Origin: an uncultured Pseudokineococcus sp.
GTDB lineage: Bacteria; Actinomycetota; Actinomycetes; Actinomycetales; Quadrisphaeraceae
Assembly (NCBI RefSeq): GCF_947495735.1
Contig: NZ_CANMAA010000001.1
Span: forward strand, 124,001 to 188,000
Direction: 5' to 3'
Length of the DNA stretch: 64,000 nt
This document shows, piece by piece, positions 1-64,000 of this stretch. Positions within the stretch are counted from its first letter, which is position 1. Every line of letters begins with the position of its first letter. Under the pieces are notes generated by a model. That model saw nothing but the letters and a program-made list of their open reading frames with translations, was not told the DNA's origin and did not search any database. The translations under genes and the position numbers were made by a program.

Positions 1-232
1 GGTCGTCACCTTCATCGGGGCCGACATCGGGGGGCTGCTGGGCGGCGCCATCATCACCGAGGCCGTCTTCAACATCCCGGGGCTCGGTCGCGCCGTGTTC
101 GACGCGGTCAGCCAGCAGGAGGGGGCCGTGGTCGTGGGCATCATCACGCTGATGGTCTTCTTCTTCATCTTCTTCAACCTGGTCGTCGACGTCCTCTACG
201 CCGTCCTCGACCCGAGGATCCGATATGAGTGA
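1..232 (+). CDS. Dipeptide/oligopeptide ABC transporter permease, C-terminal part (DppB-like)
   Basis: Only the last 76 residues are present; the gene begins before the window and is read in the frame whose codons start at base 2, ending TGA at 230-232. The fragment carries the end of the inner-membrane permease domain of the peptide/nickel transporter family: the segment EAVFNIPGLGRAVFDAV, typical of DppB/OppB after the coupling loop, and a last hydrophobic helix rich in Phe followed by DVLYAVLDPRIRYE, a classic DppB ending. It overlaps the next permease gene by 8 bases, so it is the first visible member of a dpp/opp operon (permease, permease, ATPase, ATPase). The substrate cannot be told; the solute-binding protein is outside the window. 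Confidence 0.9.
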   Translation, partial: VVTFIGADIGGLLGGAIITEAVFNIPGLGRAVFDAVSQQEGAVVVGIITLMVFFFIFFNLVVDVLYAVLDPRIRYE

Positions 233-1265
233 CCGCGACCCCGTCGCCTCCGCCGTCGACCCGAAGCTGTCCAGGGACTCGCGGCACCCTCGGGACCCCG
301 AGCAGCGGCACGACGAGGTGGAGGCCGGCACGACGACGGGCCTGGCCGCCCCCGACGTCGACCAGACCGACGGGAGCCAGACGTCGCTGTGGGGCGACGC
401 CTGGCGCGAGCTGCGCCGACGGCCCTTCTTCTGGATCGGCGGCGTCCTCGCGCTGGTCTTCCTGACCATGGCGGTGTTCCCGGCCCTCTTCGCCGGCGGG
501 GCCGACCCGCGCGCCTGCAGCCTCTCCAACTCGAACCTCCCGCCCTCGGCGGAGCACCTGTTCGGCTACGACCAGCAGGGGTGCGACTACCGCGCCACCG
601 TGGTCTACGGCGCCCGCAACTCGCTGCTCATCGGCTTCACCGCCGTCGTCGGCGTCCTGGCGGTCGGCGTCGTGATCGGCGCCGTCGCCGGCTACTTCGG
701 CGGGTGGGTGGACAGCCTGCTGGCGCGCATCGCCGACGTCTTCTACGCGCTGCCGCTCATCCTCGGCGCCCTGGTGCTCCTGCGCGTCGGTCCGGAGATG
801 CGCGTCTTCGGGCAGCCCATCCCGATCATCTCCGAGCGCGGCCCGGGAGCCATCGCGATCGCCCTCACCATCTTCGGGTGGATGACGGCGATGCGCCTGG
901 TGCGCTCGCAGGTCATCGCGATCAAGAGCTCGGACTACGTGGCCGCGGCGCGCGCGCTGGGGGCGGGGAGCTTCCGCATCCTCACTCGCCACATCCTGCC
1001 CAACGCCGTGGCCCCGGTGCTCGTCTACGCGACCATCACCGTGGGCGCGCTCATCGCGGCCGAGGCGGCGCTGACCTACCTCGGCGTCGGGCTCCAGCAG
1101 CCCGCCTTCTCGTGGGGTCTGCAGATCAGCGCCGGCCAGAACCTGCTGCGCACGGCGCCGCACCTGGTGCTCATCCCGAGCGCCGTCCTGTCCCTGACCG
1201 TGATGGGCTTCATCATGATGGGCGACGCCCTGCGCGACGCCCTCGACCCGAGGCAGCGCTCATGA
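225..1265 (+). CDS. Dipeptide/oligopeptide ABC transporter permease (DppC-like)
   Basis: A 346-residue inner-membrane permease of the DppC/OppC family. A cytoplasmic N-terminal stretch of about 65 polar residues precedes the first helix (around 66-84); a periplasmic loop with a Cys pair follows and then about five more helices. The coupling (EAA-like) loop is at about 237-262 (ARALGAGSFRILTRHILPN). The N-terminal extension is longer than in enterobacterial DppC but common in actinomycete homologues. The ATG lies inside the end of the upstream permease gene and the stop overlaps the next ATG (ATGA), so the three genes are translationally coupled. It pairs with the preceding DppB-like permease. 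Confidence 0.93.
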   Translation: MSDRDPVASAVDPKLSRDSRHPRDPEQRHDEVEAGTTTGLAAPDVDQTDGSQTSLWGDAWRELRRRPFFWIGGVLALVFLTMAVFPALFAGGADPRACSLSNSNLPPSAEHLFGYDQQGCDYRATVVYGARNSLLIGFTAVVGVLAVGVVIGAVAGYFGGWVDSLLARIADVFYALPLILGALVLLRVGPEMRVFGQPIPIISERGPGAIAIALTIFGWMTAMRLVRSQVIAIKSSDYVAAARALGAGSFRILTRHILPNAVAPVLVYATITVGALIAAEAALTYLGVGLQQPAFSWGLQISAGQNLLRTAPHLVLIPSAVLSLTVMGFIMMGDALRDALDPRQRS

Positions 1266-2362
1266 CCCCGTCCACCTCCGGCGCGCACCCCGCCGGCACC
1301 CCGGCCGACAGCGGCACCACGAGCCGCACCGACGCCGCAGCCCGTGCGACGGCGACCCCCGACACGGGGGTCCCCGTGCTCGAGGTCGAGGACCTGCGCG
1401 TGGAGTTCCGCACCCGCGGGCCCGTGGTCAACGCCGTCAACGGCGTGAGCTACTCGATCGCGCCCGGCGAGACGATGGCGATCCTGGGGGAGTCGGGCTG
1501 CGGCAAGTCCGTCTCCGCCCAGGCGATCATGGGGATCCTCGACACCCCGCCGGCGGTCATCAGCGGGGCCATCCGCTTCGAGGGTCGCGACATGCTCGCG
1601 ATGGGGGCCGAGGACCAGCGCAAGATCCGCGGGCCCGGCGTCTCGATGATCTTCCAGGACGCCCTCTCGGCGCTGAACCCCGTCTACAGCGTCGGGTACC
1701 AGATCGGCGAGATGTTCCGGGCGCACCGCGGCACCTCCAAGAAGGAGGCGCGGGAGAGGGCCGTCGAGCTCATGGACCGGGTGCGCATCCCGGCGGCGCG
1801 CCAGCGCGTCGACGACTACCCGCACCAGTTCTCGGGCGGCATGCGCCAGCGCGTCATGATCGCCATGGCGCTCGCGCTGGACCCGAAGGTGCTCATCGCC
1901 GACGAGCCGACGACGGCCCTCGACGTCACGGTGCAGGCCCAGGTCATGGACCTGCTCAAGGACCTGCAGCGCGACACCGGCATGGGCCTGATCCTCATCA
2001 CCCACGACCTGGGGGTGGTGAACGAGGTCGCCGACCGCGTCTCCGTCATGTACGCCGGGAAGGTCGTCGAGACCGGGACGACCGACGACGTCTTCACGCG
2101 GCCGGCGCACCCCTACACGCGCGGGCTGATGTCCTCCATCCCGCTGCTGGAGGACAAGGGCCACCGGCTCAACCCCATCGTCGGCGCGCCCCCGAGCCTC
2201 GCGGCGATCCCGCCGGGCTGCTCCTTCCACCTGCGCTGCCCGATGGCGCGGCGCGGCGCGGACGGGCGCCCCGACTGCGCCGCCGACGTGCCGCCGCTGC
2301 GCGAGGTCGTCGTGGGCCGTCGCTCGGCGTGCCACTACAGCGAGGAGCTCCTCCATGGCTGA
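1262..2362 (+). CDS. Peptide ABC transporter ATP-binding protein (DppD-like)
   Basis: A 366-residue ATPase that energises the peptide importer from the cytoplasmic side. Visible motifs are Walker A GESGCGKS (about 76-83), Q-loop MIFQD, signature FSGGMRQRV (about 190) and Walker B VLIADEPTTALD (about 210), followed by the H-loop (ITHDLG). The C-terminal oligopeptide/dipeptide extension is present (HPYTRGLMSSIP and a Cys-containing tail CSFHLRCPMA...ACHY). The start ATG at 1262 sits in an ATGA overlap with the upstream stop; the open frame extends further upstream, but conservation begins only after about residue 35 of this start. The Pro/Thr/Ala-rich N-terminus is not conserved in the family. 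Its heterodimer partner follows immediately. Confidence 0.93.
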   Translation: MTPSTSGAHPAGTPADSGTTSRTDAAARATATPDTGVPVLEVEDLRVEFRTRGPVVNAVNGVSYSIAPGETMAILGESGCGKSVSAQAIMGILDTPPAVISGAIRFEGRDMLAMGAEDQRKIRGPGVSMIFQDALSALNPVYSVGYQIGEMFRAHRGTSKKEARERAVELMDRVRIPAARQRVDDYPHQFSGGMRQRVMIAMALALDPKVLIADEPTTALDVTVQAQVMDLLKDLQRDTGMGLILITHDLGVVNEVADRVSVMYAGKVVETGTTDDVFTRPAHPYTRGLMSSIPLLEDKGHRLNPIVGAPPSLAAIPPGCSFHLRCPMARRGADGRPDCAADVPPLREVVVGRRSACHYSEELLHG

Positions 2363-3437
2363 CGTCCAGACCCGCCCCGAGCGCCGGACCAGCGAGGCCC
2401 GGCGCGCCTGGGAGGCCAGCGGCGACCCGCTGCTGGAGATCCGCGGGCTGCAGAAGCACTTCCCCCTCCAGCAGGGCATCGTCTTCAAGAAGACGGTCGG
2501 GCACGTGCGCGCCGTCGACGGCGTCGACCTGACGGTGGGCCGCGCCGAGACGGTGGGCCTCGTCGGGGAGTCCGGCTGCGGCAAGAGCACGGTGTCCAAG
2601 CTGCTCGTGGCGCTGGAGCGGCCCACCGCGGGGGAGATCGTCTACAAGGGCGAGGACGTGTCCCGGATGCGCGGCAGCGCGCTGAAGGCCTACCGCCGCG
2701 AGGTCCAGATGATCTTCCAGGACCCGTACTCGTCGCTGAACCCGCGCATGACCGCGGGCGACATCGTGGCCGAGGGCTGGGCCGTCCACCCCGACGTCGC
2801 CCCGAGGAAGGGGCGGGACCGCCGGATCCGCGACCTGCTGGACCGCGTGGGCCTGAACGCCGACTACGCCAACCGCTACCCCCACCAGTTCTCCGGCGGC
2901 CAGCGCCAGCGCATCGGCATCGCGCGGGCCCTGGCGATGAGCCCCGAGCTCATCGTCTGCGACGAGCCCGTCTCCGCGCTCGACGTCTCGGTCCAGGCCC
3001 AGGTGATGAACCTCCTCGAGGACCTGCAGAAGGACCTGGGGCTGTCCTACCTGTTCATCGCCCACGACCTGTCGGTGGTGCGGCACATCTCCCACCGCGT
3101 CAACGTCATGTACCTCGGGCGCATCGTGGAGACGGGCACGGACGGCGACGTGTACGGGCACCCCTCGCACCCGTACACCCAGGCGCTGCTGTCCTCGGTG
3201 CCGGTGCACGAGCCGGCGCTGCGGGGCAAGGGCGACCGGATCCTGCTGACCGGTGACGTGCCCAGCCCGGCGAACCCGCCGTCGGGCTGCCGCTTCCGGA
3301 CCCGCTGCTGGAAGGCGCAGGACGTGTGCGCCGAGCAGGACCCGGAGCTGCGCGACCGCGGGCAGGGGCACCCGTCGGCGTGCCACTTCGCCGAGGACCA
3401 CCAGGTCGTGCCGACCGTCGAGGGCTCCGCCGGCTGA
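2355..3437 (+). CDS. Peptide ABC transporter ATP-binding protein (DppF-like)
   Basis: A 360-residue second ATPase of the dipeptide/oligopeptide importer. It has Walker A GESGCGKS (about 71-78), Q-loop MIFQDPYSSLNPR, signature FSGGQRQRIG (about 179), Walker B LIVCDEPVSALD and the C-terminal HPYTQALLSSVP element with Cys residues. LQKHFPLQQGIVFKK near residue 36 is the DppF-type start of the nucleotide-binding domain. The gene overlaps the DppD-like gene by 8 bases and is the last gene of the operon: a stem-loop follows 13 bases after the stop. Together with the two permeases it makes a complete four-subunit core; only the binding protein is missing from view. Confidence 0.93.
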   Translation: MADVQTRPERRTSEARRAWEASGDPLLEIRGLQKHFPLQQGIVFKKTVGHVRAVDGVDLTVGRAETVGLVGESGCGKSTVSKLLVALERPTAGEIVYKGEDVSRMRGSALKAYRREVQMIFQDPYSSLNPRMTAGDIVAEGWAVHPDVAPRKGRDRRIRDLLDRVGLNADYANRYPHQFSGGQRQRIGIARALAMSPELIVCDEPVSALDVSVQAQVMNLLEDLQKDLGLSYLFIAHDLSVVRHISHRVNVMYLGRIVETGTDGDVYGHPSHPYTQALLSSVPVHEPALRGKGDRILLTGDVPSPANPPSGCRFRTRCWKAQDVCAEQDPELRDRGQGHPSACHFAEDHQVVPTVEGSAG

Positions 3438-3450
3438 CCCGACGCGCACC

Positions 3451-3487
3451 GCGACGGCCGGTCCCGCACCGCGGGGCCGGCCGTCGC
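3451..3487 (+). terminator. Stem-loop after the peptide transporter operon
   Basis: GCGACGGCCGG at 3451-3461 pairs exactly with CCGGCCGTCGC at 3477-3487 across a 15-base loop. It starts 13 bases after the DppF-like stop codon and has no U-tract, as is usual for high-GC actinomycete terminators. Confidence 0.6.
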
Positions 3488-3662
3488 ACGTCCGGGGGCG
3501 GTCGGTCACGGTCCGGCCTCGTTCTGCCGTGATGGGGGCTCGTGGTTGGCCACGCGGTGACCGGCAGTGCTATCACGGTCGACGGACATGCGCCGCGCAC
3601 CGCTGCTCGGCGTTCGCAGACCGGACGCGGTGGAGCTCCCGCCGCGGAGGAGGAGCACGCGC

Positions 3663-5432
3663 ATGAGCAGCACGACCGAGAAGGTGCCGGTGGGCGGGCC
3701 GCCGCCGAACCCCCCGACGCCGCAGGACGCCGGCGCAGGTCGCTTCGGCATCGCCCCGTGGGTGTTCTGGCCGGCGCTGGGGATCATCGTCACCTTCGTC
3801 ACCTTCACCCTCGTCTTCCCGGAGGCGGCGGGAGCCGCCTTCGGGGCCGTCCAGTCGCGCATCATCGGCGGCCTGGGCTGGTACTACGTCCTGCTGATCG
3901 CCTCGTTCGTCGTGTTCTCCATCTGGGTCGGGGCGGGGCGCTTCGGCTCCATCCGCCTGGGCCGGGACGACGACGAGCCGGAGTTCAGCCTCCCGGCCTG
4001 GTTCGCCATGCTGTTCGCGACCGGCATGGGCATCGGTCTCGTGTTCTGGGGCGTCGCCGAGCCGCTCAACCACTTCGCCTCGCCGAAGCCGGGCGTCTCC
4101 GGCAACGACGTCGAGCTCGCCCAGCAGGCGATGACGCAGACGTACATCCACTGGGGCGTCCACGCCTGGGCGATCTACGTCGTGGCCGGCCTCGGCATCG
4201 CGTACGCGGTCCACCGGCGCGGCCGCCCGGTCTCGATCCGCTGGGCGCTCGAGCCGCTGCTCGGGAACCGGGTGCGCGGCTGGCTCGGCAACGTCATCGA
4301 CGTGGTGGCCATCGTCGGCACCATCTTCGGCGTCGCGACCTCCCTCGGCCTCGGCGTGCTGCAGATCGGCGCGGGCTTCGAGTTCATGGGGATCGCCGAC
4401 AACGGCAGGACCCTGCAGGTCGTCCTCATCGTCGTCATCTCGCTCATCGCGATGGTCTCGGTCGTCTCCGGCGTCGGCAAGGGCATCAAGTGGCTGTCCA
4501 ACGGCAACATGGTCCTCGCCGGCGTGGTGCTGCTGGCCGCGCTGCTGGCGGGGCCGACCCTGTTCCTCCTCCGGGAGTTCGTGCAGTCGATCGGCCTGTA
4601 CCTGCAGAACGTGCTCCGGCTGACCTTCGACGTCTCGGCCTTCCAGGGCCAGGAGGGCCAGGACTGGCAGGCGGGGTGGACGACGTACTACTGGGGCTGG
4701 TGGATGTCGTGGGCCCCCTTCGTGGGCGTCTTCATCGCCCGCATCTCCAAGGGGCGGACCGTCCGCGAGTTCGTGGCCGGCGTCCTCCTCGTCCCGACCA
4801 CCGTCACGTTCCTCTGGTTCTCGGTCCTCGGCGGGACGGCCCTCTACGAGGAGCTGTTCGGCGGTGGCGGCTACGTGGCGGCCGACGGCTCGGTGGACAC
4901 CGAGAGCAGCCTCTTCACGCTGCTGTCGGGCATCCCCGGCGGCGCCATCTGGGCCGTGGCCGGCATCCTGCTCATCACGATCTTCTTCGTGACGTCCTCG
5001 GACTCCGGGTCGCTCGTGGTCACCATGCTCGCCACCGGCGGCGACCCCGACCCGGCCCGCTGGAACCGGATCGTCTGGGCGCTCATGTCCGGGGCCGTGG
5101 CCATCGGGCTGCTGCTCACGGACGGTCTGGCGGCCCTGCAGACCGGGGCCATCGTCACGGCCCTGCCCTTCAGCTTCGTCCTCATCGGGATCATGCTGTC
5201 GCTCGTCAAGGCCTTCAAGCGCGAGCTCGAGGTGCGCCGCCGGCTGATGCGCCAGGTCGAGCGCCGCGAGCTGGCGGCGGAGGCGTCCGAGCACGTCTTC
5301 GGCCAGCTCGAGGAGTACCCGCTCGACGACTACGAGCGGGGCTTCTCGGCCGGCGGCCGGCGCAACGGCCGCGCCGCGGGCGGTGACGTCAAGGTGCTCC
5401 GCCGCCGGGGTCGCCGCGAGGGCCCGAAGTAG
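3663..5432 (+). CDS. BCCT family transporter (betaine/choline/carnitine type)
   Basis: A 589-residue, 12-helix secondary transporter of the betaine-choline-carnitine family, which brings trimethylammonium osmolytes or related compounds into the cell with Na+ or H+. The family signatures are clear: GMGIGLVFWGVAEPLNHF at about 121-138 and the Trp-rich substrate segment YYWGWWMSWAPFVGVF at about 340-356, followed by RISKGRTVREF. The C-terminal 60 residues are charged and cytoplasmic, a region that acts as osmosensor in BetP; whether it does so here is unknown. I chose the ATG at 3663 because GGAGGAGG lies about 8 bases upstream; the frame is open further upstream without conservation. It stands alone, not clearly linked to sugar metabolism. 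Confidence 0.92.
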   Translation: MSSTTEKVPVGGPPPNPPTPQDAGAGRFGIAPWVFWPALGIIVTFVTFTLVFPEAAGAAFGAVQSRIIGGLGWYYVLLIASFVVFSIWVGAGRFGSIRLGRDDDEPEFSLPAWFAMLFATGMGIGLVFWGVAEPLNHFASPKPGVSGNDVELAQQAMTQTYIHWGVHAWAIYVVAGLGIAYAVHRRGRPVSIRWALEPLLGNRVRGWLGNVIDVVAIVGTIFGVATSLGLGVLQIGAGFEFMGIADNGRTLQVVLIVVISLIAMVSVVSGVGKGIKWLSNGNMVLAGVVLLAALLAGPTLFLLREFVQSIGLYLQNVLRLTFDVSAFQGQEGQDWQAGWTTYYWGWWMSWAPFVGVFIARISKGRTVREFVAGVLLVPTTVTFLWFSVLGGTALYEELFGGGGYVAADGSVDTESSLFTLLSGIPGGAIWAVAGILLITIFFVTSSDSGSLVVTMLATGGDPDPARWNRIVWALMSGAVAIGLLLTDGLAALQTGAIVTALPFSFVLIGIMLSLVKAFKRELEVRRRLMRQVERRELAAEASEHVFGQLEEYPLDDYERGFSAGGRRNGRAAGGDVKVLRRRGRREGPK

Positions 5433-5467
5433 GCCCCTCCTGCGACGCACGAGGTCGGGGACGGCGC

Positions 5468-5896
5468 GTGAGGGCCGTGGGGCCGGTGCTCGTGGTCGCC
5501 GCCGCGCTGGTGGACGACCTGGCCCGGCCGACGACGCTGCTCGCGGCCCGCCGCAGCGCGCCGTCGTCGCTGGCTGGGGGGTGGGAGCTCCCGGGCGGCA
5601 AGGTGGACGCCGGCGAGGAGCCGGTGGCCGCGCTGCGCCGGGAGCTGGCCGAGGAGCTGGGGGTCCGGGTCGAGCTGGGCTCCCGCCTGGTCTCGGCCGA
5701 GCCGGACGGCGACTGGCCGCTCGCCCCCGGGCTGCGGATGCGCGTCTGGACGGCTCGCGTCGTCGAGGGGCAGCCCGCGCCGCTGGAGGACCACGACGTG
5801 CTTCGCGTCCTGCCGGGCCGGCGCTGGCGGGACGTCGCCTGGCTCCCCGGCGACGTCCCGCCGGTCGAGGCGCTGGCCCGGTCCGCGGGCTGGTAG
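5468..5896 (+). CDS. Nudix hydrolase (MutT-like)
   Basis: A 142-residue protein with a complete Nudix box at residues 44-66: G-K-V-D-A-G-E, then seven residues, R-E-L-A-E-E-L-G-V, matching GX5EX7REUXEEXGU. Nudix enzymes hydrolyse nucleoside diphosphates linked to other moieties; the small size and the LPGGKVDAGEEP context resemble MutT-type (d)NTP pyrophosphatases that clear oxidised nucleotides. The GTG start is 35 bases after the BCCT stop. The substrate cannot be decided from sequence. The stop codon is embedded in a perfect hairpin (5881-5905). Confidence 0.88.
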   Translation: MRAVGPVLVVAAALVDDLARPTTLLAARRSAPSSLAGGWELPGGKVDAGEEPVAALRRELAEELGVRVELGSRLVSAEPDGDWPLAPGLRMRVWTARVVEGQPAPLEDHDVLRVLPGRRWRDVAWLPGDVPPVEALARSAGW

Positions 5897-5905
5897 CCCG
5901 CGGAC
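5881..5905 (+). terminator. Hairpin overlapping the Nudix stop codon
   Basis: GTCCGCGGGC (5881-5890) and GCCCGCGGAC (5896-5905) are perfect inverted repeats around a 5-base loop that contains most of the TAG stop. It lies between convergent genes, so it may terminate both. Confidence 0.55.
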
Positions 5906-5923
5906 CGGTCAGGGGACTGGCTC

Positions 5924-6967
5924 TCAGGCCCGCGGGGTCTCGGGCGTCTGGCCGTCCGGGCGCGGCGGCGCGTCGTCGCGCTGGGGCAGCTCGGCCATGC
6001 CGGCCTTGGCGAGCGGCGAGGGGCCGAGCTCGTCGAGCAGCTGCTGCATGCGGTGGTAGGCGCGGTCCCGGTAGGCGATGAGCTCGTCGAGCTGCTCCGG
6101 GCCGAGGTCGTAGAAGCCCCCGCCGTTCTTCGTGCCGTGCCGACCGGCGTCGACGACGTCGGTGAGCAGGCGCGGGGCCGCCAGGCGGTCGCCGAAGCCC
6201 TCCTGGAGCGTGCCGAAGCCGCGCACGTACGTGTCCAGCCCCGCCATGTCGGCGATGGCGAAGGGCCCGAAGAAGGGCAGCCGGAAGCCGAACGTCGTGC
6301 TGACGACCGTGTCGACGTCCTGCGGGGTCGCCACGCCCTCCTCGACGACGGCCATGGCCTCCTTGAGCAGCACGAACTGCAGGCGGTTCAGGACGAAGCC
6401 GGGCACGTCGGCGACCTGGGCGCTGCGCCGGCCCATGCGGGCGAGCAGCTCCTCGACGGCCTGCACGACGGCCGGGTCGGTGTGCTCGCCGCTGACCAGC
6501 TCCACGCCCGGGATGAAGGGCGCCGGGTTGGAGAAGTGGACGGTGAGGAAGCGGCTCTTGTCCCGCACCGCCTGGGAGAGCACCTTCACCGGGATCGTCG
6601 AGGTGTTGGTGCCGATGATCGCGTCGGGCCGAGCGGCGGCGTCGACCTGGCGGAGCACGTCCAGCTTCAGGTCGGGGACCTCGGGCACGGCCTCCTCGAC
6701 GAGGTCCACGTCGGCGACCGCCTCCGCGAGCGACGCCCTCGGGTGCAGGTTCGCCTCGACGGCGTCCGCGGCCCCGGCCGGGTAGAGGCCGGCGGCCTCG
6801 AACGTGCGCGCCTCGCGGAGGAGGCGCTCGTGGTTGCGCTGGGTGGCCTCGGCGTCGGCGTCGGCGAGCTGCACGGGCACGCCGGCGATCGCCAGGGACT
6901 GCGCGATGCCTCCGCCCATGTAACCGGTGCCCACGACGGCGGCGCTCTCGATGCGTGTGACGGCCAC
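5924..6967 (-). CDS. 3-hydroxyacyl-CoA dehydrogenase family protein
   Basis: A 347-residue NAD-dependent dehydrogenase. The N-terminal Rossmann motif is GTGYMG (residues 13-18) and an acidic residue ends beta-2 (ADADAEATQ). The second-domain segment VHFSNPAPFIPGVELV corresponds to the HFFNP catalytic region of the 3-hydroxyacyl-CoA/3-hydroxybutyryl-CoA dehydrogenase family; VPGFVLNRLQ and the KNGGGFYD segment are also family hallmarks. Length fits a single-function short enzyme rather than a fused FadJ. The GTG start is chosen from GAGGAG ending 5-6 bases upstream. The substrate could be 3-hydroxybutyryl-CoA, carnitine or another hydroxy acid; the nearby BCCT carrier makes a carnitine-type substrate conceivable but that is inference. 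It follows the rhamnose operon on the same strand but a palindrome separates them. Confidence 0.85.
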   Translation of the reverse strand: MAVTRIESAAVVGTGYMGGGIAQSLAIAGVPVQLADADAEATQRNHERLLREARTFEAAGLYPAGAADAVEANLHPRASLAEAVADVDLVEEAVPEVPDLKLDVLRQVDAAARPDAIIGTNTSTIPVKVLSQAVRDKSRFLTVHFSNPAPFIPGVELVSGEHTDPAVVQAVEELLARMGRRSAQVADVPGFVLNRLQFVLLKEAMAVVEEGVATPQDVDTVVSTTFGFRLPFFGPFAIADMAGLDTYVRGFGTLQEGFGDRLAAPRLLTDVVDAGRHGTKNGGGFYDLGPEQLDELIAYRDRAYHRMQQLLDELGPSPLAKAGMAELPQRDDAPPRPDGQTPETPRA

Positions 6968-6988
6968 GGCGTTCCTCCTCGGGTCGGT

Positions 6989-7012
6989 GGCCGGGGCGAC
7001 GTCGCCCCGGCC
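6989..7012 (-). terminator. 24-bp perfect palindrome after the rhamnose operon
   Basis: Twelve bases (GGCCGGGGCGAC) at 6989-7000 are followed directly by their exact reverse complement at 7001-7012, with no spacer. It lies 95 bases beyond the MFS stop and 22 bases before the start of the dehydrogenase gene, so it may terminate the rha operon. Its CGACGTCG centre is shared with the larger palindrome at 51860-51907. Confidence 0.5.
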
Positions 7013-7107
7013 GGGTCCGCCCAGTCTGTCGGCCCCGGCGGCCGGCGGCCCTCGGGCGTCGCGCCGGACTGGTGCGCCACCGGCTGGGAGTGCGGCGGAC
7101 GCCCGCG

Positions 7108-8472
7108 TCAGGAGCCGCCCGCCACCTCCTCGACCCGCGGCGGCTCGGTGCCGGGGTGGAGCCCGCGGGAGCGCATGTGCCGCACGAGCACGAGCCCGAG
7201 GGCCAGGGCCACGAGGACGCACACGACGAGGAAGGCGAGCAGCGCCGGGAGCCGGTCCTGGATGAGCGTCGGGGTGGCGAGGGCGAAGAACCCGACGGCG
7301 AAGCGTCCGACGGCGAGCGTCAGGCCCTGGACGGTCGAGCGCGCCTCGACCGGGAGGCTCTCCCGCGTCCACACCTTGTAGATGGCCTCGCCCGCGGCGT
7401 TGTTGCCGAGCTGGTACAGGGCGATCGCGACGACGTAGACGGCGAGGACGCCCGCGCCGAAGCCCAGCAGCACCATCGCGACGGCCTGGACCGAGAGGCC
7501 GACGACGAGCACGGGCGTGCGCCACCGGGTGTCCATGAGGCGCACCACCAGCAGGGACGCGATGACGCCGAGGGGGATGACGGCGGCCCCGACGCCGGTG
7601 GCCGTCGTCTGGCTGGCGCCGGCCGCCTCGATGAGGAAGTAGGGCTGGAACTGCCCGAAGGTGTTGGCCACGAGGTTCCAGGCGACGTAGAAGCCCATCG
7701 TCAGCAGCAGGGGCACGAGCATCGCCCGCGTCGTGAGGATGGTGCGCAGGGGCAGCCCGCCGCGGGTGCGCCGCGGCCGGTCGCCCCGGCCCTCGCCCCG
7801 GGTGGGCTGGTGCGAGCGGGCCTCCTCCGCGTCCGCCTCCAGCGAGCGCAGGGAGGGGGAGTAGCGGCGCACCAGGAAGGTGACGACCGCGAGGACGGCC
7901 AGCTCCCCGAAGACGAGGCGGATGCCGAGCAGGCCGAGGCCGGAGAGGGCGAACCCGAGGACCTGCGTGACGGCGATGCCGATCACCCACATGACCTGCG
8001 TGACGCTGACGAGGCGTCCCTGGGCGCGGGCGGGCGAGCGCTCGGACACCACGGCGATGGAGGTGGGCAGGTCCGCGCCCGCGGCCAGCCCCGCGACGAC
8101 GACGCCCGCGAAGAGGACCTCCGCGGACGGCGAGAGCGCCATGGCCGCCATGCCGACGGCGTACACGAGGATGTAGACGGTGAAGGCGCGCAGCCGGCCG
8201 ACGAGGTCGGCGACGCGCCCGCCCAGCAGGGCGCCGACGCCGATGCTGAAGGTCAGCGTCGCGCTGAGCGCGCCCAGGCCCCACGCCCCGAGGCCGTACT
8301 CCTCGCCGATCAGCGCGAGGCCGACACCCAGCGCCACGATGACCGAGGCGTCGAGGAAGGACGCCATGCCCGCCGCCACGGCGAGCGACCAGTGGCGGCG
8401 GTCGGGCTCGCCACCGCTGAAGAGCGGCGCCACGTCGGTCGTGCTGCCGGCGTCCTCGTCGGTGCGGTCCAC
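7108..8472 (-). CDS. MFS transporter, last gene of the rhamnose operon
   Basis: A 454-residue major facilitator superfamily permease with about 12 hydrophobic helices and a charged central loop (about residues 205-240). GGRVADLVGRLRAF at the loop between helices 2 and 3 is the MFS A-motif (GxxxDxxGRR/K). The overall pattern resembles sugar/metabolite:H+ symporters, but no residue fixes the substrate. It begins 49 bases after rhaB on the same strand, with AGGAG upstream of the GTG start, so it is probably co-transcribed with rhaMIDB. A role as rhamnose or rhamnose-derivative carrier, or as an exporter of lactate/lactaldehyde, is inference from position. Confidence 0.85.
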   Translation of the reverse strand: MDRTDEDAGSTTDVAPLFSGGEPDRRHWSLAVAAGMASFLDASVIVALGVGLALIGEEYGLGAWGLGALSATLTFSIGVGALLGGRVADLVGRLRAFTVYILVYAVGMAAMALSPSAEVLFAGVVVAGLAAGADLPTSIAVVSERSPARAQGRLVSVTQVMWVIGIAVTQVLGFALSGLGLLGIRLVFGELAVLAVVTFLVRRYSPSLRSLEADAEEARSHQPTRGEGRGDRPRRTRGGLPLRTILTTRAMLVPLLLTMGFYVAWNLVANTFGQFQPYFLIEAAGASQTTATGVGAAVIPLGVIASLLVVRLMDTRWRTPVLVVGLSVQAVAMVLLGFGAGVLAVYVVAIALYQLGNNAAGEAIYKVWTRESLPVEARSTVQGLTLAVGRFAVGFFALATPTLIQDRLPALLAFLVVCVLVALALGLVLVRHMRSRGLHPGTEPPRVEEVAGGS

Positions 8473-8521
8473 AGGGATCTCCTGACCTCGCGTGGTGGGT
8501 GTCCCCGGGCTCGGGGTCGGC

Positions 8522-9967
8522 TCAGCTCGTCGCCGGCTCGTACCGGCGGAGCCGGTGCGTGCCGCGGACCAGCGCGCGCAGGTCCTCGAGGGACCCGGTG
8601 ACCGTCCCGGTGGCGCGGGCCTGCACGAGGACGTTGCCGAGCGCGGTCGCCTCGACGGGCCCGGCGAGGACGGGACGCCCGCACGCGTCGGCGGTGAGCT
8701 GGCACAGCAGCGTGTTCCGGGCGCCGCCGCCGACCACGTGGACGACGTCGACGTCGCGGCCCGAGAGGCGCACGGCGTCCTCGACGGCCCGGGCGAAGGC
8801 CCCGGCCAGGCTGTCGAGGACGCAGCGCACCACGGCGGCGCGCTCGACCGGGGAGGGCTGCCCGGTGGCCTCGCACGCCCGCTGGACGCGCCCGACCATG
8901 GGCCCCGGCGGCAGGAACGACGGGTCGTCCACGTCCACCACGGGACCGCCCGGCGGCAGGTCCCCGGCGGCGGCGAGCAGCCGGCCCAGGTCGGCGTCGC
9001 CGCCGTCGCCGCGCCACTCCTCCAGGCAGCACTGCAGGACCCACAGGCCCATGACGTTGTGCAGGTACCGCACGCGCCCGTCGACGCCGCGCTCGTTGGT
9101 GAAGCCCGCGGCGAGGCTCTCGGGGGCGAGGACCGGGTCCTCGAGCTCGACCCCCACCAGCCCCCAGGTGCCGCAGGCGATGTAGGCGAACCGCTCGTCG
9201 GTGGCCGGCACGGCCACGACGGCGGAGGCGGTGTCGTGGCTCCCGACGGCGACCAGCTCGGTGCCGCGCAGGCGCGTGCGGTCCACGACGGCCGGCAGCA
9301 GCGGGCCGAGCCGCGCCCCGGCGTCGACGACGTCGGGCAGGAGCGCCGGCGAGACGCCCGCCAGCTCGAGCAGGTCCTGCGCCCACCGGCCGGTGCGCAC
9401 GTCGGCGAGGCCCGTGGTGGAGGCGTTGGTCGACTCCGCGACGCGCTGGCCGGAGAGCCAGAACCCCAGCAGGTCCGGCAGCAGGAGCAGCTGCTCCGCC
9501 CGCTCGAGCAGGGGGCCGTCGGCCTCCGCGACGAGCTGGTAGATCGTCGTGAACGGCAGGTGCTGCAGCCCGTTGCGGGCGTAGAGGTCGTCGGCCGCCA
9601 GTCGCTGGTGCACGCGCTCGGCGACGCCGTCGGTGCGGGGGTCGCGGTAGGAGCGGGGGTTGGCGAGGAGCCCGCCGCCGCCATCCAGCAGGGCGTAGTC
9701 CACCGCCCACGTGTCGACGGCGACGCTGCTCACACCGTCGGGACCGGCGCGGTGGGCGGCGTCGGCGAGGCCCGCCAGCGCGTCCTGCCAGAGGCCGAGG
9801 ACGTCCCAGTGCAGGCGGCCGCTTCGGCCGTCCGGGCCCGCCGCCACCTCGACGGCGCCGTTGCGGAAGCGCGCGACCTCCGTCAGCTGCAGCCGGTCGG
9901 GGGCGACGTCGCCGAGCATCACGCGCCCGCTGGAGGCACCCAGGTCGACGGCCGCGTGCAGGCTCAC
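8522..9967 (-). CDS. rhaB: Rhamnulokinase
   Basis: A 481-residue FGGY-family sugar kinase that phosphorylates L-rhamnulose to L-rhamnulose 1-phosphate. Phosphate-binding DLGASSGR is at residues 8-15; the likely catalytic base is Asp245 in GSHDTASAV; CGTWGLVGVE and the adenosine-site VGGGARNTLLCQLTAD follow. DLGASSGRV at the very start is characteristic of RhaB rather than xylulokinase or glycerol kinase. Length equals the usual 480-490. It lies 40 bases downstream of rhaD in the rhaM-rhaI-rhaD-rhaB order, which by itself supports the assignment. Confidence 0.95.
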   Translation of the reverse strand: MSLHAAVDLGASSGRVMLGDVAPDRLQLTEVARFRNGAVEVAAGPDGRSGRLHWDVLGLWQDALAGLADAAHRAGPDGVSSVAVDTWAVDYALLDGGGGLLANPRSYRDPRTDGVAERVHQRLAADDLYARNGLQHLPFTTIYQLVAEADGPLLERAEQLLLLPDLLGFWLSGQRVAESTNASTTGLADVRTGRWAQDLLELAGVSPALLPDVVDAGARLGPLLPAVVDRTRLRGTELVAVGSHDTASAVVAVPATDERFAYIACGTWGLVGVELEDPVLAPESLAAGFTNERGVDGRVRYLHNVMGLWVLQCCLEEWRGDGGDADLGRLLAAAGDLPPGGPVVDVDDPSFLPPGPMVGRVQRACEATGQPSPVERAAVVRCVLDSLAGAFARAVEDAVRLSGRDVDVVHVVGGGARNTLLCQLTADACGRPVLAGPVEATALGNVLVQARATGTVTGSLEDLRALVRGTHRLRRYEPATS

Positions 9968-10007
9968 GGCGCCCCTCCCGCCGGGTCCGGGGTCGGTGCC
10001 GGGCCCG

Positions 10008-12059
10008 TCACCGCAGGAACGCCGCGGCGACGCCGGAGTCCACCGGCACGTGCAGGCCCGTGGTCCGCGAGAGCTCGCCGCCGGTGAGGACGAAGACGGC
10101 GTCGGCCACGTGCTCGGGCAGCACCTCGCGCTTGAGCAGCGTCCGCTGGGCGTAGAAGGCGCCCAGCTCCTCCTCGGGGATGCCGTAGGTCTTCGCGCGC
10201 TGGGCGCCCCACCCGCCGGCGAAGATGCCGGAGCCCCGCACGACGCCGTCGGGGTTGACGCCGTTCACCTTGATCCCGTGCTCGCCGAGCTCGGCGGCCA
10301 GCAGGCGCACCTGGTGGGCCTGGTCGGCCTTCACGGCCGAGTAGGCGATGTTGTTCGGGCCCGCGAAGACGCTGTTCTTGCTGGAGATGTAGACGACGTC
10401 GCCGCCCATGCCCTGGGCGATGAGCACGCGGGCGCACGCCTGGGAGACCAGGAAGCTGCCCTTGGCCATGACGTCGTGCTGCAGGTCCCAGTCGCGCTCC
10501 GTCGTCTCCAGCAGCGGCTTGGAGATCGACAGGCCCGCGTTGTTGACGACGAGGTCGAGCCCGCCGAAGGCCAGGACGGCGTCGCGGACGGCCGCGGCCA
10601 CCGCGGCCGGGTCGGACACGTCGGCCGCGACGCCGACGGCGACGTCGGTCCCCTTCGCCCCGGCGATGCCCGCGGCGGCCTCCTGGGCCTTCGCGAGGTC
10701 GAGGTCGGCGACGACGACGCACGCGCCCTCGGCGGCCAGCCTCGTGGCGATCGCCTTCCCGATGCCCGAGGCCGCGCCGGTCACGAGGGCGACGCGCGTG
10801 GCCAGCGGCTTCGGCCGCGGCCGGCGGGCCAGCTTGGCCTCCTCCAGCGCCCAGTACTCGATGCGGAACTTCTCCGCCTCGTCGATGGGCGCGTACGTGC
10901 TCACCGTCTCGGCACCGCGCATGACGCCGATCGCGTTGCGGTAGAACTCGCCCGCCACGCGGGCCGTCTGCTTGTCCGCGCCGTAGGTGAACATGCCGAC
11001 GCCGGGGACGAGGACGACGGCGGGGTCGGCGCCGCGCATCGCCGGGCTGCCCGGCACGGCGTGCCGCTCGTAGTAGGCCGTGTACTCCGCGCGGTAGGCC
11101 TCGTGCAGCGCGGGCAGCCGCTCGAGCACCTCCTCGAGGGGGGCGGTGGCGGGCAGGTCCAGCACGAGGGGGCGGACCTTGGTGCGCAGGAAGTGGTCCG
11201 GGCAGGACGTGCCGAGCGCCGCCAGGCGGGGGTGCTCGGAGCGCGCGAGGAAGTCGAGCACCGCGGGGGAGTCGTCGTAGTGGCCGACCTGGGGGGCGTC
11301 CGTGGACGCCAGCCCGCGCAGCACCGGCGCCAGGGCGGCGGCGCGCTCGCGGCGCTCGGCCTCGGGCAGGGGGGCGTGCCCGGCCAGCTCCTCGCCGAAG
11401 GGGTGGGTGCCGCTGGCGGCCTCGCGCTCGGCGAGGAAGGACTCCGCGGTGCGGACGATCTCGAGCGAGCGCTCCTGGCACTCCTCGCTGGTGGCGCCCC
11501 AGGCGGTGATGCCGTGGCCGCCGAGCACGCAGCCGATCGCCCGGGGGTTCGCCCGCGCCACCTCGGCGATGTCCAGGCCGAGCTGGAAGCCCGGGCGCCG
11601 CCACGGCACCCACGCGACGCGGTCGCCGAAGACCTCGCGGACCAGGGCCTCGCCGTCCGCGGCCGTCGCCAGCGCGATGCCCGCGTCGGGGTGCAGGTGG
11701 TCGACGTGCGCCGCCTCGACGAGCCCGTGCATGGCCGTGTCGATCGAGGGCGCCGCCCCGCCTCGCCCGTGCAGGCAGTAGTCGAAGGCCGCGACCATCT
11801 CGTCCTCGCGCTCCACGCCGGGGTAGACGTCGACGAGCGCGCGCATCCGGTCCAGGCGCAGGACGGCGAGGCCGTCGGCGGTGAGGGTGCCGAGGTCGCC
11901 CCCGGAGCCCTTCACCCACAGCAGCTCGACCTCGCGGCCGGTCGCCGGGTCGACGTCGACGCCTTTCGCGGACGTGTTGCCGCCCGCGTAGTTGGTCGTG
12001 GTGGGGTCGGCGCCGAGGGCGTTGGAGCGGGCGACGAGGTCGGCGACGGGGGTGCTCAC
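10008..12059 (-). CDS. rhaD: Bifunctional rhamnulose-1-phosphate aldolase / short-chain (lactaldehyde) dehydrogenase
   Basis: A fusion of about 683 residues. The N-terminal part (to about 420) is a class II, zinc-dependent aldolase splitting L-rhamnulose 1-phosphate to DHAP and L-lactaldehyde; the metal-binding HLHPD motif is at about 121-125. The C-terminal part is a short-chain dehydrogenase with TGAASGIG at about 426-433 and the catalytic YSAVK at about 572; in characterised homologues it oxidises L-lactaldehyde to L-lactate with NAD+. Called RhaD, RhaE or RhaEW in different taxa. I prefer the GTG at 12059 because AGGAG lies 6 bases upstream; an ATG at 12110, overlapping the rhaI stop as TGATG, would add 17 Pro/Ser/Thr-rich residues. 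The lactate product links this operon to lutABC at the other end of the window. Confidence 0.94.
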   Translation of the reverse strand: MSTPVADLVARSNALGADPTTTNYAGGNTSAKGVDVDPATGREVELLWVKGSGGDLGTLTADGLAVLRLDRMRALVDVYPGVEREDEMVAAFDYCLHGRGGAAPSIDTAMHGLVEAAHVDHLHPDAGIALATAADGEALVREVFGDRVAWVPWRRPGFQLGLDIAEVARANPRAIGCVLGGHGITAWGATSEECQERSLEIVRTAESFLAEREAASGTHPFGEELAGHAPLPEAERRERAAALAPVLRGLASTDAPQVGHYDDSPAVLDFLARSEHPRLAALGTSCPDHFLRTKVRPLVLDLPATAPLEEVLERLPALHEAYRAEYTAYYERHAVPGSPAMRGADPAVVLVPGVGMFTYGADKQTARVAGEFYRNAIGVMRGAETVSTYAPIDEAEKFRIEYWALEEAKLARRPRPKPLATRVALVTGAASGIGKAIATRLAAEGACVVVADLDLAKAQEAAAGIAGAKGTDVAVGVAADVSDPAAVAAAVRDAVLAFGGLDLVVNNAGLSISKPLLETTERDWDLQHDVMAKGSFLVSQACARVLIAQGMGGDVVYISSKNSVFAGPNNIAYSAVKADQAHQVRLLAAELGEHGIKVNGVNPDGVVRGSGIFAGGWGAQRAKTYGIPEEELGAFYAQRTLLKREVLPEHVADAVFVLTGGELSRTTGLHVPVDSGVAAAFLR

Positions 12060-12109
12060 GGGGGTCTCCTGGGAGGTCGGCGTCGGAGGGCTCGGGGGAG
12101 GGGTGCTCA

Positions 12110-13288
12110 TCAGGCGCCCCACCCGGCCTGGGTGCCGCCCACGCGCTCGGCGGCGACCCGCTCGGCGTACCCGGAGGCCGCGAAGGCGCGGTAGGGGTCG
12201 GCGGGCAGCCCGCGGCTCTCGCGCAGCTCGGCGAGCAGGGGCCGGACGTCGGTGCTGTAGGCGTCCATGAGCAGGCCGTTCGCGGCGAGCACGTCACCGG
12301 CGCGCTGGGCCTGCCCGAGCGCCTCGCGGTCGACCAGCAGGGCCTTGGCGGTGGCCTCCTGCACGTTCATGACCGACCGGATCTGCCCGGGGATCTTCTC
12401 CTCGATGTTGTGGCACTGGTCGAGCATGAAGTTGACGCCCGAGTCGGGGCGCAGGGCGTCGCCGCCGACGATCTCGTGCATGATCCGGAACAGCTGGAAC
12501 GGGTCGGCGGCGCCGACGATGAGGTCGTCGTCGCCGTAGAAGCGCGAGTTGAAGTCGAAGGCGCCGAGCCGGCCCGCCCGCAGCAGCTGGGCGACGATGA
12601 ACTCGATGTTCGTCCCCGGCGCGTGGTGGCCGGTGTCCAGCACCACCATCGCCTGCTCGCCGAGCGCCAGGCAGTGCAGCAGCGAGGTGCCCCAGTCGGG
12701 GATGTCCATCGCGTAGAAGTACGGCTCGTAGAACTTGTACTCCAGCACGATGCGCATGTCGGCGTCGAGACCGGCGTAGACCTCGGCGAGGGACTCCGCG
12801 AGGCGGTCCTGGCGGCCGCGCAGGTCGTCCTGGCCCGGGTAGTTGGTGCCGTCCGGCAGCCAGATCTTGAGGTCCTTCGAGCCCGTGGCCCGCATCACGT
12901 CGAGGCACTGCAGGTGGTGCTGCACGGCCTTGCGGCGGATCGCGGGGTCGGCGTTGGTCAGCGACCCGAGCTTGTAGTCGTCGTCCTGGAAGACGTTGGA
13001 GTTGATCGTCCCCAGCTGCACGCCCTCGTCGGCGGCGTGGGCCGCCAGCGCCCCGAAGTCGTCGACGAGGTCCCACGGGATGTGCAGCGAGACCCGGGGC
13101 GCGGCGCCGGTGTGGCGGTGCACCTGCGCGGCGTCGCTGACCTTCTCGAAGGGGTCGCGCGGGACGCCCTTCGTCGGGAAGACCTTGAAGCGCGTCCCCG
13201 CGTTGCCGAAGGCCCAGCTCGGGAGCTCGATGCTCTGCTGGGCGAGGGCGTCGAGGGCGTGCTGGCGGCGCTGGTCGGACGTGGTCAT
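12110..13288 (-). CDS. rhaI: L-rhamnose isomerase
   Basis: A 392-residue cytoplasmic enzyme converting L-rhamnose to L-rhamnulose. It is of the RhaI type found in actinobacteria and pseudomonads (xylose-isomerase-like TIM barrel), not enterobacterial RhaA. Visible conserved segments are FPTKGVPRDPFEKV near residue 36, TINSNVFQDDDYKLGSLTN, LKIWLPDGTNYPGQDD, LEYKFYEPYFYAMDI, VLDTGHHAPGTNIEFI and FDFNSRFYGDDDL, which carry the metal and substrate ligands of the family. The ATG at 13288 overlaps the end of rhaM by 4 bases; the frame is open further upstream but only inside rhaM. Its stop overlaps or abuts the next gene, rhaD. Confidence 0.95.
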   Translation of the reverse strand: MTTSDQRRQHALDALAQQSIELPSWAFGNAGTRFKVFPTKGVPRDPFEKVSDAAQVHRHTGAAPRVSLHIPWDLVDDFGALAAHAADEGVQLGTINSNVFQDDDYKLGSLTNADPAIRRKAVQHHLQCLDVMRATGSKDLKIWLPDGTNYPGQDDLRGRQDRLAESLAEVYAGLDADMRIVLEYKFYEPYFYAMDIPDWGTSLLHCLALGEQAMVVLDTGHHAPGTNIEFIVAQLLRAGRLGAFDFNSRFYGDDDLIVGAADPFQLFRIMHEIVGGDALRPDSGVNFMLDQCHNIEEKIPGQIRSVMNVQEATAKALLVDREALGQAQRAGDVLAANGLLMDAYSTDVRPLLAELRESRGLPADPYRAFAASGYAERVAAERVGGTQAGWGA

Positions 13289-13686
13289 CGGGGGCCTCCG
13301 GCAGGGGCGGTCGGGAGAGCGCCGGGCCCGGGCGGGACGGCGGCGGGCGGGACGGCTGCGCGCTGGGCGTCGAGGTCGAACACGCACTCCAGGCGGACGG
13401 TCCCGGTGTCGGGGCGCCCGCCGGGGAGGTCGGCGAAGAAGGGGGCCATCTCGGCCTGCCACCGGGCGTTGACCTCGGTGGCGTCCATGGCCGCCTGGGC
13501 GGCGTCGAGGTCGTCGGCGACGACCGTGCCGACGAGGAGCCCGTCGCCGCGCAGGAAGAGCCGGTAGTCGCGCCAGCCGGAGGCGGCGAGCGCCTCGAGC
13601 ATCTCGGGCCAGACCTCGGCGTGGCGGCGGGTGTACTCCTCGAGCCGGTCGGGGCGGACCTGCAGGGTGAAGCAGTACTGGGGCAT
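13285..13686 (-). CDS. rhaM: L-rhamnose mutarotase
   Basis: A 133-residue dimeric alpha/beta-barrel (ferredoxin-like) protein interconverting the alpha and beta anomers of L-rhamnose before isomerisation. The first 104 residues match the usual family length, with the active-site region RRHAEVWPEML (His22) and WRDYRLFLRGDG. The last 30 residues are a Pro/Ala-rich tail not needed by the family. AGGAG sits 5-6 bases before the ATG. It is the first gene of the rha operon; the operator-like TGAAACGTTCCA lies 17 bases upstream in only 75 bases of non-coding DNA. Confidence 0.94.
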   Translation of the reverse strand: MPQYCFTLQVRPDRLEEYTRRHAEVWPEMLEALAASGWRDYRLFLRGDGLLVGTVVADDLDAAQAAMDATEVNARWQAEMAPFFADLPGGRPDTGTVRLECVFDLDAQRAAVPPAAVPPGPGALPTAPAGGPR

Positions 13687-13702
13687 CGTCGCTCCTGGTG
13701 CC

Positions 13703-13714
13703 TGAAACGTTCCA
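13703..13714 (-). promoter_or_regulatory. LacI-type operator of the rha operon (class A)
   Basis: TGAAACGTTCCA, read on the plus strand, is a near-perfect palindrome with the central CG typical of LacI-family operators. It lies 17 bases upstream of rhaM. Related sites occur at 28749, 43256, 49513 and 51977, each before a rhamnose- or uronate-related gene. A LacI regulator of rhamnose use is the likely ligand; which gene encodes it is inferred. Confidence 0.7.
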
Positions 13715-13761
13715 CGGAGAGTGTCTCGGAGGCTAGTGCCGGCCGGTGGGGCGGGAGCGGC

Positions 13762-16700
13762 TCAGCCGCCGGTGACGACGACCCGCGTCGTGACGACCAG
13801 GCCGGACACCCGGCCCGTGGCGACGACCTCGGCCGAGCCCGTCGAGGTGCGCGGGTGGACCACGGCGGTCACCTCGCCCCGGCCCTCGGCGTCGGTCCGG
13901 ACGCGGGCGAGGCGCCGGCCGTCGAGGACGACGTCCACGGCCTCCCGGGGGGCGAAGCCGCTGACGGACACGGTGGTCCGCCCGCCGGCGACCACCCCGC
14001 CCGCGAGGACCAGCTGCGGCCCCGCCTCGACGAGCTCGCCCGGCCCCGGGTCCTCCCCGGTGTAGGCGATGCTCGGCGCCGGCGGCGCCTCCATCCCCGC
14101 CCCGAGGAAGTAGGAGGTGTGCGGCGGCTGGTTGTAGCTGGTGTTCTGCCACGCCACCGCCAGGCGGTAGGTCGGGTCGGACATCAGGGTGCGGAGCCGG
14201 TGCTCCGTGACGTCGGTGGTCGTGTGGACCCGCAGCGCCGAGGAGTCCTCGAGCCGCGTGACGACCTCCTCGCGCCAGTCGCCGAAGAGGTCGGCCTGGA
14301 TCGCCGGGGTGCCCTTCGTGCCGTTGGCCGTGAGCGTCCCGGAGGCCCGGTAGACCTCGACCTCCTCCTGCGCCTCCCAGTCCCACTTCGCGATGGTGGG
14401 GACGCCGGCGCCGCGGTCGGCGTCGTAGTCGTGGTCGGTGATCTCCCGCAGGAGGTCCCCGTCCCACCAGGTGAGGAAGTTGGCCGCGGGGATCGAGGTG
14501 GACAGCAGCTCGCCGTCCGCCGAGCGCATCTCGCCGACGCGGGAGTTCCAGGCCGCGTCACCGCCGACGGCCCAGCCCTCCGCCCCCTCGTGCCGGGGGT
14601 CGACGTCGCCCATCGCCGCGCGGCCGGTGTCGCGCGTGGCCGGGATCGACCAGATGATCTCGCCCGTCGCCGCGTCCCGGAACGTCGCGCCGCGCTGCCC
14701 CGAGGCGCCCATGTCCTCGTGCGCGGCGAAGACCTCGAGCCCGGGACGGCCCGGGGCGAAGTCCGAGACGTGCAGGGCGTCGCCGTGGCCCAGCCGCGTG
14801 TTGTAGAGCGGCGTGCCGTCGTCGTCGAGGGTCAGGGAGCCGAAGACGACCTCGTCCTTCTGGTCGCCGTCGACGTCGGCCACCGCGAGCTGGTGGTTGC
14901 CCTGGCCGCGGTACTGCGAGCCCGCCTGGTCGGTGTCGAAGACCCACCGCTGCGTGAGCTCCGCGCCGTCGAAGTCGTACGCGGCGACGACCGCCCGCGT
15001 GTAGTAGCCGCGGCTGAAGATGACGCTCGGCCGCTCGCCGTCGAGGTAGGCGGTGCCCGCCAGGAAGCGGTCGACGCGGTTGCCGTAGCCGTCGCCCCAG
15101 GCGCCCACGTCACCGCGCGGCGGCGTGTAGTCGACGGTGTCCACGGCGGCGCCGGTGGCCCCGTCGAAGACGGTCAGGTACTCGGGGCCCGTGAGCACGT
15201 ACCCGCCGGAGTTGCGGAAGTCCGCGCTCGCGTCGCCGATGACCCGGCCCTGGCCGTCGACGGTGGCGTCGGCGGTCTTCATGGTGACCTCGGCGCGCCC
15301 GTCGCCGTCCAGGTCGTAGACCTGGAACTGCGTGTAGTGGGCGCCGGCGCGGATGTTGCGCCCCAGGTCGATGCGCCACAGGCGCGTGCCGTCCACCTCG
15401 TAGGCGTCCACGTAGACCGGGCCCGTGTAGCCCGCCCGGGAGTTGTCCTTGGCGTTGGACGGGTCCCACTTCAGGACGACCTCGAGCTCGCCGTCGCCGT
15501 CCAGGTCCGCCACCGAGGCGTCGTTCGCCGCGTAGGTGTAGGGCTGCCCGGCCTCGTCGACGCCGTCCGCCGGCTTGTCCAGCGGGATGTCCAGCGTCTG
15601 GTCGTCCCAGACCGAGAAGTCCTCGGTCGCCCAGCGCTCGACGCCCTCGACCACCGCGCTCACGCGGTAGGTCGAGCCCGTCCCGCCGTCGGCGTCGAGC
15701 AGGTTCGTGCTGCCGGTGAGCGGCTCGTCGGTGACGCGCTCGCCGTCGCGGTAGACGTGGAAGGCGACGGACTCCGGGTCCAGGCCCAGCATCCGCCAGC
15801 CGACGTACGCGCCGCCGTCGACGGCCACGGCGACGGGGGAGCGGTCGAGGCGCTCGGCCTGGCGCTCGAGGACGGTCGGGGCCTCGGTGAGGAGGACCTC
15901 CGAGCGCTCCGAGGTGCCCCCGGCGTTCACGGCGGCCACCGCGTAGCGGTAGGGCACCGTGGTGAGGACGTCGGTGTCGGTGAAGGTCGGCCCGTCCGCG
16001 CGGCCGACCAGCGCCAGCTCGCCGTCGGCCCCGGGGGCGCCCTCGGCGCCCTCGGCCCGGTAGACGAGGTAGTACCCGGCGCCCTCGGAGGGGGCCCAGG
16101 TCAGGGTGAGCTCGCGGGCCTGGAGGTCGGTCACCGCGAGGCCGGTGGGCACCGGCGCGGTGGCGACGTCGTCGTCCACCGTCGTCACGAGGACGTCCTC
16201 GGTCGGCACCGACTCGGTGCCCGCGGCGTCCAGGGCGACGACGCGGTAGGCGTACTCGAGCCCGACGGCGGCGGTGGTGTCGACGTAGGAGGTCTCCTGG
16301 ACGTCGGCCAGGGCCTCGGCCTCCGCGGCCCCCGGCGCCTGGCGGTAGACGCGGTAGCCGGCGGCCTCGGGCACGCCGGCCCACGACAGGGGCACGGCGA
16401 CGCCGCTGCCCTCCACGTCGACGTCGCCCGCCGCGAGGGCGGTCGGCGCCAGCAGCAGCGCGGTGACCTCCACCCCGTTGAGCCGGGAGGACGAGCCCGT
16501 CATGACGAGGTTGATCTGCCCGTCGACCACGTCGACCGGCTGGCTGATCTTCTTGCTGACCGCTCCGCGGCCGGCGTTGGAGGACCCGTAGGCGCGGCCC
16601 TCGATCTGCACCTCGGAGCGGCTCGTGCCGATCCAGTCGCCGTTGTAGGTCGTCACGGCGTAGGTGCCGCGGGGCACGTCGATCGCGAGCTCGTGCACCG

Positions 16701-19245
16701 GCGCGGGCAGCAGGAAGTCGCGCTCGACGTCGTCCGGGGCCTCGGGGAAGTCGGTGCCGCGGTCGCGGCCCGCGATGGCCGGCTCCAGCGAGAGCCAGCC
16801 GAAGCCGCGCTCCGGGGTGTAGGCGGTGGTCTCGTCGAGCGCCGTCCAGCCCTCGGCGAGCGGGTCGCCCTGGCGCTGGACGTCCAGGCGCAGGAGGGCG
16901 GCGCGGGTGGTGACGCGCACGGCCGCCGACGGCCGGGACTCGCCGCGGCCGTTGACGGCCACGACGCGCAGGTCGTACGAGGCGCCCTCCGCCAGGCCCG
17001 TGACCGCGGCCCGCGCCACGGTGGAGGTGGTGGCGAGCACGTAGTCGGCGTCGGGCGCCCCGGCGTCCTTGCGCTCGACCTGGTAGATGTCGGCGCCCTC
17101 GACGGGCTCCCACGTCAGCACGGTCCCCGAGCTGGACACCGAGCCGGCGACGACGCCGGTCGGGGCGGCCGGGACCTGCGCGGGGGGCTCGGCCTCCACG
17201 ACCTCCTGCGCCAGGGGGATGTCGAGGCGGGCGACGTCCGCGGCGACCAGGCGCGCCATCTGCACGGCGCCGTAGTCCTGGAAGTGGGTGTCGTCCTGCG
17301 TGCCGTTCGGGCGGTTCGGGTAGACGCCCGCCGGGACCCAGAGGAAGACCGACTTGGCGCGCTCGGGGCCGATCTCGGTGAGGAGCGCGCGGCTGGAGGC
17401 CGAGAGGTCCACCAGCGGGGCGCCGGTCTCCGCGGCCAGCTCCCTGACGGCCTCGACGTACGCGGGGAAGGAGACGTTCGCCGTGCCGTCGGCGGCGAAG
17501 GAGCGCCGGGAGACGGGCGTCACGAGGATCGGCGTCGCGCCGCGCTGGCGGGCGCCGTCGACGAAGGTGCGCAGGTACTCCCGGTAGTCGGCCGGGGCCG
17601 CGAAGCGGTCGTCGACGCCGTAGGAGTTGTCGTTGTGGCCGAACTGCGCGAACAGGTAGTCGCCCGGCCGCACGTCCAGGAGCACGTCGTCGAGCCGGCC
17701 CTGGCTGATGAAGTTCTTCGAGCTGCGCCCGCCGATGGCCCTGTTGACGACGCTGACGTCGTCGGTCAGGTACCGGTCGAGCATCTGGCCCCAGCCGGCC
17801 TGGGGGGTGTAGTCGTCGGTGTAGGTCTGTACCGTCGAGTCGCCGGTGATCCAGGCGGTGGGCTCGGCGCCCGCCTCGCGGGGCGCCTGCGGCGTGATCG
17901 TGAGAGCGGCGAGCTTCGGCGCCGTCCCGCCGACGTCGACGTTCAGCTGGCCGTCCACGAGGGCGATGTCGAAGGACATCTCGAGGAGCTCGCCGGCGGG
18001 CAGGGCGGTGGGCAGGACCTTCGCCATCTGCTCCACCTCCATCGACAGGTCGCTGGACTCCACCGTGTCGCCGGCGACGAGGTCGACGGTGTAGTCGCCC
18101 GGCGGGAGGTCGACGACGAGCTCGGTGGCGCCCAGGGTGAGGAAGTCCCCGCGCAGCGGGTCGTCGCCGCCGCGGTCGGTCGCGCTGGCCGCGCGCGGGT
18201 CCACGAGGCCGTAGCGCTGGTCGGCGGAGTAGGCGGTGGAGGCGTCCACGCGCACCGCGCCCTCGGCCAGCTCGCCGCTGCCGAGGTCGAGGACCAGGGG
18301 CCCCTCGAGCGCGGGGGCGGGGGTGGTGAGCGAGGAGGCGGCGGCCTGCGAGGGGACCGACACCTCGCCGGCGGCGTCGACCGCGCGCGCCCGGTAGTAG
18401 TGGACCGCGGTGGTGTCCACGCCCCGGTCGGTCGTGAAGACGTCGCGGCCCTCGACGCGGGCGACCTCGGTGTAAGGGCCGGCGACGGCGGCGGCGCGCT
18501 CGAGCACGTAGCCGGCGGCGCCGGGCACCTCGTCCCAGCGGACCACGACGGCGTCGTCGGTGACGCGCGCCATCCGCACGTCCTGGGGCGCGGGCAGCAG
18601 CGAGGCGGCCGGGTCCTCGGGGTCGACCTCGACCTCGGTGACCTGGATGCCGTTCACGTAGCCGCCGGCGCCCGCGCCGGTGACGTCGACGGTCAGCTGT
18701 CCGTCCTCGACCACCGTGCGCCAGGTCTCCTCGGAGACCGACTGGCGGGCCGACACGCTGCCGACGGGGGCGCCCTCCAGGGAGATCGAGGTCCGCGTCG
18801 AGCTGGTGCCCGGCAGCACGTCGCCGGAGAGGACGCGGACGTCGTAGGCGCCGTCCGGGACGTCGACGGCGAAGCCCCAGGCGGTGCCCAGGACGAAGTC
18901 CTCGGCGACCGGACCCGTGTCGGTGCCGGTGCGGTGGCGCGAGATCGGGCTGACGTCGCCCGCCGGCACGATGCCGTAGCCGGCCTCCGCCGAGTAGCGG
19001 TTCGACTCCGGCACGCCCGTCCAGCCGTCGGCGACGGGGCTGGAGGCGGTGCCGAGGTCGAAGGACCAGCTCGTGGGCGCGGGCGCGGCGCCCGTGGCCA
19101 GCGCCGGCGCGCCCAGGGCGGTCAGGGCCCCGGCCGTCACCGCGGCCACGGCGGCGCGGCTGCGGCGGCGCCCGTGCGCAGCGGACCGGACGAGGGGAGC
19201 GGGCGGCGGGGGAGCAGCGGAGGTCGGGGGGCGGGAGGGGAGCAC
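13762..19245 (-). CDS. Secreted multidomain rhamnogalacturonan acetylesterase (CE12)-rhamnogalacturonan lyase (PL11) fusion
   Basis: An 1827-residue exoenzyme. N to C: signal peptide (cleavage near 50, ALA-TG); beta-sandwich module 1 (57-206); Fn3 (217-307); module 2 (316-452); SGNH esterase of family CE12 (463-680) with Ser470 in TGDS, AIGGRSS, FGHND and the Asp651-Thr-His654 dyad; Fn3 (694-781); module 3 (783-931); two Fn3 (933-1121); PL11 lyase propeller (1124-1716) with repeated DLDGDG calcium-type loops; Ig-like tail (1740-1827). The three modules share an AEGW/AYSA...RYG opening and a VDGQ(L/I)N(V/L)(D/V) ending. CE12 removes acetyl groups from rhamnogalacturonan I so PL11 can beta-eliminate it. 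The lyase lacks the loop that makes Bacillus YesX exolytic, so it is probably endo-acting like YesW. The GTG start has AAGG upstream. It diverges from the first CUT1 operon. Confidence 0.9.
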   Translation of the reverse strand: MLPSRPPTSAAPPPPAPLVRSAAHGRRRSRAAVAAVTAGALTALGAPALATGAAPAPTSWSFDLGTASSPVADGWTGVPESNRYSAEAGYGIVPAGDVSPISRHRTGTDTGPVAEDFVLGTAWGFAVDVPDGAYDVRVLSGDVLPGTSSTRTSISLEGAPVGSVSARQSVSEETWRTVVEDGQLTVDVTGAGAGGYVNGIQVTEVEVDPEDPAASLLPAPQDVRMARVTDDAVVVRWDEVPGAAGYVLERAAAVAGPYTEVARVEGRDVFTTDRGVDTTAVHYYRARAVDAAGEVSVPSQAAASSLTTPAPALEGPLVLDLGSGELAEGAVRVDASTAYSADQRYGLVDPRAASATDRGGDDPLRGDFLTLGATELVVDLPPGDYTVDLVAGDTVESSDLSMEVEQMAKVLPTALPAGELLEMSFDIALVDGQLNVDVGGTAPKLAALTITPQAPREAGAEPTAWITGDSTVQTYTDDYTPQAGWGQMLDRYLTDDVSVVNRAIGGRSSKNFISQGRLDDVLLDVRPGDYLFAQFGHNDNSYGVDDRFAAPADYREYLRTFVDGARQRGATPILVTPVSRRSFAADGTANVSFPAYVEAVRELAAETGAPLVDLSASSRALLTEIGPERAKSVFLWVPAGVYPNRPNGTQDDTHFQDYGAVQMARLVAADVARLDIPLAQEVVEAEPPAQVPAAPTGVVAGSVSSSGTVLTWEPVEGADIYQVERKDAGAPDADYVLATTSTVARAAVTGLAEGASYDLRVVAVNGRGESRPSAAVRVTTRAALLRLDVQRQGDPLAEGWTALDETTAYTPERGFGWLSLEPAIAGRDRGTDFPEAPDDVERDFLLPAPVHELAIDVPRGTYAVTTYNGDWIGTSRSEVQIEGRAYGSSNAGRGAVSKKISQPVDVVDGQINLVMTGSSSRLNGVEVTALLLAPTALAAGDVDVEGSGVAVPLSWAGVPEAAGYRVYRQAPGAAEAEALADVQETSYVDTTAAVGLEYAYRVVALDAAGTESVPTEDVLVTTVDDDVATAPVPTGLAVTDLQARELTLTWAPSEGAGYYLVYRAEGAEGAPGADGELALVGRADGPTFTDTDVLTTVPYRYAVAAVNAGGTSERSEVLLTEAPTVLERQAERLDRSPVAVAVDGGAYVGWRMLGLDPESVAFHVYRDGERVTDEPLTGSTNLLDADGGTGSTYRVSAVVEGVERWATEDFSVWDDQTLDIPLDKPADGVDEAGQPYTYAANDASVADLDGDGELEVVLKWDPSNAKDNSRAGYTGPVYVDAYEVDGTRLWRIDLGRNIRAGAHYTQFQVYDLDGDGRAEVTMKTADATVDGQGRVIGDASADFRNSGGYVLTGPEYLTVFDGATGAAVDTVDYTPPRGDVGAWGDGYGNRVDRFLAGTAYLDGERPSVIFSRGYYTRAVVAAYDFDGAELTQRWVFDTDQAGSQYRGQGNHQLAVADVDGDQKDEVVFGSLTLDDDGTPLYNTRLGHGDALHVSDFAPGRPGLEVFAAHEDMGASGQRGATFRDAATGEIIWSIPATRDTGRAAMGDVDPRHEGAEGWAVGGDAAWNSRVGEMRSADGELLSTSIPAANFLTWWDGDLLREITDHDYDADRGAGVPTIAKWDWEAQEEVEVYRASGTLTANGTKGTPAIQADLFGDWREEVVTRLEDSSALRVHTTTDVTEHRLRTLMSDPTYRLAVAWQNTSYNQPPHTSYFLGAGMEAPPAPSIAYTGEDPGPGELVEAGPQLVLAGGVVAGGRTTVSVSGFAPREAVDVVLDGRRLARVRTDAEGRGEVTAVVHPRTSTGSAEVVATGRVSGLVVTTRVVVTGG

Positions 19246-19370
19246 GGCACCACACCTTCTGTCTCGTCGTCGAGAGGAGGTCGCAGGACCTGGGCCGGTC
19301 GCGCCGCCGCCTCCCCGAGGGGGGTGGCGGACGGCCGCGCACGACGGCGCAGCGGCGACCCAGTGCCCGG

Positions 19371-19400
19371 AACGATGATGGAGAGCGCTTTCCTCGTCAA
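19371..19400 (-). promoter_or_regulatory. Promoter with class B operator for the CE12-PL11 gene
   Basis: On the minus strand a -35-like TTGACG (19395-19400) is followed after 18 bases by ATCGTT (19371-19376). The palindrome GGAGAGCGCTTTCC (19380-19393) fills the spacer, the position expected for LacI-type repression. It belongs to the same operator family as 19570 and 40233. The rest of the 361-base gap 19246-19606 shows no gene; it holds this promoter, the divergent one and otherwise nothing recognised. Confidence 0.6.
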
Positions 19401-19539
19401 GGGGCGATGTGGGGCGAATCGACCACCGGTGCGGACGGACGGGTGGTGGGGGTCCGCGGTGCCGCGGTGCCGCGAGGGCCGGGGGTGCCGGGTCGGGGCG
19501 CGAGTGGCTGGAGCCCGAGAAGACCTACCGCACAGGTGG

Positions 19540-19583
19540 TTGACGGCCCCCGCGAGCACCCCTACAGTCGGAATGCGCTTTCC
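19540..19583 (+). promoter_or_regulatory. Promoter and class B operator of the first CUT1/PL11 operon
   Basis: TTGACG (19540-19545), 17 bases, TACAGT (19563-19568) form a good actinomycete promoter. The operator-like palindrome GGAATGCGCTTTCC (19570-19583) directly follows the -10, covering the start of transcription. The same site occurs before the second CUT1 operon (40233-40246), suggesting one LacI regulator for both. Confidence 0.7.
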
Positions 19584-19606
19584 ACCTGAGCAGAGAGGCT
19601 CCAGTG

Positions 19607-20902
19607 ATGAAACGATGCATGCGGATCGCCGCAGTCTTGACCGCGGCGGCGCTCACGACCACCGCCTGCGGGAGCTCCGGGTCCGGTGACGGCGGTGAGG
19701 ACGGCGGTGACGTCAACCTCACGATGACGTGGTGGGGCAACGACGACCGCGCCCAGCGGTACAACGAGGCCATCGAGGCCTACGAGGCCGAGAACCCGGG
19801 CGTGAGCGTCACGACGTCCTTCGTCGACTACCCGAACTACTGGCCGGCCCGCGCCACCGAGGCCGCGGGGCGGTCGCTGCCCGACGTCATGCAGATGGAC
19901 GTGTCCTACCTCCGCCAGTTCGCCTCCAACGGGCAGCTGCTCGACTTCGCCGAGGTCGAGGGCGACGGCGTCGACCTGAGCGGGCTGCCGGACCCGCTGA
20001 TCCCCTCGGGGCAGGTGGAGGGCGCCCAGTACGGCATCCCGGTCGCCACCAACGCCTTCACCCTCTTCACCGACGCCGCGGGCCTCGCGCAGGTCGGGGT
20101 CGAGCTGCCGGAGAACCCGACCTGGGAGGAGTACCACGACTTCCTGCGCGAGGTGGCCACCGCCGGCGGCACGACCGAGGACGGCCAGCCCGTGTACGGC
20201 GCCGGCGACTACACCGGCGTCTTCTGGATGTTCATCCACTGGCTCAACCAGCAGGGCATCGAGGCCTTCACCGAGGACGGCGAGCTCGGCTTCACCCAGG
20301 ACGACCTCGAGACCTGGCTGTCCTCGGTCGACGACCTGCGCGCCGAGGGTCTGCTCATCCCGCCCGCGCGCATCAACCAGCTGTCGCCGCTGTCGCCCTT
20401 CGACGCGGGGGAGACGACGAGCGAGATGACGTGGGACAACTTCGCCGCCGGCTACGCGACGAACAACCCCGACGTGGAGCTGGAGCTGCAGCCCATCCCG
20501 TCCGACGACCCGGAGAACCCGGGCCTGTTCCTCAAGCCGTCGATGCTGTTCAGCATCGGGGCCAACACGGACCACCCGGAGGAGGCGGCGGCGCTCATCG
20601 ACTACCTCGTCAACGACCCGGAGGTCGGTGACGTCTTCGGGACGTCGCAGGGGCTGCGCGCCTCCAGCTTCCAGCGGGACGCCATGACGATGGAGGGCCT
20701 CGACGCCGAGGTGGCCGCCTACGAGGAGTCCATCGAGCCCCTCCTCGTCGACTCGCCGCCCCCGCCGGTGGAGGGCTTCGGGACGATCGAGGCCCGCCTC
20801 CTGGAGATCACCGAGAACATCAACTACGGCACCGTCTCCGTCGAGGACGCCGCCGCGCAGTGGTACAGCGAGGCCGAGCAGACGCTGGCCGACAACCAGT
20901 AG
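19607..20902 (+). CDS. CUT1 sugar ABC transporter substrate-binding lipoprotein (rhamnogalacturonan-oligosaccharide candidate)
   Basis: A 431-residue extracellular solute-binding protein of family 1. The lipoprotein signal ends in TTTAC with the acylated Cys21. The mature part starts with a Gly/Ser/Asp linker and then LTMTWWGNDDRAQRYNEAI, typical of oligosaccharide-binding proteins (MsmE/YesO-like). GAGAGG lies 8 bases before the ATG; a GTG one codon earlier is possible. It is the first gene of an operon with two permeases, a DUF624 protein and a PL11 lyase, the same set as the Bacillus yes rhamnogalacturonan cluster, so galacturonate-rhamnose oligosaccharides are the probable cargo (inference). 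A strong hairpin follows the stop. No ATPase gene accompanies it. Confidence 0.9.
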   Translation: MKRCMRIAAVLTAAALTTTACGSSGSGDGGEDGGDVNLTMTWWGNDDRAQRYNEAIEAYEAENPGVSVTTSFVDYPNYWPARATEAAGRSLPDVMQMDVSYLRQFASNGQLLDFAEVEGDGVDLSGLPDPLIPSGQVEGAQYGIPVATNAFTLFTDAAGLAQVGVELPENPTWEEYHDFLREVATAGGTTEDGQPVYGAGDYTGVFWMFIHWLNQQGIEAFTEDGELGFTQDDLETWLSSVDDLRAEGLLIPPARINQLSPLSPFDAGETTSEMTWDNFAAGYATNNPDVELELQPIPSDDPENPGLFLKPSMLFSIGANTDHPEEAAALIDYLVNDPEVGDVFGTSQGLRASSFQRDAMTMEGLDAEVAAYEESIEPLLVDSPPPPVEGFGTIEARLLEITENINYGTVSVEDAAAQWYSEAEQTLADNQ

Positions 20903-20908
20903 CACCCC

Positions 20909-20944
20909 GCCGGGGCGCACGGGCTGGTGCCCGTGCGCCCCGGC
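20909..20944 (+). terminator. Intra-operon hairpin after the binding-protein gene
   Basis: A perfect 16-bp stem (20909-20924 with 20929-20944) around the loop TGGT lies 6 bases after the stop codon and 46 bases before the first permease. Such hairpins stabilise the upstream mRNA or attenuate read-through, giving more binding protein than permease. Confidence 0.65.
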
Positions 20945-20990
20945 GCCACCGCACGGACGGAGATCACAGGGCTGGAGAGGGGATGGGTCG

Positions 20991-21953
20991 ATGACGACGG
21001 TCACCCAGGCGGTGCGCGAGCGCGAGCAGGGGCGCGACGTGCAGGAGCCGAGGGCGCCGCGCTCGCGCCGGCGCCGGGCGGAGGACGTGGCGGGCTACAG
21101 CTTCCTGCTTCCCTGGCTCCTGGGGTTCTTCCTGCTGACGGCGGGCCCGATGCTCGCCTCGCTGTACCTGTCCTTCACGCGCTACGACCTCTTCAACGCG
21201 CCGCAGTGGGTCGGGCTGGACAACTTCCGCGAGCTGTTCTCCGACCCGCGGTACCGCGACTCCGTCCGGGTCACCACGGTCTTCGCCGTGGTGGGCGTGC
21301 CCATCAAGCTCGCCGCCTCGCTCGCGGTCGCCATGCTGCTCAACGCGGCGCTGGGGGCGAAGGGCTTCTACCGCTCGGCGTTCTACCTGCCCTCCCTGGT
21401 GGGCGCGAGCGTCTCGATCGCCATCGTGTGGCGGGCGATGTTCAACGACGGCGGCATCGTCGACCAGATCTCGCAGGGCGTCGGCGGCGAGGCGGGGGGC
21501 TGGATCGGAGACCCCACCCGCACGATGCCGATGTTCATCCTGCTGGCGGTGTGGCAGTTCGGCGCTCCCATGGTGATCTTCCTCGCCGGGCTCAAGCAGG
21601 TGCCGGCCGAGCTCTACGAGGCCGCCTCGGTGGACGGCGCCGGACCGCTGCGCCGGTTCCTCTCCATCACCCTGCCGATGCTGAGCCCGGTGATCTTCTT
21701 CAACCTGCTGCTCGAGACGATCAACGCGTTCCAGGTCTTCGCCTCGGCCTACATCATCTCGAACGGGACCGGCGGGCCGGCGAACTCGACGCTCTTCTAC
21801 ACCTTGTACCTCTACCGGCGCGGCTTCGAGGACTTCGAGATGGGCTACGCCTCCGCGATGGCGTGGTTGCTCGTCCTCGTCGTCGGAGCCATCACCTTCG
21901 TCTTCTTCAAGACCTCGAAGTCCTGGGTGCACTACAGCGGGGAGACGCGATGA
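20991..21953 (+). CDS. CUT1 sugar ABC transporter permease (MalF-like)
   Basis: A 320-residue inner-membrane permease with an Arg-rich cytoplasmic N-terminus (residues 1-35) and six predicted helices starting at GYSFLLPWLLGFFLL. The ATPase-coupling loop EAASVDGAGPLRRFLSITLP is the EAA motif at about 208-227. GLDNFRELFSDPRYRDSVRVT after helix 1 is typical of the MalF/UgpA-like first permease. The stop overlaps the next ATG (ATGA). It forms a heterodimer with the following permease. Confidence 0.92.
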   Translation: MTTVTQAVREREQGRDVQEPRAPRSRRRRAEDVAGYSFLLPWLLGFFLLTAGPMLASLYLSFTRYDLFNAPQWVGLDNFRELFSDPRYRDSVRVTTVFAVVGVPIKLAASLAVAMLLNAALGAKGFYRSAFYLPSLVGASVSIAIVWRAMFNDGGIVDQISQGVGGEAGGWIGDPTRTMPMFILLAVWQFGAPMVIFLAGLKQVPAELYEAASVDGAGPLRRFLSITLPMLSPVIFFNLLLETINAFQVFASAYIISNGTGGPANSTLFYTLYLYRRGFEDFEMGYASAMAWLLVLVVGAITFVFFKTSKSWVHYSGETR

Positions 21954-22885
21954 CGCGCACGACGGCCGAGCCGGGCACGCGGACGGTCGACGAGAGCGCA
22001 CGGACCCCCGAGCAGCACGCGACCGCCCGGCGGTCCGCGCGCCGCTCGCGGGACCGCCGGCACAAGCTGGTCTTCCACCTGGTCACGGGTGCCCTCGTGG
22101 TGGTCGTGCTCTACCCGGCCGTGTGGATGCTCGTCTCCTCGTTCCGACCGTCGGCCCAGATCATCGGAAACGTCAGCATCGTCCCGACGGAGGTGACGCT
22201 GGACAACTTCGTGGCGGCCTTCAACGGGATCGGCGGGGTGTCCTTCTGGACGTTCTTCATGAACTCCACGATCCTCGCCGTGGGCTCGGTCGTGGGCATC
22301 GCCCTCTCCAGCGCCGTGAGCGCGTACGCGCTGGCGCGCATCGACTTCCGCGGCCGCCGGGTGTGGTTCGGGCTGATGATCGCGACCCTCCTGCTACCGG
22401 TCCACGTGATCATCATCCCGCAGTACATCGTGTTCAACAACCTCGGCCTGGTGAACACCTACTGGCCGCTGCTGATCGGGAAGTTCCTCGCCACCGAGGC
22501 GTTCTTCGTCTTCCTCATGGTGCAGTTCATGCGGAACCTGCCGCGCGAGCTCGACGAGGCGGCGCGCATCGACGGGGCGGGCCACCTGCGGATCTTCGGC
22601 TCGATCATGCTGCCGCTGATGAAGCCCGCGCTCGTCACCTCCTCGATCTTCGCCTTCATCTGGTCGTGGAACGACTTCCTCGGTCCGCTGCTCTACCTGA
22701 AGGACCCGAACCTGTACTCGCTGCCCATCGCGCTGCGGCTCTACGTCGACCAGACGACGGGGGCGGCGAACTTCGGGCCCCAGATGGCGACGGCCGTGCT
22801 CGCCCTCGTGCCGGTGCTGATCTTCTTCATCATCTTCCAGCGGTACATCGTCGAGGGCGTCGCCACCCAGGGCCTCAAGGGATGA
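21950..22885 (+). CDS. CUT1 sugar ABC transporter permease (MalG-like)
   Basis: A 311-residue second permease. After a 40-residue polar N-terminus, six helices begin at VFHLVTGALVVVVLYPAVWML. The EAA loop is EAARIDGAGHLRIFGSIMLP at about 201-220, and the WSWNDFLGPLLYL segment and the end GVATQGLKG are classic for the MalG group. The start is in an ATGA overlap with the upstream gene and the stop overlaps the DUF624 gene in the same way, so all are translationally coupled. Confidence 0.92.
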   Translation: MTRTTAEPGTRTVDESARTPEQHATARRSARRSRDRRHKLVFHLVTGALVVVVLYPAVWMLVSSFRPSAQIIGNVSIVPTEVTLDNFVAAFNGIGGVSFWTFFMNSTILAVGSVVGIALSSAVSAYALARIDFRGRRVWFGLMIATLLLPVHVIIIPQYIVFNNLGLVNTYWPLLIGKFLATEAFFVFLMVQFMRNLPRELDEAARIDGAGHLRIFGSIMLPLMKPALVTSSIFAFIWSWNDFLGPLLYLKDPNLYSLPIALRLYVDQTTGAANFGPQMATAVLALVPVLIFFIIFQRYIVEGVATQGLKG

Positions 22886-23559
22886 GCGCGGCCGCCGTCG
22901 CCCGACGCCGCGACCGCGGCGCCGGGCGCGGCGCGTCGGGCCGGGCGACGAACCGCGACGCGAGCCGCAGCCCGCTCACCGCGCTGGGGCTCCTCGGCGA
23001 GGTCGTCGTCGTGGGCGTCGCCGTGGCCCTGCTCACCGTGCCCCTCGTGACGGCGCTGCCCGCCGCGGCGGCGGGGGGCGAGCACCTGCGGGCGCACGCC
23101 CGGGGGGAGCGCGACGACGTGCGCTCCCTGCTCGCCCGCCTGCGGCGGGCCTGCCGGCGGCCCTGGGGGGTCCCGGTCGCGGCCGGGGCGCTCCTGCTGG
23201 TCCTCGTGGTCGACGGCGGCATCGTCCTCCTCGCGCCCGCCGGCCCCCCGGTGCCGGCGCTCGCCGGGCTCGGTGCCGGGGCGCTGCTCCTCGTCGTGCT
23301 GCTGCGGGCGGCCGCCGCCTGGTCGCCCACGGCCTCCGACGTCGCGGGCCCCCCGTGGCGGCGCCTGGTGGCCGCCGCCGCCGCGCGCTCCCTCGACGAC
23401 CTGAGCGGCTCGGCGCTGCTGCTGCTGGCGCTCGGCCTCGCCGGCGTCCTCGTGTGGATGCTGCCCCTGTTCGCCCTGCTCGTCGGGGGCCTCGTCGTCC
23501 TCGCCGCCGTCGCCGTGGAGCAGCGCGCCGACGCCCGGGCGCGGGCCGGCGGCGCCTGA
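22882..23559 (+). CDS. DUF624 (YesL-like) membrane protein
   Basis: A 225-residue integral membrane protein with about five hydrophobic stretches (near 37-60, 98-118, 123-143, 177-190, 192-210). The segment VVVVGVAVALLTVPLVTALPA followed by a conserved polar stretch (GERDDVRSLLARLRRA) matches the DUF624 pattern. DUF624 proteins such as Bacillus YesL sit next to CUT1 transporters in rhamnogalacturonan and other polysaccharide loci; their molecular role is not established. The gene overlaps the upstream permease by 4 bases, so it is produced with the transporter. The family call rests on pattern and context, not on a catalytic motif. The next 116 bases up to the lyase gene hold no recognised signal. 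Confidence 0.7.
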   Translation: MSAAAVARRRDRGAGRGASGRATNRDASRSPLTALGLLGEVVVVGVAVALLTVPLVTALPAAAAGGEHLRAHARGERDDVRSLLARLRRACRRPWGVPVAAGALLLVLVVDGGIVLLAPAGPPVPALAGLGAGALLLVVLLRAAAAWSPTASDVAGPPWRRLVAAAAARSLDDLSGSALLLLALGLAGVLVWMLPLFALLVGGLVVLAAVAVEQRADARARAGGA

Positions 23560-23675
23560 CGCCCCCGGACAGCACCACCCGCACCACCCGACCCGACCCG
23601 TCCGACCTGACCGGACACACCCACGGGACCCACGGCAGCACCCTGGCGGGGCCCCCGACCGTGAGGAGCTCGACG

Positions 23676-26288
23676 ATGAGCACGCGACCCACGACGACCG
23701 GCCACCGCACCACCCGCACCGTCGCCGCCGCTGCCGCGGCGGCGCTCGTCCTCGGCGCCGCGCCGGCTGCGGCGTCCCCCGCGCCGGGAGGGGCCTCCGA
23801 GCGCACCGCCGCCGCGGCTCCCGGTCCGCGCCCCCAGCTCGAGCTCCTCGACCGCGGCCTCGTCGCGGCCGTGACGTCCGACGGCGTCTTCCTGAGCTGG
23901 CGCCTGCTGGCGACCGAGGCCGGCGCCGCCGGCAGCGCCGCCGCCGTCGACTTCGAGGTCTCGCGCGACGGGCAGGTGCTCGGCACGGTGTCGGGCAGCA
24001 CCAACTTCCTGGACGCGGACGGCGCTCCGGACTCGGTCTACCGCGTGGTCGCCGTCGTCGACGGCAGCCCGGTGGACCGCGGCGCCGAGACCACCCCCTG
24101 GGGGGAGGCCTCCCTCGACGTCCCGCTGCAGAAGCCGGCCGACGGCACGACGCCGGCGGGGGAGACCTACACGTACGCGGCCAACGACCTCAGCGTGGGC
24201 GACGTCGACGGCGACGGCCAGTACGAGTTGATGGTGACCTGGTACCCGTCCAACGCGAAGGACGTGTCGCAGAAGGGCTACACCGGCCCGACGATGCTCG
24301 ACACCTACCGCATGGACGGCACCCTGCTGGCCCGCATCGACCTCGGCGTCAACATCCGCTCGGGTGCGCACTACTCCCAGCCGCTGGTCTACGACTTCGA
24401 CGGCGACGGGAAGGCGGAGCTCATGGTCAAGACGGCCCCGGGCACCCGCAGCACCACCTACCGCGACGGGCAGCCCGTGGCGGAGCGCCACATCACCATG
24501 CCCGCCGAGGACCTCGCCGCGGGCTGGTCGCACGAGGACGACCTCCGCCTGTCCGCCGAGGAGTACGCGGCGCACCTGGCCGACGTCTTCCAGGGCTGGC
24601 ACGCCCACCCGGAGGTCGTCGCCGGGAGCTGGCCGGCGACGATCGAGGAGGCGCTGGGCGTGGAGGGGGAGCCGGCCTCCTACCCGCTCTCGCGCGAGGA
24701 CGCCGAGGCCCTCGTCGACCACTTCATCGACGTCTACGCCCCCGCGCGCAGCAGCCGCAACGACCTGCGCACCCTCGAGGGGTTCGTGCTCGACGGCCCC
24801 GAGTACCTCACCGTCTTCGACGCCGGCACGGGCGAGGAGCTCGACACCGTCCGGTACGAGCCCGGCCGCCACGACGACGGCCTCATGTGGGGCGACTACG
24901 CCATGTCCCGCATCGAGCCGGGCAACCGCGTCGACCGCTTCCTGTCCGGCGTCGCCCACCTCGACGGGGACCGCCCCTCGGCGATCTTCGGGCGCGGCTA
25001 CTACACGCGCGCCGTGGTGGTCGCCCACGACTGGGACGGCGAGCGGATCTCGACGCGCTGGACCGCCGACAGCGGCTGGACGCCGATGAGCAACCCGTTC
25101 GACGACGGGCCGCACGGCGTCGAGGGCACCGACCCCGAGCACGGGACCCTGACGACGCAGGGCTTCCACTCCCTCAGCGCCGCGGACGTCGACGGCGACG
25201 GGCGGCACGAGGTCGTCTACGGGTCCGCCACGCTCGACCACGACGGGAGCCTGCTGTACAGCTCGTACGACGTCATGCCCGAGGGCAGCGCGACGCCCGG
25301 GGTCCGCGCCAAGCTCGGGCACGGCGACGCCATGCACGTCGCCGACATCGACCCCGAGCGCCCCGGCCTGGAGATCTTCAGCGTCCACGAGGGCGGCGCC
25401 TACGCGCCCTACGGCTGGGCGCTGCGCGACGCCGCGACCGGCGAGGTCCTCGCCGGCGAGTACTCGGGGCGCGACACGGGCCGCGGCATGGTCGGCGACG
25501 TGCTGCCGGAGGTGCCGGGGCTGGAGATGTGGGCGTCGATGCCCGGGCAGGCCGCGGGCGAGATCCTCACGGCGCGCGGCGAGCCGGTGCAGGGGCCGCG
25601 ACCCCTCGGCACCAACCAGAGCATCCGGTGGGCGGCCGACATGACGACGCAGGTCCTCGACAGGTCCGGCGACGGGACCCCCCTGGTGGTGGACGGGCGC
25701 CGCGGCGTCCTGCTCGAGGCCGAGGGGACGCTCACGAACAACGGCACCAAGGGCAACGCGGGCCTCGTCGCCGACGTCCTCGGCGACTGGCGCGAGGAGC
25801 TGCTCCTGCGCACCGAGGACAGCTCCGCGGTGCGCGTCCACCTGAGCACCGAGGTGACGGACCGCGGGATCCCGACGCTCATGCACGACCCGCAGTACCG
25901 GGCCGAGGTCGCGCGCCAGCAGACGTCCTACAACCAGCCCTCGTACCCGAGCTTCCACCTCGGGTCGGGGACCGACCCGGCGCAGGTCCCGGTCGCGGAC
26001 CTCCGGGCGCCGGGGGCGCTCGACGCGCTGGCGCGCGTGCTCGAGGGCGAGGTTGCGAGCGGTGCCGTCTCCGGGTCCACCGCACGCCAGCTGCGGTCGG
26101 CTCTCGAGCAGGCGCAGCGCCACGACGACGGCGGCCGGGAGGCCGCGGCCGCCCGGGCGCTCGACCGCTTCCGGGCGCTGCTCGGGCGCCCGGCGGCGTC
26201 GGCCCAGGTCGACGAGGACGCCGAGAGCGTCCTGGACTTCCAGGCGCGCGCCACGGCCCGGCTGCTCGACGGTGCGCCGCGCGGCTGA
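23676..26288 (+). CDS. Secreted rhamnogalacturonan lyase, PL11, YesX-like (probable exo type) with FIMAH-like C-terminus
   Basis: An 870-residue exported lyase. A signal peptide (residues 1-34, ending AAAS) precedes the PL11 catalytic domain, about 53-765, with calcium-type loops DVDGDG (176-181), DFDGDG (240-245) and DVDGDG (504-509) and the hallmark TYTYAANDLSVGDVD and TSYNQPSYPSFHLGSG. Residues about 260-367 form an insertion absent from the other PL11 in this window. A second short insertion at 396-406 (PGRHDDGLMWG) corresponds to the loop that closes one end of the cleft in Bacillus YesX and makes it exolytic. The C-terminal 780-868 is helical and resembles a FIMAH domain. GAGGAG precedes the ATG. 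It would release unsaturated galacturonyl-rhamnose for the adjacent transporter. Confidence 0.88.
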   Translation: MSTRPTTTGHRTTRTVAAAAAAALVLGAAPAAASPAPGGASERTAAAAPGPRPQLELLDRGLVAAVTSDGVFLSWRLLATEAGAAGSAAAVDFEVSRDGQVLGTVSGSTNFLDADGAPDSVYRVVAVVDGSPVDRGAETTPWGEASLDVPLQKPADGTTPAGETYTYAANDLSVGDVDGDGQYELMVTWYPSNAKDVSQKGYTGPTMLDTYRMDGTLLARIDLGVNIRSGAHYSQPLVYDFDGDGKAELMVKTAPGTRSTTYRDGQPVAERHITMPAEDLAAGWSHEDDLRLSAEEYAAHLADVFQGWHAHPEVVAGSWPATIEEALGVEGEPASYPLSREDAEALVDHFIDVYAPARSSRNDLRTLEGFVLDGPEYLTVFDAGTGEELDTVRYEPGRHDDGLMWGDYAMSRIEPGNRVDRFLSGVAHLDGDRPSAIFGRGYYTRAVVVAHDWDGERISTRWTADSGWTPMSNPFDDGPHGVEGTDPEHGTLTTQGFHSLSAADVDGDGRHEVVYGSATLDHDGSLLYSSYDVMPEGSATPGVRAKLGHGDAMHVADIDPERPGLEIFSVHEGGAYAPYGWALRDAATGEVLAGEYSGRDTGRGMVGDVLPEVPGLEMWASMPGQAAGEILTARGEPVQGPRPLGTNQSIRWAADMTTQVLDRSGDGTPLVVDGRRGVLLEAEGTLTNNGTKGNAGLVADVLGDWREELLLRTEDSSAVRVHLSTEVTDRGIPTLMHDPQYRAEVARQQTSYNQPSYPSFHLGSGTDPAQVPVADLRAPGALDALARVLEGEVASGAVSGSTARQLRSALEQAQRHDDGGREAAAARALDRFRALLGRPAASAQVDEDAESVLDFQARATARLLDGAPRG

Positions 26289-26327
26289 GCCCTCCGCCGC
26301 GGCGACCCTCGGGGTCGCACCCCTGCG

Positions 26328-26356
26328 CCCGGCCGCCGGTAGCGTCGGCGGCCGGG
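26328..26356 (+). terminator. Stem-loop between the PL11 gene and the LacI gene
   Basis: CCCGGCCGCCG (26328-26338) pairs exactly with CGGCGGCCGGG (26346-26356) over a 7-base loop. It lies 40 bases after the lyase stop and 26 bases before the LacI start, so it may end the operon or limit read-through into the regulator. Confidence 0.55.
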
Positions 26357-26382
26357 TGCAGGGCCCGGGCCGGGAGGGTGCC

Positions 26383-27519
26383 ATGGCGAGCGTCAAGGAC
26401 GTCGCGAGGTCGGCGGGGGTCTCCGTCGGGACGGTGAGCAACGTGCTCAACCGTCCCGAGGGCGTGAGCCCCGTGCTGCGCGAGCGCGTGGAGCGCGCCA
26501 TCGCCGACCTCGGCTTCGTGCGCAACGAGTCGGCCCGCCAGCTGCGCGCCGGGTCGAGCCGCACCATCGCCGTCGTCGTCCTCGACGTCGCGAACCCCTT
26601 CTTCGCCGACGTCGTCGCCGGCGCGGACGAGGCGGCCGACGAGCAGGACGCCCTCGTGATCGTCTGCAGCAGCGCCGGTTCCGCCGAGCGCGAGGCCCGC
26701 CACCTGCTCCGCCTGGAGCAGCAGCGGGTGATGGGCGTGCTGCTGAGCCCGGTGCAGGACGCGGCGGGCCCCGCGCTCGCGGAGGTCCGCCGCCGCGGGA
26801 CGCCCGTCGTCCTCGTCGACCGCGGCACCCCCGACCCGGACCAGTCGTCGGTCGCGGTGGACGACGTGCGCGGCGGCGCGCTGGCGGGTGAGCACCTGCT
26901 CGCCCTCGGGCACCGGGAGCTCGGCTTCGTCGGGGGGCCGCTCGGCCTGCGGCAGGTCGACGAGCGCCTGCAGGGACTGCGGTCCGTGGCGCCGGGAGCG
27001 GACGTCCGGGTGGTCGAGAGCGCCGGGACCTCGGTCCGGGCGGGCTCGCAGGCGGCGGCCCAGGTCCTGGGCCTGCCGCCGGGCGAGCGGCCCACGGCGC
27101 TGTTCTGCGCCAACGACCTGCTGGCCATCGGCGTGCTCAACGAGTGCCTGCGGCGCGGGGTCCGCGTCCCCGAGGACGTCGCGCTCGTCGGCTACGACGA
27201 CATCAGCTTCGCGGCGACGACGACCGTGGCCCTGACCTCCGTGCGCCAGCCCCGCGAGCTGCTCGGCCGCACCGCCGTCCGGCTGCTGCTGGACCAGGTC
27301 GGCGACGGCCGCGGCCCGTCCGCGGCTCGGACGCGGACCGGCGCGCCCACCCGCCGCGGCGAGCAGGTCCTGTTCGCGCCGGACCTGGTGGTCCGCGCGT
27401 CGACGACCGGTCCGGGGCGGACGGCGACCTCGGCGCGCGGGCGGCCGGCGACCGGCACGGCACCGCCGCGGGAAGCGGCTGACGCGGTCGGTGGACCAGG
27501 GCCGCAGGGGCGCGCGTGA
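26383..27519 (+). CDS. LacI family transcriptional regulator (pectin-side candidate)
   Basis: A 378-residue regulator. The helix-turn-helix VKDVARSAGVSVGTVSNVLN (residues 4-23) and hinge (about 45-60) bind DNA; the rest is a periplasmic-binding-protein-like effector domain (VVVLDVANPFFADVV, GYDDISFAATTTVALTSVRQP). The last 35 residues are a low-complexity tail beyond the usual 330-340 length. It lies inside the rhamnogalacturonan region directly after the PL11 operon. The class B operators (GGAATGCGCTTTCC type) flank this region, so it is the likely ligand, responding to a galacturonate-containing product; that link is inference. GGGAGG lies upstream of the ATG. Confidence 0.9.
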   Translation: MASVKDVARSAGVSVGTVSNVLNRPEGVSPVLRERVERAIADLGFVRNESARQLRAGSSRTIAVVVLDVANPFFADVVAGADEAADEQDALVIVCSSAGSAEREARHLLRLEQQRVMGVLLSPVQDAAGPALAEVRRRGTPVVLVDRGTPDPDQSSVAVDDVRGGALAGEHLLALGHRELGFVGGPLGLRQVDERLQGLRSVAPGADVRVVESAGTSVRAGSQAAAQVLGLPPGERPTALFCANDLLAIGVLNECLRRGVRVPEDVALVGYDDISFAATTTVALTSVRQPRELLGRTAVRLLLDQVGDGRGPSAARTRTGAPTRRGEQVLFAPDLVVRASTTGPGRTATSARGRPATGTAPPREAADAVGGPGPQGRA

Positions 27520-27547
27520 GGGCTCCCCTGCGCCGGCGAGGTGCCCG

Positions 27548-28723
27548 ATGACCTCCGCGGCCGACCTGAGCGCCTTCGTCCGGCGCCATCCGCCGGCGCG
27601 GCCGCCCGCCCCGGGAGCCCCCCTCGTCGACCGCGTCCGGGGAGCGCTCGGCGTGCCGGCGGACGACGGCACCGGCGACGCGGGACTGCGGGACGTCCAC
27701 GTCGAGCGCTCCTGGCGCTCCGCCGGCGTGCGGGGGCAGGAGCTGTCGTGGGACCCCGGCTTCGGCGCGCGCACCCGCGCGTGGCTGCTCCTGCCCGAGG
27801 GCGCGGACGAGCCGCTGCCGGCGGTGCTCCTCGCCCACTGCCACGGCGGGCTCAAGCGCTGGGGGAGGGAGAAGGTCGCCGCCGGTCCGGGCGGGGTGGA
27901 GCCCCCGTCCGTCCGGGCCGCCCGCGAGAGCGGCTACGGCGGTCGCCCCGTGGCCGAGGACCTCGCCCGCCGGGGGTTCGCCGTCCTGGCCCACGACGCG
28001 TTCGGCTGGGGCAGCCGGCGCACCGCCGTCGACGACATGCCGCCCCGGGTCCGCGAGCTCGGGGCCGACCTCGCCGAGCTCGCCGAGCGCCGTGGTCGGC
28101 CCTGGGACGCCGCGCGCCGCTACGAGGCGATGGCGGGGCTCCACGAGCACGAGCTGGCCAAGCAGTGCGGGGCCCTGGGCACGTCCTTCGCGGCGATGGT
28201 GCTGCGGGAGGACGCCGCGGCCCTGGGGGTGCTGGCGAGCCGTCCGGAGGTGGACGCGCGCCGCACCGCCGTCCTCGGCTTCTCGGGCGGGGGCTGGCGC
28301 GCAGGGGTGCTGGGAGCGCTGGACCCGCGCTGCTCCGCGGTGGGGGTCGTCGCGATGATGAGCGGGATCCCCGAGACGCTCGAGGACCACGTGCACCGGC
28401 ACACCTGGATGTTCTTCACCCCCGGGCTGTGGCAGGTCTGCGACTGGCCGGAGCTGGCGGGGTCCAGGGCGCCGCGGCCCCTCCTGGTGCAGTACGGGCT
28501 GCGCGACCCGCTCGTGCCCGTGGAGGGCGCGCGGCGCGCCCACGAGGACCTGCAGCAGCGGTACGCGGCCGCCGGTGCGGCGAGCGCCTACCGCGGAGAG
28601 CTCCACGACGTCGGGCACGTGTTCGGGCCCCGCCAGCAGGCCGCGGCAGCCGACTGGCTGGCCGAGGTGGCCGGCCGGGCGGGGGAGCGGGGGGCGCCCG
28701 GGGGGCGGGCGGCCCGGCCTTGA
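27548..28723 (+). CDS. Alpha/beta hydrolase, candidate carbohydrate esterase
   Basis: A 391-residue protein without a signal peptide. A likely catalytic triad is visible: Ser246 in GFSGGGW, Asp320 in YGLRDPLVP and His357 in HDVGHVF. The N-terminal half has HCHGGLKRWGREKV (an oxyanion-type HG loop) and AHDAFGWGSRR. The architecture resembles the dienelactone-hydrolase/acetyl-xylan-esterase group. It starts 28 bases after the LacI stop (GAGG before the ATG) and precedes the galacturonate genes, so it may remove acetyl or methyl groups from imported pectic oligosaccharides in the cytoplasm; this is inference. A specific substrate cannot be named. Confidence 0.75.
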   Translation: MTSAADLSAFVRRHPPARPPAPGAPLVDRVRGALGVPADDGTGDAGLRDVHVERSWRSAGVRGQELSWDPGFGARTRAWLLLPEGADEPLPAVLLAHCHGGLKRWGREKVAAGPGGVEPPSVRAARESGYGGRPVAEDLARRGFAVLAHDAFGWGSRRTAVDDMPPRVRELGADLAELAERRGRPWDAARRYEAMAGLHEHELAKQCGALGTSFAAMVLREDAAALGVLASRPEVDARRTAVLGFSGGGWRAGVLGALDPRCSAVGVVAMMSGIPETLEDHVHRHTWMFFTPGLWQVCDWPELAGSRAPRPLLVQYGLRDPLVPVEGARRAHEDLQQRYAAAGAASAYRGELHDVGHVFGPRQQAAAADWLAEVAGRAGERGAPGGRAARP

Positions 28724-28760
28724 CAGGGCCGTGCGCGCGCCGGGAGGGTGGAACGGTTCA
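28720..28760 (+). promoter_or_regulatory. Putative promoter and class A operator of uxaAB
   Basis: A consensus -35, TTGACA (28720-28725), is followed by a weak -10 region and the palindrome-like TGGAACGGTTCA (28749-28760), which differs from TGAAACGTTTCA at one position in each half. The long leader to uxaA at 28955 contains no other recognised signal. Confidence 0.5.
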
Positions 28761-28954
28761 GCGCGTGGTCGCCGCCCGCGCGTCGCGCCACCCGCACCCC
28801 GGCGCGAAGGACGCCCGGACCGGCAGAGCCGCCGGGCGCGGCCGACGACGCGCGACGCCGCGGACCGCAGGACCACCCGCCCCCGAGCGCGTGGTGGCGG
28901 CCCCGGTGCGTGCGACAGCTGCCCGGCGCCACCAGGTCTGCGGAGGAGAGAGCG

Positions 28955-30529
28955 ATGACGACGACACCAGGAGCCGCACCGGCGACCAGGGCCCCCGCAG
29001 GTCCGCTGCTGCGCCTGGCCCCCGGTGACTCGGTGGCCGTGGCCCGCCAGGACCTCGTCGCGGGCGACGAGGTGGCGGTGGACGACCGGCGCGTCGTCCT
29101 GCGCGACGACGTCCCCGCGGGCCACAAGGTGGCCCTGGAGCACGTCGGGACCGGGCAGCCGGTGCGCAAGTACGGGCAGCTCATCGGCCTCGCCTCCCGC
29201 GACATCACCGCCGGTGAGCACGTGCACGTGCAGAACCTCGCCTTCACCGCCTCCGGTGCGGGCGCCGACCTCGCCGTCGGCGCCGACGCCCGGCCGACCG
29301 CGCTGGTCCCGCCGGCCGAGCGCGCGACCTTCCAGGGCATCGTCCGCGCCGACGGCCGGGTCGCGACCCGGAACTACGTCGGCGTGCTGACCACCGTGAA
29401 CTGCTCGGCCACGGCGGCACGGCGCATCGCCGACACCTTCCGCCTGCCCGGGGCGCTGGAGGAGTTCCCCGGGGTCGACGGCGTGGTGGCGCTGACCCAC
29501 GGCACCGGCTGCGGCATGGACGCCCGGGGCGAGGGCGCGGCCCTGCTGCGCCGCACCATCACCGGCTACGCCCACCACCCCAACTTCGCCGCGCTGCTCG
29601 TCATCGGCCTGGGCTGCGAGGTGAACGAGATCGCCGCGCTGACGCAGGGGTTCGACCTGCCGCCGGGCGTGCCGGTCGTCGCCATGACGATCCAGGAGCT
29701 GGGCGGCACCGTCCGCACGGTCGCCGAGGGCGTCGCCAGGGTGCGCGAGCTGCTGCCCGCGGTCGGCGCGGTCCGTCGTCAGCCGGTGCCCGCCGGCGAG
29801 ATCGTCCTGGGGCTGAACTGCGGCGGCAGCGACGCCTGGTCGGGCGTCACCGCGAACCCCGCGCTCGGCGTCGCCTCCGACCTCCTCGTCGCCCAGGGCG
29901 GGACGTCGGTGCTGGCGGAGACGCCGGAGGTCTACGGCGCCGAGCACCTGCTGACGCGCCGCGCAAGCAGCCCGGAGGTGGCCGAGCGCCTGATGGAGCG
30001 CATCCGCTGGTGGGAGCGGTACACGGCGGCGTCCGGGGGCAGCATGGACAACAACCCCTCCCCGGGGAACAAGGCCGGCGGCCTGACGACGATCCTGGAG
30101 AAGTCCCTCGGCGCCGTGGCCAAGGGCGGGTCCAGCGAGCTCTCGGCGGTGTACGAGTACGCCGAGAGGATCAGCCGGCGGGGCTTCGCCTTCATGGACA
30201 CCCCCGGCTACGACCCGGTCTCGGTGACCGGCCTGGTCGCCGGCGGCGCCAACGTCGTCTGCTTCACCACCGGACGGGGGTCGGTGTTCGGGTGCAAGCC
30301 GGCGCCGAGCATCAAGCTGGCGACCAACTCCGACGTCTTCCGGCGGATGGGGGACGACATGGACGTCGACTGCGGGCGGGTCCTCGCCGGCGAGCAGACG
30401 GTCGAGGAGGCCGGCCGGGAGATCTTCGACCTCGTCCTGGAGGTCGCCTCGGGCCGCCGCAGCAAGAGCGAGGAGCTGGGCTTCGGCGACGAGGAGTTCC
30501 AGCCCTGGCAGCTCGGGGCGGTGATGTGA
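28955..30529 (+). CDS. uxaA: Altronate dehydratase
   Basis: A 524-residue enzyme that dehydrates D-altronate to 2-keto-3-deoxy-D-gluconate in galacturonate catabolism. The N-terminal SAF domain (about 20-100, with HKVALEHVGTGQPVRKYGQLIG) is followed by the large UxaA/GarD catalytic domain: RVATRNYVGVLTTVNCSAT, THGTGCGMD, VIGLGCEVNEI, LGLNCGGSDAWSGVTANPA and MDNNPSPGNKAGGLTTILEKS. The SAF domain and catalytic domain in one chain are as in E. coli UxaA, about 495 residues. GGAGGAG precedes the ATG. The stop overlaps the next gene in TGATG, so uxaA and uxaB are coupled. Confidence 0.94.
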   Translation: MTTTPGAAPATRAPAGPLLRLAPGDSVAVARQDLVAGDEVAVDDRRVVLRDDVPAGHKVALEHVGTGQPVRKYGQLIGLASRDITAGEHVHVQNLAFTASGAGADLAVGADARPTALVPPAERATFQGIVRADGRVATRNYVGVLTTVNCSATAARRIADTFRLPGALEEFPGVDGVVALTHGTGCGMDARGEGAALLRRTITGYAHHPNFAALLVIGLGCEVNEIAALTQGFDLPPGVPVVAMTIQELGGTVRTVAEGVARVRELLPAVGAVRRQPVPAGEIVLGLNCGGSDAWSGVTANPALGVASDLLVAQGGTSVLAETPEVYGAEHLLTRRASSPEVAERLMERIRWWERYTAASGGSMDNNPSPGNKAGGLTTILEKSLGAVAKGGSSELSAVYEYAERISRRGFAFMDTPGYDPVSVTGLVAGGANVVCFTTGRGSVFGCKPAPSIKLATNSDVFRRMGDDMDVDCGRVLAGEQTVEEAGREIFDLVLEVASGRRSKSEELGFGDEEFQPWQLGAVM

Positions 30530-32010
30530 TGCGCCGCCTGGACCTGGACTCCCTGGGCTCGGTGGAGCCCGCGCTGCGCCCGCGCGTCGACCCCCGCTCC
30601 CTGGGCGTGGGCGTCGTCCACCTGGGGATCGGCGCCTTCCACCGGGCGCACCAGGCCGTGTTCACCGAGGACGCCGTCGCCGCCGCCGGAGGTGACTGGG
30701 GCATCGCCGGGGTCACCCAGCGCAGCGCGGACGTCGTCGAGCAGCTCCGCCCGCAGGGCGGGCTGTACTCCGTCCTCGAGCGCGGCGAGGCCGGCACGGC
30801 GCTGCGGGTGGTCGGCAGCGTGCGCGAGCTGCTGTTCGCCGCCCGCGAGGGCGAGCGGCTGCGAGAGCTGCTGGCCGCCCCCAGCACGCGCCTGGTCACC
30901 CTGACCGTCACCGAGAAGGGGTACCGCCACGACCCCGCCAGCAGGCGGCTGCGCCTCGCCGACCCCGAGGTCGCCGCCGACCTCGCGGGCCGCGCCCCGG
31001 GCTCCGTCGTGGGCCAGCTCGTGCGCGGGCTGCAGGCGCGGCGCGCGGCCGACGCCGGACCCGTCACGCTCCTGTCCTGCGACAACCTGCCGGCCAACGG
31101 GGCGGTGCTCGCCGGGCTCGTGGCCGACTTCTGCGCGGCGCTGCCGTCGGCGGAGGGGGAGCCGCTGGCGGAGTGGATCACCCGGTCGGTGCGCTTCCCC
31201 TCCTCGATGGTGGACCGGATCGTCCCCGCGACCACGCCGCAGGACCGCACGCGGGCGGCGGAGCTGCTGGGGCTGGACGACCGCGGCGTCGTCGTCACCG
31301 AGCCCTTCCGGCAGTGGGTCGTCGAGGACGACTTCGCCGCGGGCCGTCCGGCGTGGGAGCGGGCGGGCGCGGTGCTCACCGCCGACGTGGCGCCCTACGA
31401 GGCGATGAAGCTGCGGCTCCTCAACGGCGCCCACTCGACGCTCGCCTACCTCGGCGCCCTGGCCGGCCACGAGCACGTGGCCGACGCCATGCGCGACCCC
31501 GGGCTGGCCGAGGTGGCGTCCCGGCTCATGGCCGAGGACGCGGTCCCGACGCTGGCGGTGCCCGACGGCTTCGACCTGCGCGCCTACCAGCAGGACCTCC
31601 TGGACCGCTTCAGCAACCCCGCGCTGCGGCACCGCACGGCGCAGATCGCGATGGACGGCAGCCAGAAGCTGCCCCAGCGGCTGCTGGGCACGGTCGCCGA
31701 CCGCCTCGCCGCGGGCGCCCGCCCCCGTGCGGCGTGCCTCGGGGTGGCTGCGTGGATGCGGTGGGTCTCCGCCGGGCGGACGGACGACGGCCGTCCGGTC
31801 CACGTCGACGACCCGCTGGCCGAGCGCCTGCAGCAGCTGACGGCCGGGGCGCAGGACCCGGCGGCGGTCGTGGACGCCCTCCTGGGGCTGGAGGAGGTCT
31901 TCGGGCGCGAGCTCCCCGCCGACCCGGTCTTCCGCGAGCTCGTCCTGGACGCCCTGACGGCGCTGTCGCGGGGCGGGGTGGCCGAGGCCGTGCGCGAGCT
32001 GGTGGGCTGA
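30529..32010 (+). CDS. uxaB: Mannitol dehydrogenase family oxidoreductase, probable tagaturonate reductase
   Basis: A 493-residue NAD-dependent enzyme of the long-chain mannitol dehydrogenase/fructuronate reductase family. HLGIGAFHRAHQAVFTED near residue 26 is the modified Rossmann start; SCDNLPANG, FPSSMVDRIVPAT and the catalytic Lys in KLRLLNGAHSTLAYLG (about 294) are family hallmarks. The coupling to altronate dehydratase and the nearby uronate isomerase point to D-tagaturonate reduction to D-altronate. Fructuronate reductase (UxuB) or mannitol dehydrogenase cannot be excluded by sequence alone, but no mannonate dehydratase is in the window. The start ATG overlaps the uxaA stop. Confidence 0.85.
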   Translation: MRRLDLDSLGSVEPALRPRVDPRSLGVGVVHLGIGAFHRAHQAVFTEDAVAAAGGDWGIAGVTQRSADVVEQLRPQGGLYSVLERGEAGTALRVVGSVRELLFAAREGERLRELLAAPSTRLVTLTVTEKGYRHDPASRRLRLADPEVAADLAGRAPGSVVGQLVRGLQARRAADAGPVTLLSCDNLPANGAVLAGLVADFCAALPSAEGEPLAEWITRSVRFPSSMVDRIVPATTPQDRTRAAELLGLDDRGVVVTEPFRQWVVEDDFAAGRPAWERAGAVLTADVAPYEAMKLRLLNGAHSTLAYLGALAGHEHVADAMRDPGLAEVASRLMAEDAVPTLAVPDGFDLRAYQQDLLDRFSNPALRHRTAQIAMDGSQKLPQRLLGTVADRLAAGARPRAACLGVAAWMRWVSAGRTDDGRPVHVDDPLAERLQQLTAGAQDPAAVVDALLGLEEVFGRELPADPVFRELVLDALTALSRGGVAEAVRELVG

Positions 32011-32033
32011 CCCGCAGGACGGCGGGCGGGGTG

Positions 32034-32071
32034 CCCTCCGGGGGCGGTGGCGGACCACCGCCCCCGGAGGG
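32034..32071. terminator. Bidirectional terminator between uxaB and uxaC
   Basis: A perfect 17-bp stem (32034-32050 with 32055-32071) around the loop CGGA lies between two convergent genes, 23 bases after uxaB and 2 bases beyond uxaC. Confidence 0.75.
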
Positions 32072-32073
32072 GC

Positions 32074-33495
32074 TCAGCCGGCGCGCGGGGCGTAGGCCTC
32101 GCGCGGGATCGTGGTGGTGAGGTCGACGGCCGTCTCGACCGCCTCCTCCGCGGACAGCTGGCCGTCGCAGACCAGCTGCGCGAGGTAGCCGCTGTCGACC
32201 CGGCGCGCCAGGTCGTGCCGGGCGGGGATCGAGGCGAAGGCCCGGGTGTCGTCCACGAACCCCGCGGTGTTGTAGAAGCCCGCCGTCTCCGTGACGGCCT
32301 CGCGGAAGCGGCGCATCCCCGACGGGCTGTCGAGGAACCACCACGGGACGCCGAGCCGCACCGACGGGTAGACGCCCGCCAGCGGGGCGAGCTCCCGGCT
32401 GTACGTCGTCTCGTCGATCGTGAAGAGCACGCACCGGAAGCCGGGGTCGGTCCCGAAGGCGGAGAGCATCGGTCGCAGCCCGGTGGCGAAGTCCACCGGC
32501 ACCGGGATGTCGAAGCCTCGGTCCGGGCCGAAGCGCTCGGCGACCACCGGGTCGTGGTCGCGCAGCACGCCGGGGTGGATCTGCATGACCAGGCCGTCGT
32601 CCCGGCTCATCCGCGCCATCTCGAACAGCATGTGCGCCGCGAAGGCCGCGGCCTGGCCCGGCTGCAGCGCGCCCGTGCGGGCGGCGGCGTAGGTGCGGGC
32701 GGCCTCCGCGCCCTCCATCGGGGTCGTGTCCGCGTGCAGGTGGCCGTGGTCGCTGGCCCGCGCGCCGGCCCGGAGGAAGTCCTCGCGGCGCTGGCGCAGC
32801 GCCGCGAGGTAGCCGTCGTAGTCACCGGTGTCGACGCCGGACACGGCGGCGAGCTCCTCCACGTCCTGCCGCCAGGTGGGACGGTCGAGGTGCACCAGGG
32901 CGTCGGGGCGGAAGGTCGGCACGACCGTGCCCGACCACCCGGACGCGGCGATGGCCGCGTGGTCCTCCAGCCTGCTGGTCGCGGGGTCGGTCGTCGCCAG
33001 CAGCTCCAGGCCGAACCGGTCGAAGAGCGCCCGCGGGCGGAACTCGGGCCGGCCGAGGCAGTCCACCAGCTGGTCGTAGATGTCGTCGGCCGTCTCCGCC
33101 GACGGCTGCACGCGGACGCCGAAGACGTCGTGGAGCTCCTGCTCGAGCCAGTACCGGCTGGGGGTGCCCCGGTACAGGTGCCAGCCGGCGCAGAAGCGAC
33201 GCCAGATCGCCCGGCCGTCGGTCTCCACGGGGCCGCCGTCGCGGCGGGGCACGCCGAGGTCCTCGAGCCGCGTGCCCTGGGAGACGAGCATGCGCGTGAC
33301 GTAGTGGTCGGGGACCACGAGCAGGCTCGCCGGGTCGCCGAAGGCCTCGTCGCGGGCGAGCACGGAGGCCTCGACGTGCCCGTGCATGCTGATCAGCGGC
33401 AGGCCGCGGACGGCGCCGTAGATCTCCCGGGCCACCGCCCGCGCGTGCGGGTCCGGCGGCAGGATCCGGTCGTCGTCGAGCTGCAGGGGGCGCAC
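32074..33495 (-). CDS. uxaC: Uronate (glucuronate/galacturonate) isomerase
   Basis: A 473-residue amidohydrolase-superfamily enzyme isomerising D-galacturonate to D-tagaturonate (and glucuronate to fructuronate). The metal-binding MHGHVEA (residues 37-43), YRGTPSRYWLEQELHDVFG, LEDHAAIAASGW, DHGHLHADTTP and PWWFLDSPSGMRRFREAVTE are standard UxaC segments, and the length matches the usual 465-475. GGAG precedes the GTG start. It is the last gene of the minus-strand operon that begins at 40208, so uronate import and the first catabolic step are made together, while the next two steps are on the opposite strand. Confidence 0.93.
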   Translation of the reverse strand: MRPLQLDDDRILPPDPHARAVAREIYGAVRGLPLISMHGHVEASVLARDEAFGDPASLLVVPDHYVTRMLVSQGTRLEDLGVPRRDGGPVETDGRAIWRRFCAGWHLYRGTPSRYWLEQELHDVFGVRVQPSAETADDIYDQLVDCLGRPEFRPRALFDRFGLELLATTDPATSRLEDHAAIAASGWSGTVVPTFRPDALVHLDRPTWRQDVEELAAVSGVDTGDYDGYLAALRQRREDFLRAGARASDHGHLHADTTPMEGAEAARTYAAARTGALQPGQAAAFAAHMLFEMARMSRDDGLVMQIHPGVLRDHDPVVAERFGPDRGFDIPVPVDFATGLRPMLSAFGTDPGFRCVLFTIDETTYSRELAPLAGVYPSVRLGVPWWFLDSPSGMRRFREAVTETAGFYNTAGFVDDTRAFASIPARHDLARRVDSGYLAQLVCDGQLSAEEAVETAVDLTTTIPREAYAPRAG

Positions 33496-33538
33496 GGGGG
33501 CTCCAGGTGGTGGGAGGGGGTCGGCGGGGCCGAGGCGG

Positions 33539-34888
33539 TCAGAGGGCGAGGAGCTCGTCGACCTGCACGGGCCGGCCGGTCTCGAAGGACCGGTTCGCGG
33601 CGAGCCCGGTGAGGAGGGAGCGCGCTCCGTCCAGCTGCGTGGAGGCGCGCCCGAGGGGGTCCTCGACGCCGCCGGGACCGAAGATGTCGGCGAGCATGCG
33701 CTCGTCCCCGCCGCCGTGCCCGGCTCCGCTGGTGTCCGGGAGCTCGAGCTCCACGGGGCGCTCCCACAGCCGTCGCAGCGTGAGCCGCGACCCGCCGGCG
33801 GCCTCCGCCTCGTCGGCGCCGTGGAGGGCCTCGCCCTTGGCGCGGCCCGCGGTGGCGGCGTCGACGAAGCTGTTCTCGACGACGTCCAGCTCGAGGCGTC
33901 CCTCGCTGCCGTTGATCGCGACGTGGTAGCCCTCCCAGGGGGAGTAGGCCGTGAGGTGGTAGCTCATCGTCGCCCCGCTGCGGTAGCGGACGGCCACCGC
34001 CATGTCGTCCTCGATGGTCACCCCGGGCGCGAAGACGTTCTGGTCGCGGTGGTAGCCGTCCTCGTGCTGGGCGTCGAGGTAGAGCGCCTTCAGGCTCGGC
34101 GAGCTCTCCAGGTGCATCGCGAAGGGGTCGTCGGCGGCGGCCGCGGCGCCGTGCGCCGAGGTGTAGTCGCGCGCCAGGCCGCGACGGGCGCCGTTCTCGT
34201 CGCCGTAGAAGAACAGCCGGCCCAGGCCGAAGACGACGTCGGGGGAGGAGGCGATCCACCAGTTCACGAGGTCGAAGTGGTGCGTGGCCTTGTGCACCAT
34301 CAGGCCGCCCGAGTTCGCCTTGTCCCGGTGCCAGCGGCGGAAGTAGTCCGCACCGTGGCGGGTGTCCAGCAGCCACTCGAAGTGGACCGAGCCCACCTCG
34401 CCGATGGCGCCGGAGGCGATCACCTCGCGCACCTTGGCGTGGGCGGGGTTGTACCGGTAGTTGAAGGTCACGACGAGCTTGCGGCCGGTCTCCTCCTGCG
34501 CGTCGAGGATCCGCCGGCACCGCTCGGCGTCCACGGTCATCGGCTTCTCGGTGACGACGTCGCAGCCGGCGCGCATCGCCGCGACGATGTACTCGTCGTG
34601 CGTGCGGTCGACCGTGGTCACCACCACGGCGTCCACCCGCTCCGCCTCGAGCATCGCCGTGAAGTCCGCCGCCCCGTAGGTCGGCACCGCCGGCAGCCCG
34701 TGCTCGGAGGTGAGCGCCGCGTTGTGGACGTCCATCCGGGTCTGGTTGACGTCGCACAGGGCGACCAGCTCGGAGGTGTCGGCGTGGGTGCTCGCCAGGG
34801 CGCGCACGTACATCTGCGCGCGCCCGCCGAGCCCCACGATCGCGTACCGGGTCCGGCGTGCGGGAGGAGCGGCGTGGTCGTCGGTCAT
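33539..34888 (-). CDS. Gfo/Idh/MocA family oxidoreductase
   Basis: A 449-residue NAD(P)-dependent sugar oxidoreductase. Rossmann motif GLGGRA (residues 19-24), EKPMTVD at about 114-120 containing the active-site Lys, FNYRYNPAHAKVREVI, and HKATHHFDLVNWW with a likely catalytic His pair. The length is larger than the 330-380 of typical members because of an insertion between the Rossmann domain and the C-terminal sheet (about 225-300), seen in the subgroup associated with uronate and rhamnogalacturonan loci. Substrate unknown; an oxidised or epimerised sugar released from pectin is plausible. It lies 43 bases upstream of uxaC in the same operon. Confidence 0.88.
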   Translation of the reverse strand: MTDDHAAPPARRTRYAIVGLGGRAQMYVRALASTHADTSELVALCDVNQTRMDVHNAALTSEHGLPAVPTYGAADFTAMLEAERVDAVVVTTVDRTHDEYIVAAMRAGCDVVTEKPMTVDAERCRRILDAQEETGRKLVVTFNYRYNPAHAKVREVIASGAIGEVGSVHFEWLLDTRHGADYFRRWHRDKANSGGLMVHKATHHFDLVNWWIASSPDVVFGLGRLFFYGDENGARRGLARDYTSAHGAAAAADDPFAMHLESSPSLKALYLDAQHEDGYHRDQNVFAPGVTIEDDMAVAVRYRSGATMSYHLTAYSPWEGYHVAINGSEGRLELDVVENSFVDAATAGRAKGEALHGADEAEAAGGSRLTLRRLWERPVELELPDTSGAGHGGGDERMLADIFGPGGVEDPLGRASTQLDGARSLLTGLAANRSFETGRPVQVDELLAL

Positions 34889-34964
34889 CGGAGGTCCTCC
34901 GGGGTTCGGTGGGTGGGGCGGGACCGGGAGCGGTGCTCGTCCGGGCCCGGGCTGCGCGACGCGC

Positions 34965-36986
34965 TCACACGAGCGCGGCGCGCAGCTGGTCGGCGAGCGC
35001 GGCCGCGGACGCCCGGTCCAGGCGTCCGTCGGCCACCGCGACGTCGAAGCGCCGGGTCAGGGGCTCGCCCGCCGGCAGGACGAGCGGGCTGTCCTGCGCG
35101 AGCGACGAGCCGATGCCCGGGTACTCGGCGGCGCGGACGAACCAGGGGTCGACGTCGCCGGCCGGGCCCGGTGCCGCCACGAGGACGACCGTCGCCGGCC
35201 CGCTCGTGCCGGGGCCGGCCCAGAAGTCGGCCGACCACGCGATCCAGGGCGCGGCCCGCCCGTGGACGGCCTCCTCGCCGGAGGCGGTGGCCGTGAGCAC
35301 CCGGACGTCGTCGCAGGGGGGGAAGCGCCAGAAGAAGCCGCCGTAGCCGGCGCCCGCCCTGCCCCCGCTGCCGGGCGAGCCGAGGACGGCGCCCGTCTCG
35401 CTCGTCAGCGCCGAGGCGAAGGTGAGCCGCCAGGTCCGGTCGTCCAGGGGCGCCCAGCGGACCGTGCGCTCCTCCCGCAGCCGCACCGCGCCGTGGGGCC
35501 CCGTCCAGGCGAGGTGCTGGCGGAAGCCGTCCGGCAGCGCCTCGGGCGCCTCCCCGACGACCGTCCCGTGGTCCTCCCGCAGCACGTACCCCTGTCCGTG
35601 GACGTAGGTCCCGCCGCCCCAGAAGTTGGTGCCGTCCACGTCCGGCACCGCCATCCCGGCGCCGGTGTGCCAGTCGTGGTCCTTCGGGTGGGTGGCGGTG
35701 ACCACCACGCCCGCGAGGGTGCGCACGGGGTGCAGCACCGGGCGGGGGCTGGAGGTGGGGATGGTGCCGCGGCCGTCGCGGTACTCGGCGACCGCGGTCC
35801 CGCCGACCTCGGCGCGGACCAGCACCTCGTCCCGGAGCGGGTGCGCCCAGGGGGCGCCGAGCTCGGCGAAGGTGCGCCCGGTCGTGGCGGCGCGCTCGAC
35901 CCACTGCTCGACGTCCTCGACCACCGCTCGGCGCTCCGACCCCTCGCCCTCCCAGCGGATCGCCCGGGGGTCGATGCGGACCGGCTCGTCGGCGCGGGCG
36001 ACCTCGTCCAGGACCCGCATGAAGGCCCCGGTGCTCTCCAGCGGCACGAGGAGGGGGCTGCCCTGGCGCCGGTGGGCCAGCAGGTCCTCCAGGAGGTCGG
36101 TGCGCCGCGCGGTGACGGCGCGGGTCGCGCCCTCGACCTCCACCTCGATCCGGTCGGTGGTGTAGGCGAGCCTGGCCCGGCCCCGGACGCCCTCGACGAC
36201 GAGCTCGGGCTCGCTCTGGGTGGCGGCGCAGAGGGTCAGCGCGCAGGTGACCTCGGCGCCGCTGGTCGTCTCCACCCGCACGACCGAGGTGTCGTCGCAG
36301 TCGACGTCGTTGGCGCGGTACAGGTCGGCCACCACGGAGGCGACGTCGTCCCACCGGCGGGCGCCGACGACCGCCAGCGCCGTGGCGACGGCGTGGGCCA
36401 GCGGGTTGGTGACCACCCCGTCGACCACCGCCCGCCCGCGCTGGCTGCGCAGCCCCGCCCACGGCGAGCGGTGCCAGTACGCCACGGCGCGCGACCACGT
36501 GCCCGTGGCGCCGACCCGGGTGACGGGGCCGATGCCCAGCGCGTCGGTCGCGAAGAGCGCCGGGACGTCGGTGCCCAGGCTCTGGAAGCCCACCTGGACC
36601 ACCCGCCCGGTCGCCTGCTCGGCGTCGAGCAGCCGCTGGAAGTCCTCCGCGGTCGCCACCGGCGGCTTCTCCAGGAGGACGTCGGCGCCGGCGCGCAGGG
36701 CCGTCTCCGCGAGCCGGTGGTGGTCCCCGAGCGGCGCGGCCACCACCACGACGTCCACGGGCCCGACCTCCGCGAGCGCGTCGTCCAGCTCGACGTGCAG
36801 CGGCACCCCGGGGCAGCTCTCCGGCGGGGCGAAGGGGTCGACCGCGGCGACGAGCTCGACGAGCCCGCGCTCGGCCAGACCGGCGATGCGGGCCGCGTGC
36901 ACCTGCCCGAAGCCGCGGACGCCGACGAGGACCACCCTCGCCGGGGGAGCGAGGTCCCCCGGCCGCGGGTCGGCGCTGCCCGGCAC
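34965..36986 (-). CDS. Gfo/Idh/MocA oxidoreductase fused to a DUF6807 (PmoA-like) domain
   Basis: A 673-residue fusion. Residues 1 to about 360 form a Gfo/Idh oxidoreductase: GVRGFGQVHAARIAGL (nucleotide loop), VVVAAPLGDHHRLAETALRAG, LLEKPPVA with the catalytic-type Lys, and GVVTNPLAHAVATALAV. Residues about 395-660 match the DUF6807/PmoA type: RPVLHPVRTLAGVVVT, HPKDHDWHTGAGMAV, GTNFWGGGTYV, and GFFWRFPPCDDV with many conserved aromatic and His residues. Both families act on or near sugars; the DUF6807 function is unsettled. The nucleotide loop is not a strict GxGxxG. The GTG start directly follows the permease stop (TAG-GTG), so translation is coupled. Confidence 0.82.
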   Translation of the reverse strand: MPGSADPRPGDLAPPARVVLVGVRGFGQVHAARIAGLAERGLVELVAAVDPFAPPESCPGVPLHVELDDALAEVGPVDVVVVAAPLGDHHRLAETALRAGADVLLEKPPVATAEDFQRLLDAEQATGRVVQVGFQSLGTDVPALFATDALGIGPVTRVGATGTWSRAVAYWHRSPWAGLRSQRGRAVVDGVVTNPLAHAVATALAVVGARRWDDVASVVADLYRANDVDCDDTSVVRVETTSGAEVTCALTLCAATQSEPELVVEGVRGRARLAYTTDRIEVEVEGATRAVTARRTDLLEDLLAHRRQGSPLLVPLESTGAFMRVLDEVARADEPVRIDPRAIRWEGEGSERRAVVEDVEQWVERAATTGRTFAELGAPWAHPLRDEVLVRAEVGGTAVAEYRDGRGTIPTSSPRPVLHPVRTLAGVVVTATHPKDHDWHTGAGMAVPDVDGTNFWGGGTYVHGQGYVLREDHGTVVGEAPEALPDGFRQHLAWTGPHGAVRLREERTVRWAPLDDRTWRLTFASALTSETGAVLGSPGSGGRAGAGYGGFFWRFPPCDDVRVLTATASGEEAVHGRAAPWIAWSADFWAGPGTSGPATVVLVAAPGPAGDVDPWFVRAAEYPGIGSSLAQDSPLVLPAGEPLTRRFDVAVADGRLDRASAAALADQLRAALV

Positions 36987-37964
36987 CTACTTGCCGCCCG
37001 TGGTCGCGATCCCTCGGACCAGGAACTTCTGCCCGAACAGGAAGGCCAGGAACAGCGGGACGAGCGAGACGATCGACATGGCGAACATGGCGCCCCAGTT
37101 GCTGCCGCTCGTCGCGTCCAGGAAGGAGCGCAGGGCCACGGGCACCGTGTACATGGACGGGTCGGTCAGGTAGATGAGGGGCGTGAAGAAGTCGCTCCAC
37201 GTCCACAGGAAGGTGAAGACGGCGGTCGTGGCGATCGCCGGCCCCATGAGGGGGACGATGACGCGGCTGAAGATCTTCCAGTGCCCGCAGCCGTCGATCC
37301 GCGCCGCCTCGTCCAGCTCCTTGGGCAGGCCGCGGATGAACTGCACCATGAGGAAGACGAAGAAGGCGTCGGTGGCGAGGAACTTCGGCAGGACGAGAGG
37401 GATGAAGGTGTTCACCCACCCGAGCTGGTTGAAGAGGATGTACTGCGGCACGACGATGACGTGGATCGGCAGCATGATCGTCAGCAGCATGATGGCGAAC
37501 CACATCGTGCGGCCCCTGAACTGCAGCCGCGCGAAGGCGTAGGCCGCCAGCGAGCACGAGACCAGGTTGCCGACGACCGCTCCCGTCACGACCAGCGCCG
37601 AGTTGAGCATGTACTGCCCGAAGGGGTTCGAGAGCGCGTACCAGCCCTCGGCGTAGTTCTCGAGGTACAGGTCGCTGACCCACAGGCCGGGCTCGCGGAA
37701 GATGACGTCGGTCGGGCGCAGCGAGCTGGCGATCATCCACAGCAGCGGGTAGATCATGAGCAGGCTCGCGGCCACGAGGAGCAGGTGCTTGACCAGCGAC
37801 CTGCCCCGCGCGCGGGCGGAGGAGCCCCTGCCCGGGCCGTCGGGGACCCCGGGGCCGCTGGAGCGCCGGTCCGGCGACCTCTCGTCCCCGCGCGTGGTGC
37901 CGGCGGCGGCTCCGGCGGCAGCGCTGGTGGCCGTGCTGGCGGAGTGGCTCTGGAGATCACTCAT
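36987..37964 (-). CDS. CUT1 sugar ABC transporter permease (MalG-like)
   Basis: A 325-residue inner-membrane permease. A long Ser/Ala/Gly-rich cytoplasmic N-terminus (residues 1-55) precedes six helices. The EAA loop EAARIDGCGHWKIFSRVIVP, the WTWSDFFTPLIYLTDPSMYT segment and the end RGIATTGGK are MalG-type. It overlaps the upstream permease by 8 bases. With its partner and the binding protein at 38919-40208 it forms the second CUT1 importer, co-transcribed with uxaC. Confidence 0.92.
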   Translation of the reverse strand: MSDLQSHSASTATSAAAGAAAGTTRGDERSPDRRSSGPGVPDGPGRGSSARARGRSLVKHLLLVAASLLMIYPLLWMIASSLRPTDVIFREPGLWVSDLYLENYAEGWYALSNPFGQYMLNSALVVTGAVVGNLVSCSLAAYAFARLQFRGRTMWFAIMLLTIMLPIHVIVVPQYILFNQLGWVNTFIPLVLPKFLATDAFFVFLMVQFIRGLPKELDEAARIDGCGHWKIFSRVIVPLMGPAIATTAVFTFLWTWSDFFTPLIYLTDPSMYTVPVALRSFLDATSGSNWGAMFAMSIVSLVPLFLAFLFGQKFLVRGIATTGGK

Positions 37965-38916
37965 CGTAGAAGACCCAGTACCGTGAGAGGAAGAAGTTCA
38001 GGGCGGTCAGGACGCCGACGATGATGACCAGCAGCCACGCCATCGCGGAGGCGTAGCCCATCTGGAAGTCGGTGAAGCCCCGCTGGTAGAGGTACAGCGT
38101 GTAGAAGAGCGTCGAGTCCGAGGGGCCGCCGGTCCCGTTCGAGACCACGAAGGCCTGCGTGAAGGACTGGAACGCCCCGATGACCTGCAGCACGAGGTTG
38201 AAGAAGATGATCGGGGAGAGCAGCGGGAGCGTGATCTGCACGAAGCTGCGCCACCGGCCCGCCCCGTCGACCGAGGCCGCCTCGTAGTACATGCGGGGGA
38301 TCTGCCGGAGCCCGGCCAGGAAGATGATCATGGGCGAGCCGAACGTCCACACGTGGAGCAGGACGATCGTCCACAGCGCCGTGTCCGGGTCGGAGATCCA
38401 CCCGGTGGTGGACTCGACGCCGACGAGGGCCAGGACCTGGTTGACGAGCCCGCTGGTGCCGAACATCTGGCGCCACAGGATGGCGATGGCCACCGAGCTG
38501 CCGAGCATCGACGGCAGGTAGAAGACCGAGCGGTAGAGGGGCAGGCCCCGCATCCCCCGGTCGAGGAGCAGCGCGATCGCCAGGGCGAGGGCGAGCTGGA
38601 TCGGCACCGACACGAAGACGTAGGTGAAGGTCACCCGCAGCGAGTTGTGCAGCCGCGGGTCCTCGAGCATCCGGGCGTAGTTGTCGAGCCCGGTCCACGT
38701 CGGCGCCTGGATGAGGCTGTAGTCGGTGAAGGAGAGGTAGAGCGAGGCCAGGAGGGGGCCGATGGTGATGACGACCAGCCCGACCAGCCACGGGAGCAGG
38801 AACAGGTAGCCGGCCTTGTTGTCGCGCCCGGCCTCCTTGGCCCGCATCCGGCGGTCCTCGGGGCTGCTGCCGGACTTGTCCCGGCGCAGGCTGGTGAGCT
38901 CGGAGATGGCGCTCAT
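37957..38916 (-). CDS. CUT1 sugar ABC transporter permease (MalF-like)
   Basis: A 319-residue first permease. KAGYLFLLPWLVGLVVITIGP starts helix 1; GLDNYARMLEDPRLHNSLRVTF and the EAA loop EAASVDGAGRWRSFVQITLP (about 212-231) are standard. It is strikingly similar in pattern to the permease at 20991-21953 (same LYLSFT, IIFFNLVLQ, NGTGGP.STLFYTLYLY, MGYASAMAWLL stretches), suggesting the two importers arose by duplication. The ATG lies 2 bases after the binding-protein stop. The open frame runs further upstream, but only through the binding-protein gene. Confidence 0.92.
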   Translation of the reverse strand: MSAISELTSLRRDKSGSSPEDRRMRAKEAGRDNKAGYLFLLPWLVGLVVITIGPLLASLYLSFTDYSLIQAPTWTGLDNYARMLEDPRLHNSLRVTFTYVFVSVPIQLALALAIALLLDRGMRGLPLYRSVFYLPSMLGSSVAIAILWRQMFGTSGLVNQVLALVGVESTTGWISDPDTALWTIVLLHVWTFGSPMIIFLAGLRQIPRMYYEAASVDGAGRWRSFVQITLPLLSPIIFFNLVLQVIGAFQSFTQAFVVSNGTGGPSDSTLFYTLYLYQRGFTDFQMGYASAMAWLLVIIVGVLTALNFFLSRYWVFYDE

Positions 38917-38918
38917 GG

Positions 38919-40208
38919 TCAGCCGGAGAGGTTGGAGCTGGCCTCGTCCACGAACGCCTGGGCGGCGTCCGAGGGGGTGGAGCTGCCGAAGAGGACGTCG
39001 GTGTAGGCCCGGAGGAAGATGGCCTCCAGGGCGCCGCCACCGGCCGGCGGGGCGCTCGGGGCGTCCGTGGTCTCGGGCTCGATGTCCGCGATGAACTGGA
39101 CGACCCGCTGCTGGACCTCGGACAGCTCCGGGGTGATCGCGTCGCGGACCTCGGTGTTGGCGGGGATGCCGCGCTCGGCGAGGTTGATGCCGGCCGCCTC
39201 GGGCGAGTTCACCCACCAGTCGATGAGGGCCGCCGCCGCCTCCGGGTCCTCCGTGCGCGCCGAGGCGGACCAGAGCATCGAGGCCTTGTAGTAGGTCGCC
39301 CGGTCGGTGGCCGAGCCCGTGGAGCTCGGGTACCGGAGCAGGGTGAGCTCGGTGCCGGCGGCCTCGCTGAGCGCCTCGAGCTGGTTGGACCAGAAGGTCT
39401 GCATGGCTCCCGTGCCGACGGCGATCGCGCTCTGGTCGAGGCTCTTGGCGGCCTCCTCGCCGATCTGCGAGGGCGACCCCGTGGCGCCCGCCTCCTGGAA
39501 GCTGAGGGCCATCTCCAGCCACTCGGCCGCGTCGGCGGCCTCGAAGCCCAGGCCGCCGTCCTCGGAGAAGAGGGACTTGCCCTGCTGGCGCAGCCACAGC
39601 TCCAGGTAGTCCTCGCTGGCCCACACGCCCACGACGCCGAACGGGATGCCCGCCCCGGCAGCCACCTCCGCGCTGATGGTCCGCAGGTCGTCCCACGTCC
39701 ACGTGGTGTCGTCGGGCATGGGCAAGCCCGCCTGCTCGAAGAGCGCGGGGTTGGCCATCAGGACGGGGGTGTTGATGCCCGCGTTGATGCCGTAGACGGC
39801 GCCGTCGATCTCGCCCGAGTCCGCCGTCCCCTCGGCGAAGGACGAGGTGTCGATGTCGTACTGCGAGAGGTCGAGCAGCGCGCCGCGGGCGCCGTACTCG
39901 CCGAGGTAGGCCATGTCCATCTGGATGACGTCCGGGGCGCTGCCGCCGGCGGTCTGGGTGGCCAGCCTGTCCCAGTAGCTGGCCCACTCACCGGGCTGCG
40001 CCGTGATCGACGTGCCCTCGTGCGACTGCAGGTAGAGGTCGATGGCCGCGGTGGTGTTGGCGTTGCGCGTCGGGTTGCCCCACCAGGCGAGGGCGAGGCT
40101 GGCGGGGCCGCCCTCGCCGCCGGAGCGGCCGCCGCAGGCGCTGAGGCCCGCCGTCGCGGTCGCGGCAGCGAGGCTGCCCCACAGGAACTGGCGTCGGTTG
40201 AGAGCCAT
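38919..40208 (-). CDS. CUT1 sugar ABC transporter substrate-binding lipoprotein, Tat-type signal
   Basis: A 429-residue family 1 solute-binding protein. The N-terminus NRRQFLWG is a twin-arginine motif (Arg5-Arg6) and LSAC at 22-25 is a lipobox, so the protein is probably exported folded by Tat and lipid-anchored at Cys25. ALAWWGNPTRNANTTAAIDLYL and the MDMAYLGEYG region resemble the binding protein at 19607, again pointing to duplication. It heads the operon permease-permease-Gfo/Idh-DUF6807-Gfo/Idh-uxaC, so a galacturonate-containing oligosaccharide or uronate is the likely cargo (inference). A class B operator overlaps its promoter start. Confidence 0.9.
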   Translation of the reverse strand: MALNRRQFLWGSLAAATATAGLSACGGRSGGEGGPASLALAWWGNPTRNANTTAAIDLYLQSHEGTSITAQPGEWASYWDRLATQTAGGSAPDVIQMDMAYLGEYGARGALLDLSQYDIDTSSFAEGTADSGEIDGAVYGINAGINTPVLMANPALFEQAGLPMPDDTTWTWDDLRTISAEVAAGAGIPFGVVGVWASEDYLELWLRQQGKSLFSEDGGLGFEAADAAEWLEMALSFQEAGATGSPSQIGEEAAKSLDQSAIAVGTGAMQTFWSNQLEALSEAAGTELTLLRYPSSTGSATDRATYYKASMLWSASARTEDPEAAAALIDWWVNSPEAAGINLAERGIPANTEVRDAITPELSEVQQRVVQFIADIEPETTDAPSAPPAGGGALEAIFLRAYTDVLFGSSTPSDAAQAFVDEASSNLSG

Positions 40209-40232
40209 GACGATCGGTCCTCCACGTTGAGG

Positions 40233-40278
40233 TGAATGCGCTTTCCGGAACGTAGGGGGAGGGGTCCGGCGGTGTCAA
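40233..40278 (-). promoter_or_regulatory. Promoter and class B operator of the second CUT1/uxaC operon
   Basis: On the minus strand TTGACA (40273-40278), 18 bases, TACGTT (40249-40254) form a near-consensus promoter. The palindrome GGAAAGCGCATTCA (40233-40246) follows the -10 by 2 bases, the same arrangement and nearly the same sequence as at 19570-19583. The remaining bases between this site and GH106 (to 40332) hold nothing else recognised. Confidence 0.72.
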
Positions 40279-40332
40279 CGACCGCCCGCGCCCAACCCGT
40301 CGACGCCGGGTCACGATGTCGCAGCCGCGGTG

Positions 40333-42951
40333 TCAGGAGGACCGGAACCGGAGAACCGGCACCGCCCGCAGCCCTGACGCGGTCGGCCGCCGTGCCAGCT
40401 CGAGGTCCTGGACGGTGCACCGCCACCCGTGCGCCCGGCGGGCCGCGGCGAGGTCCTCCTCGATCTCGGTGTTGGTCCTCAGGGCCGCCACGGCGGTGCT
40501 GAGGACCTCGACCTCGACGGTGTTCTCGCCCTCGGCGACCGCGCGGGTCACGTCGACGGCGAAGGGCGGCGCCCAGGCGGTGCCGCAGGCGACCCCGTTC
40601 ACGGTCACCCGCGCGACCTCGCCCGCGGGCGCGGCGAGCGCCACGCGGTAGGAGGCTCCGCGGATCCCGGCGTCGTCGAGCGACCCGGGGTCGGAGGTCC
40701 GCGGCTCGCCCAGGTCGAGGACCACCCGCCCGGCCGCCTGCACGGCGCTCAGGCGCGCGGTCGTCCGGTAGACCGCGGCCCCGGAGTAGTCGCGTCGCGC
40801 CTCGTCCGACTCCCACGCGTGCGGCACGGCCACCGGCGCGGCCGCGCTCGGCGCGTCGGCGTACGCGACCGTCCACGGGCCGGCGAGGACGGCGGCGCCG
40901 TCCGGCTCGGCCGCGGATCGCGGGCGCGGCTCGTCCGGCCCGCCGTGGGGCGTGCCGTGCGAGACGACGACCGCTGCCTCGTAGGGGTGCAGGACCAGGG
41001 CGACGCCACCGTCCACGACCTCGCAGGGCAGGGACTCGCCGGTGAGGGGGTCCCACCGCTCCCACCCCGCACCGCCCGACCGCGGGGAGAACCGGACGGC
41101 GCGCACCGCGGGGCCGGTGTTGACGACGAGGTGGACGTCGGTCCCGCTCGTGCGGCGGTGGACGACGCCGACGTCGGGCGTCGCCGGGACGACGACCGCG
41201 TCGGGGGCGACCACGCGCCCGAGCGCCGCGGGCAGCTCCTGCGGCGCCGCGACGCGGGCCCAGCCCGGCCCCTCGGCGCTCCCCCCGGCGGCGACGACCG
41301 CGCCCCCGGCCGCGACGTGGGCCGCCAGGCGACGGGCCGACTCGGGAGGCAGGTGGTGGACGTCGGGCAGGACGACGACGCGGTACCGCGCCAGGTGTCC
41401 CTCGGCGAGGGCCGTGTCGTCGACGAGGTCGTAGTCGTAGCCGCTCTCGCGCAGCACCGCCGGCAGCTCCTCGCCGATGCGGGTGCGCGTGCTGCGCCAC
41501 AGGTCGAGGTGCACGGCCCCCGTCGCGGGCGGCGGGCGGGTCGCGTCGGCGCTCGGGGCGTAGAGCGCCACGTCGACGACCGGTTCCCCCTGCCGCAGCA
41601 GCCAGCACAGCCGCTGGAGGTAGCGGGCCAGCTCCGGCATCACCGGCCACCACGGGTTGTGGTCCGACAGCGCGCCTGCGGCGTAGAAGACCTTCCCGGG
41701 CGCCTGCGCGCCCGCCGGGGAGTACGGCCACCCGTGGCCGACCAGCTGGTTGACGCCGAGGAGGAGGTGCTCGTGGGCCTCGGCCTTGAGGTCCAGGGGG
41801 GTGGCGGCGAAGGAGGGGGAGTGGACCCACGTCCAGGTCTCGGAGGAGACGACGTCGCGGCCGTGCAGGTGGGCTGCGGAGGTGGCCCACTTCGTCTGGG
41901 TCACCGACCGCCACCCCCACCCCTCGCCCTCGGGGAGGTCGACGTGGCGGTAGCTGCTGAGGGTGGCGGGCGGCGCCCCGTAGCTCTGCAGCCGGAACAG
42001 CACGTCGTGCTCGCGCGCCCACCGCTGGACGACGACGACGAAGTTCTCCTCGTAGAGCTCGCCCAGCGTCCTCGTGACGTCCGCCCGCACCTCCTCCGAC
42101 GCCGGTCCGGGGGTGTGCAGCTGCCACAGGAGCGGCCTCAGGTCGTAGCCGCGCCGTGCGGAGAACTCCTCGAGCAGCGCGGGCGTCCAGTCCGCCCCGT
42201 ACACCTCGAGGCTGTCGCAGAAGACCGCGGTGACGAGCTCCGGGCTCGCGGCGGCGAGGAGGGGGGCGGCGACGGCCGCGAGGTGCGCCTCGGTGGCGGC
42301 CCGGCTGCAGTGGTCGAGCACCGGCCCCTCGGCCCCGACGGCGGCTCGCTTGACGTTCTGGCCGGTCGGGCTCGAGGTGACCAGCAGGAGCCGGCGCGGG
42401 CCGGTGCCCTCCGGGACCTCCACGGCGCCGTCGCGGACCGCCACCTCGTGGTACTCGGCCACGACCTCCTGCACCGATCCCTCGGCCAGGTAGGCCGCGA
42501 CGAGGACGTCACCGGGCCAGCCGCTCGGGACGGGCATGCGGCGCGCGCCGGGCGGGATCTCGCGCTCGTCCCAGCGCAGGCAGCGGGCGGCGTGGTCGTC
42601 GCCCACGTGCGGCCCCCCGAAGGACCAGCCGCTGCCCAGGGTCAGGTCGAGGCGCAGGCCGAGCGCGTCCGCGCGCTCGGCGGCGAAGCGAAGCCGCCGG
42701 AGGAAGACGTCGGAGAGGAAGCCCTCGTCCGCGTCCGCGCACGGCGCCACGGGGGAGGTGAAGGCGACCTCGACGCCGCCGATCCCGGCGGCCGCCATCG
42801 CCTCCAGCTCCCGGGCGAGCTCCGCCTCCTCGACGACGGGGCCGGGCCACCACCACCGCACCATCACCCGGCTCTCCGGCGGCGGTGCCCGGAAGCCCCG
42901 CCGCAGGGCGGCCAGGTCCGTCCCCGACGACGTCCCCGCTGGTCCCCGCAC
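40333..42951 (-). CDS. GH106-like glycoside hydrolase, candidate alpha-L-rhamnosidase
   Basis: An approximately 872-residue protein without a clear signal peptide. FRAPPPESRVMVRWWWPGPVVE near residue 20-42 and AMAAAGIGGVEVAF soon after are the signature opening of GH106, whose characterised members are alpha-L-rhamnosidases. DLTLGSGWSFGGPHV, AVFCDSLEVYGADWTP, and RLQSYGAPP are further barrel segments, and a GH2-like sandwich with EVEVLSTAVAALRTN ends the protein. I placed the start at the GTG at 42951 because GAGGTGGAG precedes it; another GTG at 42999 adds 16 residues but has no ribosome site. Lack of a signal suggests cleavage of imported rhamnosides. It diverges from the third CUT1 operon. 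Confidence 0.82.
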   Translation of the reverse strand: MRGPAGTSSGTDLAALRRGFRAPPPESRVMVRWWWPGPVVEEAELARELEAMAAAGIGGVEVAFTSPVAPCADADEGFLSDVFLRRLRFAAERADALGLRLDLTLGSGWSFGGPHVGDDHAARCLRWDEREIPPGARRMPVPSGWPGDVLVAAYLAEGSVQEVVAEYHEVAVRDGAVEVPEGTGPRRLLLVTSSPTGQNVKRAAVGAEGPVLDHCSRAATEAHLAAVAAPLLAAASPELVTAVFCDSLEVYGADWTPALLEEFSARRGYDLRPLLWQLHTPGPASEEVRADVTRTLGELYEENFVVVVQRWAREHDVLFRLQSYGAPPATLSSYRHVDLPEGEGWGWRSVTQTKWATSAAHLHGRDVVSSETWTWVHSPSFAATPLDLKAEAHEHLLLGVNQLVGHGWPYSPAGAQAPGKVFYAAGALSDHNPWWPVMPELARYLQRLCWLLRQGEPVVDVALYAPSADATRPPPATGAVHLDLWRSTRTRIGEELPAVLRESGYDYDLVDDTALAEGHLARYRVVVLPDVHHLPPESARRLAAHVAAGGAVVAAGGSAEGPGWARVAAPQELPAALGRVVAPDAVVVPATPDVGVVHRRTSGTDVHLVVNTGPAVRAVRFSPRSGGAGWERWDPLTGESLPCEVVDGGVALVLHPYEAAVVVSHGTPHGGPDEPRPRSAAEPDGAAVLAGPWTVAYADAPSAAAPVAVPHAWESDEARRDYSGAAVYRTTARLSAVQAAGRVVLDLGEPRTSDPGSLDDAGIRGASYRVALAAPAGEVARVTVNGVACGTAWAPPFAVDVTRAVAEGENTVEVEVLSTAVAALRTNTEIEEDLAAARRAHGWRCTVQDLELARRPTASGLRAVPVLRFRSS

Positions 42952-43059
42952 GGTCTCCACCTCTCGTCCCAGCGGCGGGCGCGACGTCGACGTCCGCACC
43001 GCAGCGCGCCGTGACCGGCGGTGGGCGGGCGCCGTGGCCGGCGCCGCTCGGTCCCGCGG

Positions 43060-43089
43060 ACGCTAGTGAGGGCCCGGGCCCGCGGTCAA
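43060..43089 (-). promoter_or_regulatory. Putative promoter of the GH106 gene
   Basis: On the minus strand TTGACC (43084-43089) and TAGCGT (43060-43065) are separated by 18 bases, the same layout as other promoters in this window. No operator overlaps it; the class A palindrome at 43254 is about 165 bases away and could serve both divergent genes. The roughly 350-base gap 42952-43302 contains only these signals. Confidence 0.5.
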
Positions 43090-43214
43090 CGGCCGGGCGC
43101 TGGGGCCAGCGGCGTCCCAGGGGCGACGCACCGCCGCGCGGCCGGGCTGGCCCCGTCGCCCGGCGGCTCCTCGTCGTGGCCCGGTCACGCGGCGCACCGC
43201 GATGCCGCCGAGCC

Positions 43215-43269
43215 TTGACCGCGGCGCCGGCGCGGTCCTACGCTCGCTTCCGGCTTGAAACGTTACAAG
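43215..43269 (+). promoter_or_regulatory. Promoter and class A operator of the third CUT1 operon
   Basis: TTGACC (43215-43220), 18 bases, TACGCT (43239-43244) form the promoter. The 16-base palindrome CTTGAAACGTTACAAG (43254-43269) has a single mismatched pair and sits just after the expected transcription start, where a LacI-type repressor would block initiation or elongation. It is the best-conserved class A site in the window. Confidence 0.75.
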
Positions 43270-43302
43270 CGCGGGCGTCCGCGCCGTCGAAGGAGACGTT
43301 GC

Positions 43303-43362
43303 ATGCGGCAGTCACCAGGTCCGCTCGTCCGCGCCCGGAGCCGCGGCGAGGCGTCGCCGTGA
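43303..43362 (+). CDS. Short leader open reading frame before the third CUT1 operon
   Basis: A 19-codon frame (MRQSPGPLVRARSRGEASP) starts at an ATG preceded by a strong GAAGGAGA, and its TGA overlaps the GTG start of the permease (GTGA). The permease itself has a poorer ribosome site, so translation of the leader may load ribosomes onto it. No homologue is known to me. It may be a coupling leader, or the trace of a different N-terminus; conservation is unknown. Confidence 0.35.
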   Translation: MRQSPGPLVRARSRGEASP

Positions 43363-44315
43363 GCGCCGCCGGTGGCGCGGCGACGCAGGCCGCCTCGGGC
43401 GAGCGTGCGGCCTCCGCCACGGCGCCCCCCGGGCGGCGCCGGCGCCGGCGGTCGGCCGTGCCCTGGTGGTTCGTCGTCCCCGCCGCCGTCTTCTACGTGT
43501 TCGCCGTCGCGTGGCCGAGCCTCCAGGGCGCGGCGCTGTCGCTGACGGACTGGGACGGGCTCTCCCAGGAGCGCAGCTTCGTCGGGCTGGCCCAGTTCGA
43601 GCGGCTGATCGCGGACAGCGCGGCGACCGGCGCCATCTGGAACACGCTGTTCATCGCCGTGGGCATCACCGTGCTGCAGAACCTCGTGGGCCTGCTCCTG
43701 GCGCTGGGGGTGCACTCGAAGATCAAGAGCCGCAACGTCCTGAGGGTCGCGCTCTTCGCCCCGGCCGTCATCACGCCGGTGGCCGTCGGCTACCTGTGGC
43801 AGTTCCTGCTGGCGCCGCAGGGCGCCGTCAACGACCTCCTCGGCGCCCTGGGGCTGGGATTCCTCCAGCGCAGCTGGCTGGGTGACGGCGACCTGGCGCT
43901 CGTCGCCATCGTCGTGGTCATCATCTGGCAGTTCGCGGGCTACTCGATGGTCATCTTCCTGGCGGGCCTGCAGGGCGTCCCCGAGGAGATCCTCGAGGCT
44001 TCCCACCTCGACGGCGCAGGGGCCTTCCGGCGCTTCTGGTCGGTCGTCCGGCCGGAGCTCGCGCCGGCGCTGACCATCAACCTGATGCTGTCGGTCATCG
44101 GCGGGCTGAAGCTCTTCGACCAGGTCTGGGTGATGACCGGCGGCGGTCCGGGCAACGCGACGGACACGATGTCGACGCTCATCTACAAGAACGCCTTCCA
44201 GTTCAACGACTTCGCCTACGGCATCGCCATGGCGCTCGTGCTCACGGCCTTCGTGGCCGTGCTGTCCTCCGCCCAGTACCTCGGGCTGCGCCGGCAGCCG
44301 GGAGGGTCCTCGTGA
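43359..44315 (+). CDS. CUT1 sugar ABC transporter permease (MalF-like)
   Basis: A 318-residue permease. After a 35-residue Arg-rich N-terminus, helices start at VPWWFVVPAAVFYVFAVAWPS. TDWDGLSQERSFVGLAQFERLI is typical of the first periplasmic loop in MalF-like proteins, and the EAA loop is EASHLDGAGAFRRFWSVVRP. The GTG start at 43359 is chosen because it overlaps the leader stop and lies just before the conserved part; the frame is open upstream to 42885 but through the promoter and operator. It differs clearly from the other two CUT1 systems (it has ITPVAVGYLWQFLLAPQGAVN), so it probably has another cargo. Confidence 0.9.
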   Translation: MSAAGGAATQAASGERAASATAPPGRRRRRRSAVPWWFVVPAAVFYVFAVAWPSLQGAALSLTDWDGLSQERSFVGLAQFERLIADSAATGAIWNTLFIAVGITVLQNLVGLLLALGVHSKIKSRNVLRVALFAPAVITPVAVGYLWQFLLAPQGAVNDLLGALGLGFLQRSWLGDGDLALVAIVVVIIWQFAGYSMVIFLAGLQGVPEEILEASHLDGAGAFRRFWSVVRPELAPALTINLMLSVIGGLKLFDQVWVMTGGGPGNATDTMSTLIYKNAFQFNDFAYGIAMALVLTAFVAVLSSAQYLGLRRQPGGSS

Positions 44316-45133
44316 ACCGCTACTCGTGGCGCACCGGCGTCCTCGAGGCCGTCATGGTCGCCGTGGGGCTGCTGTTCCTCGTGCCCCTCTACGTCCTGGT
44401 GAACATCTCGCTGAAGGCCCCTCAGGGGCCGACCGAGCCGCTCGTCCCGGTGGGGCAGCCGACCCTGGTGAACTACGCCGACGCCTGGAACCAGGCCGGT
44501 CTGGGGCCGGCCATGGTCAACAGCGCCACGGTGACCGTCGTCAGCGTGCTGCTCATCGTGGTCTTCGCCGCGCTCGCCGCCTACCCGCTCGCCCGGGTGA
44601 CGAGCCGTTGGTCCTCCTGGCTCTTCTACGCCTTCCTCGTCGGGCTCCTGCTGCCCTTCCAGCTCGCCCTCATCCCCCTCTACACGACGATGCGCGACCT
44701 CGGGCTCCTCGGGTCGGTGTGGGCGCTCGTCATCTACTACGTGGGGCTTCAGATGCCCTTCTCGATCTTCCTCTACACGAGCTTCTTGCGCGCCGTCCCC
44801 CACGACTACGAGGAGGCCGCCTCGATCGACGGGGCGGGTCCGCTGCGCTCCTTCTGGAGCGTCGTCTTCCCGCTGCTGCGGCCGGTGACGGGGACGGTGG
44901 TGATCCTCAACGTGCTCCAGGTGTGGAACGACTTCCTGACGCCGCTGCTCTACCTGTCCGGCAGCGCGCAGCAGACGCTCCCCGTGGCCCTGTTCACGTT
45001 CGTCAGCCAGTACGTGTCGCAGTGGAACCTCGTGTTCGCCGGGCTCGTCATCTCGATCGCTCCCATCCTCCTCGTCTACTTCCTCATGCAGAAGACGATC
45101 ATCAAGGGCTTCGCCAGCGGCCTGAAGGGCTGA
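44312..45133 (+). CDS. CUT1 sugar ABC transporter permease (MalG-like)
   Basis: A 273-residue permease with six helices from LEAVMVAVGLLFLVPLYVLVN and the EAA loop EAASIDGAGPLRSFWSVVFP; the end KTIIKGFASGLKG is typical of MalG. The GTG start overlaps the upstream stop by 4 bases. It is co-transcribed with the permease before it and the binding protein after it. Confidence 0.92.
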   Translation: MNRYSWRTGVLEAVMVAVGLLFLVPLYVLVNISLKAPQGPTEPLVPVGQPTLVNYADAWNQAGLGPAMVNSATVTVVSVLLIVVFAALAAYPLARVTSRWSSWLFYAFLVGLLLPFQLALIPLYTTMRDLGLLGSVWALVIYYVGLQMPFSIFLYTSFLRAVPHDYEEAASIDGAGPLRSFWSVVFPLLRPVTGTVVILNVLQVWNDFLTPLLYLSGSAQQTLPVALFTFVSQYVSQWNLVFAGLVISIAPILLVYFLMQKTIIKGFASGLKG

Positions 45134-45195
45134 GGCCCACCGACCGTCCCCGCCCCGCACCCGTCCCGAGCCCCTCGCGTTCGAAGGAGAACGAC

Positions 45196-46488
45196 ATGAA
45201 CCGGTCCCTGCGCAGCACCCTCGTCCCCGGCGCCCTGGCGCTGGCGCTCGTCGGCGCCACCACCGCCTGCTCCAGCGACGTCGCCGGTGGTGGTGCCGCT
45301 GGCGGTGGGGGCGACGGCCAGACCCTCGCGGTCGCGGCCACGACCAACGAGCAGGCGGCCATGGACGCCGTCATCGCCGACTTCGAGGAGGCGAACCCGG
45401 GAGTCACGGTCAACGCCACGTACTCGGCGCTGGACCAGTACCAGACCACCACCCGCACCCAGCTCTCCTCGGGCACCGCACCGGACGTCCTCTTCGTGTG
45501 GCCCGGCGACGGCAACCCGGTCGCGGTGGACGTCGTGGCACCGGCCGGCTACCTCGAGGACCTCTCCGACGAGGAGTGGGTGGCCGACCTGCCCGACGGC
45601 ATCCGGCCCGTCGTGCAGGACACCGAGGGCGCGACCTGGATCGCACCGATCAGCTTCTCCGGCATCGGCGCCGTCTACAACATGACGGCGCTGGAGGAGG
45701 TCGGCCTCACGCCGCCGGAGACGTGGAGCGAGCTGCTGCAGTTCTGCGCCGACGCCCAGGAGCAGGGGCGCAGCGCGTTCGCCCTCGGGGCTCAGACGAA
45801 CTGGGTGACGCAGCTCATCCCCTTCGCCCTGACCCCCTCGCTCGTGTACCGCGACAACCCGGACTTCGCCGAGCAGATGGCCGCCGGCGAGGCGTCCTTC
45901 GCGGACTCGGAGTGGACGACCGCGATGGACAAGAACCTCGAGATGCAGGAGGCGGGCTGCTTCCAGAGCGACCCGCTGGGCACGAGCTACGAGGCGACCC
46001 TCACCGCGGTCGCGCAGGGCGACAGCCTCGGTGTCATCCAGGTCAACTCGGCCGTCCCCGGCGTGCAGGGCGAGGCGCCCGAGGGCACCGAGGTCCAGCT
46101 CCTCCCCGTTCCCGCGACCGACGACCCGTCGGAGACCTGGATGGCGGGGGCAGCAGGCTCGTCCTACGGCATCAACGTCGACGCGGCGAACCCGGACCTG
46201 GCGCACCAGTTCCTCGACTACGTCATGTCGCCAGAGGGCACGAACACGTACGTCACGACGAACTCGGCGCTGCCGGCGATCCCGAACGACGACTTCCAGG
46301 TCGAGCCGTCGCTGGAGGCCCTGGCGCAGTACCAGGAGGAGGGCAGGACCTACCCCTTCATGGACCAGCAGTGGCCGAACGCCAGGGTGCAGCAGACGCT
46401 CTTCTCGGTCGCGCAGCAGCTGCTGGGCGGGCAGACGGACGTGCCCTCGGCGCTGGCCGCGATGGACGAGGCCTACGCGCAGGGCTGA
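45196..46488 (+). CDS. CUT1 sugar ABC transporter substrate-binding lipoprotein (rhamnoside candidate)
   Basis: A 430-residue family 1 solute-binding protein with a Sec lipoprotein signal ending TTAC (Cys25) and a Gly-rich linker before QTLAVAATTNEQAAMDAVI. GAAGGAGA precedes the ATG. Unusually, the binding-protein gene is third, after both permeases. The next gene is a GH78 without signal peptide, so the imported material is probably a rhamnose-containing oligosaccharide or glycoside cleaved inside the cell; this is inference. No ATPase gene accompanies the system. A hairpin follows the stop. Confidence 0.9.
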   Translation: MNRSLRSTLVPGALALALVGATTACSSDVAGGGAAGGGGDGQTLAVAATTNEQAAMDAVIADFEEANPGVTVNATYSALDQYQTTTRTQLSSGTAPDVLFVWPGDGNPVAVDVVAPAGYLEDLSDEEWVADLPDGIRPVVQDTEGATWIAPISFSGIGAVYNMTALEEVGLTPPETWSELLQFCADAQEQGRSAFALGAQTNWVTQLIPFALTPSLVYRDNPDFAEQMAAGEASFADSEWTTAMDKNLEMQEAGCFQSDPLGTSYEATLTAVAQGDSLGVIQVNSAVPGVQGEAPEGTEVQLLPVPATDDPSETWMAGAAGSSYGINVDAANPDLAHQFLDYVMSPEGTNTYVTTNSALPAIPNDDFQVEPSLEALAQYQEEGRTYPFMDQQWPNARVQQTLFSVAQQLLGGQTDVPSALAAMDEAYAQG

Positions 46489-46498
46489 GCCGACACGG

Positions 46499-46533
46499 AC
46501 CGGTGGCGGAGCGGGTGACGCCCCGCCACCGGT
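46499..46533 (+). terminator. Stem-loop after the third binding-protein gene
   Basis: ACCGGTGGCGG (46499-46509) pairs with CCGCCACCGGT (46523-46533) across 13 bases. The right arm runs into three tandem GGTCCC units (46531-46548). It separates the transporter from GH78 and may reduce read-through or protect the upstream mRNA. Confidence 0.6.
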
Positions 46534-46614
46534 CCCGGTCCCGGTCCCGGTGACCGCGCACCACCACCAGACCCGCACCGGCCGTGCCCCACGGCACCCG
46601 AGAGGACACCCCTG

Positions 46615-49293
46615 TTGAGCACTGCACCTGAGACGCGGCCCGTCGCCGACGAGCCGTCCGTCGTCGTGACCGATCTCCGCGCTGAGCAGCTGGAGCCCGC
46701 GCTGGGCCTGGGGACGGCGACCCCGCGGTTGTCGTGGGTCGTGCGCCCGGCCGCGGACGCGGTGGTCGAGGAGGACTGGCGCCAGCGGGGGTACGAGGTC
46801 GAGGTCGTCCCCGCCGCCGGCGGGGACGCCTGGCGCAGCGGTGAGGTGGCGGGGGACCACGGTGTCCTGGTGCCCTGGCCCGGGGCGCCGCTGGCGTCGC
46901 GCACGGCGGTGCACGTGCGGGTGCGGGCCCTCGGGGAGGACGGCGTGGCGTCGGCGTGGAGCGGGCCGCTGCCGGTGGAGACCGGGCTGCTGGACCCGGC
47001 GGACTGGGTGGCCCGCCCCGTGTCGGCCGAGCTGGGGCAGGACCCCTCCGACGTCCAGCCGCCCGTCCTGCTCCGCCGGGTGCTGCAGCTCGACGCCCCG
47101 GTCGCCTCGGCGCGGCTGCACCTGTCGGCGCACGGGGTGACGGAGGTCGAGCTGAACGGGCGCCGGGTGGGGGACGAGGTCATGGCGCCGGGGTGGACGA
47201 GCTACGACCACCGGCTGCGGTACCGGACGCACGACGTGACGGCGCTGCTGTCCGAGGGCGAGAACGTCCTGGGGGCGTGGCTGGCCGACGGCTGGTACCG
47301 GGGGCGCCTGGGGTTCCACGGCGGTCACGTGAACCTGTGGGGCGAGCGCACGGCGCTGCTGGCCCAGCTCGACGTCGAGCTGGCCGACGGCCGTCGCGTC
47401 ACCGTGGCCACGGCCGGGGACGGCTCGTGGCGTGCGGCGCCCTCGCCGATCGGATCCAGCGGTCTGTACGAGGGCGAGGTGCACGACGCCCGTCGCGAGC
47501 TCGAGGGGTGGTCGCGGCCGGGGTTCGACGACAGCGGCTGGGCCGGCGTCGTGGAGGTCGAGCGCGACCCGGCCACCCTGGTGGCCGCGCAGGGCCCGCC
47601 GGTGCGCTGCACGCAGGAGGTGCTGCCCGTGGCGGTGGCCACCGCGCCGTCGGGTGCGACGGTGCTGGACTTCGGCCAGAACCTCGTGGGCCGGCTGCGG
47701 ATCCGCGTGCACGGGTCGGCCGGGGACCGGATCCGGCTGCGCCACGCAGAGGTCCTGCAGGACGGCGAGCTCTACCGCCGTCCGCTGCGCGGAGCGGCGC
47801 AGGAGGACGTCTACGTCTGCGCCGGCGGGGGCGAGGAGGTCTGGGAGCCGCGGTTCACGATGCACGGGTTCCGCTACGCCGAGGTCACCGGCTGGCCCGG
47901 CGCCCTGGCCGAGGGCGACGTCGTGGCGCGGGTCCACCACTCCGACATGCGGCGCACGGGGTGGTTCACGTGCTCGGACCCGCTGCTGGAGCGGCTGCAC
48001 GAGAACGTCGTGTGGTCCATGCGCTCGAACTTCGTGGACGTGCCGACCGACTGCCCGCAGCGCGACGAGCGGCTGGGCTGGACGGGGGACATCCAGGTGT
48101 TCGCCCCGACGGCGTCCTTCCTCTACGACGTCAGCGGCTTCCTGGCCTCGTGGATGCAGGACGTCGCGGCCGAGCAGCACGCGGACGGGGTGGTGCCGTG
48201 GTACGTCCCGGAGATCCCCGGCGGGGAGTGGACGCCGGCGCAGGCCGGCGCGGTGTGGGGCGATGTCGCGGTGCTGACCCCGGAGGTGCTGCACGCGCGC
48301 TACGGCGACGTCGAGGTGCTGCGCCGCCAGTACGACAGCGCCCGGGCGTGGGTCGACCTCGTCGAGCGGCTCGCGGGGCCGGACCGGGTGTGGGTCTCGG
48401 ACGGCCTGCAGCTGGGGGACTGGCTGGACCCAGCGGCCCCGCCGGAGGACCCGGCGGACGCCCGCACGGACAAGCACCTGGTGGCCACGGCGTACTTCGC
48501 CCGCTCCGCGGACGCACTGGCCGGGACGGCCCGGGTGCTGGGGGAGACCGGCGACGCCGAGCGCTACGAGCGCCTGGCCGGAGAGGTGCGGGAGGCCTTC
48601 GCGGGTCGTTACCGCGACGGGGACCGGCTGACCAGCGACGCGCAGACGGCCTACGCCCTCGCCGTGGTCTTCGACGTCCTCCCGCCGGACGCCCGGGCGG
48701 CGGCGGGACAGCGCCTGGCCGAGCTCGTCCGCGAGGCGGGCGGGCGGATCGCCACGGGCTTCGCCGGGACGCCGGCCGTGTGCGACGCCCTGTCGGCGAC
48801 GGGGCACGTCGACGCCGCGTACGAGCTGCTCACGACCACCGACTGCCCGTCGTGGCTGTACACCGTCTCCCAGGGGGCGACGACCATCTGGGAGCGCTGG
48901 GACAGCCTGCTGCCCGACGGGACGGTCAACCCCGGCGAGATGACGTCGTTCAACCACTACGCCCTGGGCGCCGTGGCGGACTGGATGCACCGGGTCGTGG
49001 CCGGTCTGGCGCCGGGGGCGCCGGGCTGGGCGCGGCTGCACGTCGCCCCCCGACCCGGTGGGGGGCTCACCAGCGCTGCGGCGCGGCACGAGACCCCGCG
49101 GGGCACGGCGTCCGTCTCCTGGCGCCTGGCGGGCGGGCGCCTGCTCGTCGACGTCCAGGTGCCCCTCGGGGTGCGCGCCGAGGTGGACCTGCCCGGCGAG
49201 GACGTCGTCGAGGTCGGCGCCGGGATGCACCACTTCGACGTGGACGACCGGACGGCGTCTGCGGCGCGCGCGCAGGCCCCGACCACCGCCTGA
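46615..49293 (+). CDS. Alpha-L-rhamnosidase, GH78 (intracellular)
   Basis: An 892-residue enzyme with the standard GH78 layout. The N-terminal Bac_rhamnosid_N region begins at VTDLRAEQLEPALGLGTATPRLSW, the beta-sandwich with FTMHGFRYAEVTGWPG follows, and the (alpha/alpha)6 barrel carries DVPTDCPQRDERLGWTGD at about 476-493, which includes the conserved acidic residues of the active site. MTSFNHYALGAVADWMH and the C-terminal sandwich complete it. There is no signal peptide, so it should act on substrates brought in by the adjacent transporter, releasing L-rhamnose for the rha pathway. The start is a TTG with AGAGGA upstream; the first conserved block follows within 20 residues. Confidence 0.93.
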   Translation: MSTAPETRPVADEPSVVVTDLRAEQLEPALGLGTATPRLSWVVRPAADAVVEEDWRQRGYEVEVVPAAGGDAWRSGEVAGDHGVLVPWPGAPLASRTAVHVRVRALGEDGVASAWSGPLPVETGLLDPADWVARPVSAELGQDPSDVQPPVLLRRVLQLDAPVASARLHLSAHGVTEVELNGRRVGDEVMAPGWTSYDHRLRYRTHDVTALLSEGENVLGAWLADGWYRGRLGFHGGHVNLWGERTALLAQLDVELADGRRVTVATAGDGSWRAAPSPIGSSGLYEGEVHDARRELEGWSRPGFDDSGWAGVVEVERDPATLVAAQGPPVRCTQEVLPVAVATAPSGATVLDFGQNLVGRLRIRVHGSAGDRIRLRHAEVLQDGELYRRPLRGAAQEDVYVCAGGGEEVWEPRFTMHGFRYAEVTGWPGALAEGDVVARVHHSDMRRTGWFTCSDPLLERLHENVVWSMRSNFVDVPTDCPQRDERLGWTGDIQVFAPTASFLYDVSGFLASWMQDVAAEQHADGVVPWYVPEIPGGEWTPAQAGAVWGDVAVLTPEVLHARYGDVEVLRRQYDSARAWVDLVERLAGPDRVWVSDGLQLGDWLDPAAPPEDPADARTDKHLVATAYFARSADALAGTARVLGETGDAERYERLAGEVREAFAGRYRDGDRLTSDAQTAYALAVVFDVLPPDARAAAGQRLAELVREAGGRIATGFAGTPAVCDALSATGHVDAAYELLTTTDCPSWLYTVSQGATTIWERWDSLLPDGTVNPGEMTSFNHYALGAVADWMHRVVAGLAPGAPGWARLHVAPRPGGGLTSAAARHETPRGTASVSWRLAGGRLLVDVQVPLGVRAEVDLPGEDVVEVGAGMHHFDVDDRTASAARAQAPTTA

Positions 49294-49312
49294 GCGCTCC
49301 GACGGACACCTG

Positions 49313-49355
49313 GGCCGGGACCGGGGAGGCGCCTGCGCGTCTCCTGGTCTCGGCC
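49313..49355 (+). terminator. Long stem-loop after GH78
   Basis: The arms 49313-49332 and 49337-49355 pair almost throughout, with three G-U pairs and one bulge, around a four-base loop, 20 bases after the GH78 stop. This is a plausible terminator that isolates GH78 from GH3. Between it and the GH3 promoter (49482) nothing else is recognised. Confidence 0.6.
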
Positions 49356-49481
49356 CGAGGCGTCTCCCGGGCCTGGTGCTCGGGCGCGACCTCAGCCCCG
49401 TCGCGGCTGCGCGGACGTCCACCCGGTCCCCGCGGCCCGCGAGGGCGCTCTCCTGCTGCCTGCGAAGACCGCTCTGGACCG

Positions 49482-49526
49482 TTGACGTCTCTTGGCCGGG
49501 TTCACTACCGTTTGAAACGCCTCAAC
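49482..49526 (+). promoter_or_regulatory. Promoter and class A operator of the GH3 gene
   Basis: TTGACG (49482-49487), 18 bases, TACCGT (49506-49511), immediately followed by the palindrome-like TTGAAACGCCTCAA (49512-49525). The arrangement copies that of the third CUT1 operon, so the same rhamnose-responsive LacI regulator probably acts here. Confidence 0.65.
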
Positions 49527-49601
49527 GGGTCCCGCGGCCGCCCGCCCTCACTGACGAGGGGCCTCGCAGCACCGGCCGCCGTGTCGAGGAGGACACCCGC
49601 C

Positions 49602-51854
49602 ATGACCCCACCGACCCGACCCCCGCACGTCCGCCGAGCGGCGCCCCTCGCGGCGGCCGCCCTGGCGGTGTCGCTGCTGCCGGCGGCCGCGCAGGCCGCG
49701 CCGCCCGCCTCGAGAGATGCGGCGGACGTGCCCGTCGACTGCCCGTGGATGGAGACGAGCCTGTCGCCGGCCGAGCGCACCGAGCTGCTGCTCGACGCCT
49801 CGAGCCCCCGCCAGGTGATGCGCTGGCTCGTCGAGCAGCCGGCTGCCCAGCCCGAGCGGACGACCTTCCCCGGGGGCGTCGTCTACCCCGAGCAGGTCCC
49901 GTGCACTCCGGACATCACCTTCGCCAACGGCGGACCCGGGCTCAACGCGACGGGCGCCACCGCCTTCCCCGTGCCCATCGCCGAGGCGGCGGCCTTCGAC
50001 GAGGAGCTGAGCCGGGCGAAGGGCGCGATGGTCGCCTCGGAGACCTTCCGCGCCGGGCGCAACGTCCTGCTCGGCCCGGGCATGGCCGGTGGCCGGACAC
50101 CGCTGTCGGGCCGCACGTCCGAGTACTACGGCGAGGACCCGGTGCTGTCGGGCGCTCTCACGGGGGCGAGCGCGCGCGGCCTCGAGAGCCTGCCCGACAT
50201 GCCCGTCGTCGCGAACCTCAAGCACTACGTCGCCAACGAGCAGGAGCTCGACCGCGACGCGAGCTCCAGCAACGTCGACGAGCGCACGCGGCGCCAGATC
50301 TACGACCTGCCCTTCGAGATCGCGGCCGCCGAGTCGGGAGCCGGGAGCATCATGTGCTCCTACAACCAGCTCAACGGGGTCTACGCCTGCGAGAACCCGG
50401 CGCTCGAGGACGTCGTCAAGGGCGACTGGGGCTACGAGGGCTTCGTCATGTCCGACTTCGGCGCGGTCCACTCGACGGCGGCGTCGCTGGACGCCGGCCT
50501 CGACATGGAGCTGAACCGGCCGATCTGGTACACGCCGGAGCGCCTCGAGGCCGCGCTCGCCGCGGGCGAGATCACCGACGACCAGATCCGTGCCGCCGCG
50601 ACGCGCGTGGTGCGGACCTTCATCGACGTCGGGCTCTTCGACCACCCCGTCCCCGAGGTGCCGAGCACGGACCTCATCACCCCCGAGTCCCGGGCGCTCG
50701 CGCGGGAGATGGCGGAGAAGGGCTCGGTGCTGCTCGAGAACGACGGCGTCCTGCCGCTGGGGCGCGACGACCTCGACGTCGCCGTCATCGGGCCGTGGGC
50801 GTCCGAGGAGCCGACCGGAGGCACCAGCGCCACGACCGTCTGCTCCTCCTACCTGCCGTTCGGGCGCACCGGCCTGAGCGTCCCGTGCCCGGACCTCGTG
50901 TCGCCGCTCGAGGCCATCACCGAGCGGGTCGAGGCCGCGGGCGGCACCGTCGTCTTCGACGGCGGTGACGACCCGGCGCGCGCCGCGGCCGTCGCCGCCG
51001 ACGCCGACGTCGCGCTCGTCTTCGGCTGGTACCAGATGGGCGAGACGGCCGACCGCGAGGACCTGCACCTGGAGGACGACGGCGACGCGCTCATCAGCGC
51101 CGTCGCGGCGTCCAACGACAGCACGGTCGCCGTGCTGGCCGCCGGCAGCGCCGTCGAGATGCCGTGGGTGGACGACGTCGCCGCGGTGCTGCACACCTGG
51201 TACCCCGGTCTGGAGATGGGCGGCGCCATCAGCGGCCTCCTGTGGGGCGACGTCTCGCCGTCGGGACGGCTGCCGATGACCTTCCCGCGCTCGCTGGAGG
51301 ACACCCCGACGCAGGCGCCGGAGCAGTACCCGGGCGTCTTCGCCGACGGCTCGACGGAGCGCACGGACCCGGACGCCATCCGGCAGGTCGAGTACTCCGA
51401 GGGCCTGCAGGTCGGCTACCGGTGGTACCTGGCCCAGGGGATCGACCCGCTCTTCGAGTTCGGCCACGGCCTGACCTACACGACGTTCGACTACGACAGG
51501 CTGCGGGTCACCCCTCGCGTCTCGGACGGCACGGGGCGCGTCGACGTGTCCTTCTCGCTCACCAACAGCGGTGAGCGGGCCGGCACCGAGGTCGCGCAGG
51601 TGTACGCCGAGCTGCCCGACGCGGCGGGCGAGCCCTCGCGCCGCCTCATCGCCTGGGAGCGCGTCGAGCTGGAGGCGGGGGAGACCCGCCGGGTGCGCAT
51701 CAGCATGGACGCCGAGGAGCTGGCCACGCGGCACCTCCTGCAGCACTGGGACACCGGTGTCGACGGGTGGGTGACCCCGTCCGGCCGGACGAGCGTCCAG
51801 GTGGGCCGTTCCTCGCAGGACCTGCCGCTGCGCGCGGAGGTGCGCCTGCGCTGA
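49602..51854 (+). CDS. Secreted glycoside hydrolase family 3
   Basis: A 750-residue exported enzyme. A signal peptide (residues 1-32, ending AQA) precedes the GH3 N-terminal barrel with KHYVANEQE (about 207-215) and the nucleophile Asp285 in GFVMSDFGA; the alpha/beta sandwich domain (LLENDGVLPL, ADVALVFGWYQMGETADRED) and the C-terminal Fn3-like domain (FGHGLTYTTFDY onward) follow. GH3 covers beta-glucosidases, xylosidases and arabinofuranosidases; sequence alone does not decide. Its class A operator and place between GH78 and the rhamnose importer suggest it trims the sugar next to rhamnose in plant rhamnosides, for example the beta-glucose of rutinosides. The ATG is preceded by GAGGAGGA. Confidence 0.9.
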   Translation: MTPPTRPPHVRRAAPLAAAALAVSLLPAAAQAAPPASRDAADVPVDCPWMETSLSPAERTELLLDASSPRQVMRWLVEQPAAQPERTTFPGGVVYPEQVPCTPDITFANGGPGLNATGATAFPVPIAEAAAFDEELSRAKGAMVASETFRAGRNVLLGPGMAGGRTPLSGRTSEYYGEDPVLSGALTGASARGLESLPDMPVVANLKHYVANEQELDRDASSSNVDERTRRQIYDLPFEIAAAESGAGSIMCSYNQLNGVYACENPALEDVVKGDWGYEGFVMSDFGAVHSTAASLDAGLDMELNRPIWYTPERLEAALAAGEITDDQIRAAATRVVRTFIDVGLFDHPVPEVPSTDLITPESRALAREMAEKGSVLLENDGVLPLGRDDLDVAVIGPWASEEPTGGTSATTVCSSYLPFGRTGLSVPCPDLVSPLEAITERVEAAGGTVVFDGGDDPARAAAVAADADVALVFGWYQMGETADREDLHLEDDGDALISAVAASNDSTVAVLAAGSAVEMPWVDDVAAVLHTWYPGLEMGGAISGLLWGDVSPSGRLPMTFPRSLEDTPTQAPEQYPGVFADGSTERTDPDAIRQVEYSEGLQVGYRWYLAQGIDPLFEFGHGLTYTTFDYDRLRVTPRVSDGTGRVDVSFSLTNSGERAGTEVAQVYAELPDAAGEPSRRLIAWERVELEAGETRRVRISMDAEELATRHLLQHWDTGVDGWVTPSGRTSVQVGRSSQDLPLRAEVRLR

Positions 51855-51859
51855 CCTCC

Positions 51860-51907
51860 TGCCGGGCACGGGGTCCGCGCGACGTCGCGCGGACCCCGTG
51901 CCCGGCA
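51860..51907 (+). terminator. 48-bp perfect palindrome after GH3
   Basis: The 24 bases 51860-51883 are followed directly by their exact reverse complement 51884-51907. It begins 5 bases after the GH3 stop and ends 28 bases before the -35 of rhaS. As RNA it would form a very stable hairpin, probably a terminator; it lacks a U-tract. Confidence 0.75.
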
Positions 51908-51935
51908 CCCGAGCCCGCGCGCGGCCGCCCGACCC

Positions 51936-51989
51936 TTGACGTCGCACTGTGCGCACCCCTTCCTTCCGCGTGCCGGTGAAACGATCCAC
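51936..51989 (+). promoter_or_regulatory. Putative promoter and class A operator of the CUT2 operon
   Basis: TTGACG at 51936-51941 is a good -35; the -10 is weak. The palindrome-like GTGAAACGATCCAC (51976-51989) lies 27 bases before rhaS and matches the class A pattern with central CG. Confidence 0.6.
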
Positions 51990-52016
51990 GAGCACCTCAC
52001 CCACGAAGGAGTGGCC

Positions 52017-53063
52017 ATGACCACGACGCGCTACCTCACCCGCGCTGCGGTGCTCGCAGCGATCGCCCTGACCGCCTCGGCCTGCGGCCAGGGGTCCGGC
52101 GGATCGGCTCCCGCGGGCGGGGGCGGAGAGTCCGGCGGCAGCGGGGGCTCGGACTCCTACACGGTGGCCTTCGTGCCCAAGCTCCAGGGCGTGCCCTACT
52201 TCGAGGCCATGAACACCGGCGGCGAGGCGGCCTGCGAGGAGCTCGGCTGCGAGTGGCTGTACCAGGGCCCGGTGGAGGCCGACGCCGCGGCGCAGTCCGA
52301 CATCGTCCGCTCCTTCATCCAGCAGGGCGTCGACGCCCTGGTCGTCGCCCCGAACGACCCCGACTCGATCGCCCCCCTGCTCCAGCAGGCCGCTGACGCC
52401 GGTATCGCCGTGGCGACGTCGGACACCGACGCGCCGGGCAGCGCCCGCGAGGTGTTCGTGAGCCAGGCGTCGACCCAGGGCATCGGCGAGGGCCTCACGG
52501 ACGCGCTGCTCGAGGGCATGGGCGGCTCCGGGCAGTACGCCATCGTCTCCTGCGGCGAGACGGCCCAGAACCTCAACGCCTGGATCGAGGTCCAGCGGGA
52601 GTACACGGCGTCGGAGTACCCCGACGCCGAGATCGTGGACGTCGTCTACGCGGGGGAGGACCAGGCGCGCGCCACGCAGCTGGCCACCGACCTGCTCAAC
52701 GCCAACCCCGAGCTCACCGGGCTCGTCGGGGAGTGCACGTCCTCGGCGCCGGGCGTGGCCCAGGCCGTCCGCGACGCCGGTCGCATCGGCGAGGTCTCCA
52801 CGGTCGGCCTCGGCACCCCGCAGTCGATGCTGCCCTACCTCGAGGACGGCTCGTCGTCGGCGGCGATCCTCTGGGACGTCGAGGCGCTGGGGTACCTGAC
52901 CGCCTACGCCGGCGTGCAGCTGGCCTCGGGCGAGGGCTTCGGGGACATCTCCGCCGTCACCGACCAGGTCCCCGACGCCACCTACGACAAGGCGGAGCAG
53001 ACGCTCCTGCTCGGCCCGCCGCTGCGGATCACCGCCGACAACGCCGGCGACTACGACTACTGA
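52017..53063 (+). CDS. rhaS: CUT2 (rhamnose-type) ABC transporter substrate-binding lipoprotein
   Basis: A 348-residue periplasmic-binding-protein-like lipoprotein; signal ending TASAC with Cys23, then a Gly/Ser-rich linker. VAFVPKLQGVPYFEAMNTGGEAACEELG and GVDALVVAPNDPDSIAPLLQQA are hallmarks of the RhaS/LsrB branch of family 4 pentose/deoxyhexose binding proteins. GAAGGAG precedes the ATG. With the following ATPase and two permeases it forms a RhaSTPQ-like importer for L-rhamnose; the class A operator and the rhamnose genes around support this. Autoinducer-2 or another sugar is a less likely alternative. Confidence 0.88.
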   Translation: MTTTRYLTRAAVLAAIALTASACGQGSGGSAPAGGGGESGGSGGSDSYTVAFVPKLQGVPYFEAMNTGGEAACEELGCEWLYQGPVEADAAAQSDIVRSFIQQGVDALVVAPNDPDSIAPLLQQAADAGIAVATSDTDAPGSAREVFVSQASTQGIGEGLTDALLEGMGGSGQYAIVSCGETAQNLNAWIEVQREYTASEYPDAEIVDVVYAGEDQARATQLATDLLNANPELTGLVGECTSSAPGVAQAVRDAGRIGEVSTVGLGTPQSMLPYLEDGSSSAAILWDVEALGYLTAYAGVQLASGEGFGDISAVTDQVPDATYDKAEQTLLLGPPLRITADNAGDYDY

Positions 53064-53083
53064 GGGGCGGAGGGTCGAGCGCG

Positions 53084-54619
53084 GTGGAGCCGCGACCGCA
53101 GGGCGCCGAGGAGGCGCACCGGCTCGAGATGACCGGCATCGCCAAGAGCTACGGCGCGGTCCGGGCCATCCGGTCCGGCGAGCTGCGGGTGCGGCCGGGC
53201 ACGGTCCACGCCCTCGTCGGCGAGAACGGGGCGGGCAAGTCGACGCTCATCAAGATCCTCGCCGGCGCCGAGCAGCCCGACAGCGGTGAGATCCGCATCG
53301 ACGGCCGCCCGGTGGGGGTGGGCAGCACCGCGGCGGCCATCGACCTCGGCGTCGCGACCGTCTACCAGGAGCCGCAGCTGTTCCCGGACCTGACCGTCGC
53401 CGAGAACGTCTTCCTCGGCCGCGAGCTGCGCCGGCGCGGCCAGGTCGACTGGGTGGCGCAGAACGCCCGGGTCGTGGAGCTGCTGGAGCTCATCGGCCTG
53501 CCCGCCCGGTACGCGACGGCGCCGGTCCGGGACCTGTCCATCGCCGAGCAGCAGCAGGTGTCGATCGCCAAGGCCCTCGGCGGGGAGGCGCGCATCCTCA
53601 TCCTCGACGAGCCCTCCGCCATCCTCACGGACTCCGAGATCGAGGTCCTCTTCGGGGTCGTGCGCCGCCTCGTGGCGACGGGCGTCTCGGTCGTCTACAT
53701 CTCCCACCGCCTGGACGAGCTCTTCACGATCGCCTCGGAGGTGACGGTGATGCGGGACGGCGAGACCGTGGGCAGCTACGCCATCGAGGACCTCACCGTG
53801 CGCCGGCTCGTCGAGCTCATGGTCGGCGGGACGCCGGTGGAGGCCACCGGCCGGCGGGACGTCCCCGACGTCCCGCCCCTCCTGCGCCTCGAGGGCGTCT
53901 CGAGCGGCGACCGGCTCACCGAGCTGGACCTGGCCGTGCGCCCGGGCGAGGTGGTCACGCTGTACGGCCTGGTCGGCTGCGGCGCCGCGGACGCCGCGGA
54001 GGTCGTCTACGGCATCCGCCGGGCGAGCGCCGGACGGGTCCTCCTCGACGGCGCGCCCGTCGCGCCGCGGTCGCCGCGCCACGCCAGGGCGCTGGGCATC
54101 GGCCTGCTGCCCTCGGACCGCAAGCGCCAGGGGTCCTTCTCCTTCCAGTCCATCTCCTTCAACATCGCGGCCGGCAACCTGCCGCTGCTGTCCCGCGCGG
54201 GGGTCTGGGTGGACCGGCGCAGGGAGCGGCAGGTGGCGCGGGAGGCGATCGCGCGCTTCTCGGTCAAGACCCCGCACGAGCGCCAGCCCATCTCCTCGAT
54301 GTCCGGCGGCAACGCCCAGAAGGTCGTCCTGGCGCGCCAGCTCGTCGAGCGCCCGCGGGTGCTGGTGCTGGCCGAGCCGACGCAGGGGGTCGACGTGGGC
54401 GCGAAGGAGGAGATCCACCGGATCGTCCGGGGCATCGCCGACGAGGGCTCGGCCGTGCTCGTCGTCACCACCGACCTCGGCGAGGCGATCCGCCTGTCCG
54501 ACCGGCTCGTCGTCCTGCGCGCCGGGCGCGCGGTCGCCGAGTTCGCCCCCGGAGCCAGCCAGGCCGACGTCCTCGCGGCGGCGGCGGGCGACACCGCGGA
54601 CCGGGCGGTGCCGGCGTGA
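53084..54619 (+). CDS. CUT2 sugar ABC transporter ATP-binding protein (RhaT-like, two NBDs)
   Basis: A 511-residue tandem ATPase. NBD1 has Walker A GENGAGKS (46-53), LSIAEQQQVSIAKAL as signature and ILILDEPSA as Walker B. NBD2 lacks a true Walker A (LYGLVGCGAADAAEV), as is usual in this family, but keeps SSMSGGNAQKVVLARQL; its Walker B reads VLVLAEPTQGVDVG, with Ala in place of the usual Asp. The GTG start at 53084 has GGAGGG 9 bases upstream; the frame is open further back into rhaS. The stop overlaps the next start by 4 bases. This is the only sugar-importer ATPase in the window. Confidence 0.9.
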   Translation: MEPRPQGAEEAHRLEMTGIAKSYGAVRAIRSGELRVRPGTVHALVGENGAGKSTLIKILAGAEQPDSGEIRIDGRPVGVGSTAAAIDLGVATVYQEPQLFPDLTVAENVFLGRELRRRGQVDWVAQNARVVELLELIGLPARYATAPVRDLSIAEQQQVSIAKALGGEARILILDEPSAILTDSEIEVLFGVVRRLVATGVSVVYISHRLDELFTIASEVTVMRDGETVGSYAIEDLTVRRLVELMVGGTPVEATGRRDVPDVPPLLRLEGVSSGDRLTELDLAVRPGEVVTLYGLVGCGAADAAEVVYGIRRASAGRVLLDGAPVAPRSPRHARALGIGLLPSDRKRQGSFSFQSISFNIAAGNLPLLSRAGVWVDRRRERQVAREAIARFSVKTPHERQPISSMSGGNAQKVVLARQLVERPRVLVLAEPTQGVDVGAKEEIHRIVRGIADEGSAVLVVTTDLGEAIRLSDRLVVLRAGRAVAEFAPGASQADVLAAAAGDTADRAVPA

Positions 54620-55638
54620 GCGTCCCGAGCCCGGCGCGCAGCCGGGGCCGCGAGGGGGCCTCCGCCTCGAGCGGACGGGTGCTGCCCTTCCCGGTGACCG
54701 GTCAGGAGCTCGTGCTCCTGGGCGTCATCGCCGCGCTGTGGCTGGTGCTCGGCCTGGCGACCCCGGCCTTCCTCACCAGCGGGTCGCTCGTGCCGCTGCT
54801 CGTGTCGACGGCCCCGATCGCCCTCGTCGGCCTCGGCGTCACCGTGGTCATCATCTCCGGCGGCATCGACGTCTCCGTCGGGTCGATCGTCATGGTCTGC
54901 GCCGCGGTGACCGCCACGGCGATGACGGCGGGGGACGTGCCGCTGGTGCTCGCCCTCCTGCTGTCCGTGGCCGTCGGCGGGGCGCTCGGGCTGGTCAACG
55001 GGGTGCTCGTCGCCTACGGGCGCGTCCACGCCATCATCATCACGTTCGGGACGCTCAACATCTTCCGCTACGTCGGGCTGCAGGTCTTCGACGGCAGCAC
55101 GGTGGACGGCATCCCGGCCACCCTGGCCGTCTTCGGCCGCGGCGAGGCGGGCCGCACCGCCGGGGTGCCGCACAGCTTCCTGCTCGTCGTGATCCTGGCG
55201 CTGGCCGCCTGGGTCGCCCTGCGGCACACGGCCGGCGGCCGGCACTACTACGCCATCGGCGGGGACGCCCACGCCGCGCGCCTGGCGGGCGTCGCCGTCC
55301 GTCCCCGGGTCCTGCTGGCGTACGTGCTGACGGGCCTGCTGACGGGTCTCGCCGCCTGCTTCGTGATCGCCCAGGGCACCTCGACGCTGGCCCCGAACGT
55401 CGGTCTGGGGCTCGAGCTGTCGGCCATCGCCGCCGTGGTCATCGGCGGCACCTCCATCACCGGCGGACGGGGCTCGGTGCTGGGCACCGTGCTGGGAGCC
55501 CTGCTCGTGCAGACCGTCGCCTCGGGGATCATCCAGCTCGGCTGGCCGTCGCAGCTGTCGAGCCTGTTCATCGGCGTCTTCATCATCGTCGCGGTCGGCG
55601 TGGACCTCCTGCGCCAGCGCGGGAGGAGCTCCTCGTGA
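54616..55638 (+). CDS. CUT2 sugar ABC transporter permease (RhaP-like)
   Basis: A 340-residue permease of the ribose/rhamnose branch, with about ten hydrophobic segments. VVIISGGIDVSVGSIVMVCA (family signature SGGIDLSVG), VNGVLVAYGRVHAIIITFGTL, YAIGGDAHAARLAGV and VVIGGTSITGGRGSVLGTVLGA are typical. The start GTG overlaps the ATPase stop (GTGA) and the stop overlaps the next GTG. It pairs with the following permease. Confidence 0.92.
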   Translation: MSVPSPARSRGREGASASSGRVLPFPVTGQELVLLGVIAALWLVLGLATPAFLTSGSLVPLLVSTAPIALVGLGVTVVIISGGIDVSVGSIVMVCAAVTATAMTAGDVPLVLALLLSVAVGGALGLVNGVLVAYGRVHAIIITFGTLNIFRYVGLQVFDGSTVDGIPATLAVFGRGEAGRTAGVPHSFLLVVILALAAWVALRHTAGGRHYYAIGGDAHAARLAGVAVRPRVLLAYVLTGLLTGLAACFVIAQGTSTLAPNVGLGLELSAIAAVVIGGTSITGGRGSVLGTVLGALLVQTVASGIIQLGWPSQLSSLFIGVFIIVAVGVDLLRQRGRSSS

Positions 55639-56747
55639 CCACGTCGGCACCGGACCGCAGCGCGCCGTCGGCGCCCACGGGAGCCTCCTCGCCCGAGCCC
55701 GGTCGGGGCCGCGCGGGCGGCGCCTCCCGGGTGGGCTCGGCCGTGCTGCGCGCCGTCCTCACCCAGCGCGTCGTCCTGCTCGTGGTCCTCCTCGCCGTCG
55801 TCGTCGGGGTCTTCTGGAACCTGAGCGCCCGCAACTACCTCTCGGCCCCCTACGACGCCGGCTACATGGCCCTGGCCCTGATCAACCTGCCCCCGCTCGT
55901 GATGCTGGGGCTCGCCCAGCTCCTCGTGATCACCTCGGGGCGCGGGGGGATCGACCTGTCCGTGGGCGCGATCGTGTCGCTGACGGGCATGGTCTTCGGG
56001 CTCGCGCACGGGCGGTGGGGATGGTCGCTCGTGGCGGCGATCGCGCTCGCCGTCGTCTTCGGGGCGCTGTGCGGGGCCTTCAACGGCGCCCTCGTCGCCT
56101 ACCTCGGCTTCCCCCCGCTGATCACGACGCTCGCGACGTACTACGCGTTCTCGTCGCTGGCCGTCGTGGTGACGGCGCAGCAGCCGATCAGCACCCCGCC
56201 GGTCCAGGAGCTCTACTTCCTGGCGCGCGCCGTCCCGGTCGTCGGCGAGGTCGCCCTGCCGCTGAGCATCCTCGTCTTCCTCGTCCCGACGGTGCTCGTC
56301 GTGTGGCTGGTGACGGCGCGGACGGCGCTCGGCCGACGGCTCTACGCGATCGGGACGAACGACGTCGCCGCCGAGTGGTCGGGCATCGACGTGCGGCGCA
56401 CGCGCTTCCTCGCCTTCACCGGTGCCGGCCTGATCTCGGGCCTCGTCGCCGTGGTGGTCACCGCGCAGTTCGCCTCGGCGCGCCCCGACGCGGGGACGGC
56501 GGGCAACGGACTGGCCCTGCCGGCGATCACCATCGCCGTCCTCGGCGGTGTGGCCATCACGGGTGGCGTCGGTCGCGTCTCGGGCGTCGTCCTCGCCGCC
56601 CTGCTCGTCGTGTGGCTGAACGCGGGCATCCTCCTGGCCGTCCCGGGCAACGCGGGCAGCCAGCTGCAGCTGCTCGCCCTGGGCGTCGTGCTCGTGGCCG
56701 CCGCCCTGCTCAACGGGCTCTCCCTGCGGCGCTACGGCGGGGCCTGA
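55635..56747 (+). CDS. CUT2 sugar ABC transporter permease (RhaQ-like)
   Basis: A 370-residue permease; a 45-residue Pro/Ser/Gly-rich cytoplasmic N-terminus is followed by the membrane domain. ITSGRGGIDLSVGAIVSLTG, FNGALVAYLGFPPLITTLATYY, YAIGTNDVAAEWSGIDV and LGGVAITGGVGRVSGVVLAALL are family segments. GGGAGGAG lies before the GTG start, which overlaps the upstream stop. It is the last gene of the rhaS operon. Confidence 0.92.
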   Translation: MTTSAPDRSAPSAPTGASSPEPGRGRAGGASRVGSAVLRAVLTQRVVLLVVLLAVVVGVFWNLSARNYLSAPYDAGYMALALINLPPLVMLGLAQLLVITSGRGGIDLSVGAIVSLTGMVFGLAHGRWGWSLVAAIALAVVFGALCGAFNGALVAYLGFPPLITTLATYYAFSSLAVVVTAQQPISTPPVQELYFLARAVPVVGEVALPLSILVFLVPTVLVVWLVTARTALGRRLYAIGTNDVAAEWSGIDVRRTRFLAFTGAGLISGLVAVVVTAQFASARPDAGTAGNGLALPAITIAVLGGVAITGGVGRVSGVVLAALLVVWLNAGILLAVPGNAGSQLQLLALGVVLVAAALLNGLSLRRYGGA

Positions 56748-56781
56748 CCGCGCGCCCCGGTGCCGCGCGGGTGACCGGTGC

Positions 56782-57492
56782 TCAGCCGAGCCCGGCCTCG
56801 GCGGAGAAGCCCTCGATGTGAGCCCGCACCGCGGCCGCCGCCTCGTCGGGGGAGCCCGCGCGCACGAGGTCGAGCACCGAGCGGTGCTCGAGGCGCAGCC
56901 GGGCCACGGTGGTCGGCCAGCTCGGCAGCGCGGGCACCGCGGCCATCACGTAGCCGTGGATCGCCTCGCGCAGGGAGGCCATCACGGCCTCGACGACGGC
57001 GTTGCCCGCGGCCGCCGCCAGGGCGACGTGGAACTCGGCGTCGAGGAGGTGGTAGCGGGCGGCGTCGTCCGGCGCCTCCTCGGCGGCGGCGTCCATGGCC
57101 CCCAGCAGGCGGTCGGCGTCCGCGAGGTCGGGGCCGGCGCCCGCCCGGGCCCGGCGCGCGGCCTCGGCGACCGCCCAGGTCTCGAGCAGCACGCGGGTGG
57201 CGACGACGTCGGCGATGGGCAGGCGGGAGGTGGCGGCGTGCAGCCGCAGCGCCGCGCCCAGGGGAGCGGCCGGCTCGCCCACGACGACGGCGCCCGCCTC
57301 GGGGCCCGACCCGGCGGCGGTGCGGACGACGCCCATCGCCTCCAGCACGCGCACGGCCTCGCGCACCGAGGAGCGGCTGACCCCGAGCTGCTCGGCCAGC
57401 GCGCGCTCGGCCGGCAGCCGGCCGCCGAGCGCGACCCGGCCCGCGACCAGCTCGCCCTCGAGGTGGGCCAGGACCAGCTCGTGGGCGCGCAC
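56782..57492 (-). CDS. GntR family (FadR/FCD) transcriptional regulator, probable regulator of lutABC
   Basis: A 236-residue regulator with a winged HTH at about residues 5-65 (LPAERALAEQLGVSRSSVREAVRVLEAMGVV) and an all-helical FCD ligand domain at about 85-225 with the metal-ligand-type pattern DAEFHVALAAAAGN and EHRSVLDLVRAG. It is divergently transcribed from lutA with a shared control region containing a perfect FadR-type palindrome, so it is probably an LldR/LutR-like lactate sensor. No ribosome site precedes the GTG, suggesting a leaderless transcript. The frame remains open upstream through lutA, without HTH homology. Confidence 0.88.
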   Translation of the reverse strand: MRAHELVLAHLEGELVAGRVALGGRLPAERALAEQLGVSRSSVREAVRVLEAMGVVRTAAGSGPEAGAVVVGEPAAPLGAALRLHAATSRLPIADVVATRVLLETWAVAEAARRARAGAGPDLADADRLLGAMDAAAEEAPDDAARYHLLDAEFHVALAAAAGNAVVEAVMASLREAIHGYVMAAVPALPSWPTTVARLRLEHRSVLDLVRAGSPDEAAAAVRAHIEGFSAEAGLG

Positions 57493-57519
57493 AGCGGGCA
57501 GCGTAGGCGCGCCGGCCCG

Positions 57520-57567
57520 TTGTCCGCGGCGACCGCATGACCTACCGTCACGTGTGGTCGGACCACA
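57520..57567 (+). promoter_or_regulatory. lutABC promoter with FadR-type operator
   Basis: TTGTCC (57520-57525), 17 bases, TACCGT (57543-57548). The perfect 15-base palindrome TGTGGTCGGACCACA (57553-57567) follows; its core TGGTCGGACCA fits the FadR-subfamily consensus TNGTNNNACNA. Binding would block lutA and could control the divergent regulator. Confidence 0.75.
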
Positions 57568-57621
57568 GGCGGTCCGCGCCGACGACGAGGCGCCCACGAC
57601 GAGGTGCCGGAGGAGGTCCGC

Positions 57622-58479
57622 GTGCGGATCGCGGTGATGGCCACGTGCCTGGGGGACGCCGTCGCGCCCCAGGCCGTGCGGGCCACGGTGGAGCTGCTCG
57701 AGAGGCTGGGGCACGACGTCGTCTTCCCGCCGGGGCAGACGTGCTGCGGGCAGATGCACGTGAACACCGGCTACCTGCGCGAGGCGCTGCCGGTGGTGCG
57801 GCACTCCACCGAGGTCTTCGGCCCCGTCGCCGACGGGGAGTGGGACGCCGTGGTGGCGCCGTCGGGCAGCTGCACCGGCTGCGTGCGCCACCAGCACGCC
57901 ATGGTGGCGCGCCGCGGGGGCGACGAGACCCTGGCCGTCCGCGCCGAGGCGGTGGCCGCGCGCACCTACGAGCTCTCCGAGCTGCTCGTGGACGTCCTCG
58001 GCGTCACCGACGTCGGCGCCTACTACCCCCACCGCGTGACGTACCACCCCACGTGCCACTCGCTGCGGATGCTGCGCGTGGGGGAGAAGCCCTTGCAGCT
58101 GCTGCGGGCCGTGCGGGGGCTCGAGCTGGTCGAGCTCCCCGACGCCGAGGTCTGCTGCGGCTTCGGGGGGACCTTCGCGATCAAGAACGCCGACACCTCG
58201 ACGGCGATGCTCGCCGACAAGATGACCGCGGTGCTCTCCACCGGGGCCGAGGTCTGCACCGCCGGTGACTCCTCGTGCCTGATGCACATCGGCGGCGGGC
58301 TCGGGCGCCTGCGCACGGGCGTGCGCACCGTGCACCTCGCCGAGATCCTCGCGAGCACCGAGGCGACGCAGACGCCGTCGGCGCGCTCGCTGGCCACCGG
58401 CGTCGCGGCGGAGCCCTCGCGCGCGGAGCGCGGCGACCCGCTGGAGAGCGCCGACCCGCGGCAGGAGGCCCCGCTGTGA
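57622..58479 (+). CDS. lutA: L-lactate utilisation protein LutA, (Fe-S)-binding
   Basis: A 285-residue subunit of the LutABC L-lactate oxidising system. Two Cys-rich motifs of the CCG domain family are visible, TCCGQMHVNTGY near residue 39 and EVCCGFGGTFAIKN near residue 178, with HPTCHS and GDSSCLMHIGGG. The GTG at 57622 is preceded by GGAGGAGG at 5 bases; a GTG six codons earlier is possible. The C-terminal 40 residues are a variable acidic tail. It starts an operon with lutB and lutC, each overlapping the former by 4 bases. Confidence 0.93.
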   Translation: MRIAVMATCLGDAVAPQAVRATVELLERLGHDVVFPPGQTCCGQMHVNTGYLREALPVVRHSTEVFGPVADGEWDAVVAPSGSCTGCVRHQHAMVARRGGDETLAVRAEAVAARTYELSELLVDVLGVTDVGAYYPHRVTYHPTCHSLRMLRVGEKPLQLLRAVRGLELVELPDAEVCCGFGGTFAIKNADTSTAMLADKMTAVLSTGAEVCTAGDSSCLMHIGGGLGRLRTGVRTVHLAEILASTEATQTPSARSLATGVAAEPSRAERGDPLESADPRQEAPL

Positions 58480-59969
58480 GCACCACCGACCTGCCCCTGC
58501 CGACCGTGCGCCCCGCGCACGCCCCGCCCGGTGTGGGGAACCTGCGCGGCACCCGGTCCTTCCCCGCCGAGGCCCGGGAGTCGCTGCAGGACACCCAGCT
58601 CCGCCGCAACCTCGGCAAGGCGACGGGCGTCATCCGCGCCAAGCGGGCTGCCGTCGTCGACGAGGTGCCGGACTGGGAGGAGCTGCGCCTGGCGGGCTCG
58701 GCGATCAAGACCGACGTCATGGCCCGGCTGCCCGAGCTGCTCGAGCAGCTCGAGGCCTCCGTCACGGCGCGCGGCGGCGTCGTCCACTGGGCCCGTGACG
58801 CGGCCGAGGCCAACGTGATCGTGCTCGACCTCGTGCGCGCCACCGGCGCCGACGAGGTCGTCAAGGTCAAGTCGATGGCCACGCAGGAGACCGGGCTCAA
58901 CGAGGCCCTCGAGGCCGGCGGCGTCGCGGCGTGGGAGACCGACCTCGCCGAGCTCATCGTCCAGCTGGGCGAGGACCGGCCCAGCCACATCCTCGTGCCG
59001 GCCATCCACCGCAACCGCAGCGAGATCCGCGAGATCTTCCTGCGCGAGATGCCGGGGGTGGACCCGGACCTCACCGACGAGCCGAGGCGCCTGGCCATGG
59101 CGGCCCGCGCGCACCTGCGGCGCAAGTTCCTGTCGGCGCAGGTCGCCGTCAGCGGGGCCAACTTCGCCGTGGCGGACTCCGGGACGCTCTCGGTGGTCGA
59201 GTCCGAGGGCAACGGCCGGATGTGCCTGACGCTGCCGAGGACGCTCATCACGCTCATGGGCGTGGAGAAGGTCGTGCCGACGTGGGCCGACCTCGAGGTC
59301 TTCCTCCAGCTGCTGCCGCGCAGCTCCACGGGGGAGCGGATGAACCCCTACACCTCGACCTGGACGGGCGTCACGCCCGGCGACGGGCCGCAGGAGTTCC
59401 ACCTCGTGCTCCTGGACAACGGCCGCAGCGGCGTGCTCGCCGACGTCGACGGGCGCGCGGCGCTGAACTGCATCCGGTGCTCGGCCTGCCTCAACGTCTG
59501 CCCGGTCTACGAGCGGGCCGGGGGGCACGCCTACGGGTCGGTCTACCCCGGCCCGATCGGGGCCGTCCTGTCGCCGCTGCTCACGGGCATCACCGGCGAG
59601 GACGACCCGAACGCCTCGCTGCCGTACGCCTCCTCGCTGTGCGGTGCCTGCTTCGACGCCTGCCCCGTGCGCATCGACATCCCCAACCTGCTCGTGCAGC
59701 AGCGCGCGGCGTCGGTCGAGTCCCACCACCGGCCCACCGGCCAGGACGTCGCGATGCGCGCGGCGCGGGTCGCGATGACGTCACCGGGCCGCTTCCGCGC
59801 GGCGGAGAAGGGCCTGGGCCTGGGACGCGCGCTCGGCGGCCGCAGCGGCCGGATCACCGCGCTGCCGTGGCCCGCCTCGCGCTGGACGTCCAGCCGCGAC
59901 GTGCCCGTGCCGCCGGCGGAGACCGCCCGGGACTGGTTCGCCCGCACCCGCCCCGGGCGGGAGCGGTGA
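58476..59969 (+). CDS. lutB: L-lactate utilisation iron-sulfur protein LutB
   Basis: A 497-residue protein. The N-terminal LUD domain (about 60-300, with VKSMATQETGLNEALEA and SGANFAVADSGTLSVVESEGN) is followed by two ferredoxin-like clusters, CIRCSACLNVCPVY (about 332-345) and CGACFDACPVRIDIP (about 389-403). The length is slightly above Bacillus LutB (476). LutB acts with LutA and LutC in oxidation of L-lactate to pyruvate; here the lactate should come from RhaD. The GTG start overlaps the lutA stop. Confidence 0.94.
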   Translation: MSTTDLPLPTVRPAHAPPGVGNLRGTRSFPAEARESLQDTQLRRNLGKATGVIRAKRAAVVDEVPDWEELRLAGSAIKTDVMARLPELLEQLEASVTARGGVVHWARDAAEANVIVLDLVRATGADEVVKVKSMATQETGLNEALEAGGVAAWETDLAELIVQLGEDRPSHILVPAIHRNRSEIREIFLREMPGVDPDLTDEPRRLAMAARAHLRRKFLSAQVAVSGANFAVADSGTLSVVESEGNGRMCLTLPRTLITLMGVEKVVPTWADLEVFLQLLPRSSTGERMNPYTSTWTGVTPGDGPQEFHLVLLDNGRSGVLADVDGRAALNCIRCSACLNVCPVYERAGGHAYGSVYPGPIGAVLSPLLTGITGEDDPNASLPYASSLCGACFDACPVRIDIPNLLVQQRAASVESHHRPTGQDVAMRAARVAMTSPGRFRAAEKGLGLGRALGGRSGRITALPWPASRWTSSRDVPVPPAETARDWFARTRPGRER

Positions 59970-60619
59970 GCGCCGGGGGAGGGGCGCGCGAGGAGGTCCT
60001 CGCCCGACTGCGCGCGGGCCGGGACGCCGGGGCGCCGAGGGTCGCACCCGGCCCCGTGCCGCGCGACTACGCGCGCCGGGGCGAGCACGAGCCCGGCAGC
60101 GCCGGGGCGCTCGCGCTGCTGGTCGAGCGGGTGGAGGACTACCGGGCCACCGTCACCCGGGTCGCTGGGGAGGGGGACGTGGCCGGCGCTGTCGCCCGGC
60201 TCCTCGTGCACGCCGCGTCGGTCGCCGTGCCGCCGGGGCTCGACCGCGCGTGGCTCGAGGGCACCTCCGCGGCCGTCGTCGTCGACGGCGAGCCGCAGGC
60301 GCTGACGGCCGCCGCCCTCGACCACGTCGACGCCGTCCTCACCGGTGCGGCCGTCGCCGTCGCCGAAACGGGAACCTTCGTCCTCGACGCCGCGGCGCCG
60401 GACCAGGGGCGCCGGATGCTGACGCTCGTCCCCGACCACCACGTCTGCGTGATCCGGGCGCGCGACGTCGTCGGCACCGTCCCGGAGGCGCTCGCCCGGC
60501 TCGACCCGGCCCACCCGCTGACCTTCGTGAGCGGACCGAGCGCGACGAGCGACATCGAGCTCGACCGCGTCGAGGGGGTTCACGGGCCCCGTCGCCTCGA
60601 CGTGGTCCTGGTCGGCTGA
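59966..60619 (+). CDS. lutC: L-lactate utilisation protein LutC (LUD domain)
   Basis: A 217-residue LUD-domain protein. VDAVLTGAAVAVAETGTFVLDAA, PDHHVCVIRARDVVGTVPEAL and FVSGPSATSDIELDRVEGVHGP are diagnostic of LutC. The GTG start overlaps lutB by 4 bases. It completes the lutABC operon; 57 bases separate it from the next LacI gene. Confidence 0.93.
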   Translation: MSAGGGAREEVLARLRAGRDAGAPRVAPGPVPRDYARRGEHEPGSAGALALLVERVEDYRATVTRVAGEGDVAGAVARLLVHAASVAVPPGLDRAWLEGTSAAVVVDGEPQALTAAALDHVDAVLTGAAVAVAETGTFVLDAAAPDQGRRMLTLVPDHHVCVIRARDVVGTVPEALARLDPAHPLTFVSGPSATSDIELDRVEGVHGPRRLDVVLVG

Positions 60620-60676
60620 CGCGCAGGTCGAGGGAGCGGCAGGTCGAGTCCGTCTGCGGCACTAGCCTCGTGCGCC

Positions 60677-61747
60677 GTGGCCATCCCTGAGTCGAGATCC
60701 GTCGCCGTGCCGCCGCCGGCCGAGCGCCCGGCCCGTGGCCGCCGCTCGCGGGGTCCCAGCATCGCCGACGTCGCCCGCCTCGCCGGGGTGAGCGTGGGGA
60801 CGGTCTCCCACGCCCTCAACAAGCCCGCCGTCGTCGCCCCGGCCACGCTCGCGCGCGTCGAGGGGGCGGTCGAGGAGCTGGGCTACGTGCGCAACCGCGC
60901 TGCCCGGGACCTCGTGGCCGGGGACTCCCGGACGGTCGGGATGGTGCTGGTGGCGCTGGACAACTCCTTCATCGTCGACATCGCCCGCGGCGCCGAAGAG
61001 GCCGTCCGCGCCCAGGGCCGCTCCCTGCTCCTGGCCAACGCCGACGTGGACCTCCCGACGCAGGACCACTACCTGTCCCTCTTCGACGAGTCCCGGGTCG
61101 CCGGCGTGCTGCTCGCTCCCCTGGACGCACCGCTCGACGGCGCCGTCCGGGTGCGGGGCCACGGACGCCCCGTCGTCCTCGTCAACTACGCGGCCGAGGG
61201 CTTCTGCGGCGTCCTCGTCGACGAGGAGCGCGGCGGCTACCTCGCGACCCAGCACCTGCTCGACCTCGGCCGCCGCCGGCTCGCGTTCGTCGGCGGACCG
61301 CTGACCCTCTCCGCCGTCGCCGGACGCCTCCGCGGCGCCCGGCGGGCCGCGCAGGAGGCGGGCGTGGAGGTCGAGCACCTGCCCACGCGGAGCCTGCAGC
61401 CGGGGGAGGGTCGCCGCGTCGCCGCCGAGGTGGCCGCGCGCCCCGGGGGCGAGCGCCCTGACGGCCTCGTCATCGCCGCCGACTCCCTCGCCGTGGCCTG
61501 CGTCCAGGCGCTGACGACGGTCCACGACGTCGCGGTGCCCGGGGACGTCGCCGTCACCGGCTACGACGACAACCACTTCGTCTCCGACGCGCCCGTCCCG
61601 CTCACGACGGTGCGCCAGCCCGGCCAGGAGATGGGCCGCCGGGCCGCGGAGCTGCTCGCGCGCGAGGTGGAGGAGGGCGACGAGCACGTCCACACGACCG
61701 TCGTCGTCGTCCCCGAGCTGCTCGTGCGGGCCAGCAGCTCCGGCTGA
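60677..61747 (+). CDS. LacI family transcriptional regulator (rhamnose-side candidate)
   Basis: A 356-residue regulator. A 27-residue Pro/Arg-rich extension precedes the HTH IADVARLAGVSVGTVSHALN (about 29-48); the hinge and a periplasmic-binding-like effector domain follow (VALDNSFIVDIARGAEEA, GYDDNHFVSDAPVPLTTVRQP). The GTG start lacks a ribosome site and lies about 9 bases after a -10-like TAGCCT, so the mRNA may be leaderless. It sits next to lutABC and rhamnosidase genes, and the class A operators cluster around rhamnose genes, so it is the best candidate for the rhamnose repressor; this is inference, since the other LacI gene could also bind them. Confidence 0.88.
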   Translation: MAIPESRSVAVPPPAERPARGRRSRGPSIADVARLAGVSVGTVSHALNKPAVVAPATLARVEGAVEELGYVRNRAARDLVAGDSRTVGMVLVALDNSFIVDIARGAEEAVRAQGRSLLLANADVDLPTQDHYLSLFDESRVAGVLLAPLDAPLDGAVRVRGHGRPVVLVNYAAEGFCGVLVDEERGGYLATQHLLDLGRRRLAFVGGPLTLSAVAGRLRGARRAAQEAGVEVEHLPTRSLQPGEGRRVAAEVAARPGGERPDGLVIAADSLAVACVQALTTVHDVAVPGDVAVTGYDDNHFVSDAPVPLTTVRQPGQEMGRRAAELLAREVEEGDEHVHTTVVVVPELLVRASSSG

Positions 61748-61774
61748 CGGCGCCGCCGGGGCGCACCGGGCGGC

Positions 61775-62512
61775 TCAGGACCTCCGCGGCGAGGCTCCTG
61801 GGACGAGCCAGCCGGCGAGCCGCTCGAGCAGCGCCCGGTGGCCGGGGCTGTCGAAGGAGCGCTCGTCGTGCCCGAGGGCGTCGTAGGCGGTGCGGACGCC
61901 CCGCGCGTCCTCCCGGACCCACGCGAGCGGTTGCGCGCGGCCCTCGTGCTCGGCGTCGGCGAGCACCACCACGTCGCCGGAGACCCGCAGGTCGCAGTAG
62001 ACCTCGTCGACCAGCTCGACGACGTCCGGCAGCGCAGTCGTGCCGGGCGCCGACAGCAGCGGGTGCGCGCCGGTGCGCACCCGCACCTGCGCCGGCCCGA
62101 TCGGCGGGTGCCACGTGAGGTCGCGGACCCACCGGCCGCCCAGGCGCTCCTCCCACTCGGGCACCTCGACGAAGGAGGTGGCGGCCACGTGCACGCCGAG
62201 CAGGGCGCGGTCCCCGGCGAGGAAGGCGCGCAGGCCGTCAAGCGCCGGGCCGGGGGCCGGCGACGGGGCGCCGTCGCGGGGCAGGCCGACGTCCAGGACG
62301 AGGACGTCCGGCCAGGCGCCCGGGTCGACCAGGGCGGCCAGCGCGTCCTCGACGCCGTCGTCCGTCCCGGGGGTCACCTCCACCTCCAGCCCGGCGCCGC
62401 GCAGGACGTCGGCCGCGCGCGCCGCCGTCACGGCGAAGGGGTGCCACGGGTCGGCGTACCGGCCGGCGCCGGCGACGACGAGCGCACTGGGGCGTGGGGG
62501 GTGCTTCGGCAC
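61775..62512 (-). CDS. ThuA-like domain protein
   Basis: A 245-residue cytoplasmic protein of the ThuA (class I glutamine-amidotransferase-like) superfamily. ALVVAGAGRYADPWHPF at the start, DVLVLDVGLP, FLAGDRALLGVHVAATSF, GGRWVRDLTWHPP and YDALGHDERSFDSPGHRALLERLAGWLV are recognisable segments, the last being the ThuA C-terminal pattern. ThuA-like proteins accompany sugar-catabolic oxidoreductases such as Gfo/Idh enzymes, but their reaction is not settled. GGAGG lies 6 bases before the GTG. It converges with the LacI gene, with 27 bases between. Confidence 0.78.
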   Translation of the reverse strand: MPKHPPRPSALVVAGAGRYADPWHPFAVTAARAADVLRGAGLEVEVTPGTDDGVEDALAALVDPGAWPDVLVLDVGLPRDGAPSPAPGPALDGLRAFLAGDRALLGVHVAATSFVEVPEWEERLGGRWVRDLTWHPPIGPAQVRVRTGAHPLLSAPGTTALPDVVELVDEVYCDLRVSGDVVVLADAEHEGRAQPLAWVREDARGVRTAYDALGHDERSFDSPGHRALLERLAGWLVPGASPRRS

Positions 62513-62632
62513 GGTCGACCTCCGGTCGGCGGGCGCGGGCCAGGAGTCGGGCCGCAGACGGGGCCGGGTGCGCGTGGTGCCAGGCCTACCACGGCCGGTG
62601 CGCGTCCGTGGTCGCACCGCGTGGACTCGGGC

Positions 62633-62911
62633 ATGCTGAAACCATTCACGTGGACGGGCGGGGTGGTGGCGGCCATGGGTGGGCGCAGGGGGTGCGAGGG
62701 CTGCGACGAGCCCCGTCGGAGCGGGGTGGACCCGGAGGACGTCGAGCTGCTGCGGCTCCTGGCCTCCGGGCTGCCGCTGACCGCCGTGGCGCGTCGGGTC
62801 TGCCTGTCCGAGAGGACCGTCCGCCGTCGCGTGCGCGGGGTCTGCGACCAGGTGGGAGTGGCCACGTCGATCGAGGCCGTGGTCTGGGCGGCTCACCGCG
62901 GCCTGCTGTGA
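62633..62911 (+). CDS. Small LuxR-type helix-turn-helix protein
   Basis: A 92-residue protein (78 if the ATG at 62675 is used) consisting mainly of a GerE/LuxR-type HTH: ELLRLLASGLPLTAVARRVCLSERTVRRRVRGVCDQVGV. It has no receiver or sensor domain. A CEGC pair lies just before the HTH, which could hold a metal or disulfide. Neither start has a convincing ribosome site. It may be a stand-alone regulator of the neighbouring rhamnosidase or the ThuA gene, but nothing shows its targets. Confidence 0.65.
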   Translation: MLKPFTWTGGVVAAMGGRRGCEGCDEPRRSGVDPEDVELLRLLASGLPLTAVARRVCLSERTVRRRVRGVCDQVGVATSIEAVVWAAHRGLL

Positions 62912-63093
62912 GGGAGCGCGGTGGTCCTCGCCCCGGTCGACCAGCGGGCACCGCCACGGCGCGGCCTGAGGGGAGATGTCCGGTTCCGGCCAGGTCGAGG
63001 TCTGGTCGGCGACACGCTGGCTCCCTAGCGTCCTCCTCGCAGACGCCGAGCCCGACGACGGGCTCCGACGCCCCTCGACGGACGGAGCTGTCC

Positions 63094-64000
63094 ATGTCAC
63101 GCCGCACCTGCCCACCACCTCATCGCCGCAGCGGCTCCCGCGCGGCGGCCGCGTGCCTGGCGGTCGGCGTGGTGGTCTCCCTCGTGACGCCGGCGTCGGC
63201 GGACGCACCCGGGCGGGCCGGGCTGAACCGAGCGCCCGAGCCGCCGCGCCACCTCACCGTGGGCGACCGCGAGGAGGCGGCCAACGTCGAGGGCGTCCCG
63301 CAGCTGGGCTGGTGGCCGGAGGACCCCGACCACGACGAGGTGCAGACCGCCTACCAGGTCGAGGTGGTCGACGCCTCGGGCGGCGTCCTCTGGGACAGCG
63401 GGAGGGTCCCCGGGGCCCAGCAGTCCTACGTCGACTACGGCGGGCCCGCGCTGGCGCCGGGCGCCGACCACTCGTGGCGCGTGCGGACCTGGGACCGAGG
63501 AGGGCTCGCCTCGCCGTGGTCGCCGTGGTCGCACTTCAGCACCGGCCTCTCGGACGGCGACTGGGAGGGGGCGTCGTGGATCCAGCGACCGCAGACGCGG
63601 CCCGGCGACGAGTGGACGCTGGCGCGGCGCGAGGTGGACGTCGACGGCGACGACGTCGTGCGAGCCACCGCCTACGTGGCCGGGAGCCACACCTACGAGC
63701 TGCGGGTGGACGGCGTGCGCGCCGACCGCGGCCAGTCCTTCGCCTACCCGGGTGAGGGCTACTACAAGGCGACGGACATCACGGGTCTCGTGGCGGGCAA
63801 GCAGCGCGTGGCGCTCGGCGCGGTCCTGCACTGGTACGGCAGCGGTCAGGGCCGTCCGGCGGGCGTCCCCGGTCTGCTCGTCAAGGTCGTCGTGGAGCAC
63901 GCGGACGGCTCGCGGCAGGTCGTGGTCAGCGACGGCTCGTGGACCACGAGCCCGGGTCCCTACGTCGCGTCGCCCCGGCGCAACGGCGAGGGGGACAGGG
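63094..64000 (+). CDS. Secreted GH78 alpha-L-rhamnosidase, N-terminal part (truncated by the window end)
   Basis: The first 302 codons of a larger gene running past base 64000. A signal peptide (RRTC...RSGSRAAAACLAVGVVVSLV, ending ASA near residue 36) is followed by RAPEPPRHLTVGDREEAANV, GVPQLGWWPEDPDHDE and TAYQVEVVDASGGVLWDSGRV, the opening of GH78 proteins. The next segment (WIQRPQTRPGDEWTLARREV and VAGSHTYELRVDGVRADRG) is the Bac_rhamnosid_N sandwich. Unlike the GH78 at 46615 this one is exported, so the organism cuts rhamnosides both outside and inside. GGAG lies 7 bases before the ATG. The 182-base gap before it contains no class A or B operator that I can see. Confidence 0.85.
   Translation, partial: MSRRTCPPPHRRSGSRAAAACLAVGVVVSLVTPASADAPGRAGLNRAPEPPRHLTVGDREEAANVEGVPQLGWWPEDPDHDEVQTAYQVEVVDASGGVLWDSGRVPGAQQSYVDYGGPALAPGADHSWRVRTWDRGGLASPWSPWSHFSTGLSDGDWEGASWIQRPQTRPGDEWTLARREVDVDGDDVVRATAYVAGSHTYELRVDGVRADRGQSFAYPGEGYYKATDITGLVAGKQRVALGAVLHWYGSGQGRPAGVPGLLVKVVVEHADGSRQVVVSDGSWTTSPGPYVASPRRNGEGDR

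Follow-up and report, generated by a model that had tools for sequence, protein, structure and literature searches.

A single coding frame in the window (the whole stretch of 64,000 nucleotides analysed here, from an uncultured Pseudokineococcus sp.) very probably encodes a secreted two-enzyme protein for the degradation of rhamnogalacturonan I (RG-I), with deacetylation and backbone cleavage carried on one chain. The pairing of a CE12 acetylesterase with a PL11 lyase is real and not new, the class being known from genomes and in print since 2018, and its finding here opens no new kind of system. What this analysis adds is the extent of the architecture, a correction of the origin of its three repeated modules and a testable residue difference between them. 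The domains, the SGNH residues of the CE12 part, the conservation of the architecture, the module tree and the gene neighbourhood were all computed here.

Gene and domain organisation

According to the ORF list and its translation, the frame (13762-19245, minus strand) starts with GTG and codes for 1827 amino acids; an AGAAGG element was seen by eye 9 nt upstream of the GTG. Its codon-position GC (GC1 0.74, GC2 0.53, GC3 0.99) matches that of a real gene in a GC-rich genome. An overlapping ORF of 2022 aa on the plus strand was dismissed, its codon-position GC showing an antisense-frame pattern. Domain boundaries were set from Pfam, from PDB searches and from domain models built in this analysis:

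13762..19245, minus strand: whole gene, CE12-PL11 fusion, 1827 aa (ORF, Pfam, codon-position GC)
19078..19245, minus strand: N-terminal signal region, residues 1-56, with RRRSR followed by a hydrophobic segment that ends in ALA (by eye from the translation)
18628..19077, minus strand: module 1 (GBD1), residues 57-206, PF21254 (Pfam, AlphaFold, fold comparison with YxiM 2o14)
18316..18597, minus strand: Fn3-type linker A, residues 217-310 (weak Pfam fn3, 14.1 bits; slot conserved in relatives)
17890..18300, minus strand: module 2 (GBD2), residues 316-452, PF21254, YxiM-type esterase N-domain (Pfam, PDB)
17230..17859, minus strand: CE12/SGNH acetylesterase domain, residues 463-672, with S470, G506, N538, D651 and H654 (Pfam, PDB, alignment)
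16903..17178, minus strand: Fn3 linker B, residues 690-781 (Pfam fn3, 45.9 bits)
16453..16899, minus strand: module 3 (GBD3), residues 783-931 (PF21254 below cut-off when scanned alone; AlphaFold, fold comparison with 2o14)
16156..16446, minus strand: Fn3-type linker C, residues 934-1030 (slot conserved in relatives)
15880..16140, minus strand: Fn3 linker D, residues 1036-1122 (Pfam fn3, 24.8 bits, cut-off 25)
14050..15876, minus strand: PL11 rhamnogalacturonan lyase, residues 1124-1732, RGI_lyase and RGL11_C (Pfam, PDB)
13765..14049, minus strand: C-terminal 95 aa, residues 1733-1827, possibly Ig-like (NCBIfam, below cut-off)

The Pfam scan of the whole protein placed PF21254 in three stretches and fn3 in two. 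When the Fn3 slots were scanned singly, only 690-781 rose above the fn3 cut-off; 934-1030 alone gave no Pfam match, nor did 1733-1827 alone. The latter stretch, taken as an Ig domain in the preliminary description, matched an NCBIfam Ig-like model at 18.5 bits, below the cut-off of 45, and a profile of this 95-aa tail was matched again, among the loci searched, only in Pseudokineococcus marinus. The remaining order, module-Fn3-module-CE12-Fn3-module-Fn3-Fn3-PL11, was recovered as first described by Pfam, PDB and our custom models, with Fn3 slots that are in part weak, and the Pfam and PDB comparisons agree in placing both the CE12 and the PL11 domain within the one open frame. The N-terminus is signal-like by eye, and the protein is probably secreted. 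The Fn3-type linkers would keep both catalytic sites on one chain.

Catalytic domains and gene neighbourhood

Lipase_GDSL_2 covers residues 468-619 with 62.6 bits against a Pfam cut-off of 32.9, and the best PDB relatives of the esterase part are YxiM (2o14) over 319-646 and the fungal rhamnogalacturonan acetylesterase RGAE (1deo) over 463-545. All five residues of the SGNH block are present, namely S470 (the Ser of GDS), G506, N538 (in GHND), D651 and H654 (in DTH), and they are invariant in 53/53 CE12 domains (52 rows, two of which repeat a record). The earlier assignment of 463-680 to the SGNH/CE12 class agrees with these results. As expected from its family, the domain would strip O-acetyl groups from the galacturonate of the RG-I backbone.

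In the lyase part, RGI_lyase (1128-1213) scored 107 bits against a cut-off of 27.8 and RGL11_C (1218-1724) 795 bits against a cut-off of 27. The best PDB relatives of about 1127-1731 are YesX, YesW and RGL11 (4cag); query positions 665-1269 were aligned to residues 5-606 of the 620 of YesX, corresponding to a nearly full-length PL11. In our PL11 alignment 150 residues are invariant across 52 rows. The whole domain can be aligned with the Bacillus lyases YesW, YesX and RGL11 (734-787 bits), but their PDB chains, of 591-620 aa, carry neither the esterase nor the modules of the window protein. Judged by its family, the domain would cleave the rhamnose-galacturonate backbone by beta-elimination. 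Acetyl groups are reported to hinder RG breakdown (PMC9487903) and RG lyases to be inhibited by acetylation (PMC6339884). The CE12 domain would remove acetyl groups that otherwise hinder backbone cleavage, and the two domains may act in synergy.

The neighbours of the fusion gene were identified from profile matches within the window:

8522-9967, minus strand: FGGY kinase, same strand as the fusion gene
10008-12122, minus strand: RhaD-ADH (TIGR02632), same strand as the fusion gene
12110-13462, minus strand: rhamnose isomerase (TIGR02635), same strand as the fusion gene
13285-13686, minus strand: rhamnose mutarotase, same strand as the fusion gene
19604-20902, divergent from the fusion gene: solute-binding protein
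20991-21953 and within 20927-22885, divergent: two permeases
23355-26288, plus strand: second PL11 (RGI_lyase, and RGL11_C in two stretches) with a C-terminal FIMAH domain
26053-27519, divergent: LacI regulator
28748-30529, divergent: altronate/galactarate dehydratase
30010-32010, divergent: mannitol-dehydrogenase-family protein, with fructuronate/tagaturonate reductase matches below cut-off
32074-33495, minus strand: UxaC
after UxaC and before GH106: Gfo/Idh proteins
40333-42999, minus strand: GH106
46615-49293, plus strand: GH78

From these genes we may fairly infer that the locus holds what an RG-I user would need for import and use of the products, which would be taken up and then used by the adjoining rhamnose and galacturonate genes. 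GH106 and GH78, two distinct rhamnosidase families, are each represented in this one locus, together with ABC-type importer genes.

The CE12 family also includes esterases for other acetylated compounds (PMC10189120). In an alternative reading the CE12 domain now acts on a different acetylated substrate, such as xylan, another pectin or a small ester, and the protein would then not be a two-step RG-I machine. YxiM, the closest solved relative, is described in PMC9487903 as being without biochemical characterisation, its homologue EstSJ deacetylates 7-ACA (PMC10189120), and the pairwise match to the fungal RGAE is partial, being confined to 463-545. We nevertheless regard such a drift as quite unlikely, since 50 distinct proteins carry CE12 and PL11 together (see below) and the gene sits in a rhamnose/galacturonate locus.

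Comparison with described proteins

Pamy_4308 of Paenibacillus amylolyticus 27C64, published in 2018, combines PL11, CE12 and CBM37 in a protein of 188 kDa with a signal peptide and is strongly upregulated on RG-I. Its authors consider that it likely cleaves acetylated RG-I directly, and stated that no earlier description existed of one enzyme with both domains (PMC6339884). It shares with the window protein the presence of PL11 and CE12 on one chain, presented as extracellular in its case, but its binding module is labelled CBM37 (PMC6339884). The size of Pamy_4308 fits the Paenibacillales type without GBD1 described below, and on that ground its modules would match those of this type. In 2023, 50 CAZy proteins with CE12 and PL11_1 were reported, and HUW50_16055 of Metabacillus (CE12:CBM35:PL11) was modelled with synergy proposed (PMC10483417). 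There too a single chain carries both CE12 and PL11, with a binding-type module placed between the two. The module is named CBM35 in that description, which mentions no PF21254, whereas the window protein has PF21254 and no Pfam CBM35; by position (440-644) the former corresponds to the Fn3-B/GBD3 slot of the window protein, and the two may be one and the same module, named differently. The authors of PMC10483417 know of no characterised CE12:PL11 protein, and our searches of open-access PMC text found no assay of one. Such a protein would offer a direct test of whether joined deacetylation and cleavage overcome the inhibition of RG lyases by acetylation (PMC6339884).

Other systems share single traits with the fusion. 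B. subtilis YxiM (2o14) and EstSJ have a galactose-binding-like N-domain directly before an SGNH esterase (PMC9487903), but are free-standing enzymes of about 380 aa that lack PL11, Fn3 and additional modules (PMC10189120). The cellulosomal Doc-CBM35-RGL11 and RGAE-Doc-CBM35-RGAE of Clostridium thermocellum likewise bring RGAE and RGL together for RG-I, but as separate dockerin-bearing proteins and not as one fusion (PMC4711584). CE12 and PL11 appear as separate proteins in PMC4711584, PMC12037645, PMC12844168 and PMC7480376, PL11 appears without CE12 in PMC12055684, and the families are only named in the accounts of PMC6344614, PMC6912079 and PMC4867992.

Occurrence of the fusion

We found 50 fused proteins with distinct cores, the window protein included, in Actinomycetota and Bacillota: 31 are CE12-first with GBD1, 17 CE12-first without GBD1 and 2 PL11-first. 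These numbers apply to candidates chosen by frame length (at least 1400-1450 aa), a choice that misses shorter or broken fusions, and to domain models for relatives that were built from the window and 21 fused loci and lean towards this architecture. The joining of CE12 and PL11 had initially been considered unusual, the two activities being normally found in separate proteins. This was not borne out by the survey, which shows the fusion to recur in two phyla; the published accounts that we found describe it from genomes and induction.

The first scan kept the best 80 of 563 loci and gives no frequencies. Within these 80, CE12 and PL11 lay in one frame in 21 loci, from Cryobacterium, Demequina, P. 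marinus, Sporosarcina, Cellulomonas, Microbacterium, Paenibacillus, Kribbella, Sediminihabitans, Antribacter, Miniimonas and Isoptericola. GBD1 was also present in 20/21, the Kribbella fusion being the one without it.

Among 394 genomes of the host's class, 64 had a PL11 match over the cut-off. In 7/64 the frame with the match was 1450 aa or longer, and all seven of these are fusions (the window and six others). Eleven regions of the class were examined, of which nine are fused (two of the nine repeat earlier records), one is GBD-Fn-Fn-PL11 and one is without CE12. A frame of 1276 aa in genome G288 yielded no CE12 and only scattered PL11 pieces. PL11-like matches below the cut-off were also seen in long frames of three class genomes (G102, G154 and G356).

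In the order of Paenibacillus sp. 32352, at least 201 of 296 genomes had a PL11 match over the cut-off. At least 25 Paenibacillales frames with PL11 reach 1400 aa; among the 25 listed, 21 are fusions and 4 are without CE12. The 21 fusions among the matches listed comprise 19 CE12-first and 2 PL11-first proteins (L142 and L145), and CE12 was detected in 0/7 shorter Paenibacillales PL11 frames that were examined. With the further fusions found in the genomes of L015, L018 and L022, the fusion is present in at least 24/296 genomes. The Paenibacillales type without GBD1 measures 1676-1789 aa. L142 and L145 have the reversed order PL11-GBD-CE12, followed in L142 by another GBD-CE12; L145 is truncated by the end of the examined stretch. 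In L131 a frame break inside GBD2 leaves a 209-aa frame and then a fused frame of 1540 aa.

Family and origin of the three modules

The modules belong to, or closely resemble, the family PF21254 (AGA-YXIM_GBD), which is named after beta-agarase and YxiM and corresponds to the N-domain of B. subtilis YxiM. Searched alone, module 1 (57-206) and module 2 (316-452) passed the PF21254 cut-off of 27 with 44.6 and 37.8 bits, whereas module 3 (783-931) stayed below it with 22.9 bits (E 9e-5). The host genome (96.7% complete) has no PF21254 match at E<=0.001 outside these three stretches. AlphaFold models reached a best mean pLDDT of 94 for module 1 and of 89 for module 3 (78-89 over five models). The nearest fold of both is the YxiM N-domain 2o14, with Z 18.2 and an rmsd of 1.9 over 134 residues for module 1 and Z 18.4 and 1.8 over 133 for module 3. 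The next folds are the C-terminal region of Bacteroides beta-glucuronidases, the ectodomains of plant ANX/FER and human malectin (Z 10.6 and 11.7 in the two comparisons). Farther matches include CBM35, CBM36 and others, module 1 matching the CBM35 with anhydrogalacturonic acid 2w47 at Z 9.7; by sequence no Pfam CBM35 model was matched at E<=1 by the whole protein or at E<=0.5 by single modules.

Any two of the modules share about 31% identity, with pairwise scores 13-22 standard deviations above those of 500 shuffles each. Their mutual homology, proposed in the preliminary description, is upheld by these values; their status as internal duplicates of this protein is not. In a tree of 126 modules selected from both phyla, built without inferring a root and with program warnings about the low number of columns, some long branches and the unusual composition of six rows, GBD1 forms a single group (support 99/99), GBD2 another (94/94) and GBD3 a third (98/98), in which four modules of three CE12-less PL11 proteins are nested. 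GBD1, GBD3 and all nine sampled PL11-alone modules come together (98/98) against GBD2, and the stand-alone CE12 modules of L123 and L124 lie beside the GBD2 group, not inside it, one of them on a very long branch. Because the tree groups the modules by position across both phyla, they are, as far as sequences tell, position-specific old paralogues that would already have diverged by the time the protein spread into both.

The position of arginine 827 also distinguishes the modules. The arginine is kept in 30/30 GBD1, 41/41 GBD3 and 9/9 PL11-alone modules, against 0/44 GBD2 of fused proteins, where V, G, T, A, I, S, H or Q is found instead. Recent duplication within this protein, giving three modules that each bind the substrate alike, would account for their homology at about 31% identity (z 13-22), but the grouping by position and the retention of R827 in 80/80 modules of the one side and in none of the other make it highly improbable. 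R occupies the 827 position in one stand-alone CE12 module and K in the other, and YxiM has R there and V at the 829 position. Since YxiM and one stand-alone CE12 module carry it, the arginine looks ancestral and lost in the GBD2 of fusions, and does not look like a marker of lyase-linked modules. The difference separates clades and may reflect one event. R829 and D843, kept in 37/44 and 42/44 GBD2, do not separate the module classes.

Predicted binding by the modules

A review treats the YxiM N-domain as an appended CBM related to galactose-binding domains (PMC9487903), and the beta-sandwich modules of the window protein would probably anchor the chain on the polymer. The retention pattern suggests that modules 1 and 3 preserve a putative site that is changed in module 2, which points to modules 1 and 3 as better candidates for substrate binding than module 2. 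A competing explanation, that the modules are mere spacers or folding domains without carbohydrate binding, is less probable in our view, yet a serious possibility. It fits the absence from module 2 of the arginine found in modules 1 and 3, and the fact that the YxiM N-domain is called a CBM from its fold, with no ligand described in PMC9487903. The fold resembles carbohydrate-binding domains (malectin, and for module 1 the CBM35 2w47), although a shared fold does not show function, and R827, D843 and D870 are kept in 30/30 GBD1 and 41/41 GBD3; both points argue for binding.

More speculatively, modules 1 and 3 and those of the CE12-less PL11 proteins could form an undescribed carbohydrate-binding family for galacturonate or for the unsaturated end made by the lyase, recognised through residues such as R827, R829 and D843, with module 2 having lost the site and serving the esterase only. 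We hold this to be unlikely; if true, the fusion would hold de-acetylated backbone or fresh ends near both active sites while moving along the polymer. The module comparison in any case picks out parts and residues as binding candidates.

History of the fusion

Stand-alone GBD-CE12 frames of 374 and 392 aa were found (L123 and L124), as were stand-alone GBD-Fn-Fn-PL11 proteins (L024, L036, L093, L116, L152 and L153). Because of these free-standing parts and of the module tree, the simplest history would be the joining of two pre-existing enzymes, GBD-CE12 and GBD-Fn3-Fn3-PL11, followed by movement of the fusion between Actinomycetota and Bacillota and by its partial loss there. The position of L123 and L124 beside the GBD2 group counts against a simple joining. 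A single origin with later losses does not follow from the PL11 tree, built by a quick method from 78 chosen rows, on which the fused label has to change 8 times.

Three placements may be added. L142 and L145 pair with each other on long branches of the PL11 tree. The fused protein of Sporosarcina beigongshangi (L010) lies among Actinomycetota in both the module and the PL11 trees, which suggests transfer between phyla. Finally, the plain PL11s of Clavibacter (L032-L034) fall inside a set with fused PL11s (98 in the PL11 tree), perhaps through loss of the esterase half.
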